A stretch of DNA of 43,880 nt, from the IMG/VR virus record IMGVR_UViG_3300040960_001422, positions 1 to 43,880 of that record. One strand, 5' to 3'. Source of the stretch: a virus. Within the stretch, counting starts at the first letter, position 1, and the number at the start of each line of letters is the position of its first letter. The position numbers and the translations under genes are program-made. Below, piece by piece: positions 1 through 43,880 of the stretch. Under the pieces are notes generated by a model that saw only the letters and a program-made list of their open reading frames with translations, was not told the origin of the DNA and did not search any database.

Positions 1-1
1 G

Positions 2-1444
2 GTGTATATGTTCGTTGGTAGGGCGAAGGAGTGGGATAGCAATTCCGACGTTCCTCCTGCCAGTGGACCTATTGATAGTTTTGCATATCATAGAACTACT
101 TACCGTGATTCTGTAGCTTTTAAAAGAATTGATATTTCCGACACTGCTCTGACAATTCCTAGAGTAGATTGGATTGATCCAACAAATACTACTGGTGGAA
201 CTGGTCGTGTATATTCCATGTACAAGCCAGACTATTCTACAACCAAGACAACTGCAAATGGTTCTTCTAGGTTGTACGATAGTAACTTCTATGTAATGAA
301 TAGTGACTTTAATGTCTACAAGTGTCTTTACAATGGACAATCTCCAGACTTCCCAAGAGGTCGTCCCTCACTCGTAGAACCAACAGGAACATCTACAACA
401 GTTATTGAAACTAGCGATAGTCCTGGTGTGTACTCCTATCGTTGGAAGTACATGTATACTATTGACGCTGATAACATTCTGAAGTTTGTTACTTCCGAAT
501 TCATCCCCGTTCTTACTAATACTCTAGTTCAGTCTGCTGCTAGTGGTGGATCCATTGACACCATTGTTATCAACAATGCAGGTACTGGTTATAACAACGG
601 TACATATACTAATGTTCCCATCAGGGGAGATTGGCAAATTAATGGTGGAACACAGGCACTTTGCACAGTTACTGTTGTATCTGGATCCATTTCTAACGTA
701 ATCATCACATCTGCTGGTTCTGGTTACAGTTTCGGATCGATCAATGTTGGATTGATTCCTAATATTGGAAGTGGAGCATCTGCTGATCTTGACGTAGTAA
801 TTCCTCCCAATGGTGGACATGGTGCAGATGCAATTAGAGAACTTGGTGCATATCGTTTGATGTTTGCAAGCAAGTTGGAAACGACTAGTGCGTTTGTAGA
901 CTTCCCAAGTGATCTCACTTATAGAAGAGTTGGTCTTGTATTGAATCCATACGACTATAACACAACTAGTGTTTCTAGTCAGAATACAAGATCTGCAGTA
1001 AAAGCTTTGATCTTCCCACAAACAGGGACTGGATCTCCAAGTGGAACCTTCACCCCAGGTGAAGTAATCACTCAGGCAACCACTGGAGCAAAGGGATTTG
1101 TAGTTTCCTACAATTCAGTAACAAAAGTTCTCAAGTATTACCAAGATGATACTGATGGTGTCGTTAACGGTAACATTGTAGAGTTTTCTGGAGCAAACGA
1201 AGTTACATCTTCGATTAATGCTATTACAGCAACTCCAGATGCAAACTTTGGAACATCTTCCGTTCCACTTTCTCAGATCACCATTGGTGTTTCTGTGTAT
1301 GAGTTGGGTCTCTCTTTTGTCAATGGATATGCTACTGAAGAAATTGAAATTAACTCTGGAGAAATCCTCTACATAGATAATAGGAATCCGATTACAAGAT
1401 CGGCGGACCAAAACGAAGAGCTCAAAGTAGTAATAGAATTCTAA
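2..1444 (+). CDS. gp8: Baseplate wedge subunit gp8, 5'-truncated
   Basis: This is the C-terminal 480 residues of a T4 gp8-type protein. In T4, gp8 dimers form part of the outer baseplate wedge and link the gp6/gp7 core to gp10. The family signature YMFVGRAKEW lies at the very start, and the C-terminus has the usual GEILYIDNRNPITR block followed by a charged tail. The first codon is GTG at base 2, but the reading frame is open to the window edge and the FVGR motif is not N-terminal in the family, so the gene begins upstream. T4 gp8 is 334 residues in total; this one is longer partly because residues about 178-275 hold an insertion with two Gly-Tyr repeats (NNAGTGY, TSAGSGY). The stop TAA is followed at once by the ATG of the next gene, so translation is probably coupled. 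Confidence 0.88.
   Translation: MYMFVGRAKEWDSNSDVPPASGPIDSFAYHRTTYRDSVAFKRIDISDTALTIPRVDWIDPTNTTGGTGRVYSMYKPDYSTTKTTANGSSRLYDSNFYVMNSDFNVYKCLYNGQSPDFPRGRPSLVEPTGTSTTVIETSDSPGVYSYRWKYMYTIDADNILKFVTSEFIPVLTNTLVQSAASGGSIDTIVINNAGTGYNNGTYTNVPIRGDWQINGGTQALCTVTVVSGSISNVIITSAGSGYSFGSINVGLIPNIGSGASADLDVVIPPNGGHGADAIRELGAYRLMFASKLETTSAFVDFPSDLTYRRVGLVLNPYDYNTTSVSSQNTRSAVKALIFPQTGTGSPSGTFTPGEVITQATTGAKGFVVSYNSVTKVLKYYQDDTDGVVNGNIVEFSGANEVTSSINAITATPDANFGTSSVPLSQITIGVSVYELGLSFVNGYATEEIEINSGEILYIDNRNPITRSADQNEELKVVIEF
563..790 (+). repeat. Gly-Tyr repeat insertion within gp8
   Basis: Two copies of a short repeat with the pattern hydrophobic-x-I-x-N/S-x-G-S/T-G-Y are visible here (IVINNAGTGY and VIITSAGSGY), followed by a run rich in Gly and Asn before the conserved GGHGADAIRELGAYR segment resumes. 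T4 gp8 has nothing I recognise as equivalent. The same repeat occurs in gp14 and in both giant fibres of this window. A surface-exposed beta decoration is the likely form; its function is unknown. Confidence 0.65.
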
Positions 1445-4400
1445 ATGGCACAGAACACCAACCTGAACATCGCCCCTTATTTTGACGACTTTGACTCTGA
1501 TAAGGGGTTTCTTAAAGTTCTCTTCAAGCCTGGATACCCAGTTCAGGCGAGGGAACTCACTACGCTCCAAAGTCTTCTCCAAAATCAAATTGATTCCTTT
1601 GGACAAGGCGTTTACAAAGAGGGATCTGTAGTAGTTCCTGGTGGAATTACTCTGAGTAAAGAAGTTCCCGTATTGGTTGTTCAAAATACATACCTCAACT
1701 TGGATGTTGAGTTGTATAGGGAAGCATTAAGTGGAAAAGTAATCAAAGGTAGCACTTCTGGTGTTCGTGCTCGTGTTAACTTCTCTATTAGTGCCGCTAC
1801 TTCCACAATTGGAAATATTTCGTTCTATCTGACATATTTGCAAAAAGCAGATGATAATGAGACCTCCACATTCACTGACGGAGAAATTATCACTTGCGAA
1901 TCTGATATCACATATGCATCGACAACTATTTCTGCTGGAACCCCTATTGCTCAGCTCCTAAACGCAAATTCAAACTCTAAGGGTTCTACTGCAAACATTA
2001 GTGCAGGTGTATACTTTGTAAGAGGATATTTTGTCCCTGTTCTGCAACAAACAATTCTCCTTGACCAATATGGAGTAAATCCAAGCTATAAGGTTGGTCT
2101 TAAAGTAGAAGAAAGAATTATCACTGCTGATGAAGACGAAACTCTTTATGACAACGCTATTGGCAGCACAAACTTCTCTGCTCCTGGTGCAGATAGATTT
2201 AAAATCAATCTTACTCTTATAAAGAAAGAATTAAGCGATCCAAACTCTGCTGACTTTATTGAACTTGTTAGAACCAATGAAGGTAAGGTTCAAAAGAAAG
2301 TTGAGAGAAGTGAGTTAGGATTTATCAGCGAAGTCCTCGCAACTAGAACTAAGGAAGAATCTGGAGATTATTACGTCAAGAAGTTCAGTATTGATGCTAG
2401 GGAAAATCTTAGTGATGGATTTAATGATGGCGTCTACGATTCGAGCGCAACTACACAAGATGGTAATACACCATCGGAAGCAAACATTGCAGTTCAGACA
2501 TCCGCAGGAACAGCATACGTTTCTGGTTTTAGAGTAGAGCGTTTATCTACCTCATATAAGGATGTAGAAAAACCAAGAGAATTTGTCGGTGTTGATAACC
2601 AATCTATCACTTCAGATTTTGGTAACTATGTTCTGATGACAAATACTCATCAGGCACCTTCGATTTATTCCACTATTGACCTTAGAGATGAGACCACTGC
2701 AACTCCAGGAACTGCAAATGGAACTATTATTGGTAAAGCAAGGGTTCTGAACTTTGATTATGAATCTGGTACAAAGAACTCTGCAACTACGGTCTATAGA
2801 CTGAATATTGCAGATACTCAAATTTATACCAAGATTACAACCACAACTTCCAAGACTTGGAACTCTGGCGACTATCTTGTTGGTGCATCTTCTGGGGCAA
2901 TTGGATATGTTGCTACTGGTTCTGGTACTACTGGTTACTTGTATGGTACAACTGGAACCTTTGTTGCTGGAGAAACTCTCAACCAAAATGGTGTAACTTC
3001 TTTTGCAACAGTTGCATCAAATGGTGTTTATCAGTATAGTTTTGGTGACGTAAAGTCGATTGCAAATAGCAGTGGATTCACATCTGATCTTCTTCTTGAT
3101 GTTAGAGTATCTCTTCCTGGTTCTGGTCCCATCATTTCTGGACATTCTGCAGGAAATGCTACCGTAACTGCAACTCTCTCTAACTATGTTTCTCAGTTGA
3201 GAGTAAATGATATTGTTGAGTTCTCGAACAACAACGCAAGTCATAGAGCAAAAGTTACGGCTATTACTAGCAACTATGTCTTTACTATTACACGTTTAGG
3301 ATCAACAACCCTTGCTAATGGTGCGATCACTGGAAATATTACTAGAACTCGTCCAGAGATCAAAGAAACAACCAAGAGAAGACTTATCACATCTCTCGGT
3401 TACGAAGCAATCAAGAATACAAATAAGAACAACACTATCAATCCCGCTGGATACTTCAGACAAAGTTATACTGGACAGAGCGTTTCTGGTGGAACTTTCT
3501 CCATCAACGCAGGAACTGGATTGCAATTTAGAGATCCTGGTGATGGTGATGACTTTAAAGTTATTGTTACTGCAGGAACAGGTGATGGAGACATCCTTGA
3601 AGAGGGAACTAATTTCACTGTAAGTGGAACTGGAACTCAGTCTTCGGTTACGGTTTCTGGACTTAATACTGGCGTTACAACCGTAGATGTTATCGCTACC
3701 GTTTACAAGAGCGATAGATCTGCTAAAGCTAAGACAACCGAGAGGATGAAGATCCTCAAGATTGACAAAACTACAGGAAGTTCTTCTAATGGTCTGACGC
3801 AAAGTACAGCAGACTATGGATATCGTGTAGAAGACGCTGCAATCTCTCTTGGTTGCGGAGATGTATTCAAGATTAAGGCAATCATTGAATCTACCGATTC
3901 TAGCGATCCTGTTCTTCCTAGGTTCCAATATACTAATTTAGTTGGAACTATCTCTATCGATGATGTTATTATCGGAGATACCTCTGGATCTAGAGCAAGA
4001 GTAGTCTCTACTGATAGTAACTTTGTATATTTTATCCCAATTGAGGGGGATGTATTCAGTGACGGGGAAAATATTACTGCACCAGCAGCAACATTTAAGA
4101 TTGTTACTGGATCTATTATCTCTGGTGGCAAAGATATCACCGACAATTACGATCTCGATGATGGACAGAGAGATCAATTCTACGATTATTCTAGAATTGT
4201 AAGAAAGTCTGGTTACTCTGCTCCAACTCATAAAATTTTAATTATCTTTGATAGATTTTTAACCACCTCTGGAACTGGTTTCTATTCTGTAGATTCTTAT
4301 CCATCAGAAGACTATAAGATCATCCCACAGTATTCAGGAACTCAGTTAAGAGATGTTCTTGACTTTAGACCCATGGTCGTAGAAAGACTGTCTGGATCTG

Positions 4401-7400
4401 GAACTAGAACTTCTCCATACACTCTGAGTGTTACAAATATGTTTGACTTTGGAAGTCGAGCATTTACAGGTAACCAAGTTGGTCTCCCTGGTCAGAGTGG
4501 AACTACAATCTTAAGTCTCGAATATTACCTCGGTAGAGTTGATAAGGTATACATCAACAAAGATAATAAGATCTTGGTTGTAAAAGGTGCATCTGCTGCA
4601 AACCCAACAGAACCAGAGGGTGTTGAAGATGCAATGCTCCTCGCAACATTGACATACAAACCATATGTCTTCAATGTTGATGATGACATCACAATCAAAG
4701 AGACCAACTATAAGAGATATACCTTCAGAGATATCCAAACTCTTGAGGATAGAATTAAAACCCTTGAGTATTACACTCAACTGTCTTTACTTGAGAGTGA
4801 AACTGCTAGTATGCAGATCACAGATACCAGTGGTCTGAACAGATTTAAGAATGGATTTATTGTAGACAACTTCGCAAGTCTTTCTACTAGTGATACTCTA
4901 CATCCAGATTACAGAGTTTCTGTTGATTTTGAAGAGGGTCAACTGAGACCATCTCACTATACAACTCAAGTTCCTTTGACCTATGGCACATCTTCCCAGA
5001 ATGTAAAGGTCAACGGAGATATCGTAACTCTTCCATATACTGATGCACTTCTACTTGATCAACCATATGCATCTGGTGTAGAAAATGTCAACCCATTCAA
5101 TGTATTCACATATGTTGGTGACATCAAACTCTACCCAGAATCTGATAATTGGGTTGATACTAAGTCCCTAAGTCCTCTGAAAGGTCCAACTGTTGAGGGC
5201 AACTTCCTGACAACAGTTAGAGAATACAACGCAGACCAAAATGGATTTGCACCTATTCAATGGAATGCTTGGAAGACTACTTGGACTGGAACCAGCACCA
5301 GCACCAGTGTTGGTGGATGGAGAGGATCTGGTGGAGGTGGAAAAGGTGGTGGTCGTAGAGAAAGCAGAACTATCACAACCACAACTACTACAACAACGAA
5401 GCAAACTAGAACTGGTATTCGTTATAGAGTTACTCCTGTTATTGAGCAGCAATCTCTTGGAAATAGAGTTGTTTCTGTTGAGAATATTCAATTCATGCGC
5501 TCAAGAAACATTGAGTTTGCAGTACAAAAAGTGAAGCCAAGAACCAAGTTCTTCGGTTTCTTTGATGGTATTGCTTTACCAAAAGCACTCATTACTCCAA
5601 AAGTTATGGGATTGGTCAAGAATCCATCTACGGATAGTAAGACCAATAGTATCCCATTCCAGATTGGTGAAACTGTATATGTTAAGAATGCTCAGGGCAA
5701 GTTCAGATTTAAAGCAAAAGTTTCTGCACCAAATGCAGGTTTCTCGATCAACCCAATCACTGGAGATGACATCAGCACTGTAAACGATTACACTGCAAAC
5801 CTTGCCTTCATCAACGTAGATACTCATTCTCTTGCAGACCAAGCAAAAGGAAGTTACTACGGATCTCCAAAAATCAATGACTATCTTGTTGGAGAGACTT
5901 CTGGTGCAATTGCAAAAGTAAGCAATAAAGATTTGGTCAGCGATCAGAAGGGCAATCTTACTGGATCATTCTTCATCCCAACTCCAACAGGAGACAATAA
6001 GAAATTTAAGACTGGTTCTAGACTGTTTAGACTGACTGATGATGCTTCCGATAGTAAGGTGATTGGAGTTTCAGATTCCAATGCCGAAGCAGAGTTCACT
6101 GCAGCTGGTATCCTTCAAACAACTCAAGAGACTATTATTTCTGTCCGAAATGCTAAGATTACATCTGAGGATCTGGTTCAGAACAGAACACTGACTAGCA
6201 GCTCCAGTTCCAGTAGAGAAGAGACAAGATTTGTCGATCCTCTTGCACAAACCTTCTTGGTCGAAGATTCTTCCTTAGAGGGTGGTGTATTCTTAACCAA
6301 GATTGACATCTTCTTCTATCAGAAGGATGATGAAATTCCAGTTGCTATGGATATTAGAACTGTGGAGAATGGAACTCCAACACAAAGAGTTCTGCCAATG
6401 TCTAAGGTTATTAAGCAACCTGAAGATGTATTTACTTCCGAGGATGCTTCTAAACCAACAACCTTCACATTTGAAGCACCACTCTTCCTCCCATTCAGAC
6501 AAGAACATGCTATTGTTCTGACATCCGATTCTGATCAGTATAAGGTATTCATTTCTATCCTTGGAAATGATGCTATTGATGCTGCTCACGTTGGAGAGAA
6601 GATCTCTGAGCAACCATATATTGGTGTTCTGTTCAAATCCCAGAACGCTTCTACTTGGACACCTTCTCAGTTTGAAGATCTTATGTTTAAGATCTACAGA
6701 GCAGAATTTACAATCCCAACAACATCTGCTCCTTCCAGATTGGTTCTTGAGAATGCACAACTTGGTGAAGGTAATGGTGGATACATCAACCTCGCTCCAA
6801 ATGCGATGCAATTCACCTCTGGAAGCGACGAGATCAGGGTTTTCCACAGCAACCATGGTATGCAGTCCGCATTGAATTACCTTGAGGTTAGCGGCGTTAT
6901 TTCTGAGGTACAGGATACTGCAATCAACATGGGATCTGGATTGACTTCTACTGGAAGTCAGATCACAGTTGACGATGCATCCAACTTCCATACAACCATT
7001 GGTGGATCTGCAGTAAGTAGTTCTAACCCAGGATTCTTAAGAGTTCTTGGTACAGCAGAAGATGGAAGTGGAGATGAATTGATTGCATATGAAGCAATTA
7101 ACGGCAACGTAATTGATATTCTCGGTCACGGTGCATCTACTGTAACTGGTAGAAATTATGTTGATGGTGGTGGATCTGCAACTGGTAAAGTTCATGCAGA
7201 CAATGCTGTAGTCCAATGCTACAACGTCGCAGGTATTCCACTGACACTGATCAACACCACTCACAGTTCTACAACTGGTGGAATTATTACCCGCAACAGC
7301 CCACATAGTTACAACCTGAAGATCAATAATTTTGATGCAGGTAAGACCATCAATGCTGGTGGTGGTGCTATCACTATCTCTCAGAACGTTCCTTGGGATG

Positions 7401-8125
7401 TCCTCACCCCACAGATTCAATCTCAAGTACAACCAGATACTGAGATTGTCGCTAGAGTTCTTGGAACCAGTGGAACATCTTGCGGACCATTCCCACAAGG
7501 AGTTACTGCAGAAACTTCATTTGTCAAGGATACCACTTACAGTGATATCACATTGGGAGAAGAGAATTACTTCCCAGCAACTAAATTGATTGCTTCTCAG
7601 ATCAATGAAGTCAACAGAATGAATAGCGTCAAGTCCTTTACAATGGAACTTGATTTCAATTCAGAGAAAACACACCTTTCTCCAGTTGTTGATTTGGAGA
7701 AAGCAGCAATCATTACTACCGCTAATGTTTACAACAATGCAACTCCATCTGAGCAAATTGGCGGAGAGTGCGTTGCCAACTACATTACCAAGGTCGCTAG
7801 ACTTGACAAGAGTGCAAGTGGTCTCAAGGTAATGCTTGCTGCTAACACATGGACAAGTTCTACCATCAAGGTAATGTACAAACTCGTTCCTGTTGGTTAT
7901 GCTGGAAGTCTCGATGATCTTGACTTTGCATTCTTCAACACTGACGGCAAACCAGATAGTGGCGTAATCAAACCACAAAATGACCTGTTCACCTTCACGG
8001 ATTATGAGTATTCGATTGAAGATGCAGAAGAGTTTGATGCATTCCAAATCAAGATCTCTCTCGTCGGTTATATTCAACCATATATACCAAGAGTTAAGGA
8101 CTTTAGAGGTATCGCACTGGCATAA
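1445..8125 (+). CDS. Giant baseplate structural protein with DUF4815-like N-terminus
   Basis: This is a 2226-residue virion protein. The N-terminus (FKPGYPVQARELTTLQSLLQ, then an EGSVVVPGG turn) matches the start of the DUF4815 family of phage baseplate/tail proteins. The middle is beta-rich. Residues about 1280-1325 form a low-complexity linker (GTSTSTS, GGGGKGGG, then eight consecutive Thr). The C-terminal third has the blocks DPLAQTFLVEDSS (about residue 1600) and LFKSQNASTWT (about 1730), which I associate with large cyanomyovirus baseplate proteins. It lies directly between gp8 and the fibre genes, where T4 carries gp9/gp10, while a T4 gp7-like role is also possible; sequence alone does not settle which. 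ATG 1445 follows the gp8 stop with no gap, and the stop overlaps the next start (TAATG). I am confident it is structural, less so about its T4 equivalent. Confidence 0.8.
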   Translation: MAQNTNLNIAPYFDDFDSDKGFLKVLFKPGYPVQARELTTLQSLLQNQIDSFGQGVYKEGSVVVPGGITLSKEVPVLVVQNTYLNLDVELYREALSGKVIKGSTSGVRARVNFSISAATSTIGNISFYLTYLQKADDNETSTFTDGEIITCESDITYASTTISAGTPIAQLLNANSNSKGSTANISAGVYFVRGYFVPVLQQTILLDQYGVNPSYKVGLKVEERIITADEDETLYDNAIGSTNFSAPGADRFKINLTLIKKELSDPNSADFIELVRTNEGKVQKKVERSELGFISEVLATRTKEESGDYYVKKFSIDARENLSDGFNDGVYDSSATTQDGNTPSEANIAVQTSAGTAYVSGFRVERLSTSYKDVEKPREFVGVDNQSITSDFGNYVLMTNTHQAPSIYSTIDLRDETTATPGTANGTIIGKARVLNFDYESGTKNSATTVYRLNIADTQIYTKITTTTSKTWNSGDYLVGASSGAIGYVATGSGTTGYLYGTTGTFVAGETLNQNGVTSFATVASNGVYQYSFGDVKSIANSSGFTSDLLLDVRVSLPGSGPIISGHSAGNATVTATLSNYVSQLRVNDIVEFSNNNASHRAKVTAITSNYVFTITRLGSTTLANGAITGNITRTRPEIKETTKRRLITSLGYEAIKNTNKNNTINPAGYFRQSYTGQSVSGGTFSINAGTGLQFRDPGDGDDFKVIVTAGTGDGDILEEGTNFTVSGTGTQSSVTVSGLNTGVTTVDVIATVYKSDRSAKAKTTERMKILKIDKTTGSSSNGLTQSTADYGYRVEDAAISLGCGDVFKIKAIIESTDSSDPVLPRFQYTNLVGTISIDDVIIGDTSGSRARVVSTDSNFVYFIPIEGDVFSDGENITAPAATFKIVTGSIISGGKDITDNYDLDDGQRDQFYDYSRIVRKSGYSAPTHKILIIFDRFLTTSGTGFYSVDSYPSEDYKIIPQYSGTQLRDVLDFRPMVVERLSGSGTRTSPYTLSVTNMFDFGSRAFTGNQVGLPGQSGTTILSLEYYLGRVDKVYINKDNKILVVKGASAANPTEPEGVEDAMLLATLTYKPYVFNVDDDITIKETNYKRYTFRDIQTLEDRIKTLEYYTQLSLLESETASMQITDTSGLNRFKNGFIVDNFASLSTSDTLHPDYRVSVDFEEGQLRPSHYTTQVPLTYGTSSQNVKVNGDIVTLPYTDALLLDQPYASGVENVNPFNVFTYVGDIKLYPESDNWVDTKSLSPLKGPTVEGNFLTTVREYNADQNGFAPIQWNAWKTTWTGTSTSTSVGGWRGSGGGGKGGGRRESRTITTTTTTTTKQTRTGIRYRVTPVIEQQSLGNRVVSVENIQFMRSRNIEFAVQKVKPRTKFFGFFDGIALPKALITPKVMGLVKNPSTDSKTNSIPFQIGETVYVKNAQGKFRFKAKVSAPNAGFSINPITGDDISTVNDYTANLAFINVDTHSLADQAKGSYYGSPKINDYLVGETSGAIAKVSNKDLVSDQKGNLTGSFFIPTPTGDNKKFKTGSRLFRLTDDASDSKVIGVSDSNAEAEFTAAGILQTTQETIISVRNAKITSEDLVQNRTLTSSSSSSREETRFVDPLAQTFLVEDSSLEGGVFLTKIDIFFYQKDDEIPVAMDIRTVENGTPTQRVLPMSKVIKQPEDVFTSEDASKPTTFTFEAPLFLPFRQEHAIVLTSDSDQYKVFISILGNDAIDAAHVGEKISEQPYIGVLFKSQNASTWTPSQFEDLMFKIYRAEFTIPTTSAPSRLVLENAQLGEGNGGYINLAPNAMQFTSGSDEIRVFHSNHGMQSALNYLEVSGVISEVQDTAINMGSGLTSTGSQITVDDASNFHTTIGGSAVSSSNPGFLRVLGTAEDGSGDELIAYEAINGNVIDILGHGASTVTGRNYVDGGGSATGKVHADNAVVQCYNVAGIPLTLINTTHSSTTGGIITRNSPHSYNLKINNFDAGKTINAGGGAITISQNVPWDVLTPQIQSQVQPDTEIVARVLGTSGTSCGPFPQGVTAETSFVKDTTYSDITLGEENYFPATKLIASQINEVNRMNSVKSFTMELDFNSEKTHLSPVVDLEKAAIITTANVYNNATPSEQIGGECVANYITKVARLDKSASGLKVMLAANTWTSSTIKVMYKLVPVGYAGSLDDLDFAFFNTDGKPDSGVIKPQNDLFTFTDYEYSIEDAEEFDAFQIKISLVGYIQPYIPRVKDFRGIALA

Positions 8126-8349
8126 TGAAGAATGAAGATATTGAACTGATTCCTGTCGAGGGTCATAACGCCCTCGGCAGAGATCCAAATTCTAATGCAA
8201 TTGTAAATACAGATTCCACTGGTTATGATGCATACATCAGAGCTAGGGACAAAGCAAAGGAAAAAGATCAAGAACTGACTGAATTAAAAGCAGAATTGGA
8301 TGAGATAAAATCTCTGTTAAAGTCTTTAGTTCAGGAACGAGATAAATAG
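8125..8349 (+). CDS. Small coiled-coil protein (74 aa)
   Basis: This is a short acidic/basic protein whose C-terminal half (residues about 36-72) is a strong heptad-like coiled coil with regularly spaced Leu/Ile (ELTELKAELDEIKSLLKSL). The N-terminal half is polar, with the segment NALGRDPNSNAIVNTDSTGY. The start overlaps the stop of the giant baseplate protein by one base, so it is probably translated with it. No enzyme motif is visible. An oligomerising adaptor or fibre/baseplate assembly helper is plausible from context, but I do not recognise a named family. The last codons contain a late-promoter octamer. Confidence 0.75.
   Translation: MKNEDIELIPVEGHNALGRDPNSNAIVNTDSTGYDAYIRARDKAKEKDQELTELKAELDEIKSLLKSLVQERDK
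8341..8348 (+). promoter_or_regulatory. T4-type late promoter (GATAAATA)
   Basis: GATAAATA matches the NATAAATA late-promoter core described for T4-like cyanophages. It overlaps the TAG stop of the 74-residue gene and lies 36 bases before the next ATG, in the only non-coding gap of this part. A second weaker copy, GCTAAATA, follows at 8356-8363. Confidence 0.6.
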
Positions 8350-8384
8350 AGTTGAGCTAAATAATATAAGGAATTCTTTAGAGA

Positions 8385-8723
8385 ATGGCTTCTGCTGTAT
8401 CCAACCTATTGATCTACCAAGGCGCAGATTTCAATATCGATTTCACTGTTGAAAACGATAATGGAACTCCGTTTAATCTGAGTGATTATACTGTGGCTTG
8501 CAAAATTAAGAAGCACTACACAAGTTCTTCTTTTACCACAGTAACTGCAGCAGTCTTATCACCTGCAACTGCAGGAGCAATTCAACTATCTCTGGGGAAT
8601 GCTGTTACTGCCAATATGAAGGCAGGCAGATATGTTTATGACGTTGTTATTACTTCTACATCTGGTATTAAATCTAGAGTGTTAGAGGGAACTGTAAGCG
8701 TTCTGGAGGGAGTAACAATCTAA
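8385..8723 (+). CDS. Small beta-sandwich structural protein, BppU-N-like
   Basis: This is a 112-residue protein rich in beta strands. Its pattern is a Gln-Gly start strand (YQGADFNIDFTV), a turn NDNGTPFNLSDY, a strand carrying the basic pair KIKK, and a last strand ending VLEGTVSVLEG. The pattern resembles the Ig-like N-terminal domain of baseplate upper proteins (BppU type), which attach receptor-binding proteins to a baseplate. It is first in a set of three genes overlapping by one base each (8723, 8944) and is preceded by a late promoter. A fibre-attachment role is inferred from fold resemblance and position. It is too short to be T4 gp9 (288 residues), though it could do a similar job. 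Confidence 0.7.
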   Translation: MASAVSNLLIYQGADFNIDFTVENDNGTPFNLSDYTVACKIKKHYTSSSFTTVTAAVLSPATAGAIQLSLGNAVTANMKAGRYVYDVVITSTSGIKSRVLEGTVSVLEGVTI

Positions 8724-8944
8724 TGGCAAGACTTAGATTTGGAGATCAATCAGTCCCAAGAGTAACGAGAGTTGCCACTGGAGGTGGCGGCGGATCGATT
8801 GGTGGATTGACTGACATCGACCTTACAGATGTATCGCAAGGTGGACTTGCTGACGGTTCAGTTCTTGTCTACGATAATGCGAACAGCAAATTTGTACCAA
8901 CAAACGTTTTAAATAACATCACTATCAACGGGGGTAGCTTCTGA
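8723..8944 (+). CDS. Short fibre-linker protein (73 aa)
   Basis: This small protein has a basic N-terminus, a GGGGGSIGG flexible stretch, then the motif LTDIDLTDVSQGGLADGSVL and VYDNANSKFVP. That motif recurs along the shafts of marine phage fibres. The protein ends TINGGSF, very close to the TIDGGTF end of the following 552-residue fibre. The start overlaps the upstream stop (TAATG) and the stop overlaps the downstream start (TGATG). It looks like a detached shaft or adaptor segment of a fibre. I do not recognise a named family. Confidence 0.7.
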   Translation: MARLRFGDQSVPRVTRVATGGGGGSIGGLTDIDLTDVSQGGLADGSVLVYDNANSKFVPTNVLNNITINGGSF

Positions 8945-10602
8945 TGGCGTCATCCATCCTTATTAAAAGAAGTACGGGCACAGTAGCGCCAGGTACTATT
9001 ACATACGGCGAATTAGCCGCAACTCAAAGTGGCACTGGTACTCAGGCAAACCAGGGTGACCGTCTATTCCTCGGTGACAACAATGGTGCTGCCCAGGTAG
9101 TTGGTGGTAGATACTTTACGGACATGATGGATCATGTCCATGGTACTCTCACCGCAGATTCCGTTGCCATCCTGGACAGCAATTCAAAGATCGATCTTTG
9201 GAAAGTTGATGACATTCAACTTGATGCAAATGTCATCACTACTAGCACCACTGATGCAGATTTAATCCTGCGTGCTAATGGTGTAGGTAAACTCGTTATC
9301 GAAGATGGACAAGAACTTGAGTTTGGTACATCTGGAGATGTTGAGTTTGTCTTTACCGATGCAGACAGCGCATTAGACATCAAGCGTGCAGCAGGAACCC
9401 CCGACCTGCGTGTCGCTGACGACATGCGTATCTACTTTGGTAGCAACAAAGATGGTGGTATTCGTTACGACGAAACAACTCTCGATAAAGTAAGAGTTGA
9501 TGGTGCAGACTGGGAGTTTGACAATGGAGTGGCAGTCAAGTTATCTGACACTACAGCTTCCACCAACTCCACCACAGGTGCTTTCACCGTTGTTGGTGGT
9601 GTCGGTGTTGCAGGTCAAGTTTCCGCAGGATCACTCCTTGTCGAAGGTGATACTACCATTGGTGATGCAGTTGGAGATTCTCTGACCGTTGAATCTACAA
9701 CAACCTTCAATGGTCCTGTTACCTTTAATGGTCAGCAGACAATCAACGCCACTATCAACCAGACGGGTCAATTCAATCTTGACCAACTGAGAATGGATGG
9801 TAATGTTCTCTCTACCACTTCTGGTACTGAGATGATCATTGACCCCTTCCCTGCTGGTGGAGATGCTGCTGGTCTGGTTATCATCAAAGGTGACCTCCAA
9901 ATTGATGGTACAACCACAACTGTTAACTCGGCAAACATGTCGGTTAACGATCCAACAATCGAACTTGGCGATCCTTCTGCAGTAAGAACTGTCAACGCAG
10001 CAGCTACCACTGGAGCAACGACTTTAACTCTTGATACTGTCAGCAACATCTCTGCTGGTGATGCGATTAGTGGAACTGGTATTGCTGGTGGTACAACCAT
10101 TACTGGTTTCCCAAGTGGAACTGATGTTACTCTGAGTGCAGCAATTACCGCTGACATTGATGCTGGAGATTCCGTCACAATCACCAGAACTGGCACAGAT
10201 GCACTTGATCGTGGTGTAAAAGTTCACTATGATGGTCAGTTTGCATTCTTTGGATTTGATCGCACTGGCGGCGCAGATGGCAATGGTGCTTGGACCTTCA
10301 TTGAAGATGCATCTGATACTAACGGTGTATTTGGGGTAAATGGTGCTCGCGGCACTGTTGTTCTGGGAGATCTGGAACTCGATAATGACCTTGCGGTAGA
10401 ATTTGGCGGTACTGGTGGTTCTAGTTGGACTTCAAACGGCATTCTTTATGGTAATGCTGCTGGAGCACTTCAAGTAACAGCTGCAGCAAATATTGGATCC
10501 CCTGGTACAGGATCTGATGTTAACACATCTTACCAGATCCTTACAGTCACCGCTGCTGGTGTTCCTGTGTGGACAAACACAATTGATGGTGGAACTTTTT
10601 AA
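8944..10602 (+). CDS. Tail fibre-like protein (552 aa)
   Basis: The N-terminus (ILIKRSTGTVAPGTITYGEL, then DRLFLGDNNG) is the hub-type start shared by many phage fibres, resembling the major tropism determinant N-terminal domain. The shaft follows with repeated beta elements: LILRANGVGKLVIEDG, GAFTVVGGVGVAGQ, and around residues 425-520 the fibre block FGGTGGSSWTSNGILYGN. Residues about 345-415 (VNAAATTGATTLTLDTVSNI onward) look like an inserted beta module, because the flanking fibre text continues on both sides. The protein ends TIDGGTF, as its upstream neighbour nearly does. No enzymatic domain is visible. It is probably a trimeric fibre attached at the baseplate, co-translated with the two preceding small genes. 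Confidence 0.8.
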   Translation: MASSILIKRSTGTVAPGTITYGELAATQSGTGTQANQGDRLFLGDNNGAAQVVGGRYFTDMMDHVHGTLTADSVAILDSNSKIDLWKVDDIQLDANVITTSTTDADLILRANGVGKLVIEDGQELEFGTSGDVEFVFTDADSALDIKRAAGTPDLRVADDMRIYFGSNKDGGIRYDETTLDKVRVDGADWEFDNGVAVKLSDTTASTNSTTGAFTVVGGVGVAGQVSAGSLLVEGDTTIGDAVGDSLTVESTTTFNGPVTFNGQQTINATINQTGQFNLDQLRMDGNVLSTTSGTEMIIDPFPAGGDAAGLVIIKGDLQIDGTTTTVNSANMSVNDPTIELGDPSAVRTVNAAATTGATTLTLDTVSNISAGDAISGTGIAGGTTITGFPSGTDVTLSAAITADIDAGDSVTITRTGTDALDRGVKVHYDGQFAFFGFDRTGGADGNGAWTFIEDASDTNGVFGVNGARGTVVLGDLELDNDLAVEFGGTGGSSWTSNGILYGNAAGALQVTAAANIGSPGTGSDVNTSYQILTVTAAGVPVWTNTIDGGTF

Positions 10603-10612
10603 ATTTTAACTT

Positions 10613-10828
10613 ATGAACGTACAAATTGTTATTGCAACATTACAGAAAAAAATTTCTGATTTGACACTGACAAATGTTATGCTGGAGGCTAAAATTTCCG
10701 ATTTACAAAGTCAGTTAAATAGTATCAAAGAAACCCAAACTACTGAGAATGCTATAAATGGCAGCGGAACCTACGAGAATCAAACTCAAAAGATCGACGA
10801 CGGCGGCAGTAGTACCGACGACTTCTAA
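10613..10828 (+). CDS. Coiled-coil mini-protein overlapping the next fibre gene
   Basis: This is a 71-residue protein. Residues 5-38 form a coiled coil (IATLQKKISDLTLTNVMLEA and onward), followed by a disordered polar tail ending DDGGSSTDDF. Its last 71 bases overlap the first 71 bases of the 2409-residue fibre in another frame. The overlap encodes only the unstructured tail, so the constraint is tolerable. It starts 10 bases after the 552-residue fibre stop. Small coiled-coil ORFs before fibre genes occur elsewhere in this window (8125, 32649). A role in fibre oligomerisation or attachment is inferred; there is no named family. Confidence 0.65.
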   Translation: MNVQIVIATLQKKISDLTLTNVMLEAKISDLQSQLNSIKETQTTENAINGSGTYENQTQKIDDGGSSTDDF

Positions 10829-13800
10829 CCTCGTAGACGGGGAAGTTGCGGTAAATATAGCCGATCGAAAGATCTATGTAAACAATTCAGGCACAATTGT
10901 AGAGGTTGCTAACCAAAAACCCAATACGGGTGAGGTTACAACTTCTATGCTTGCGACTGATATTACAAACGGTCCAGGCAACACTTACTATGTTGCTACT
11001 AGTGGGTCAAACTCAAACACTCTCGGTAGTGGTGGAGATAATGGTAAACATCCAGACACTCCATTCTTAACGGTTGCTAAGGCACTCAGCGTTGCTACTG
11101 CTGGTGATACAGTTAATATTGCTGCTGGTACATATCAAGAGACATTCCCATTAACGGTTCCTGATGGCGTTACTCTTCGTGGTGCAAACTTAAGATCTAC
11201 TCAGATCACTCCAACCCCAGCAACTAACGATCTTAACGCATTCATCCTTCAAGGGGATTGCCATGTCTCCGATTTGACAGTCAAAGATTTCTTCTACAAC
11301 TCTGGCAACGACACAGGTTACGGTTTCGTCTGTGCTTCCAGTCTCGATTCTGATAGAAGTCCTTATATTGAAAGAGTTAGTGTCCTTACTAAAGGTAGTG
11401 TAACTTCTGCATCTGACCCATATGGTTTCGCTCAGGGTGATGCAGGTAGAGGTGCAAAACTCGATGGTGCGGTATTCTCCTCAAATTCTATTGAGACTGC
11501 TGTACTTTTCAACGAAGTAACTTTCATCGTTCCAAACTCGGTAGGTCTGCTGCTTACCAACGGTGTTCGTGTTGAGTGGTTAAACTCCTTCGTATACTTC
11601 GCTGCAGAAGGCATCAAGGGCGAGCAGGGTGCTACTGGACGTGCTGGAGCAGGTCAAACACGTCTCAAGCTTGCGGGCGTATCTGGAACCTTCTCTGGGG
11701 GAGAAGTAATCTATCAGTTAGAAGATAGCTTCCAATCTGGTACATATTCTAGAACTGGAACCACTGTAACTGTTACCAAGACTGCTCACGGTCTCGTCGA
11801 TGGTGAAGTAATCAATGCGGACTTTATCAGCGGTACTGCAACTGACGGATACTACACAGTTGCCAATTCTGCAGCAAACACTTTTGATGTAACTGATACT
11901 GCCTCTGGTACTACAAGTGGTAACATTACATTTAAAAAAGCAGATGCATATGGAACCATCACTACTAATGATGGAACATATCTCCTCATCAACGGCAAAG
12001 GCGTCGGTGAGTTTACAGTTGGCGTTCCTACTGGCAAGACTGGAGTTATCGCTGGTGACGCACAGTTAGATACTGCACAACAAAAATTCGGTACAGCATC
12101 TCTGCTCTTAGATGGAGTTACTGACCACCTGAGTTACCCAACTAGCGAAGACTTTGGTTTCGGTACAACCAACTTCGCATTTGAGTGTTTTATTCGCCCA
12201 ACTGCGACAACGGGCACACAGTATTTCTTAGACTTCAGAGACGGATCTGATACAGATACCGCTCCAACAATGTACCTTGATGGTACAACCCTTCACTTTG
12301 CTGTAGGTAACACTTCTCAAATTAGTGGTGGCACCCTTTCTGCTGGTACATGGTATCACGTTGCTGCTGCTCGTTTTGGTGGAACAACCAGATTGTTCTT
12401 AGATGGAACACAACTTGGCACCTACACTGATTCTAATGACTATGGTGCAACCAAACCACTCGGAATTGGTGGCGAATACAGTGGCACCAATGAGTTTGGT
12501 GGTCACATTGATGAAATTCGTGTATCTAAAGCAACTGCACGATACACTGGTGCTTTTACTGCACCAACCGCAGCATTTACAACTGACCTCAATACAGTCC
12601 TCCTTTTACACTTTGATGGCACCGATGGTTCTACAACTATTACCGATAGTGGTAAAGGCGTAAGAGACATTCGTTCTAGTGGTGGAGATTCTGCAACATC
12701 TCTGCTGACCGCTGACTACGCTCAGTTTGGTGCTGAGTTGCGTTCTATTTCTTCTGCAAACATCTATGGCACCAAGGGTGCTATTGCTGATGGTGCAGGT
12801 GTCAAACTGCTTCTGACTGCACACAACTTTGCATATATCGGTTCTGGTGCAGACTTCACAAACGACCCAGATCTCGCTATTCCTGCAAATGAAGTCACTG
12901 AGACCAATGGTGGTCGTATCTTCTACTCTGCAACAAACGAGAAAGGTGACTTCCGAATTGGTGATGCATTTGTAGTTGACCAGCAAACTGGTAACGTTCA
13001 GTTCCAGTCCACCAGCACTGCTCAGGAAGCAGCGAACATCACTCTGAGTGATCCGACTGGTACTACTAGAATCTTCCCAGCATTCGTAGAGACTGGAAAC
13101 CTTAGACTTTCTGGTAATACACTAAGTTCTACTTCTGGCAATGTAATTATTGATCCATCCGCAAACGAAGATATCCTCCTCAATGCTGAGGTGTTTGCGG
13201 TAGAAGATATTCACTTAGACAACACCAAAACAGTATCTATTGGTAGATATGATGTTGGAAGTTTCTCTGTTTCCGTATATGAAGAAGACCACACTGTAGT
13301 ATCTGGATATGGTTTAACCCAATTCAAGAACTTCAGACAGAGCAATTTCAAATTAAATGATGTAACTATCACCAATGAAGGATCCGATTATCCGCCAGGA
13401 TCTTACACATTTACAAATGTAGTTACTCCACCTGATGATCCAACTACTGCTACTGCAACACTTAGCACAACTGGTTCAGTTAAGAGTATTGCTCTAACAA
13501 ATCAAGGAAGTGGTTATACAACAGAACCTACAGTTACATTTACTCCAGATGTAGATTCTCCAACAGCTTCAGTATCTCTTACAACCAAAGGTGAAGTTGT
13601 ATCTGTAAATATTGACAATGGTGGTAGTGGATATGGTAGCACTCCCAATGCGACATTCTCGGCACCTCCGTCAATTTCAGTAGATGCTGATGATTCAACC
13701 TCTGTAGATTTTGGTGCGAATACCTTTACGATTTCTGATCATAATTTGGTAGATGATGTAAGACTTATCTATGATAATGGTGGTAATTCCAATATTGGTG

Positions 13801-16800
13801 GATTGACTAATGGAAATACTTATTATGTAATCAGGGTAGATTCCGATACATTTAAGCTTTCAGCATCTCAAGGTGGATCGGAGATTAATATTACTACTAC
13901 AACAGGAACTCATAGTTTCTCTGGTGTTACTGCAACTGGAACGGTAACGTTGACGGGTGGTGTTGTTACTGGGGTTAATATTACCGATGGGGGATCTCTT
14001 TACAGTACGGCTCCTGGAATTACTTTAGATGTAACTCCAACTGGGTCAGAAGCACTGCTAAATTCTGTACTTGGGTTCTCTGTAGAGAGTGTAACTATTT
14101 CTTCTGGTGGAACATATACTGCAGCACCAAGCGTAGCATTCTCTGCCCCAGGTGGATCTGGAACAAGTGCAACTGGTACATCTGCTCTTGGATTCCCAAT
14201 TGCCTCTATTACATTAACAAATACTGGATCTGGATACAAAAATACTCCACGAGTATCCATCTCTGGTGGAACTCCAACTCAAGATGCTACTATTGATTTT
14301 GTATTAGATAAAACAACTGGAAGACCAAGTTCGGTCACTCTCAGTGACGCTGGTATAAACTATTCCTCAGCACCCACAATTACGTTTGTTGGGGGATCTG
14401 CATCAGATGGCACTGTCACTGCAACAGTTCAATCAATTGATGCAAACATTCAAAGTTCTGGATCTGGTTATGTTGCAGGTGTATACCAAGGTGTCGCATT
14501 AACTTCAACAACGGGTACTGGATCTGGTGCAACTGCAACTTTGACAGTTCCTGGATTGTCTGGAAGTATCACTGCGGCAGGATCTGGTTACGAAGATAAC
14601 ACATATACTTCTGTATCAGTTATTAATGAGGCATCAACTACCTACACCGTTGCTGTTGTATCTAGACAATCAGTATCTGTAGGAACAATCTCTGGAGGAT
14701 CTTTCAGCGTTGGTGGTAGTGTATCATTTAGTGGTGGTGCTACAGGAACAATTACATCCATTGATAAGAATGGTACAAACTTAAGATTTTCTAGTTTGTC
14801 TGCTGCTGTCAGTGGAGGAGAAACGGTAACCCAAGGTGGAGTTACTGCAACTACAGAAAATAGTCCAGCGACAATTGACGTATTTACTATCAATGGAACA
14901 GAAGGCGCTGCTATCAGTCTGCAAAATTATGATACTTACAAATTTGATCAATCTAATTCCACAAATGGAGGACATCCTCTAAGATTTTCTGGATTTAATC
15001 AAGACGAATCCGTATCAATAAGAGTAGGAACTCCAGGTCAGTCTGGAGCATACACTCTCCTAGTCATCACTTCCGCCCAAGCAGTAGTTTCTGATACTTT
15101 GTATTATGAATGTGAGACCCACGGTGAAGGTATGGGTCACTACGTACAAGTTACTAATGGTGCTGGATCTCCAGGAGTTTATGGTATTAATGCAACTGCA
15201 GATGTAACAGTTTCTGGTGGTCAAGTAACAGAATTTTCTCTTGTAAATCAAGGAACATATTATAAGATTAATGATGTAATTTCCGCCATTATTGGAACAA
15301 CTGGAAGTGGATTTGAATATACAATCAGTGCCAATGTTACTGGAGTTACATCGGTAACTGACTATTCCACATCTGCTGGTACTGGATATACGATTGGAGA
15401 TTCCTTGAGTGCGGATCCAACATTTGATGGAGCAGGAAATGGCGGTGGTTTTGCTCTATCTGTAACTAAAGTTGGTTTTGTAACTGACGTAATCGTTAAT
15501 AATGGCGGATTTAACTTCAGACCTGGAGAACTTGTTAGTGGAGAGGTTGTTGGATTTGAAACAACAGGAACAGAATCCGTATTCAATGTAAACACTGTAG
15601 TTGAAGAAGAAGTTGGCGAAATTAACTTCAAAGGCGAATTCGCATATCCAAATTTCACATTAGACGAACTTGGTAATTTTAATCTTGGTAGTGGAATATT
15701 CCAGCTAAACACTCCAACATCCACACTCACTTTCACTGGTACATCGACGTTTACTGGAAATTCCACGATAACTGGAACTTTAGCAGTTAATACTTCGATT
15801 AGTACCCCAACACTAACCACAACATTCTCAACGTCTCTTGCTGACGCTACGATTGCCCTTGACGAGGGTAGTGCATCAGCACCATCACTAAACTTTACCA
15901 GCGATGTTGATAGTGGTTTATTCTATGATCAGGTTAGTGGTGGGCAAAAGATTGGTATTGCAATCGCGGCAGCCCAAGTAGCTAAATTTAGCGCATCCAC
16001 CCAACGTCTTGTTGGAAAATTAACCGTAAGTCCAGATGTAAATGGCAGTGAACATTTCTTCACTGCTATTGATGATGGTGTAGATAAGTATTTGCAACTC
16101 GGAGAATCTAGTATCCTCACAGATTCTTCATTGAGAATGTATCCATCTAGCGGTACAGATTTTACATTAGACCTCTCTCAGAGTGGCGAAATTAATGTAG
16201 GACTGACTGTATCTGCAAAGGGATCTGGAGATTACAAATTCACTGGAGCTGGTTCTAGACAATTCTTAATTGGAGATAGTTCTGACGTTAACGCATTCAT
16301 ATTTGACTGCGATTCTGGAGAACTCTCTGTACCAAATGGCGTTGGAAGTGGACTTTTAAAATTAAAAGGACTTGAGCTTGCAAACTCCTCTACTGCTGCA
16401 CTTAGATCTTTTGGAGAAGTTGCTTCCGTAGCACTTTCTGGAACCGCAACAGGATATACTAATAATACCTACACTGGCGTTCCTTCTACTACAAATGGAA
16501 GTGGAACTGGAGCTACATTTGATGTTGTGGTTTCTGGTGGAGATATTATCACATGTACCCCAACAACAAATGGGAGGGGATATGGGTATGAAATTGGAGA
16601 TACAATCACATTAGATACTGCAACTATTGGATCTGGATCTGGTAAAACAATTACAGTATCCACCAGAGATGGATTGGGCGTAGAGATCAAACCATCTTCA
16701 AACAGAGACGTTAGAATCAAAACAACTTCTTCCCTTGTAATTCCAGCAGGTACTACAAACGATCGTCCAGCGGCTGAAGATAGACTTGCGGGTGCTATTC

Positions 16801-17987
16801 GTTTCAATACCCAACAACAGCAGTTTGAGGGATACAACGGTAGTGATTTTGTTTCTCTTGGTGGTGTTCGTGACGTTGACCAAGATACTTATATTCTCAC
16901 AGAATCCGCTCCTGGTGTAGATGAAGATACTTTTGAGTTCTATGCCGCTGGTGTCAACTTCTTAAGTTTAAATAACACAACTCAAACTTATGGAATTTCT
17001 TTAGTAACTGTAGTTCATGCTGGAGATTTTGAGTATAGAACACCAGGAACATTAACATTAAATGGAACATCTACAAGCGCCAATGCACTCAATCTTAATG
17101 TTTCTGGAAGCACAATCGCTTCGATTAGACCCAATAAAGATTTTGAATTAACTAATGGTTTGAGATTGCGTGCAGTACCAGCACAAGGTTCTGCAACCTT
17201 ACTTGACAATGCAACACTTACCCAAACTCTTGGTGCATACACACCAGGGCAGACATTTAATGGGTTGGCAACATCGGCTCAAATCGAAGGTACTGGATTG
17301 ACAGTAAATGTCAGTACAAATTCTAACGGCGATGTTGTAGCTATTGTCATTAGTTCTGGAGGAAGTAGATATGAAGTTGGTGAAGTAATTACTATTTCTG
17401 GAACTGATCTAGGTGGAACTGCAAGTGATACCGTAACAATTGAAGTTTCTGCAATTTCTGCAACAACTACTGAGTTTGCTCGTTTGGATATTCTATATCC
17501 AGAATATAGACTACAACTTCAATCTAAACCATTTATCAACTATGATGGTTTTGGTTCTCAAGCGGAATGGCAAATCAATCGTGGATGGAATGGCGGAACA
17601 GAATCCTATCTGACCGTATTTGATAGCACTGCTACATTCATGGAACTGGATGACTGCAGACTGGAAGGTGGTCAAATTTCTTCCTTCGGGGCATCTTCTA
17701 CTATCGTTCAGTTTGATAAAACATCTTTTAAGGGTGCAAAAACTCTGGTCACGATTGAGAGTGACGATGGTAAGGTTCATATGCTTGAAGTTACCTCGGT
17801 TTGTGCAGCATCTGGTACAACGGCGTATGCAACTATCACAAACTCTGTAACCTCTGCCAATGATTTGGTGGACGCAGATGTCGTGGTTGTTGGTAACAAC
17901 GTTCAAGTCAATCTGACAAAATCTGCTGCTGCAACTTCGTCCACTTCCTTCACTGGTAGGTTCACAACTACAAAGGTCAAGGTATAA
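10758..17987 (+). CDS. Giant tail fibre with beta-helix, LamG and cupredoxin-like domains
   Basis: This 2409-residue protein is modular. Residues 6-50 are a fibre hub (RIKLKRSTT, LVDGEVAVNIADRKIYVN). Residues about 76-286 form a pectate-lyase-like right-handed beta-helix (YYVATSGSN, FLTVAKALSVATAGDT, GVTLRGANL). Residues about 328-392 are a GHGL-type beta module. Residues about 433-633 are a LamG/concanavalin-like domain (FGTASLLLDG, GTWYHVAAAR, GHIDEIRVSKATARY). Beta-helix text then resumes (LLTAHNFAYIGSGAD). Residues about 867-1330 and later stretches carry many Gly-Tyr repeats. Residues about 1378-1465 are cupredoxin-like with His1406, Cys1452, His1455 and Met1459. The C-terminal segment (KTSFKGAKTLVTIES) is a typical cyanophage fibre end. 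Start 10758 is chosen because the hub begins there and the next Met is residue 64. It is probably a host-contact fibre; no lyase active site is evident. Confidence 0.82.
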   Translation: MAAEPTRIKLKRSTTAAVVPTTSNLVDGEVAVNIADRKIYVNNSGTIVEVANQKPNTGEVTTSMLATDITNGPGNTYYVATSGSNSNTLGSGGDNGKHPDTPFLTVAKALSVATAGDTVNIAAGTYQETFPLTVPDGVTLRGANLRSTQITPTPATNDLNAFILQGDCHVSDLTVKDFFYNSGNDTGYGFVCASSLDSDRSPYIERVSVLTKGSVTSASDPYGFAQGDAGRGAKLDGAVFSSNSIETAVLFNEVTFIVPNSVGLLLTNGVRVEWLNSFVYFAAEGIKGEQGATGRAGAGQTRLKLAGVSGTFSGGEVIYQLEDSFQSGTYSRTGTTVTVTKTAHGLVDGEVINADFISGTATDGYYTVANSAANTFDVTDTASGTTSGNITFKKADAYGTITTNDGTYLLINGKGVGEFTVGVPTGKTGVIAGDAQLDTAQQKFGTASLLLDGVTDHLSYPTSEDFGFGTTNFAFECFIRPTATTGTQYFLDFRDGSDTDTAPTMYLDGTTLHFAVGNTSQISGGTLSAGTWYHVAAARFGGTTRLFLDGTQLGTYTDSNDYGATKPLGIGGEYSGTNEFGGHIDEIRVSKATARYTGAFTAPTAAFTTDLNTVLLLHFDGTDGSTTITDSGKGVRDIRSSGGDSATSLLTADYAQFGAELRSISSANIYGTKGAIADGAGVKLLLTAHNFAYIGSGADFTNDPDLAIPANEVTETNGGRIFYSATNEKGDFRIGDAFVVDQQTGNVQFQSTSTAQEAANITLSDPTGTTRIFPAFVETGNLRLSGNTLSSTSGNVIIDPSANEDILLNAEVFAVEDIHLDNTKTVSIGRYDVGSFSVSVYEEDHTVVSGYGLTQFKNFRQSNFKLNDVTITNEGSDYPPGSYTFTNVVTPPDDPTTATATLSTTGSVKSIALTNQGSGYTTEPTVTFTPDVDSPTASVSLTTKGEVVSVNIDNGGSGYGSTPNATFSAPPSISVDADDSTSVDFGANTFTISDHNLVDDVRLIYDNGGNSNIGGLTNGNTYYVIRVDSDTFKLSASQGGSEINITTTTGTHSFSGVTATGTVTLTGGVVTGVNITDGGSLYSTAPGITLDVTPTGSEALLNSVLGFSVESVTISSGGTYTAAPSVAFSAPGGSGTSATGTSALGFPIASITLTNTGSGYKNTPRVSISGGTPTQDATIDFVLDKTTGRPSSVTLSDAGINYSSAPTITFVGGSASDGTVTATVQSIDANIQSSGSGYVAGVYQGVALTSTTGTGSGATATLTVPGLSGSITAAGSGYEDNTYTSVSVINEASTTYTVAVVSRQSVSVGTISGGSFSVGGSVSFSGGATGTITSIDKNGTNLRFSSLSAAVSGGETVTQGGVTATTENSPATIDVFTINGTEGAAISLQNYDTYKFDQSNSTNGGHPLRFSGFNQDESVSIRVGTPGQSGAYTLLVITSAQAVVSDTLYYECETHGEGMGHYVQVTNGAGSPGVYGINATADVTVSGGQVTEFSLVNQGTYYKINDVISAIIGTTGSGFEYTISANVTGVTSVTDYSTSAGTGYTIGDSLSADPTFDGAGNGGGFALSVTKVGFVTDVIVNNGGFNFRPGELVSGEVVGFETTGTESVFNVNTVVEEEVGEINFKGEFAYPNFTLDELGNFNLGSGIFQLNTPTSTLTFTGTSTFTGNSTITGTLAVNTSISTPTLTTTFSTSLADATIALDEGSASAPSLNFTSDVDSGLFYDQVSGGQKIGIAIAAAQVAKFSASTQRLVGKLTVSPDVNGSEHFFTAIDDGVDKYLQLGESSILTDSSLRMYPSSGTDFTLDLSQSGEINVGLTVSAKGSGDYKFTGAGSRQFLIGDSSDVNAFIFDCDSGELSVPNGVGSGLLKLKGLELANSSTAALRSFGEVASVALSGTATGYTNNTYTGVPSTTNGSGTGATFDVVVSGGDIITCTPTTNGRGYGYEIGDTITLDTATIGSGSGKTITVSTRDGLGVEIKPSSNRDVRIKTTSSLVIPAGTTNDRPAAEDRLAGAIRFNTQQQQFEGYNGSDFVSLGGVRDVDQDTYILTESAPGVDEDTFEFYAAGVNFLSLNNTTQTYGISLVTVVHAGDFEYRTPGTLTLNGTSTSANALNLNVSGSTIASIRPNKDFELTNGLRLRAVPAQGSATLLDNATLTQTLGAYTPGQTFNGLATSAQIEGTGLTVNVSTNSNGDVVAIVISSGGSRYEVGEVITISGTDLGGTASDTVTIEVSAISATTTEFARLDILYPEYRLQLQSKPFINYDGFGSQAEWQINRGWNGGTESYLTVFDSTATFMELDDCRLEGGQISSFGASSTIVQFDKTSFKGAKTLVTIESDDGKVHMLEVTSVCAASGTTAYATITNSVTSANDLVDADVVVVGNNVQVNLTKSAAATSSTSFTGRFTTTKVKV
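12054..12656 (+). other. LamG-like lectin domain nested in beta-helix fibre
   Basis: Residues 433-633 of the fibre show the LamG/Laminin_G_3 pattern: an entry strand QQKFGTASLLLDGVTDHLSY, the core FAFECFIRPT, the hallmark GTWYHVAAARFGGTTRLFLD, a GHIDEIRVSK strand and a closing LLLHFDG. Such jelly-roll domains commonly bind glycans. Flanking text on both sides belongs to the beta-helix, so the domain appears inserted. Confidence 0.8.
13362..14640 (+). repeat. Gly-Tyr repeat array in the 2409-aa fibre
   Basis: At least nine degenerate copies of a roughly 20-residue pattern, V-x-I-x-N-x-G-S-G-Y-x-x-x-P-x-V-x-F, follow each other, for example ALTNQGSGYTTEPTVTFTP, TLTNTGSGYKNTPRVSISG and TLSDAGINYSSAPTITFVG. 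Spacer length varies, and one copy is separated by a GGLTNGNTYYVI beta module (about 13700-13920). Further isolated copies occur near 15360, 15490, 16430, 16560 and 17340. Pairs of strands with a Gly-rich turn suggest a stacked beta shaft. Confidence 0.75.
14878..15160 (+). other. Cupredoxin-like domain in the 2409-aa fibre
   Basis: The segment contains NYDTYKFDQSNSTNGGHPLR, then GTPGQSGAYTLLV and finally LYYECETHGEGMGHYVQV. Candidate type-1 copper ligands are His1406 (GGHPL), Cys1452, His1455 and Met1459, in the order H...C-x2-H-x3-M used by blue-copper proteins. The same domain occurs in the protease at 34695-35039. Copper binding is inferred from the motif only. Confidence 0.65.
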
Positions 17988-17990
17988 ATA
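17983..17990 (+). promoter_or_regulatory. T4-type late promoter (TATAAATA)
   Basis: This is a perfect match to the T4 late-promoter octamer. It overlaps the TAA stop of the 2409-residue fibre and lies 20 bases before the ATG of the 177-residue gene, in a 23-base intergenic gap. Confidence 0.65.
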
Positions 17991-18010
17991 ACCTAAGGTA
18001 ACATAAAGAC

Positions 18011-18544
18011 ATGGCAACCAACAACTTCTCGTCAATTGGTGGCTTTGCGGTGGGTGCAACTGAGGTATTAAATACCGATAACGCGCTAAAAAACATCTCC
18101 GCAATGCATATGGTTAGCGATCAGTTTACTGACGCTAATAAGGATATCTATATCATGAAGAGAATTACTGATCCTAGTACCAATACATCTCAGTTGACGT
18201 TTGATGGTGGAACTGCCCAAACGTCAACAGTTGCTCCTTTGGCAAATAATACGGTTGCCTTTGTAACAGCAAGAGTTTTTGGACAAGAAACTTCCAATAA
18301 CACTTACGTTTATGCAAGTCATCATGATTTGGTTGTTGTTACGGATGGCACTGGTCTTCCATCTGTAGCATCAACTTTTCAGAATGTAGTCACCGAAAAT
18401 CTTCCTGGACAAGAAACTTGGAGTGTAACTCCAGACCCATTCCAGATTGGTGGAGCACCTTTCTTCACCTTTGAAGTTGAATCTGTATCATCATCCTCCA
18501 CTGTAAAGTGGATCGGTATCTTAGAAATCACTGTCGTATCTTAA
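18011..18544 (+). CDS. Virion structural protein (177 aa), fibre-associated
   Basis: This is a compact beta-rich protein with no Cys, no signal peptide and no catalytic motif. Recognisable segments are NNFSSIGGFAVGATEVL at the start, APLANNTVAFVTARVFGQET in the centre and TVKWIGILEITVVS at the end. Its length, the TVAFVTARV strand and its location between two giant fibres suggest a small fibre-tip, fibre-connector or decoration protein. It has its own late promoter (17983-17990) and may head the transcription unit for the 3218-residue fibre, which starts 19 bases after its stop. I do not recognise a named family. Confidence 0.7.
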   Translation: MATNNFSSIGGFAVGATEVLNTDNALKNISAMHMVSDQFTDANKDIYIMKRITDPSTNTSQLTFDGGTAQTSTVAPLANNTVAFVTARVFGQETSNNTYVYASHHDLVVVTDGTGLPSVASTFQNVVTENLPGQETWSVTPDPFQIGGAPFFTFEVESVSSSSTVKWIGILEITVVS

Positions 18545-18563
18545 GGCATCGGAGCACACATAA

Positions 18564-21500
18564 ATGAGTCTCAAAATTAATTCTGAACAGCAAAGAATTG
18601 AAGGTTCTGGTGTAGTTCCTACTGGTAGTTGGAGAAACGCTACCTACTTTAGACAAGGCACTACTATTACAGTAACTTCTGTTGGACATGGGTTCATCAG
18701 AAAGGAAGATTTGCAGGTTGACGTAACCTCTGGTGGTGCTACAAGTGGCATCTATGAAGCGACAGTAGTAGACGCAGATACTTTTACTCTCACGGACAGT
18801 GCAAGTGGTACAATTACCGCAGGTAATACTCTTTCTTACAAAGTAAGAAGATCTTTAGAAATCACTACTGATGAAAAACTGGGGATTTCTATTGGCACAG
18901 GTTCTGACGTAGATTCTGCCATTGTTATAACTAAGGACCAAGTTGGTGATATTCGTATTGGTATTAACAATACGAATCCAGAATTTGAACTCGACGTTGA
19001 AGGTCAGATCAGAACTACTCGTTCGATCATCTCCGATACTGCACAAATCATCAACCTGGATATTGGCACCATTGTCAACCCAGCACTGAATCTTCGTGCT
19101 CCCAATCTTCTTAACTATACCGACACCGACGTAACCAGTCCAGATTTCGGTACTACATTCTTCCCAACCGCAGATACTCCTCCTCTGAGCGATCAGTCGA
19201 GACGTATTGCAACCACAGACTTCGTATATAGAGTTGCCACCAACGATACGGGTGGTCGTGTATACGTATCTTCTACTATTGGTAGCGATGCAAATGATGG
19301 TCGCTCGGCAGCAAGACCAGTTGCAACTATCAAAAAAGCAGCACAAATTGCATATGGATTGCAAGCCGCAACCCCCACAGATGGCGACGAATATGTATCT
19401 ATCATCGTCTCTGGTGGTGAATACCTAGAAGATAACCCAATTACTCTTCCAAGAAACTGTTCTCTGATTGGTGATAACCTTCGTAGAGTTGTCGTTAGAC
19501 CTTTAAATGGCGACCGCCATATGGTCAAAGCGTCCAACGAGACGTATATTAATGGCGTAACTTTTAGAGATGCTCTTCAGAATCCAAACGATCCTTTCAG
19601 TGCAACTCTGTTTACTTGGAAATATGCATTTGTTTTTGACGACAAACAAAGACTTTACTACGAACCCGAGCTGGGTCAAATTCCAGCACAGCCTGGAGAA
19701 AAATTCAGAGGCGAAAACGTTCAGCAACTGACCTTTAGGGACAATACTGGTACTCAAGCAAGTGATCTTCAAATTGGGTATGCAGTATTAGGCGAGACGA
19801 GTAGAGCTACTGGTGTTGTAACAGCAGTAACTTATACTGGAGATGGATCGGTAACTCCAAGTTTTGAGTTCTTAACTGGTACAGTTACTGTACGAGTAAC
19901 TAGTGGTCAGGATGACTTATTCAGCGATACTGAAAATATTTTCTATGACGTAGATTCCCAAAGCATTGTAGAGTCTGGTGCAGGTGCTTCAAATAGCGCA
20001 GTTTTAACAGACGTAGAATCTTTACGTCCAGAACTAGAAACAATTTCCAACCAAATCTATCAGCACACTGTAGATTCTGAGATTGAGACACTCCTTCTCA
20101 ACGGTGCTACTGGAGTAAATGCAACGAGTGATCTGATTACTATCAATGGTCACCGTTTATTTACTGGTGCTGCAGTTGTATATGATAATGACGGAAACAC
20201 AAGCATCCCAGGTTTCATTAATGGAGCAACATATTATGCTCGTGTCATTACCGCAAATACGTTTGAACTCTACGATACCTTCACCAATTCCAATTTTGAT
20301 GCTGGGTCTTCCACTAAGCAAGGAAGACTTGATATCACAAACACTGGAACTGGAACTCACTATTTAACTTTCAGTAAAGTCAGTCCTGGTGCTAATGCAA
20401 TTTACATTGAAAGGCATGGTCTTACTACTGGCGAACAAGTATTCTATAGAGCATCTAAGTCAGGTGCTATCGGCAACCTTTCTGATAATGGTCAGTATGC
20501 AGTATACGCAAGAGATGTCAACTGGATTCAGTTAGCAAATACTCCAGCAGACGCAACTAATAAGAATGCATCTGGAGCGGATGCTCCTGTCCTCAGATCA
20601 ATTACATCTTCTGGTAAAGGATTCCAAAGATTTGAAAGATCTACCAGACTTTTCCCAGTAATAACAGTTGATACTTCATTAAATACCGTACAGACATACA
20701 ATGGTCCGATCATCACTCTTGCAGCTGGCTCATATCATGACTATGAGGTTGGGCAAGAAGTAAATCTATATGGTTTCCCAAGCACTGTAATAGACTTTGG
20801 TGGTTCTGCGGTATATTCTTACAGTCAGAGTTCGGATACTATTGAGTGTACTATCTCCAGTGTAGACACTGGTATTTTAGCAGCACTATGGGGAAATCTT
20901 ACTAGCCTTGGTGAATGTGGTATTAAGTTTTCGTTTACTACTGGAGGAGCTACAAGTAAGACCTATCATATTGATACCTTCGCAACGGGCAATACATTCC
21001 CATCTCTTCCTGGCAACACTGCTCTTGGTATGGGTAGAGGATCTTATGATGCTCCTTCTGGAACAGTTAGATTCTCACTGAAGGCACCAGATAGCGCAAC
21101 TAGAACTGGTACTTTTGCAGTCTTTGATAACATTGAAGATCTGAATGGTAGAAAGTATGTTACTCATAGAATTGAACGAGCTGATGGTTTCTCCCTTGCA
21201 TTTGTAGTACGAGGAAATTATTCTCTATTCAATGCCAGCTATAACGCAACTGGTGACCAGTCGGTTGTTGCTTCAAATAACTATGTTCTTGCATCTCTCT
21301 CCAACTCACCATTTACCTTTGATCGTATATCTCAAACAGATCGTTTCAGAGATGGTGCTGAGGCAATCAGAGCAAACCAAGAGTTTATTGCAGAAGAAGC
21401 ATACGCTTTTGTAAAATCTCACCATACATCTTCTAGCACTAGAGGAACTCAAATTCCTATTGGTGGTACTTCTTACTCTAGTATCTCTGCTAATACAAGA

Positions 21501-24500
21501 TCTGGTTCCTACAGTATTTCTGGAACAACTCTAACTGTAACAGTTCCACTCGGTCATGCTGCATATGCACTGCAGACATACTCCTTTACTTGGAGTGGTG
21601 CTCTCGCGGATGGAAGTTATGAAGTAGCAGATACTTCCGACTATAGAACCCTTACCGTTACTCTCGCAAACAGCAACAACGATGGAGAAACTGGAACTGT
21701 TGATTTTACAACTCCACTTCCACACGTAACTCCTGGTAGCAAGCCTCAGTCTGATCGTTATGCCGATGCATCTTCTCTGATCCTTGCCAACCGCGTAATG
21801 ATTGCCGAAATGGCAGTCGAAAGAATGGTTGCGGAAGAATCATTCACAATTCCAACTGGCAATCAATCCTGCAAGGATGACACCGTTGATTTCCTGAAAG
21901 CACTTTCATACAACCTCACTTTTGGTGGTAATGATCAAGTCTATGACGCTGCCAAATATTATGTTGATGGTGCTCACGTTGTTGGAGAAGAAGATGAATC
22001 TGTAATCGTCTTCAACTATGCTAGAGATCTCGCAATCGCAGCAATGCGTAACGAGACCTTCGATTCTGCATTCACAACTTACAACCTCGGTGGATACACT
22101 CAGGTCAAAGATGCTACAGTAACACAAGATGTTCAGAATCCATCGTGTCAAGATGTCGCATCTTCGATTACAACATTGACTGCTGTTGTTACTCAAGCAA
22201 TCGGTAGCACGGGTTCTCCTGGTAACCTTAATGGTATTGTCAGAACCTACGCAGAAGGCGATCAGCAGTGCCTGGATGACGTTCTGAAGGTCCTTAGAGC
22301 ATTCCAGCATGATCTGCGCTATACAGGCAACTCTAAGACCGCTGAGGCAGCAAATAGATATATCTCCAGTGGAGTTGTTCAATTTATTGCCAATGAGATT
22401 GACTTCTCTAGACAAGTCTTCAACAAAGCAAAAGAACTTAGTATCCTGGCAATCAGAAATGATTTAAACGTTGGGGAATTTTCTCAGATTGCTCCAGTAG
22501 CAAATGGTGCAGTAACAGTAGATCCATCTTCTCCAGAGTGTGCGAATGTTGTATCCGCTCTCACTACTAACTGGCAGATTCTGGATAATGCACTGAGTAC
22601 CTCTACTGCAGTAACTTCTATTACAACTCCAGACCCAATCATCACTGAATTGGGAGCAAGTCTTTACAGCTTCCCGCTTGCTAATACTTTCCTGGATCTT
22701 CCTGTAGTTGAGGCATCTCCATATATTCAGAACTCTTCTCTAATTTCTTTCCGTGGTGGTTCTGGTTGTGAGATTGATGGTGCTAAAGTTGCAACTCCTA
22801 ACGTTCCCCGTCCTGGTCTGAAGACAAACTCTCAGGGACAAACTGTTGCTCTTTATGATCCCCAAGGTAAATCGATGGTTGCTTCGGCATTCACGATTAT
22901 TTCTTTCGGTGGTACTGCATACAACGTTACTAATGATGGATATACACAGTTAGTCTCTGTGTTCGCAATCTTCTGTCAAGATGGTATTGTTTGCCAGTCT
23001 GGTGGATATGCATCCGTAACCAACTCTGCATCTAACTTTGGTACATACTCTCTGAGAGCAACTGGATATCGCGCTGAACCATATCCATTTGATATTGCTA
23101 CTGTTACATCTGTAGATAATGAAGAGACCCAGTTGAATAGTGGCGTCTTTACTGGTAGACAAGAGATTACTATTACAGCGCCATCTCTAACCAATGTACC
23201 AATCGAAGACTACATCATTAAATTTGATGAATTTACAAATAGTGACACTTCAATTGAAGTCATTATTTTGGAGACTGAGGTTATCAGTGGATCTCCAGGT
23301 AGTCAAATTACTGCAAAAATTACTACAAACCAGGCTTTAAATCTTACCAGACTTAGCGACAATTCAGTATTCAGTTACGCTAACGGTAATATTGCTGGGG
23401 GTGCATCTTCTCCACTGGTAGGTGCAACTGTTAAACTCCACAGACCTTCTATTGTTAACTCGTCTTCCCACACTTGGGAATACTCTGGATCTGGTAATAC
23501 CTATGCTGCTCTGCCACAAAACGGTGGCGTTGGTAGAGGATCTGCCTTTGAAGCAGCAGAAGAATCTTACGGTCAGGTCTATACTTCTGGTACTAACGAA
23601 TTCGGTGACTTCAAGGTTGGTGACTTCGTTACTATTTTCAACAGAACTGGTGCTATCAGCTTCGTTGGTACAGTTGCGATTTCCGAACTGACTTCGATTA
23701 AGATTACTGGTGGTAATATCACTATTACTGGATTCTCTGCGGATGATAACCTTGGTGGATCTTTTGCATCCGACGAACTTCTGCCAACTCAGGCTTCTGT
23801 TAGAGATTACATCTCTAATAACCTTGGTCCATATCTGAACCAACCATATTCTACTAACGCAGTTCCATCTGCTTTGGTTCAGTTGACTGCAACTGGTAAG
23901 ATTAACATCGACCAGATTCCAGCACTTCGTCCTTTCAATATCACATCCGTTGCTTCTACCCAGGAGCGTCTTGCAATTGAGGATGCCAACGCTGGTGACA
24001 TTGCGATTGAAACATCTTCGACAACATTCAACGTTGCACCTGCATCTGTCAACACAAGCACAGAAGAAATTACAATTTCTTCCCATGGATTGTCAACTGG
24101 TGATCAATTAACATACACTCAGGGAACTGCTAATATTGGTGGTCTTGCTACTGGTAACAATTACTATGTAATCTCTGTTGATGCTAGTACAATCAAGTTG
24201 GCAATATCCGAAGCAAATGCAACTGCTGGAACTGCAATTGACTTGACCTCTCAGGGAACTGGAACTCAACAATTTACTACGCAAGGTGTTGCGGTTTCGT
24301 ATATTCTTGAGAATGATTTGGATAGTCAGTTCCTGGCATTCTCGCCCAATATTGGATACTCTTTCGCAATTTCTAGTCTGGTCGTTGGTAGTTCAACTAC
24401 CGCTAGAGGTTCGGTCACAAGTTACAATGATGGTGCCGTATATCAGTATAATATCAGTAACGCTGGTTCTGGGTATACGTCTTCTTCAGAAGCACTGACA

Positions 24501-27500
24501 ATTAGTGCTCCCGATGACACTATTAATGGTGTACAAGCAGCAGCAACGGCAAATCTTCTCAATGGTTCTGTTGTAAGTGTAACTATTACAAATATTGGTA
24601 AGGGTTACTATAGTGCCCCAACTGTATCCATCAGTCCACCTGCATCAGGAACTCAAGCAGTTATTGGTGGTCTGGTAGAAGCTAGACTTGAAATTGACAT
24701 TGCAAACAACATCAAGTTTGATTCTGGAGACTTCATTCTTGATGGTTCTGGAACCAATGAAGGAACTGGAACATATACTCAGGGTGGTAATACAACCATC
24801 GTAATCACCGAAAATGGTCACGGGTTAAGCAACAGTGATCTTGTATATCTAGACTTTACTTCTGGTACTGCGCCAGATGGATTCTATACTATCACGGTAA
24901 ACAATGTTAACGAGTTCCAAGTAACAACCGCTGCAGCATCCACAACAAGTGGCAATGTCAGCAGAAAGAGAATTATCGACCTCACCAGAGTAGTCAATAC
25001 CTCTGCTTCTGACGCTGCAAACTGGACACAGTTAACATCCACAAACATTGATGCTTCTAACATCGTTGCTGGTACAATTGACCCAGAGCGTCTTGCCTCT
25101 AGAGGTGTTGCAAACTCCTTCACATTCCTGAGAGGAGATTCTTCTTATGAGTATGCTCTGCAATCTATTAGACCAGATACTGCAGATGCTATTGTTCTTA
25201 CTGGATCTCTCCAAGATAATACTTACGTTGATAGCGTAACTATCAATAATGGTGGTGCTGGATATACTCCACAGTCTGGAACTCAACTTTATCAAAACCT
25301 TCCTCTGGAAGGTGGCAGTGATGGTGTAGATCCCATCACATCTGCAGATGACAGCTGTGCAAGAGGAACCTTTACGGTTACAAATGGCGTAATTACAAAT
25401 GTCAGTATTACTGATGGCGGTTCAAGCTATGCTGCAGACTTTACGGTTACGGTTCCTTCTGAACTTGGAGCTCCATCTCAAGCAGCAAACCTTACTGCTG
25501 TCAAGGGTACAGTCAATCGTGCTTTTGGAAACATCAAGATTGACGTAAGAAAAGCAAACAATATTACTCAAAATGTAACCACCTGGGGTAACTATGGTTT
25601 AGTCAGATTCCGTAAGGATGATGCTAACCAGTCTCTGCAGAACCAAAATGTAGAAGCTGGATTTATTGTTGATAGTGATGGTAGTGTTCGTCTTGATCAA
25701 GGCGCTGGATCCAGTCTTACTGCAGAATTCATTGAAGGTCCTGGCATTAAGCTTTCTGCTGCCGCGCTCACTAATGCATCCCTGTTCACAACTGGATACT
25801 TGAACACATCGGTTCTTGATCCAAATGGTTCTTATGTTATCAACATTACTGGTAGTTCTACTAATACTGACACTTTAAATAATGAAGCAGCTGCTACACT
25901 CACCAACCCAGCTCCTTCTGGTGCAGCACACGGTCTTCAGGCACACCTCAGAAATAACAGTACAACTGGTCTTACTGATGGTGGAACTGATCATGGTGTC
26001 TTAACCTATAGAAGAAAAACTGGTACTGGTAGAGCAGTAACTCAACTTGGTTTTACAGACGGGAACAACCTTTGGATTCGTGGTGATAATGGTGGAACAT
26101 CTAGCACATATAGCAACTGGTATGAAATTTGGTCTCAAAATAATGATGGACGTGGCGATCCCAATACAGAACCAGAGGTTGCTGGAAGAGGTGTACATGC
26201 TAGTGGAGCAACTTCTGGTCCAAACTCACTCTATTTGAATGGTCAGAGTGGTCTTTGGTATCAATCTGGTCACAATGTAGGCGACAACCGTGGTCATGGT
26301 ACGATTGGTCAACAGTTCTTACCAGAAGTTCTTGGTCGTGACAGATTTGTCTTAGAAAATTTCTATGTTGCTGGATCTGGCAATAAGTTTGAACTCTATA
26401 TTCCAAACTTCCATGTTACTGCAAATTCTGGCGGAAATATTACAGCAGGCACAACATACAATCTCTTTGCAGATAGTCAAGCGATCCAAAACATCGGTTC
26501 GTTTGCTGTAGACAGTGGTGCTAATGCTGTAATAGAAGCAACTGGTAATGATGGAGCAATCTACAGTGTTGTTACTGGTACTGCAACATTCACTGCTAGT
26601 CAGACTGGTGCTGACATTGTTCTCTTTGGTCCTTCCTCTGGTGCAAGATGGACTGTAACTTCGGTCACAGAACTTTCTGCAAACTCTGCTCAAGTCTTCG
26701 CAGTTTCGGATAATGCAAACGGTCCTTTCATTGAGTTTGGTAAGACTGGAGTTTCTTCCACACCAACTCTCGACTTCCGCTCTAGTGGTTCTGCTGGTGA
26801 CTATGATGTTCGTCTGATTGCTTCTGGTGGTACATCCACAAACGGTCAAGGTACGCTCAGAATCAACGCAAACTCTCTGACTGTCAACGGTAACACTGTA
26901 TGGCATGAAGGTAATGATGGTGCTTCTTCTACTTTGGATGCTCGCTATCTCCAAGGTGCAGAACCAGCAACTGCTGCAACTCTTAATACCATCGTCAAGA
27001 GAGATGCTTCTGCTGGTATCACTGGTGCTGTTATTACAGGTACTCAAGGTACGTTTACTAACAACGCCACTTCGTTGAGTTTGGGTGATGCTAATGGCAT
27101 TACCATTGCTAAGGCTGCTACTGACGTTGCAGTAATCGCTGGTAAAGCAACTTCCAATAACGGTGGTCTGCGTTTCGGTAATGATACCAACACTTTGAAT
27201 TGGAATGGTACTCACCTGTCCTACAACAATGTTTACTTCCGTGATGGTGAACTTGGAATCGGACAATCCAATCCTGGAGCACCATTACACATTACAAATG
27301 ATGCTGTCGGTACAGCCGTTTTTGCCATTTTTGAAGATGGTGGGTCCAATCAAGGTCGCATTACTTTTGGATGCGATGGTGGATCTCCTTCCATTAGTTT
27401 TGACGATAAAGACAATGATTTTGGATGGGCTTTGGGTGTTGATGATTCAGATACTTCTTGGTTTGTCATCAAAGGATTTGATAGTCCTACAGCGGTAACT

Positions 27501-28220
27501 AATGTTAATGGACTTGGTTCTGGTGGAACTTGTAACCTGGCAATTTATGAAGATACTGGTAGATGGTTTATCAGTAAAGCAGGCACCACTGGCGCAGGTT
27601 CTAGACTTAATGTTGGTGGCAGCATTGAAACTGATACTCAGTTAATCTCTACTGTTGCAGTTGGTACTGCACCTCTACAAGTAACTTCTACTACAGTTGT
27701 TGCTAACTTGAATGCTGACCAACTTGATGGATACGAAGCAAGCAATCTTCCATATCTTGGTGGATTTGTCAACCAGTGGATTTTGGATGATGGTGGTCAA
27801 GAGAGATTCTACTTCTCTAACAACTCTCATACATACTTTAGAACTGGTAATGACTTCTTCTGGAGAAATGATTCCGACAACACAATCTCCTCTTGGGATC
27901 AAGGCGGTAGAGTTCACTTCCACGAACCAGGCAGCAACAGTATTCAGTCTACCTACAGACTTCAGGTTACTGGAGATAATGGTATCAACCTTAATGCGAC
28001 TGAAGCTCTCAGCAATGGTCAAAAGGACACTGTTCTTAGAGCAACTGGAAGTAAGCAGTGGATTGATAGTTATGGAATCTTCAAGAGAAACAGCGCAAGC
28101 ATTAGTGAGAGTATTACCGTAAGTGCAAATGATCGATGCATGTCCACAGGACCTGTAGAGGTAACTGGCGCTAATACGGTGGTAACTGTCCAATCTGGTG
28201 GCGTCTGGGTCGTCGTATAA
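18564..28220 (+). CDS. Giant tail fibre/adhesin (3218 aa) with split beta-helix
   Basis: This is the largest gene in the window. Residues about 25-95 are a GHGF-type beta module. A fibre motif (PPLSDQSRRIATTDFVYRV) precedes a pectate-lyase-like beta-helix that starts near residue 230 (VYVSSTIGSDANDGRSAARP, NCSLIGDNLRRVVVRP). The helix appears interrupted by about 1000 residues of beta modules and alpha-helical repeats. It then resumes near 1386 (SPYIQNSSLISFRGG, SMVASAFTIISFGGTAYNV). Later come SHTWEYSGSGNTYAALP, NEFGDFKVGDF, Gly-Tyr repeats (near nt 24450-24610 and 25240-25430), the T4-fibre-like VWHEGNDGASSTLDARYL (near nt 26900) and NADQLDGYEAS. The C-terminus (CMSTGPVEV, then VTVQSGGVWVVV) is the common fibre trimer cap. 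It is most likely a long, trimeric host-recognition fibre. No chaperone or autocleavage motif is evident. Confidence 0.82.
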   Translation: MSLKINSEQQRIEGSGVVPTGSWRNATYFRQGTTITVTSVGHGFIRKEDLQVDVTSGGATSGIYEATVVDADTFTLTDSASGTITAGNTLSYKVRRSLEITTDEKLGISIGTGSDVDSAIVITKDQVGDIRIGINNTNPEFELDVEGQIRTTRSIISDTAQIINLDIGTIVNPALNLRAPNLLNYTDTDVTSPDFGTTFFPTADTPPLSDQSRRIATTDFVYRVATNDTGGRVYVSSTIGSDANDGRSAARPVATIKKAAQIAYGLQAATPTDGDEYVSIIVSGGEYLEDNPITLPRNCSLIGDNLRRVVVRPLNGDRHMVKASNETYINGVTFRDALQNPNDPFSATLFTWKYAFVFDDKQRLYYEPELGQIPAQPGEKFRGENVQQLTFRDNTGTQASDLQIGYAVLGETSRATGVVTAVTYTGDGSVTPSFEFLTGTVTVRVTSGQDDLFSDTENIFYDVDSQSIVESGAGASNSAVLTDVESLRPELETISNQIYQHTVDSEIETLLLNGATGVNATSDLITINGHRLFTGAAVVYDNDGNTSIPGFINGATYYARVITANTFELYDTFTNSNFDAGSSTKQGRLDITNTGTGTHYLTFSKVSPGANAIYIERHGLTTGEQVFYRASKSGAIGNLSDNGQYAVYARDVNWIQLANTPADATNKNASGADAPVLRSITSSGKGFQRFERSTRLFPVITVDTSLNTVQTYNGPIITLAAGSYHDYEVGQEVNLYGFPSTVIDFGGSAVYSYSQSSDTIECTISSVDTGILAALWGNLTSLGECGIKFSFTTGGATSKTYHIDTFATGNTFPSLPGNTALGMGRGSYDAPSGTVRFSLKAPDSATRTGTFAVFDNIEDLNGRKYVTHRIERADGFSLAFVVRGNYSLFNASYNATGDQSVVASNNYVLASLSNSPFTFDRISQTDRFRDGAEAIRANQEFIAEEAYAFVKSHHTSSSTRGTQIPIGGTSYSSISANTRSGSYSISGTTLTVTVPLGHAAYALQTYSFTWSGALADGSYEVADTSDYRTLTVTLANSNNDGETGTVDFTTPLPHVTPGSKPQSDRYADASSLILANRVMIAEMAVERMVAEESFTIPTGNQSCKDDTVDFLKALSYNLTFGGNDQVYDAAKYYVDGAHVVGEEDESVIVFNYARDLAIAAMRNETFDSAFTTYNLGGYTQVKDATVTQDVQNPSCQDVASSITTLTAVVTQAIGSTGSPGNLNGIVRTYAEGDQQCLDDVLKVLRAFQHDLRYTGNSKTAEAANRYISSGVVQFIANEIDFSRQVFNKAKELSILAIRNDLNVGEFSQIAPVANGAVTVDPSSPECANVVSALTTNWQILDNALSTSTAVTSITTPDPIITELGASLYSFPLANTFLDLPVVEASPYIQNSSLISFRGGSGCEIDGAKVATPNVPRPGLKTNSQGQTVALYDPQGKSMVASAFTIISFGGTAYNVTNDGYTQLVSVFAIFCQDGIVCQSGGYASVTNSASNFGTYSLRATGYRAEPYPFDIATVTSVDNEETQLNSGVFTGRQEITITAPSLTNVPIEDYIIKFDEFTNSDTSIEVIILETEVISGSPGSQITAKITTNQALNLTRLSDNSVFSYANGNIAGGASSPLVGATVKLHRPSIVNSSSHTWEYSGSGNTYAALPQNGGVGRGSAFEAAEESYGQVYTSGTNEFGDFKVGDFVTIFNRTGAISFVGTVAISELTSIKITGGNITITGFSADDNLGGSFASDELLPTQASVRDYISNNLGPYLNQPYSTNAVPSALVQLTATGKINIDQIPALRPFNITSVASTQERLAIEDANAGDIAIETSSTTFNVAPASVNTSTEEITISSHGLSTGDQLTYTQGTANIGGLATGNNYYVISVDASTIKLAISEANATAGTAIDLTSQGTGTQQFTTQGVAVSYILENDLDSQFLAFSPNIGYSFAISSLVVGSSTTARGSVTSYNDGAVYQYNISNAGSGYTSSSEALTISAPDDTINGVQAAATANLLNGSVVSVTITNIGKGYYSAPTVSISPPASGTQAVIGGLVEARLEIDIANNIKFDSGDFILDGSGTNEGTGTYTQGGNTTIVITENGHGLSNSDLVYLDFTSGTAPDGFYTITVNNVNEFQVTTAAASTTSGNVSRKRIIDLTRVVNTSASDAANWTQLTSTNIDASNIVAGTIDPERLASRGVANSFTFLRGDSSYEYALQSIRPDTADAIVLTGSLQDNTYVDSVTINNGGAGYTPQSGTQLYQNLPLEGGSDGVDPITSADDSCARGTFTVTNGVITNVSITDGGSSYAADFTVTVPSELGAPSQAANLTAVKGTVNRAFGNIKIDVRKANNITQNVTTWGNYGLVRFRKDDANQSLQNQNVEAGFIVDSDGSVRLDQGAGSSLTAEFIEGPGIKLSAAALTNASLFTTGYLNTSVLDPNGSYVINITGSSTNTDTLNNEAAATLTNPAPSGAAHGLQAHLRNNSTTGLTDGGTDHGVLTYRRKTGTGRAVTQLGFTDGNNLWIRGDNGGTSSTYSNWYEIWSQNNDGRGDPNTEPEVAGRGVHASGATSGPNSLYLNGQSGLWYQSGHNVGDNRGHGTIGQQFLPEVLGRDRFVLENFYVAGSGNKFELYIPNFHVTANSGGNITAGTTYNLFADSQAIQNIGSFAVDSGANAVIEATGNDGAIYSVVTGTATFTASQTGADIVLFGPSSGARWTVTSVTELSANSAQVFAVSDNANGPFIEFGKTGVSSTPTLDFRSSGSAGDYDVRLIASGGTSTNGQGTLRINANSLTVNGNTVWHEGNDGASSTLDARYLQGAEPATAATLNTIVKRDASAGITGAVITGTQGTFTNNATSLSLGDANGITIAKAATDVAVIAGKATSNNGGLRFGNDTNTLNWNGTHLSYNNVYFRDGELGIGQSNPGAPLHITNDAVGTAVFAIFEDGGSNQGRITFGCDGGSPSISFDDKDNDFGWALGVDDSDTSWFVIKGFDSPTAVTNVNGLGSGGTCNLAIYEDTGRWFISKAGTTGAGSRLNVGGSIETDTQLISTVAVGTAPLQVTSTTVVANLNADQLDGYEASNLPYLGGFVNQWILDDGGQERFYFSNNSHTYFRTGNDFFWRNDSDNTISSWDQGGRVHFHEPGSNSIQSTYRLQVTGDNGINLNATEALSNGQKDTVLRATGSKQWIDSYGIFKRNSASISESITVSANDRCMSTGPVEVTGANTVVTVQSGGVWVVV
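21861..22605 (+). repeat. Tandem duplication of a helical domain in the 3218-aa fibre
   Basis: Two units of about 120-130 residues align. Unit 1 (from residue about 1100) runs CKDDTVDFLKALSYNL, FGGN, ARDLAIAAMRNE, then PSCQDVASSITTL. Unit 2 (from about 1233) runs CLDDVLKVLRAFQHDL, YTGN, AKELSILAIRND, then PECANVVSALTTN. Each begins with Cys-x-Asp-Asp. They are preceded by related helices (RFRDGAEAIRANQEFIAEEA, RYADASSLILANRVMIAEMA). Alpha-helical repeats are unusual inside an otherwise all-beta fibre. Confidence 0.7.
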
Positions 28221-28223
28221 ATA
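28216..28223 (+). promoter_or_regulatory. T4-type late promoter (TATAAATA)
   Basis: This is a perfect octamer overlapping the TAA stop of the 3218-residue fibre and 24 bases before the ATG of the first of three tandem adhesins. It probably drives those adhesins as one unit, since the next two genes have no gap for another promoter. Confidence 0.65.
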
Positions 28224-28247
28224 CTACACGGAAAACCTTAAAGAATT

Positions 28248-29324
28248 ATGGGTGCTGTAAAAGCTGATATATTTACAAGGAATGGGAATCAAGGTGTGCT
28301 GGGTCTTCCTACGGGAACCACAGCACAGAGACCCAACCCAGCGAGTGAGGGGATGGCTCGCCACAATGTTAACACAGGTAAAGTTGAAGTTTACTTTGGT
28401 GGATCTTGGGTAAACCTAGATCCTTCGACTGGTGGTGCTGATGGATCTAGCGCAGGGAATGCATTTGCAAATCTCAAAGATATTGCAGGTCTCTATGAAT
28501 CTGGTGTTCACAACTTATATACCACTTTGGGTGGGAATGTAACTGCTTTCCAAATGCCAATCTCTTTCGACTTTGGTGGTCCTTGGTATGTTTTAAGTTT
28601 CAACTTCTCTAACTATGCACTAACCGAGGTAAACAACACTCAAGCATCATATGGGTATAACAATAGCACAGACGGTGCCCTGAAGAACATCAATAACAAA
28701 TATGTCCCTCACCATTTCTCTGGAAACATCAGAGAGAAGGCATATATTATGGCTGGGTCAGAACAAAACAGAGAAAACCAACCAGGGGCTGGGGCTACTA
28801 ACACTTCTGGATCTACATCATCTTACGATACTATTAACTATTACAATCACGCTACTGCATCCAACTTCAGTTCCACACAGTTGAATGTAATGCGAGATAT
28901 TGTAACTCAACTCTGTTGGGGAACGCCACACTTTACGTATAGTGCTGATAGTGATAATAATGGTACATCGAGTGGAACTCAGGACTGGTTAAATGATGAT
29001 TCTTCAAGAATTGGATATGGACACTGTAACTGGATTAGAGACAAGAACAATATTGCACAAAGAACCAGTAATGGTTTTGATGTAAATGATAACAATGGAT
29101 TTTCTGCATTCTGGACACACAACACATATCAAAGATATAGTATTCCTTGGAATTGGGGATTTACAAGTAACGCAGGAAATCCCACTGGTTTGAGAACAAC
29201 TGAGATGATTATCCCAAGTTCAATTAAATTTTATAATGGATCTGGCGGTGGATCTGCTTTTGGAACATACTTCAGTGGTATGGTTGGAAAAATTAACAAT
29301 AGACCAGTATTTCTCTGTAGATAA
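28248..29324 (+). CDS. Tandem adhesin A, fibrinogen-like receptor-binding protein
   Basis: First of three tandem paralogues (358 residues). The N-terminus (VKADIF, GLPTGTTAQRP, HNVNTGKVEVYFGGSW) is a short anchor used by many marine phage fibre-tip proteins. Residues about 78-120 (DIAGLYESGVHNLYTT, GGN, FDFGGPWYVLSFNF) resemble the first part of fibrinogen-like domains, where Gly-Leu-Tyr and GGPW correspond to the G-x-Y and GGGW landmarks. Residues about 200-225 read YYNHATASNFSSTQLNVMR. The C-terminal part has FWTHNTYQRY, PTGLRTTEMIIPS and GSGGGSAFGTYF. Fibrinogen-like domains bind glycans in other systems, so receptor binding is the best guess, though the fold is inferred. Compared with paralogues B and C, the anchor and the LYTT/GGN and GGGxAFG blocks are conserved while the middle differs. 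Confidence 0.75.
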   Translation: MGAVKADIFTRNGNQGVLGLPTGTTAQRPNPASEGMARHNVNTGKVEVYFGGSWVNLDPSTGGADGSSAGNAFANLKDIAGLYESGVHNLYTTLGGNVTAFQMPISFDFGGPWYVLSFNFSNYALTEVNNTQASYGYNNSTDGALKNINNKYVPHHFSGNIREKAYIMAGSEQNRENQPGAGATNTSGSTSSYDTINYYNHATASNFSSTQLNVMRDIVTQLCWGTPHFTYSADSDNNGTSSGTQDWLNDDSSRIGYGHCNWIRDKNNIAQRTSNGFDVNDNNGFSAFWTHNTYQRYSIPWNWGFTSNAGNPTGLRTTEMIIPSSIKFYNGSGGGSAFGTYFSGMVGKINNRPVFLCR

Positions 29325-30422
29325 ATGAGTAGAGTAGACGCTGACAATTTCTATACCGCAGGTGGTGCGGCAACTGGAGCAATCGGTCTCCCTGGGGGAA
29401 CTACTGCTAGTAGACCGACTAGCAATCTCCCGAGAGGTGGGTTGAGATATAATTCGGAACAAGATGTTCCCGAAGTATATAATGGTGGATCATGGGGATT
29501 TTTATCAAATCCAAAAAACGGAGCAAGTTCTGCTACTGCAATTGACTATCCATCTGATGTTGCTGGTTTGTATACTGGACAGACAAATCTATGGACAACT
29601 GCAGGGGGAAACGTCGCACCATTCCAAATTAGAATGGATTTTGACCGTCCTGGTGGTCCATGGTACATGACATCATTCAATTTCGCTACTGGAATCACCA
29701 GTGGTGGTATGAATAATGACATGGCAATGGGAACAAGCAGTGCCACCAATGATGGATTCAAAGGTGCATATAATGAAAATGTAGATATTGGTTTTGGGTT
29801 ACAATCTTTCCCATCTCTTTTTGGACATTCAATTACAGCAGTTCAGGGTGAAGGTATTACAGTTACAGGAGAAATAGCTACAGGAACTACTGCTGGCGTT
29901 ACAGCACTTCAAGATATTAACTATTACAATCACGCAACACAATCAAATTTTACAAGCTCTCAGTTGACTGCATTGAGATCATCTGTATCCAAGTTGTCAA
30001 TTGAAACTCCATTTGTAGCAATGGATTTTGACTCGGATGGTAATCAAACGACCCAGTTGGGTGATTCTTCTGGTGGTGCTTGGTATAACGGAAGAACCGA
30101 TCTTGGTGGTGCTTATGTTCATGTATTTTATATTGAGGATGAAGATGGAAATCAACAAAAGTTAGTTATTGGTGCAGCGGACTCATCAAATACTGGTCAG
30201 TGTTATGTTTGGACTCATAATCAATGTAACCATTATAGAGAATATCAAGATGGTGGCATTCAAGGTGAGGGAAATAAACCCCATGGTCTTCTAAATAGCA
30301 AAATGATACTTCCATCAAAGTGGAAGGTTTATACTGGATCTGGTGGTGGTGCTGCTTTTGGAGCATACTTCAATTCTAGCATTGGTAGATTAAACAGTAG
30401 AGTTGTATTTTTATTCAAATGA
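29325..30422 (+). CDS. Tandem adhesin B, fibrinogen-like receptor-binding protein
   Basis: Second paralogue (365 residues), starting directly after the stop of A. The N-terminal anchor reads VDADNF, IGLPGGTTASRP and GLRYNSEQDVPEVYNGGSW. The core motifs are DVAGLYTGQTNLWTTAGGNV, MDFDRPGGPWYMTSFNF, YYNHATQSNFTSSQLTALR, CYVWTHNQCNHYREY and GSGGGAAFGAYF. The stretch between residues about 125 and 195 differs strongly from A and C in length and sequence and lacks their Tyr/Asn-rich segment. That pattern, constant anchor and core with variable middle, is expected if the paralogues bind different host ligands. Its stop overlaps the start of adhesin C (ATGA). Confidence 0.75.
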   Translation: MSRVDADNFYTAGGAATGAIGLPGGTTASRPTSNLPRGGLRYNSEQDVPEVYNGGSWGFLSNPKNGASSATAIDYPSDVAGLYTGQTNLWTTAGGNVAPFQIRMDFDRPGGPWYMTSFNFATGITSGGMNNDMAMGTSSATNDGFKGAYNENVDIGFGLQSFPSLFGHSITAVQGEGITVTGEIATGTTAGVTALQDINYYNHATQSNFTSSQLTALRSSVSKLSIETPFVAMDFDSDGNQTTQLGDSSGGAWYNGRTDLGGAYVHVFYIEDEDGNQQKLVIGAADSSNTGQCYVWTHNQCNHYREYQDGGIQGEGNKPHGLLNSKMILPSKWKVYTGSGGGAAFGAYFNSSIGRLNSRVVFLFK

Positions 30423-31495
30423 GCCAAGTACAAGCAGATATTTTTAGTTCAGTTGGTGGTGATACTGGTGCTATGCAGTTGCCTGTTGGATCAACTGCAG
30501 ATAGACCATCCAGTGCTCTTCCAGGATATACAAGAGTTAATACAACTGAATCTACCATTGAAACGTATAATGGAAGCACTTGGGTTGCAATTAAAAAATT
30601 AGCCCCTGGCACTACAGCAGCAACGGCATTTGATAATTTATCTGAAGTTGCAGGTCTCTACACAGGACAACAAGTTTTGTGGACAACAGCAGGTAAAGGA
30701 TCTTCGATTATTCCATTTAAAGTTCTAGTTGATTTTGATCAAGCATCTGGTCCTTGGATTATTCTTGCCCCATATTTTACTGTTGCTGGAATACTATTAG
30801 GCAACAGGACAATGGCTGGTGCTGGATATAATCTGTCTGATGATGGTATATTCAAGCAGGGTGGATCTAGAAGTGAGGATATTGGTTTTGGATCCCAACC
30901 AATTTATGCTATGTTTGGATTTTGGGATCGTCAAGAATCTACCAGAGGTCAAATCGAAGCGGAAACATCTCCCGCATATTTTCCACATGAAAATACTCTG
31001 GATAATCAATCTTGGTATCCTATTTTCTATTACAACCCAGCTACACAAGATTTCTTTGCAGACGACCAAGTAGACGCTCTCCGTGATTATATTGGAACTC
31101 TCAATTCAAATACACCTTGGGTCGCAGTAGATTCTGACTCTGATAGTAACAGTAGCGGAAGTAATAATGTTACTTGGAATAGTTACACCACTACTGGATT
31201 GAGTAACGGACACACTTGTTGGATCAAAGACAAGGGAGGTAGCGTCCAAAGGATGCAAAATGCATTCTCTGGTAACAACTATACAATGGTTTATAAGTGG
31301 ACCAGAACAACATTTAATCGTTATGGAACTAGTTTCTCTCAAAGTAACGGAAGTCCATCTGGATTGATAAGCAATGCTATGATACTACCATCCTTCATGA
31401 AGTTTTTTGTTGGATCTGGTGGTGGTGCAGCGTTTGGTGTTTATAAAAACACCTTTAATGTTCACGCCCAAAGAAACTGTCTATACGTTAAATAA
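30419..31495 (+). CDS. Tandem adhesin C, fibrinogen-like receptor-binding protein
   Basis: Third paralogue (358 residues), overlapping B by four bases. The anchor is VQADIF, MQLPVGSTADRP and a VNTTESTIETYNGSTWV strand. Core motifs are EVAGLYTGQQVLWTTAGKG, VDFDQASGPWIILAPYF, FYYNPATQDFFADDQVDALR, YKWTRTTFNRYG, PSGLISNAMILPS and GSGGGAAFGVY. It is the most diverged: GGPW has become SGPW, the HAT motif is PAT, and the C-terminus (VHAQRNCLYVK) replaces the VFL ending of A and B. A and B match each other better than C does. A weak promoter-like GTTAAATA (31487-31494) overlaps its end, before the oxygenase genes. Confidence 0.72.
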   Translation: MSQVQADIFSSVGGDTGAMQLPVGSTADRPSSALPGYTRVNTTESTIETYNGSTWVAIKKLAPGTTAATAFDNLSEVAGLYTGQQVLWTTAGKGSSIIPFKVLVDFDQASGPWIILAPYFTVAGILLGNRTMAGAGYNLSDDGIFKQGGSRSEDIGFGSQPIYAMFGFWDRQESTRGQIEAETSPAYFPHENTLDNQSWYPIFYYNPATQDFFADDQVDALRDYIGTLNSNTPWVAVDSDSDSNSSGSNNVTWNSYTTTGLSNGHTCWIKDKGGSVQRMQNAFSGNNYTMVYKWTRTTFNRYGTSFSQSNGSPSGLISNAMILPSFMKFFVGSGGGAAFGVYKNTFNVHAQRNCLYVK

Positions 31496-31501
31496 TTTTT
31501 T

Positions 31502-32071
31502 ATGAATGAACCAATTGAATTTGGGAGCGTGCTTCCCCAAGAGTTGCACGCCGATCTTTATATGCATCTTTATAAAAAGGGTTGGAGATTAAAAAATAGA
31601 TCTCACCCCAAATCTAAGAGATTTTGGACTCAATACCAAGCAGACAATCCAGACTTCAAAAAAGCATCAAAAATTATTCTGGATAAGATTAAAGAATACA
31701 CAAATCGAAATATAAAGTGTGTTCGTATACATTGCAATGGACAAACATCAGGTCAAGATGGAACGGCACATACAGACTTTGCTGATGATGATGTTTGGAC
31801 CTTTGTATACTTCTCAAATCCAAACTGGGATGTCAGGATGGGAGGAGGTTTCAATGTCCTGAATCCAGTATTGCAACAACATCAGTATTATCATTATGCT
31901 GCTAACTATGGGGTTTTGATAAAATCAAATTGGCCACATTGGGGAGATTGTCCCAATTTTCATACAGACGAATTGAGAACTAGTATCGCATTCTCATACA
32001 CAATCTCCAAGAAGTATGATACAATTAGAAAAATAGCAAAAGAAAGTGAAGTTGGTAATGGAGAATATTAA
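31502..32071 (+). CDS. 2OG-Fe(II) oxygenase-like protein (first of pair)
   Basis: This is a 189-residue single-domain protein with the double-stranded beta-helix iron signature. HTD at residues 90-92 gives the His-x-Asp pair, His146 (NWPHW) is the probable third ligand (His154 is an alternative), and Arg159 in DELRTSIAFSY is placed to bind 2-oxoglutarate. A GGGFNVLNP strand follows the HxD motif, as in prolyl-hydroxylase-like phage enzymes. The reaction is 2-oxoglutarate- and O2-dependent hydroxylation; the substrate is unknown. It follows the three adhesins after a six-base gap and overlaps the second oxygenase by 14 bases, so the two are probably made together. Candidate targets are the neighbouring virion proteins or a surface glycan, which is inference from location only. 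Confidence 0.75.
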   Translation: MNEPIEFGSVLPQELHADLYMHLYKKGWRLKNRSHPKSKRFWTQYQADNPDFKKASKIILDKIKEYTNRNIKCVRIHCNGQTSGQDGTAHTDFADDDVWTFVYFSNPNWDVRMGGGFNVLNPVLQQHQYYHYAANYGVLIKSNWPHWGDCPNFHTDELRTSIAFSYTISKKYDTIRKIAKESEVGNGEY

Positions 32072-32624
32072 AATTATAGATGATGCTGTTGATTATGTTC
32101 AATATTCTCAATTAGCAAATTACATCACTGGACCAGAATTTAAATGGGAATATGCTAGTAGAATTGTCAGAGAAACATCCGACTTAGTATCAGAACCACC
32201 TCCAGAAAAATACAATCAGCAGATGTGTAGGGTTTTGTATTATAACCCACATATCCAAACAGAAGACTGGAGATGCTTAGATTCTGTTTTTAGAGTAGTT
32301 AAACCACTTTTACTAATCAAAGTAAAAGTCAATCTTACTTTTGGTACAGATAATCCAGTACGCACTGGTTGGCACACTGATAGTGGACCAGGAATTATGG
32401 AACATAGCACTACTGCAATTTGGTATGTAAATTCTAATAATGGTGGGACATTATTTAAGGATGAAGAAAATGATACCGAATTTTTTGTAGAATCTGTTGC
32501 AAATCGACTAGTAATATTTCCAGCTCACATCAAACATATGGGAGTTACTTGTACGGATGAGCGGGCAAGATTTGTTGTCAACATAAACTATATGGGGGAA
32601 AACCCTCTAGCTGGACAAGACTAA
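32058..32624 (+). CDS. 2OG-Fe(II) oxygenase (second of pair)
   Basis: This 188-residue protein carries a clearer signature than its neighbour. HTD lies at residues 106-108 (TGWHTDSGPG), a GGTLF strand at 129-133, His160 in FPAHIKHMG, and Arg171 in RARFVVNINY. The order His-x-Asp, GGTLF, FPxxxxH and R-x-x-V-N-I-N-Y is typical of small cyanophage 2OG oxygenases. I start at ATG 32058; a GTG at 32046 in frame would add four residues and a longer overlap. It resembles the upstream gene only in the iron motifs, so the pair need not be a recent duplication. The substrate is unknown. The stop overlaps a CTAAATA sequence (32621-32627) that may be a degenerate late promoter. Confidence 0.82.
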   Translation: MENIKIIDDAVDYVQYSQLANYITGPEFKWEYASRIVRETSDLVSEPPPEKYNQQMCRVLYYNPHIQTEDWRCLDSVFRVVKPLLLIKVKVNLTFGTDNPVRTGWHTDSGPGIMEHSTTAIWYVNSNNGGTLFKDEENDTEFFVESVANRLVIFPAHIKHMGVTCTDERARFVVNINYMGENPLAGQD

Positions 32625-32648
32625 ATAAAGCAGTTATTATTTTTAACT

Positions 32649-32828
32649 ATGACTACAGAAGAAATGGTGAAGGATTTCACTGAACAATTGAAAGAACAAA
32701 AAGGTGCTATTGCAGATCTTGAAGAAGCACTCAAGTCTCGTAGAGATCAAGTTCTTCGTCTTCAAGGTGCAATCGAAGCATTGAACATGACCCTGAAGCA
32801 AGCAGAATCAAATGCCGAAGTCGAGTGA
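32649..32828 (+). CDS. Small coiled-coil protein (59 aa)
   Basis: This short ORF begins at ATG 32649 (MTTEEMVKDF) and ends at TGA 32826-32828. Residues about 8-52 are almost wholly a charged coiled coil (QLKEQKGAIADLEEALKSRR, then VLRLQGAIEALNMTLKQ) with Leu/Ile/Ala at heptad positions. It lies 24 bases after the second oxygenase and overlaps the next ORF by 17 bases. The strong heptad pattern and fit between neighbours support it as a real gene. The function is unknown. It may be an oligomeric adaptor similar in kind to the 74- and 71-residue coiled-coil proteins upstream. Confidence 0.7.
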   Translation: MTTEEMVKDFTEQLKEQKGAIADLEEALKSRRDQVLRLQGAIEALNMTLKQAESNAEVE

Positions 32829-33129
32829 AGCAAGGAAACTAGAACATCTAAGTTCTAGTATTAATCACGAACGTTTCGATGGGACAATGAAGACTTGTCC
32901 CTTCATTACTGGAGATCTATATGAGGGTAGAAAAATCCTCGGAATCTCTATGGCAAAAACTGGATATGGGTGGAACTACAGTCTTGTTGTTGAGGGAGAT
33001 GACACTCACGTCAGAACAAGATTTACCTTTAGCGACAAACATGATTTAATCTTTACGAAACCATTAGCACCTGCTGCTAGTAGGTTAAATAAAGATATTG
33101 AGATGAGATTACCTAATAATGCCGTCTGA
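32812..33129 (+). CDS. Hypothetical protein (105 aa)
   Basis: This is a small mixed alpha/beta protein with no domain I recognise. Visible segments are a polar N-terminus, CPFITGDLYEGRKILGISM, a strand pair around GYGWNYSLVVEGDDTHVRTR, and a final AASRLNKDIEMRLPN helix. The ATG at 32812 overlaps the coiled-coil gene by 17 bases, and an internal ATG at 32887 (MKTCPF) would give an 81-residue form beginning at the more ordered part. Two perfect hairpins lie between these starts, so the choice of start is open. The stop overlaps the aminotransferase start by 11 bases, suggesting coupled translation. Confidence 0.6.
   Translation: MPKSSEARKLEHLSSSINHERFDGTMKTCPFITGDLYEGRKILGISMAKTGYGWNYSLVVEGDDTHVRTRFTFSDKHDLIFTKPLAPAASRLNKDIEMRLPNNAV
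32839..32858 (+). repeat. Perfect inverted repeat, 7-bp stem
   Basis: CTAGAAC and GTTCTAG are separated by six bases (ATCTAA). The repeat lies 28 bases into the 105-residue ORF. No T-run follows, so it is not a standard intrinsic terminator. Confidence 0.55.
32881..32901 (+). repeat. Perfect inverted repeat enclosing an internal ATG
   Basis: GGGACAA and TTGTCCC are separated by seven bases (TGAAGAC). The internal start codon ATG 32887-32889 sits at the junction of stem and loop, so the hairpin could mask it. The repeat starts 22 bases after the previous hairpin. No T-run follows. Confidence 0.55.
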
Positions 33130-34321
33130 ACTTAGAGCGTGGACCAACGGTCAACTTGATAAGATTGTAACTAAAACAGAAAAGTATTGGGTGGAGTATT
33201 CCGATGGCACTCGTTTGCTCGATGTGCAATCTGGAAACTCCGCTTATATTTTGGGTTACGGAAACACAGAGATACTCAGTTCTATTGATTCTGATGTCAA
33301 CTTTGTGAGAGGTAACCGAGGGGAAACCTGTGAGTTGGCACAGGAAATGGTTCAGCATGTATGTGAGACTGGTAACTGGGATGTTTTATCATGGGCAATT
33401 TCTGGTTCATCTGCAGTAGAATCTGCAATCAAGATGAACGATCAGTATTGGGGAAACCCAGAAAATATCATCGTTACGTTCACTCCTAGTTTTCATGGCA
33501 CGACATTTCTCTGTCGTGCAATGGGTGATGATGATAACTATGTAAAGCGAATTAAAAAAGTACCGACACCTCTCTGGAAGAAGAAGGAAGATCAAGTATC
33601 TGCAGAGAGGAAGTCGTTTAAATATCTACAACTCTTACTCAAAACATATAGGGGTAAGGTTGGATGTGTTGTCATGGAAACTCTTCCTTGGTTGAAGGGT
33701 GGTATACCATGGTCACCTTCCTGGTGGAAGATGGTGCGTCATCTTTGCGATCAAGAGAATGTACTGATGGTCGTAGATGACGTGGCATGTTGCTGGGGTA
33801 AGTCTGGCAACTGGCATGGGTGGCAGAAGTATGGAGTTCAACCAGACATAGCAGCACTCGGTAAGTCTCTGACTGCTGGATACACTCCTCTAGGATGCTC
33901 TGTTGCTAATAAGAAAGTTGGCGATGTAATTAAGAATAAAGACTGGGAGTTTGGTCACACTTGGCAACCAACCATGACTGGAATCAAAGCAATGAGTAAG
34001 GTTGTGGAGATTATTAAAAGAGATGATCTCTTTTCGTTGACACCTCACATTGAGTTTTGCCTTAAGATGGTTGCAGAGCAACTTCTCGAACGCAAATATA
34101 TAACATCATATAGATGTGATGATCTCTTTTTGTCCATGGATCCACAAGAAAAGTACATGGATGCCAATGGAGATCTCAGCATGGAAGCATTCATGAATGC
34201 TGGATTGTCCTTAACGAAGACTAGAAATGGATCTATCCGCATCATTGCAAACTTTGTATCTGATGGAATTTATTTTCAACAGATGGAGAAGAGGTTAATA
34301 GAATTCTTCCAATCACAATAG
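33119..34321 (+). CDS. Class-III PLP-dependent aminotransferase-like enzyme
   Basis: This is a 400-residue fold-type I PLP enzyme of the class-III aminotransferase / glutamate-1-semialdehyde aminomutase type. Landmarks in order are DVQSGNSAYILGYGN near residue 35, the phosphate-binding SGSSAVESAIK (95-105), FHG (125-127), the cofactor Asp220 in VVDDVACCWGKSG, the Schiff-base Lys249 in PDIAALGKSLTAGYTPLG, and HTWQPTMTG (280-288), equivalent to the Thr loop. It is slightly shorter than the usual 420-450 residues but all core motifs are present. The usual Asp-Glu-Val after the PLP Asp is Asp-Asp-Val here. The substrate cannot be read from sequence: amino-sugar, semialdehyde or omega-amino donors are possible. 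It ends the run of enzymes placed between adhesins and protease. It overlaps the upstream gene by 11 bases and is followed by a late promoter. Confidence 0.85.
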   Translation: MPSELRAWTNGQLDKIVTKTEKYWVEYSDGTRLLDVQSGNSAYILGYGNTEILSSIDSDVNFVRGNRGETCELAQEMVQHVCETGNWDVLSWAISGSSAVESAIKMNDQYWGNPENIIVTFTPSFHGTTFLCRAMGDDDNYVKRIKKVPTPLWKKKEDQVSAERKSFKYLQLLLKTYRGKVGCVVMETLPWLKGGIPWSPSWWKMVRHLCDQENVLMVVDDVACCWGKSGNWHGWQKYGVQPDIAALGKSLTAGYTPLGCSVANKKVGDVIKNKDWEFGHTWQPTMTGIKAMSKVVEIIKRDDLFSLTPHIEFCLKMVAEQLLERKYITSYRCDDLFLSMDPQEKYMDANGDLSMEAFMNAGLSLTKTRNGSIRIIANFVSDGIYFQQMEKRLIEFFQSQ

Positions 34322-34329
34322 TATAAATA
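34322..34329 (+). promoter_or_regulatory. T4-type late promoter (TATAAATA)
   Basis: This is a perfect octamer starting on the base after the aminotransferase stop and 29 bases before the ATG of the protease-Ig protein. It probably starts the unit that runs on into gp13-gp16. Confidence 0.65.
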
Positions 34330-34358
34330 CTCCTGAAGGACTATTGTGACTGACACGA

Positions 34359-37300
34359 ATGAAAAGGGTAGTAGTCAGGGTATCTGATAATTACGAACTA
34401 GAAAGAGCAAAAAGTGCTATCCTTGCTAAGTTCAGTTATCTTACCTTTGTACAAAAGTTTAGAAGTTTTGGCATCCTCACTTTCGACGTTGCAGAGGGAA
34501 AGGAGGATGAAGCGATTATTGGTTTGGATTCGCTTCATTATGTAACTAGAGTAACATGGGATGGGGAAAAGTTCTCATGCAATCCAGTTGAAACTGCTAC
34601 CTTAACTGTAGACACGGATGGAGACGCTGAGGCAGTAGAGGAAGCACAGGGAGATGCAACAAGAAGCACAAGAAATATCACAACTGCTGGATCTGGTACA
34701 GTATATGTACAGGTACAAAACATCAGTGGTAATAACTATTTTGTTCTTGGATTAAATCCATCTGGTCCTTTTGCTAGATACTCAAACTTTACAGGATTCC
34801 TGCAGGGTGGTACGTATACCTTTGATACATCCGATAGTTCTAATACAGGACACCCATTTAGATTTTCTGAAACTCCAGACGGAACTCACACTGGCGGCGT
34901 AGAATCTACAGCGGGCGTTACCGTAAATGGTACTCCTGGTCAAGCAGGATCGTATACTAGGATTACCATTGGAAATACTGTTCCATCTATCCTGTATTAC
35001 TACTGCTCTACTCATTCTGGAATGGGTAGATATCAGACATCTCCTAATAGATATGGAACCATCAACGTCCACGATATGTGGCACCTTGATAGAATTACCA
35101 AGCAAGATCGTCAATACCTCAACAGACAATTTAGCTATACTGAAGACGGTGATGGTGTAGACATCTATGTTATTGATAGTGGTGTCCGTGGTGCTAGCAG
35201 ACCAACAGGAACTAACGCATCACTCCACCCAGAACTTTTTGATCCAGATAACGTTGCTGATCTGAATGGTCTTTCTGAGCAACAGAACTATAGAGTATAT
35301 GAACTAAGTCACTTCAGTGGACTTGGAAGCACCAACGAAGACGACAATGGTCACGGAACATATTGTGCTATCCTCTCTGCTGGTAGAACTGCTGGTGTTT
35401 CTAGAAAGGCAAAGATCTATGCCCTCAAGGCATTTAACAGTTCCCTCTCTGGAACATACACTGACATCCTGAGTGCATATCAGGCAGTTATTGATCACAA
35501 CGATCCTGCTGATGCAAACTACAAAGGTGATACTAGACCTGCAATCATCAACTCGTCATTTGGTCCAACTATCCCATCTGGAAGTTATCCATATGTTGAA
35601 CTGAATGATGCTGGTAATGATACTGGTACTGATGAAGAGATGCTCGATGATATTGAGAGCACAATCGTCGGTACATATAATGTAATGATTTCTCGTTCTG
35701 CGGGCAATGGTTTCATTGATTCTTCTAGTGAGTTTGCAGGACCATTACAGACAAGAATGGTTGCAGGTGCTAGAACCGCTGGATACAGTGATGGTGATGT
35801 CAACACTGTTGACGTGAACCAAAATAAAATTACTGTCGGTGCTACCGAATACAACGACCGTTGGGCAGACTTCTCCAACTATGGTTCTGGTTGTACTACA
35901 GTTGCTCCTGGTGCGAATATCCTCCTCCCAGAATGGAACTGGACTACTAATACCTCATATACTAGCACAGCAAACTACGATACCATCAATGGTACATCGT
36001 TCTCTTGTCCTATTGTAACTGGTATTCTTGCCTCTTGGACAGCAGCGAATGGTTACACAAGAGCAACCAACGGTCTCACAGGACTTTCAAAATCTTTCAT
36101 CAGAACAACTGGACCCACTGGTGATATCATCAAAGGTACTCACAGTTTATATCCAGTAAACAGCATTGAAGAAAGGAGACTTCCAGATAACCCATTTGAA
36201 TTTAATAGTGGATCTAACTTCGTACTTATTAGTTTCAACTCTGCAGATGCATCACACTTCCTAGGAAATGTTGGTAGTAAAGTCCAATTAAGAACTGGAT
36301 CTACCTCTCTGATCATTGCAGGTATCAACCTCGGTACAGAGGCATCCAATGGTTGGTTTACTATCCAAGCAGAGAGTGCTGTCAATAATACAATTACAAT
36401 CCAGACAGCAAACACACCAATCAATACAACAACTGGTGGTGGAACAAATAATTACCTTGCCCTCATCAAAGAGGATGAACTCACCCACGAAAGTATTGAT
36501 GGCGTAGTCTTCTCTGGAACAACACTCAGATCCCAGACCGACGCACAGGAAGCACAGGGAACTGGATCATACACAAACATCAAATACTATCCAGTAGATT
36601 CTGGTGTTGACTTTGATCTGTCTAGCACTGCCTCAGTTAAAACTGTAAACAGAGGTGCGTTCTATCCATACATTGATGTAGTAACAACCTTCGCCACTCC
36701 ATCTGGTGATGTTAGCAGTGGCGGATTTGCAAATGGTGCAACAGTAAATATTGACCTTGGATTGTCTACAGCAACTACATTTGCCAACGAACCATTCTAT
36801 GAAAGATACACAGTAACTGGTGACAATATCACTGCATCTGGATTAAGTGTCGGTGCAACCACTGGCGTTCTTTCTGGAACTGTAACCTCAGACTATATCG
36901 ATACAACCTTTAATTTTACAGTAACTGAAACCAATACTAATGTATCTAGAAACTACAGTTTCACTACAACTGGAACTGGAGTTCTTGTAACAATTACTCA
37001 ACAACCATCGGATGATTCTGTAGAATCTGGATCTGGTGGAACGGCAACATTTGGTCCTGTCTCTGGAACAAGCTCTGATGCATCTACGATCACTTTCCAG
37101 TGGGAAGTCTCAACAAACAGTGGAGCAAGCTGGAGCAACGTTTCTAATGGTGGTGGGTATAGTGGAGCAACAACAAATACATTAACTGTTGATGACGACT
37201 TCACTAAGAATGGATATCAGTTCCGTTGTGTTCTTGACACAGCAACTGCAGTATCTCCATCCACAACAAATGCTGTAACGCTTACAGTATTCAGAACAAT

Positions 37301-39470
37301 TACGATTAGTAATCAACCAACAAATCAATTCCCAGTAGCACCTGCTCCAGCTACATTTAGTGTTACCGCTTCTACATTGGACGCAGCAGCACTTGCATAC
37401 CAATGGCAGACTTCCGAAGACAATGTGTCTTACACACCTATCTCTGGAGCAACAAACGCATCCTATACCACGGGTACAACTTCTTATGATAATGACTTTG
37501 GTGATTATTATAGGTGTGTAATTAGTGTATCTGGTGCAACAGATGTAACATCCAGTGCTGCTAGAAACTTAGTAACTAGAACAATTACAGTTACTACCCA
37601 ACCAGTAAATGAGACTGGATCTGTTGGCGGTACTAGAACCTTCACAACTGCAGGAACAACCTCAGACAATGATGCTGGGGATATCACATTCCAATGGCAG
37701 TTCTCGATTGATAGTGGTGCAAACTGGTCGAACGTCACCGATGGAACGGGTGAAACGACTGACACTTACACAACAGCAACGTTAACTGGTACTGAAGATG
37801 GATATCAATACCGTTGTTTACTGTCTGCTCCTGGAGCAACAACAACTCCAACCAATGCTGCTACTCTTCAGGTAGAAACAGTAACTCCAGTGGTTGTAAC
37901 TCAACCACAAAATGCAACAGTCAATGAGAATGCAACTGCTACGTTCACAACTCTTGGAGATGTAACACTGACACCTATTGGTGGTAATGCAGCATCTTCT
38001 TCGTTTGATACAGAATCTTGGGTAACTCCATCTGGAGGTGGTGGAAACGAAGCAGGTACTGGACCTGGATTGGGTCTCATGTCAGATCACGAACCATCTG
38101 TAACTTATCAGTGGGAGCGTTCTGATAATGGCGGTTCTACCTGGACAGCCATCGTTGGCGCAACATCCCCAAGTTACACCACTGGCACACTGACATATGC
38201 AGATGACAATGGTGATCTTTATCGCTGTGAGATTGATGCTGTTGGTGCTGTATCTCCAGCGTATACAAACAACGCAACTCTTACAGTTCAAAGAACATTT
38301 ACGATTGATTCTCAACCAGCAAACCAAACTGGCAATGAGGGTGGAACTGCAACCTTTAGCGTAACCACATCTAGCAGCAGCGGAACTCCAACATACCAGT
38401 GGAGAAGATCTGATGATGGGGGTGCAAACTACGCAGATGTTGTAGGTGCAACTAACCCATCCTATACCACACCAGTATTAGTTTACTCTGATGATAATGA
38501 TGACAGATATTTGTGTAGAGTTTCTCTTGTAGGATCTGCTGGTGATATTGATTCTAGTTTTGCTCTACTTTCTGTTCTTAGAGTTATTACTATTACTGCT
38601 CAACCACAGAGCACTTCTGTAATTGAGGGTAACCAAGCAGTATTCACTATTGGTGCAACTATCACCAGTGACGTAGTGAGTTACCAATGGCAGAAATCTA
38701 CAGACGGTGGATCCAATTGGAACAACATCAATGGAGCAAATGGTGCATCCTACACAACTCCAGCAACAGTTTTCCCAACGACACCATCTGAGCAGTTCCG
38801 CTGCGTTCTCTCTAACGTAGCAGCAACTTCTGTTACTTCTGCTGTAGCAACTCTCACAGTAAATGAATCTGAATTTGTATCTGCTCCAGCAACAGTAACT
38901 CCTGTCATTGACCCAGATACAAACCTCACATTCAATAGAACTCCAGTCATCAACACTTCTGCATTTGTTCCAGAATATACTGGATCAACACACTTCTCCA
39001 GTTTCTGGAGAATCAGAAGAGTATCCGATAACGTTACAGTATACGATACATCTGGAACTTTTGCAAATGGAGATACTGGAAACCTGACATCATTTACTGT
39101 CCCAGGTGGAACCCTAGACTTCAACACAACTTACAATGTTCAGGTTAAGTTCAGAGATAATGCTGGACTGGAAAGTGCTTACACTGCTGCAGTCAATTTC
39201 ACAACTCCTATTGTTGATCAACCAGAGATCCAAACAATCACACCAGCGTTCAACCCAACAATCAATGTTGACCCAGCACAAATCATTAATGGTTATGTAC
39301 ATACCTCTAGTGATTGGCAGTTCTCTGGAGCAAATACGTTTACAACTATCGTACACCAGTCCCTCGGAAACTCGGTCAACTTGACTTCATATACACTCCC
39401 TGGTGGTGTAACTCTTGATCCAAACACTACATATTATGTGAGAATTAGATTCAACGTCAATCCATCCTAA
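34359..39470 (+). CDS. Subtilisin-like protease fused to cupredoxin-like and Ig-like domains
   Basis: This is a 1703-residue modular protein. Residues 1-67 resemble an inhibitor I9-type propeptide (VVVRVSDNYELERAK, then FGILTFDVA). Residues about 113-227 are cupredoxin-like with His165, Cys216, His219 and Met222. Residues about 240-560 are a peptidase S8 domain with Asp273 (YVIDSG), His332 (NGHGTYCA), oxyanion Asn450 (SAGN) and Ser547 (NGTSFSCP), all intact. After a beta linker and a putative-Ig segment come six Ig-like repeats (about 878-1505), each with a Y/F-Q-W strand and a Y/F-R-C-like strand, then two FN3-like domains. There is no signal peptide. Position between the adhesin/enzyme block and gp13, under a late promoter, points to a virion protein. 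It may process fibres during assembly or digest host surface proteins; the target is unknown. Confidence 0.85.
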   Translation: MKRVVVRVSDNYELERAKSAILAKFSYLTFVQKFRSFGILTFDVAEGKEDEAIIGLDSLHYVTRVTWDGEKFSCNPVETATLTVDTDGDAEAVEEAQGDATRSTRNITTAGSGTVYVQVQNISGNNYFVLGLNPSGPFARYSNFTGFLQGGTYTFDTSDSSNTGHPFRFSETPDGTHTGGVESTAGVTVNGTPGQAGSYTRITIGNTVPSILYYYCSTHSGMGRYQTSPNRYGTINVHDMWHLDRITKQDRQYLNRQFSYTEDGDGVDIYVIDSGVRGASRPTGTNASLHPELFDPDNVADLNGLSEQQNYRVYELSHFSGLGSTNEDDNGHGTYCAILSAGRTAGVSRKAKIYALKAFNSSLSGTYTDILSAYQAVIDHNDPADANYKGDTRPAIINSSFGPTIPSGSYPYVELNDAGNDTGTDEEMLDDIESTIVGTYNVMISRSAGNGFIDSSSEFAGPLQTRMVAGARTAGYSDGDVNTVDVNQNKITVGATEYNDRWADFSNYGSGCTTVAPGANILLPEWNWTTNTSYTSTANYDTINGTSFSCPIVTGILASWTAANGYTRATNGLTGLSKSFIRTTGPTGDIIKGTHSLYPVNSIEERRLPDNPFEFNSGSNFVLISFNSADASHFLGNVGSKVQLRTGSTSLIIAGINLGTEASNGWFTIQAESAVNNTITIQTANTPINTTTGGGTNNYLALIKEDELTHESIDGVVFSGTTLRSQTDAQEAQGTGSYTNIKYYPVDSGVDFDLSSTASVKTVNRGAFYPYIDVVTTFATPSGDVSSGGFANGATVNIDLGLSTATTFANEPFYERYTVTGDNITASGLSVGATTGVLSGTVTSDYIDTTFNFTVTETNTNVSRNYSFTTTGTGVLVTITQQPSDDSVESGSGGTATFGPVSGTSSDASTITFQWEVSTNSGASWSNVSNGGGYSGATTNTLTVDDDFTKNGYQFRCVLDTATAVSPSTTNAVTLTVFRTITISNQPTNQFPVAPAPATFSVTASTLDAAALAYQWQTSEDNVSYTPISGATNASYTTGTTSYDNDFGDYYRCVISVSGATDVTSSAARNLVTRTITVTTQPVNETGSVGGTRTFTTAGTTSDNDAGDITFQWQFSIDSGANWSNVTDGTGETTDTYTTATLTGTEDGYQYRCLLSAPGATTTPTNAATLQVETVTPVVVTQPQNATVNENATATFTTLGDVTLTPIGGNAASSSFDTESWVTPSGGGGNEAGTGPGLGLMSDHEPSVTYQWERSDNGGSTWTAIVGATSPSYTTGTLTYADDNGDLYRCEIDAVGAVSPAYTNNATLTVQRTFTIDSQPANQTGNEGGTATFSVTTSSSSGTPTYQWRRSDDGGANYADVVGATNPSYTTPVLVYSDDNDDRYLCRVSLVGSAGDIDSSFALLSVLRVITITAQPQSTSVIEGNQAVFTIGATITSDVVSYQWQKSTDGGSNWNNINGANGASYTTPATVFPTTPSEQFRCVLSNVAATSVTSAVATLTVNESEFVSAPATVTPVIDPDTNLTFNRTPVINTSAFVPEYTGSTHFSSFWRIRRVSDNVTVYDTSGTFANGDTGNLTSFTVPGGTLDFNTTYNVQVKFRDNAGLESAYTAAVNFTTPIVDQPEIQTITPAFNPTINVDPAQIINGYVHTSSDWQFSGANTFTTIVHQSLGNSVNLTSYTLPGGVTLDPNTTYYVRIRFNVNPS
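34695..35039 (+). other. Cupredoxin-like domain in the protease protein
   Basis: The domain reads, in part, GGTYTFDTSDSSNTGHPFRF, GTPGQAGSYTRITI and ILYYYCSTHSGMG. His165, Cys216, His219 and Met222 reproduce the type-1 copper ligand order with the amicyanin-style spacing C-x2-H-x2-M. It lies between the propeptide-like region and the catalytic domain. Copper binding is inferred; a structural role without metal is possible. Confidence 0.7.
36990..38870 (+). repeat. Six tandem Ig-like repeats
   Basis: Six units of about 95-140 residues follow each other. Each opens with a x-I/V-x-x-Q-P strand (ITQQPSD, ISNQPTN, VTTQPVN, VVTQPQN, IDSQPAN, ITAQPQS), then a QW strand (FQWEV, YQWQT, FQWQF, YQWER, YQWRR, YQWQK) and a C strand (QFRCVL, YYRCVI, QYRCLL, LYRCEI, RYLCRV, QFRCVL). 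Unit 4 carries an extra Gly-rich loop near nt 37970-38090. Ig-like arrays on phage virions often bind weakly to cell-surface glycans. Confidence 0.8.
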
Positions 39471-39476
39471 GACAAC

Positions 39477-40292
39477 ATGGCACAACCTAGCACCAGGCAG
39501 GAACTGATTGATTACGCTCTGCGTCAACTCGGTGCTCCTGTATTAGAAATCAACGTTGATGATGATCAGATCGACGATCTAGTCGATGATGCTATTCAGT
39601 ATTACAATGAGCGCCACATGGATGGTTATATCAGAACCTTCCTGAAAGTTCCATTTAGTCAAGTTGTCATCGATAGAATGACAACAGATACTGATACTAC
39701 AGTTACAAATGCTACCAGCGGGAACGATAGTATCACATACAAGACACAGAACAATTATATCAAACTTCCAGATTATGTCACTAGCGTAATCAAAGTCTTT
39801 GATTTTGTTTCTAAGAACACAACAAACCTGTTCGATGTTCGCTATCAGTGGAGACTGAATGATCTCTGGGATCTGACCAATACAGAGATTCTAACATATG
39901 AAATGGTCAACCGCAGACTGGAGGATATCTACTTCCTGTTAGAAGGTCAGAAGCAGTTGAGATGGCAGATGCGTGGAGACCGTCTGTATCTTGACATCGA
40001 CTTCCAAGAAGATATTGCTGATGGCGATTACTTAGTTCTTGATTGCTATCGTGCAGTTGACCCAACAGACTTTACTGCAGTATATAACGATCCATGGGTA
40101 AAGCGTTATCTTACTGCTCTGATCCGCCGTCAGTGGGGTGCAAACCTGATTAAGTTCCAAGGTGCTCAACTCCCTGGTGGCATCACTATGAATGGTGAAT
40201 TCATTTACAACGAAGGTAAAGAAGCGGTCCAGAAACTTGAGGACGAAATGCTTTCTAGTTATGAAATCCCACCAATGGATATGATCGGATGA
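39477..40292 (+). CDS. gp13: Neck (head-to-tail joining) protein gp13
   Basis: This 271-residue protein is clearly gp13-like. The N-terminus (TRQELIDYALRQLGAPVLEI, then NVDDDQIDDLVDDAIQYYNE) matches the family very closely, and the rest (LPDYVTSVIKVFDF, YDLGRE-like YFLLEGQKQLRW, LIRRQWGANLIKFQGAQLPGG) is typical and full length (T4 gp13 is about 309). In T4, gp13 forms a ring under the portal and, with gp14, completes the head neck before tail joining. It begins six bases after the protease stop with no good Shine-Dalgarno sequence, so it may rely on coupled translation. Its end overlaps gp14 by four bases (ATGA). Confidence 0.95.
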   Translation: MAQPSTRQELIDYALRQLGAPVLEINVDDDQIDDLVDDAIQYYNERHMDGYIRTFLKVPFSQVVIDRMTTDTDTTVTNATSGNDSITYKTQNNYIKLPDYVTSVIKVFDFVSKNTTNLFDVRYQWRLNDLWDLTNTEILTYEMVNRRLEDIYFLLEGQKQLRWQMRGDRLYLDIDFQEDIADGDYLVLDCYRAVDPTDFTAVYNDPWVKRYLTALIRRQWGANLIKFQGAQLPGGITMNGEFIYNEGKEAVQKLEDEMLSSYEIPPMDMIG

Positions 40293-41617
40293 GAAACGTA
40301 TACTTCACACACGGAACTCGCAACGAACAATTCCTTCAACAAAATATTGTGGAGGAGTATCTTAAGATGTTTGGAATGGACATTTTGTACATTCCAAGAA
40401 AACTTGTACAAAAGGATGGCATCTTCAATGAAGAAGTCATATCTGAGTTTGACGATTCCTATGTGATTGAAGCATACTTAGAAAACAATGAAGGGTTCCA
40501 AGGTGGTGGAGATCTTCTGACTAAGTTTGGTATCAGACAGACTGACGAGATCACAATGGTCATCTCGCAGCAAAGATTTTCTGATCTCATCTCCCAGTTC
40601 CTCCTTCTCGATACTGATGTTGAAGTTGGAGAAAGACCACAAGAAGGAGATCTAATCTATTTCCCTCTGAGCAATAACTATTTTGAAATTAAGTTTGTAG
40701 AGCATGAAGAACCATTCTACCAGCTCGGTAAGGGTTATGTCTACAAACTTAAGTGTGAACTCTTCGAGTATCAAGATGAGCAGGGTGACTTCTTTGAAGG
40801 AGACGAAGAACTTATCGATACTGGATACACAGTCAAATACTACTACGTCACAAATCCTGGAACTAATGCTACTGCAAGCACGATTCTGGAAGGTGGTGCA
40901 GTATCTCAAATCTTCGTGACAAACCCAGGATCCAAGTACAACGAAGCACCTACAGTAACTATCACTGGTGATGGTACTGGTGCTACAGCAACAGCATACC
41001 TAGCAAACATCACACTGTCTGGTGGATCCCCAACAAAGACCGCAGTAATCAGATCTGTGGTGAAGGAAGGAGAAATTAGATCTGTTCAGATTGTTGATGG
41101 TGGTGCGGGATATGACGAAGACAGAACAACTCTTGTAGTCAGCAGTCCTGATAGTGGTGGGGTTGCAGCAAACCTCGTTCCCACTTTTGAGAACGGAGTT
41201 CTTAAGTCCATCAATATTGTCAACGGTGGATCTGAATATAAGTCAGTAAAAATTGTTGACGTTGATACGGCAGGTAGTGGATATACCACTGCATCTACAT
41301 CTCTATCCGCTGCTCCTGCAGGTATCACTGGTGCATTCAAAGTTCCAGAATCTGTAACTGGTGGAACTACTGGTGCTGTCGCAAACTTGGTTGAGTGGGA
41401 TGCTGTCGAAGGTTGGATCAAACTCAAGTCTCCAACGGCATCATTCAACATTGGTGAGACCATCATGGGGAGCAACTCTGGTGCCACCATCATTCTGGAA
41501 AGCAGAAATGAGATGGCAAGCACAGATACTAAATACTATGAAAATGTCGAGTTTGAAGAACTAGCTGACGACATTATTGATTTCACTGAAACAAATCCAT
41601 TTGGAGTAGCAACTTGA
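40289..41617 (+). CDS. gp14: Neck protein gp14 with inserted Gly-Tyr repeat domain
   Basis: The N-terminal 185 residues (NVYFTHGTRNEQFLQQNIVE, GMDILYIPRKLV, LISQFLLLDTDVEVGERPQE, GDLIYFPLSNNYFEIKFVEH) and the C-terminus (YYENVEFEELADDIIDF, ETNPFG) are gp14. T4 gp14 is 256 residues; this one is 442. The extra ~220 residues sit between these two conserved parts (about 190-415) and hold Gly-Tyr repeats (VTNPGSKYNEAPTVTITG, VDGGAGYDED, VNGGSEYKS, AGSGYTTAS) plus a GETIMGSNSGATIILES segment. In T4, gp14 builds the lower neck ring that receives the tail, so the insertion would decorate the neck, perhaps in place of the T4 wac collar. The insertion's function is unknown. Confidence 0.92.
   Translation: MRNVYFTHGTRNEQFLQQNIVEEYLKMFGMDILYIPRKLVQKDGIFNEEVISEFDDSYVIEAYLENNEGFQGGGDLLTKFGIRQTDEITMVISQQRFSDLISQFLLLDTDVEVGERPQEGDLIYFPLSNNYFEIKFVEHEEPFYQLGKGYVYKLKCELFEYQDEQGDFFEGDEELIDTGYTVKYYYVTNPGTNATASTILEGGAVSQIFVTNPGSKYNEAPTVTITGDGTGATATAYLANITLSGGSPTKTAVIRSVVKEGEIRSVQIVDGGAGYDEDRTTLVVSSPDSGGVAANLVPTFENGVLKSINIVNGGSEYKSVKIVDVDTAGSGYTTASTSLSAAPAGITGAFKVPESVTGGTTGAVANLVEWDAVEGWIKLKSPTASFNIGETIMGSNSGATIILESRNEMASTDTKYYENVEFEELADDIIDFTETNPFGVAT
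40905..41320 (+). repeat. Gly-Tyr repeat insertion within gp14
   Basis: Four copies of the hydrophobic-x-I-V-x-x-G-S-x-Y pattern are visible (IFVTNPGSKY, VQIVDGGAGY, INIVNGGSEY, VDTAGSGY). They interrupt a protein whose ends are conserved gp14. The same repeat occurs in gp8 and in both giant fibres here. Confidence 0.7.
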
Positions 41618-41618
41618 T

Positions 41619-42620
41619 ATGTTAGGGACATATACATATAACAAAATTATTAGAAAGTGCGTCATTGGATTTGGTACACTTTTCAATAACATCGAAGTCC
41701 GTAAGGAGAACCCAGACGGTAGCATCTACAGCAGAATGAAGGTGCCTCTGGCATATGGACCTCGCCAAAAGTTTTTAGCACGTCTTACTGAGCAAGCAGA
41801 TCTCAACAAGAAAGTTGCAATCACAGTCCCCCGTCTTTCTTTTGAGATGACTGGGGTATCCTATGATGGTGCAAGGAAACTCAGCCCCATCACTCTGACG
41901 CTTAAACCCGATGGTGCCAATGCCATCAAGAAGCAGTATACTCCCGTACCATATAACGTTGACTTTGAGTTGAACGTTATCTCAAAAACCAACGACGAAG
42001 CATTAGAGATCGTCGAACAGATTCTCCCAGTCTTCCAACCATCCTACAACATCACCCTGAAGTTGGTTGATGAGATGAATGACTTCAGAGATGTCCCTAT
42101 CGTCTTGAATAGTATTTCATACACGGATGACTACGAAGGAAACTTTGACGACAGAAAACTCACTCTGTTCACTCTAACATTTACTGCTAAGGCATACATC
42201 TTTGGTCCTGTTGGAACTGCAAGTCCCATCAAGAAAGCAAAGGTCGATTACTATACAGATGTCGATCTTACTGCCACCAGACAAGTATCTTATCAGGTTA
42301 CTCCAAAGGCACTCAGCGATCAAAACAAAGATGGTGCAACAGAACTTGCTGCAGATATCACTGCCAAGGCACTGACTATCGAAGTTTTAGATTCTACAAA
42401 TATTCCACTTCAGTCCTACATTGAAATTGGGAATGAGGTTATGTATGTCAAGAGCAAACCAGATACTAATAAGTTGACTGTTCGCAGAGCACAAAATGGT
42501 ACGTCTGCTGCGGCGGCAACATCTGGTACACCAGTTGATCTGATTAATACTGATGATGACGATCTGCTCACCTCGGGCGATGACTTTGGATTTAATGAGT
42601 TGACAAGTTTCTATGGATAA
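41619..42620 (+). CDS. gp15: Tail terminator / sheath stabiliser gp15
   Basis: This 333-residue protein matches gp15: an N-terminal TYNKIIRKCVIGFGTLFNNI, RMKVPLAYGPRQKFLARL, VAITVPRLSFEM, and the block ALEIVEQILPVFQPSYNITL, which parallels the T4 gp15 motif VEQILPYFQPHFN. gp15 hexamers cap the tail tube and sheath and join to the gp13-gp14 neck. T4 gp15 is 272 residues. The extra length is near the C-terminus (residues about 240-305), a small beta module (TIEVLDSTNIPLQSYIEIG, then KLTVRRAQNGTSAA) of a type seen in marine phage virion proteins. It starts one base after gp14 stops and overlaps gp16 by eight bases. Confidence 0.92.
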   Translation: MLGTYTYNKIIRKCVIGFGTLFNNIEVRKENPDGSIYSRMKVPLAYGPRQKFLARLTEQADLNKKVAITVPRLSFEMTGVSYDGARKLSPITLTLKPDGANAIKKQYTPVPYNVDFELNVISKTNDEALEIVEQILPVFQPSYNITLKLVDEMNDFRDVPIVLNSISYTDDYEGNFDDRKLTLFTLTFTAKAYIFGPVGTASPIKKAKVDYYTDVDLTATRQVSYQVTPKALSDQNKDGATELAADITAKALTIEVLDSTNIPLQSYIEIGNEVMYVKSKPDTNKLTVRRAQNGTSAAAATSGTPVDLINTDDDDLLTSGDDFGFNELTSFYG

Positions 42621-43032
42621 TTTTGAAGGACTAGACGAAGTATTTGAAACTACTGCAGATATTGTAGCACCACAGGAGGAGGTAAAGGCAAAGAAACCTC
42701 CGATCAAAGAAGATAAGGATGACGTAGAGAGTGACTATGAATACGCCAGATCCAATCTATACCTGTTGGTGGACAAAGGACAAGAAGCTATCAACGGCGC
42801 TCTTGACCTGGCAATGTCTTCTGATCATCCTAGAGCATACGAAGTTGCTGGACAGTTGATCAAGCATGTCGGTGACGTTGCTGACAAACTGATGACACTT
42901 CAGAAAGACAAGAAGTCTGTCAGAGAAGAGAAGAAGAGTGGACCAACCAACGTGACCAATGCTCTCTTTGTTGGTAGTACAGCAGATCTTCAGAAGATGC
43001 TGAAAGACGCATCAAAGAAAAAAGATAAATAA
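42613..43032 (+). CDS. gp16: Terminase small subunit gp16
   Basis: This 139-residue protein has an acidic N-terminus, then the conserved helix pair DVESDYEYARSNLYLLVDKG and SSDHPRAYEVAGQLIKHVGD, and a C-terminal VTNALFVGSTADLQKMLKD. These are the gp16 features of T4-like cyanophages. T4 gp16 is 164 residues. gp16 recognises viral DNA and modulates gp17, the packaging ATPase-nuclease, as an oligomeric ring built on the central coiled-coil. gp17 is not in the window but is expected downstream. Its last codons include a late-promoter octamer. Confidence 0.92.
   Translation: MDNFEGLDEVFETTADIVAPQEEVKAKKPPIKEDKDDVESDYEYARSNLYLLVDKGQEAINGALDLAMSSDHPRAYEVAGQLIKHVGDVADKLMTLQKDKKSVREEKKSGPTNVTNALFVGSTADLQKMLKDASKKKDK
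43024..43031 (+). promoter_or_regulatory. T4-type late promoter (GATAAATA)
   Basis: This NATAAATA match overlaps the end and TAA stop of gp16 and lies 24 bases before the next ATG. It would drive the 82-residue gene, the zinc-finger gene and probably gp17. Confidence 0.6.
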
Positions 43033-43055
43033 AAAGAGACTATAGACTTAGTAAA

Positions 43056-43304
43056 ATGATCCTCAAACCAAAAGGGGCGGCTGTAAATATCCAAACTGCT
43101 GCAAGTGCTCTCTCGAATGCTACTCTGGTTTCCGTTGTAAATACAAACACCACTGCTGCACTTATCGAAAATAGTAATGGTAATGAAGTTTACCTTGCTG
43201 CTGGAGAAAGAGTATTGATCGAGAAAGAACCAGCAGAAACTTTAGAGGCAACTACAGGCGCGACCGCTGCTGTCTGGGCAACTTCCGTAGCATTTAGAAA
43301 CTGA
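43056..43304 (+). CDS. Small beta-rich protein (82 aa) downstream of gp16
   Basis: This protein looks like a small beta barrel or sandwich: alternating strands (AAVNIQTAASALSNATLVSV, VNTNTTAALIE, NEVYLAAGERVLIEKEP) and a final TAAVWATSVAFRN strand. It has no Cys, no transmembrane segment and no catalytic motif. The segment GERVLIEKEPAETLEA resembles small proteins often found near terminase genes of marine T4-like phages. A structural or head-decoration role is a guess. It has its own late promoter and its stop overlaps the next start (CTGATGG). Confidence 0.7.
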   Translation: MILKPKGAAVNIQTAASALSNATLVSVVNTNTTAALIENSNGNEVYLAAGERVLIEKEPAETLEATTGATAAVWATSVAFRN

Positions 43305-43880
43305 TGGCAGAAAGACTTCCTACAATGTATGGCAGATACTATACCATCTCCGCCGTATGGAGAGGGAAGCAGTTTACTGTCAATGTGTTTAGACCTAAGT
43401 TACAACTTCTTCAGAGACCTGGCGCTCAGAGAATTGTAGACAAGATCTATCCAGGAAGTCGTGTTATTAGTTTCTGGGAATCTGATCCAACAGACGCTCC
43501 AGTGTTCTTAGTAAAAGAAGAAGTCACAAGAACGATGAAAACTTTTAGACAATTTAGAGAGCACTGCGGTCTCAAGTATGACGTGGTTGCTCACCAGTGT
43601 GGTCACTGCAATGCCACTGGATATCATGCTGATGGGGAGAAGTGTTCTACCTGTAACGGAAGAGGAACTCTGCAGACCGTTAACGACGGCACAGAGATGG
43701 AAGAGAGCAATGATAAGAAAGTCTATTCTAGAGAGCATCCAGAAGCACAGAAAAATGTGAAGAAGATGCAAAAGGAAGGTGCTGCTTGGACCCGCAAGGC
43801 AGGACAGAATAAAGAGGGTGGTCTAAACGAGAAGGGGCGTAAGTCCTATGAGCGTGAGAATCCTGGTTCCGATCTTAAAG
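43304..43880 (+). CDS. Zinc-finger protein with DUF6321-like C-terminus, 3'-truncated
   Basis: The first 192 residues are present and the frame is open at the window edge. Residues 1-85 are an uncharacterised alpha/beta region (YYTISAVWRGKQFTVNVFRP, KIYPGSRVISFW). Residues 99-121 form a DnaJ-type zinc-binding unit, Cys99-x2-Cys102 with ATG and Cys114-x2-Cys117 with GRG. Residues about 155-192 (EGAAWTRKAGQNKEGG, LNEKGRKSYEREN) match the DUF6321 type common in phages, which normally continues into LKAP. Start ATG 43304 overlaps the upstream stop by one base. A nucleic-acid or protein-binding role near packaging genes is plausible, but no function is established for the C-terminal family. Confidence 0.78.
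   Translation, partial: MAERLPTMYGRYYTISAVWRGKQFTVNVFRPKLQLLQRPGAQRIVDKIYPGSRVISFWESDPTDAPVFLVKEEVTRTMKTFRQFREHCGLKYDVVAHQCGHCNATGYHADGEKCSTCNGRGTLQTVNDGTEMEESNDKKVYSREHPEAQKNVKKMQKEGAAWTRKAGQNKEGGLNEKGRKSYERENPGSDLK

Follow-up and report, generated by a model that had tools for sequence, protein, structure and literature searches.

A viral genome of 43,880 nucleotides (IMG/VR record IMGVR_UViG_3300040960_001422, positions 1–43,880; hereafter the window) encodes a 1703-aa subtilase protein in which a cupredoxin domain carrying the ligand set of a type-1 copper site lies between a propeptide-like part and the catalytic domain. Judging from sequence comparisons, we conclude that this cupredoxin recurs as a module in the tail, baseplate and fibre proteins of marine phages. 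We consider it probable (roughly 0.6) that the module holds one type-1 copper and serves in stapling or adhesion, not in electron transfer.

A cupredoxin domain within a phage subtilase

The window belongs to a relative of the Prochlorococcus phages P-HM1, P-HM2 and MED4-213 (gp15 77–78% identical). The gene for the 1703-aa protein (34359–39470, + strand), delimited by its open reading frame, its PF00082 match and its P-HM2 orthologue, encodes in order a propeptide fold, the cupredoxin domain, an S8 subtilase catalytic domain and Ig-like C-terminal repeats, the last of which give weak matches in Pfam. The orthologue in P-HM2, PHM2_106, occupies the same place, directly upstream of gp13-gp14-gp15, and is annotated as hypothetical with PF07686 (Ig V-set) alone. 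Gene position and domain content suggest that the subtilase protein may be located in the virion.

The cupredoxin domain spans residues 102–239 (34662–35075, + strand), as delimited by conservation, fold and profile matches. It contains the motifs GHPFRF (residues 164–169) and YYYCSTHSGMG (residues 213–223), and the four residues that the initial annotation had picked out within them, His165, Cys216, His219 and Met222, are all exactly where it placed them. The interval that it gave for the domain, 34695–35039 (residues 113–227), does hold the domain, the conserved extent of which is slightly larger. His165 (34851–34853, + strand) is a predicted equatorial copper ligand and aligns with amicyanin H53, while the C-x2-H-x2-M loop (35004–35024, + strand) places Cys216 (35004–35006), His219 (35013–35015) and Met222 (35022–35024) on amicyanin C92, H95 and M98.

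The surrounding genes have features of their own. Directly before the subtilase gene, and within the tail gene cluster, lies a gene for a class-III aminotransferase (PF00202, 7.5e-47; 33119–34321). Three tandem genes at 28248–31495 encode paralogues of 358–365 aa with 35–38% mutual identity, and unnamed PHROG families match their N-terminal ~50–110 residues only. The matches of a 192-aa protein (32046–32624) include 2OG-Fe(II) oxygenase families as well as phrog_274, whose name, DNA endonuclease V, may be incorrect.

On either side of the cupredoxin, the protein resembles the precursor of a subtilisin. The catalytic domain (residues 264–569; 35148–36065, + strand) matches PF00082 at 5.6e-25, with a triad of D273, H332 and S547 that is present in 44/44 aligned sequences. 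Residues 1–75 (34359–34583, + strand) form a beta-alpha-beta-beta-alpha-beta domain with the subtilisin-propeptide fold, as seen from the secondary structure of an AlphaFold model and from superposition. The model of residues 1–614, which is of modest confidence (pLDDT 68.6), can be superposed, starting at residue 1, on pro-subtilisin E (3whi, Z 29.9) and pro-Tk-subtilisin (2e1p, Z 27.7), and also on PCSK9 with its prodomain (Z 30.4). The superposed length was 310–334 residues on pro-forms versus ~260 on mature enzymes alone. At the sequence level, the N-terminal part of the 1703-aa protein had no match to known propeptides, and its assignment follows from the superposition of folds. The proposal that the cupredoxin sits between propeptide-like and catalytic parts is therefore borne out by superposition on pro-subtilisins.

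Fold and homology of the domain

When the domain alone was folded with 32 orthologues, AlphaFold returned a model with pLDDT 91.3 and pTM 0.85. Foldseek against the PDB retrieved two-domain laccases and SO1698 (best E 1.5e-3), and the VIA-align neighbours included nitrite reductase, factor VIII, laccases, ceruloplasmin and rusticyanin (Z 6.7–7.8), with almost all rows being cupredoxins and an rmsd mostly near 3 over 95–115 residues. Structural Z scores below 8 would be no proof alone, since the common arrangement by itself can score so. The Greek-key cupredoxin fold that had been proposed nevertheless gains support from the model, the neighbours of which are overwhelmingly cupredoxins, as judged by superposition.

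The link in sequence is distant. Searched by itself against the PDB, Pfam and NCBIfam, the window domain matched no Pfam family and no PDB cupredoxin, and when a profile was limited to close orthologues, its alignment with amicyanin covered 11 residues only. The sequence link to cupredoxins appears with a profile of the wider family, which was built from ten diverse copies, all chosen with intact H-C-H-M, so that its invariant columns are no independent evidence of conservation. Against the PDB, this profile matched copper nitrite reductase (5.7e-7), plastocyanin (3.7e-5), pseudoazurin (8.4e-5) and amicyanin (1.8e-4). Of the 60 matches listed, 59 were copper proteins. Alignment of the family with amicyanin plus plastocyanin by hhalign gave a probability of 95.6% (E 1.3e-8) and placed the ligands opposite the known ones. 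In addition, the second domain of one orthologue (L133, residues 666–786) passes the cut-off of the Pfam family Copper-bind (PF00127; 21.6 versus 21.2 bits). On the strength of the family-profile matches, the hhalign alignment and the Copper-bind match, the domain belongs to the cupredoxin superfamily, as a genuine if distant member, through homology and not by resemblance only.

Conservation of the ligand set

Two sets of sequences were used to follow the ligands. Among 66 distinct domain copies from orthologues of the 1703-aa subtilase, H165 is kept in all 66, C216 and H219 in 60 each, and M222 in 59, with Leu in one further copy; His177, a non-ligand residue of the same domain, is kept in 47. 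The second, wider set comprised 94 copies of <80% identity and included copies from tail fibres. Here the first His is present in 92/94, the Cys in 91/94 and the second His in 91/94, and the axial position is Met in 83, Gln in 7, Leu in 1 and Tyr in 3, counts that carry a slight bias towards intact sites, as the fibre copies came from single-domain queries and some search peptides touch C, H or M. Three of the ligand columns rank among the seven most conserved in the 94 copies, and the axial one is ninth. Across marine phage homologues, then, the ligand positions do not vary freely, and the motif is no coincidence. Some orthologues have the Gln form in their C-terminal copies. Axial Gln is known from stellacyanin, and axial Leu from fungal laccases and ceruloplasmin.

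The C-x2-H-x2-M spacing of the window domain (CSTHSGM) recurs in 83/94 copies. In 82/94, the first His is followed by Pro, at a position where amicyanin and plastocyanin have His-Asn. The label "amicyanin-like" that the domain had been given thus holds for the spacing of the loop and not for the motif around the first His, which is HP[FL]. A single Cys is present in 84/94 copies, and because most copies have just one, C216 as half of an intradomain disulfide can be ruled out. The conserved ligands, the axial variants and the single Cys fit a functional type-1 copper site, as read from the alignments, and the domain very probably binds copper.

In the six orthologue copies without the Cys, the second His and the Met are missing as well. 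On the tree of the catalytic domain, such sequences (4/44 rows) form a single clade with support of 100/100, and the joint loss of C, H and M therefore counts as one observation. The protease triad D273, H332 and S547 is retained in this clade, in which, since the domain itself was kept, copper is dispensable. Separately, a divergent post-catalytic copy, seen at residues 688–787 of L071, at residues 728–829 of L080 and in their relatives, keeps C-x2-H-x2-M and has Val at the first His, possibly reflecting a misalignment or a site without one ligand.

A recurrent module of marine phage structural proteins

The initial annotation had treated the cupredoxin as a special feature of a structural protease. 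This did not hold up, as the domain recurs in tail fibres, in the baseplate wedge of the window itself and in other structural proteins. In the window, a search with the profile (E 2e-18) identified a second cupredoxin domain at residues 1372–1468 (14871–15161, + strand) of a 2409-aa protein (10758–17987, + strand) assigned to the baseplate wedge by phrog_32294. Its ligands are H1406, C1452, H1455 and M1459, with a spacing of C-x2-H-x3-M. The same baseplate-wedge protein also has a concanavalin/laminin-G-like lectin domain (PF13385, 8.5e-17).

Beyond the window, tblastn found relatives in 201 phage records, all of them Synechococcus, Prochlorococcus, Pelagibacter, Methylophilales, cyanophage or uncultured/marine, and mostly annotated as tail fibre, structural or hypothetical protein. 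In PHROGs, related domains belong to families of tail fibres, baseplate wedges and connectors. Individual phages carry several copies (P-HM2 has five in three proteins, and P-SSM2 four), and many subtilase orthologues have one to three extra copies after the catalytic domain. With respect to a host origin, 80 further genomes of the host family yielded two weak matches only outside a phage contig. One host-family bacterial genome, L326 (G069), encodes a similar SHPF...YCTAHSSM domain in frame 1 at about residue 593.

A possible role for the copper site

Cupredoxins are known as electron carriers and as parts of oxidases, and plastocyanin is among the metabolic genes known from phages. A copper-type site conserved as a recurring component of tail proteins would be a use other than that of an electron carrier or a metabolic gene. 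We suggest that the most likely role of the metal is in a copper-stapled surface or adhesion module. The subtilase would fold with its propeptide and then cleave itself in the disordered linker at residues 76–104, a step that we infer from the superposition on pro-subtilisins together with the low confidence of the model in this linker; the mature protease would then begin with the cupredoxin. On or after release, the domain on the free particle would take up one copper ion at a type-1 site with H165, C216 and H219 as equatorial ligands and M222 as the axial one. The bound copper would lock the beta-sandwich and shape a surface used to contact the host or adjacent proteins of the virion.

An alternative is a redox role at the host envelope, where the copper site would act as a sensor or accept electrons in the manner of plastocyanin in the thylakoid. 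The ligand set is indeed that of electron-carrying blue-copper proteins, down to the axial variants Met, Gln and Leu. However, the two cupredoxin-bearing proteins of the window showed no redox partner domain, and copies are located in long structural fibres, which makes a redox role unlikely.

In the orthologues examined, the domain comes after the propeptide fold and before the catalytic domain, an order that would also suit a metal-gated switch, in which copper on the cupredoxin controls release of the propeptide and turns on the protease outside the cell. Yet tail fibres and baseplate proteins lacking any protease have the same ligand set, and control of proteolysis is therefore an unlikely function for the site; moreover, the clade without copper ligands retains the full catalytic triad. 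This activation switch, one of the roles first put forward for the domain, is accordingly disfavoured, and we regard it as improbable.

Copper-free domains with a cupredoxin fold are common, and the loss of three ligands in one clade could be taken to mean that the phage domain is degenerate, a beta-sandwich used for adhesion after metal binding was lost. Outside that clade, however, few columns of this fast-diverging domain are as well conserved as those of the ligands, while the non-ligand H177 varies, and we think it improbable that the family as a whole is degenerate. Least probable is that the site holds zinc, iron or nickel in vivo, for example as a receptor mimic of the kind proposed for iron in the published tail-fibre HxH sites and Trojan Horse idea (PMC11705849), since His-Cys-His-Met/Gln on a cupredoxin scaffold is a classical copper site and differs from the HxH iron site.

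Recognising the domain as a cupredoxin bears on several matters. A domain that is common in marine phage genomes and had no name now has one, and the copper-type site raises the possibility of a new metal step in cyanophage infection and of a biological source for the strong copper ligands of the ocean. In the open-licence literature, which mostly leaves out subscription papers and so provides weak evidence of absence, no paper linked a cupredoxin with a phage tail fibre; cupredoxin and cyanophage occurred together only in one paper on Borg elements, and searches on cyanophage subtilisins and on copper in tail fibres turned up no mention of the domain.

Comparison with known systems

The phage domain shares with amicyanin and plastocyanin the cupredoxin fold and the ligands H...C-x2-H-...-M, with the C-x2-H-x2-M spacing of amicyanin. 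It differs from them in having HP[FL] in place of HN and in sitting inside giant phage proteins, and it is not known to have a redox partner. Methylamine dehydrogenase, the partner of amicyanin, would hardly be expected in a cluster of phage tail genes. The multicopper oxidases, copper nitrite reductases and ceruloplasmin/factor VIII are the best structural neighbours, nitrite reductases being the best profile matches, and we take the HPF of the window domain to resemble the type-1 HPFHLHGH motif of multicopper oxidases. In contrast to those proteins, the phage domains occur singly, scattered in structural proteins, and no type-2 or type-3 copper motif was noted in the window domain.

Compared with the S8 pro-subtilisins (pro-subtilisin E, pro-Tk-subtilisin and PCSK9), the 1703-aa protein has the same propeptide fold and catalytic domain with an intact triad, whereas the cupredoxin between the two and the Ig-like C-terminal repeats set it apart.

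The nearest published idea concerns HxH motifs that bind iron in T4 gp37 and in marine tail fibres, known as the Ferrojan or Trojan Horse hypothesis (PMC11705849). In both cases a phage tail protein has a conserved site for a metal, but the phage cupredoxin differs in fold and ligands, and copper, not iron, is expected in it. Tentatively, and with odds well short of even, marine cyanophage particles might carry several type-1 copper centres in their tail machinery, use them in adsorption to or infection of copper-sensitive hosts, and add to the strong copper ligands of seawater. If so, such copper-carrying particles would be a copper counterpart to the iron of the Trojan Horse idea.
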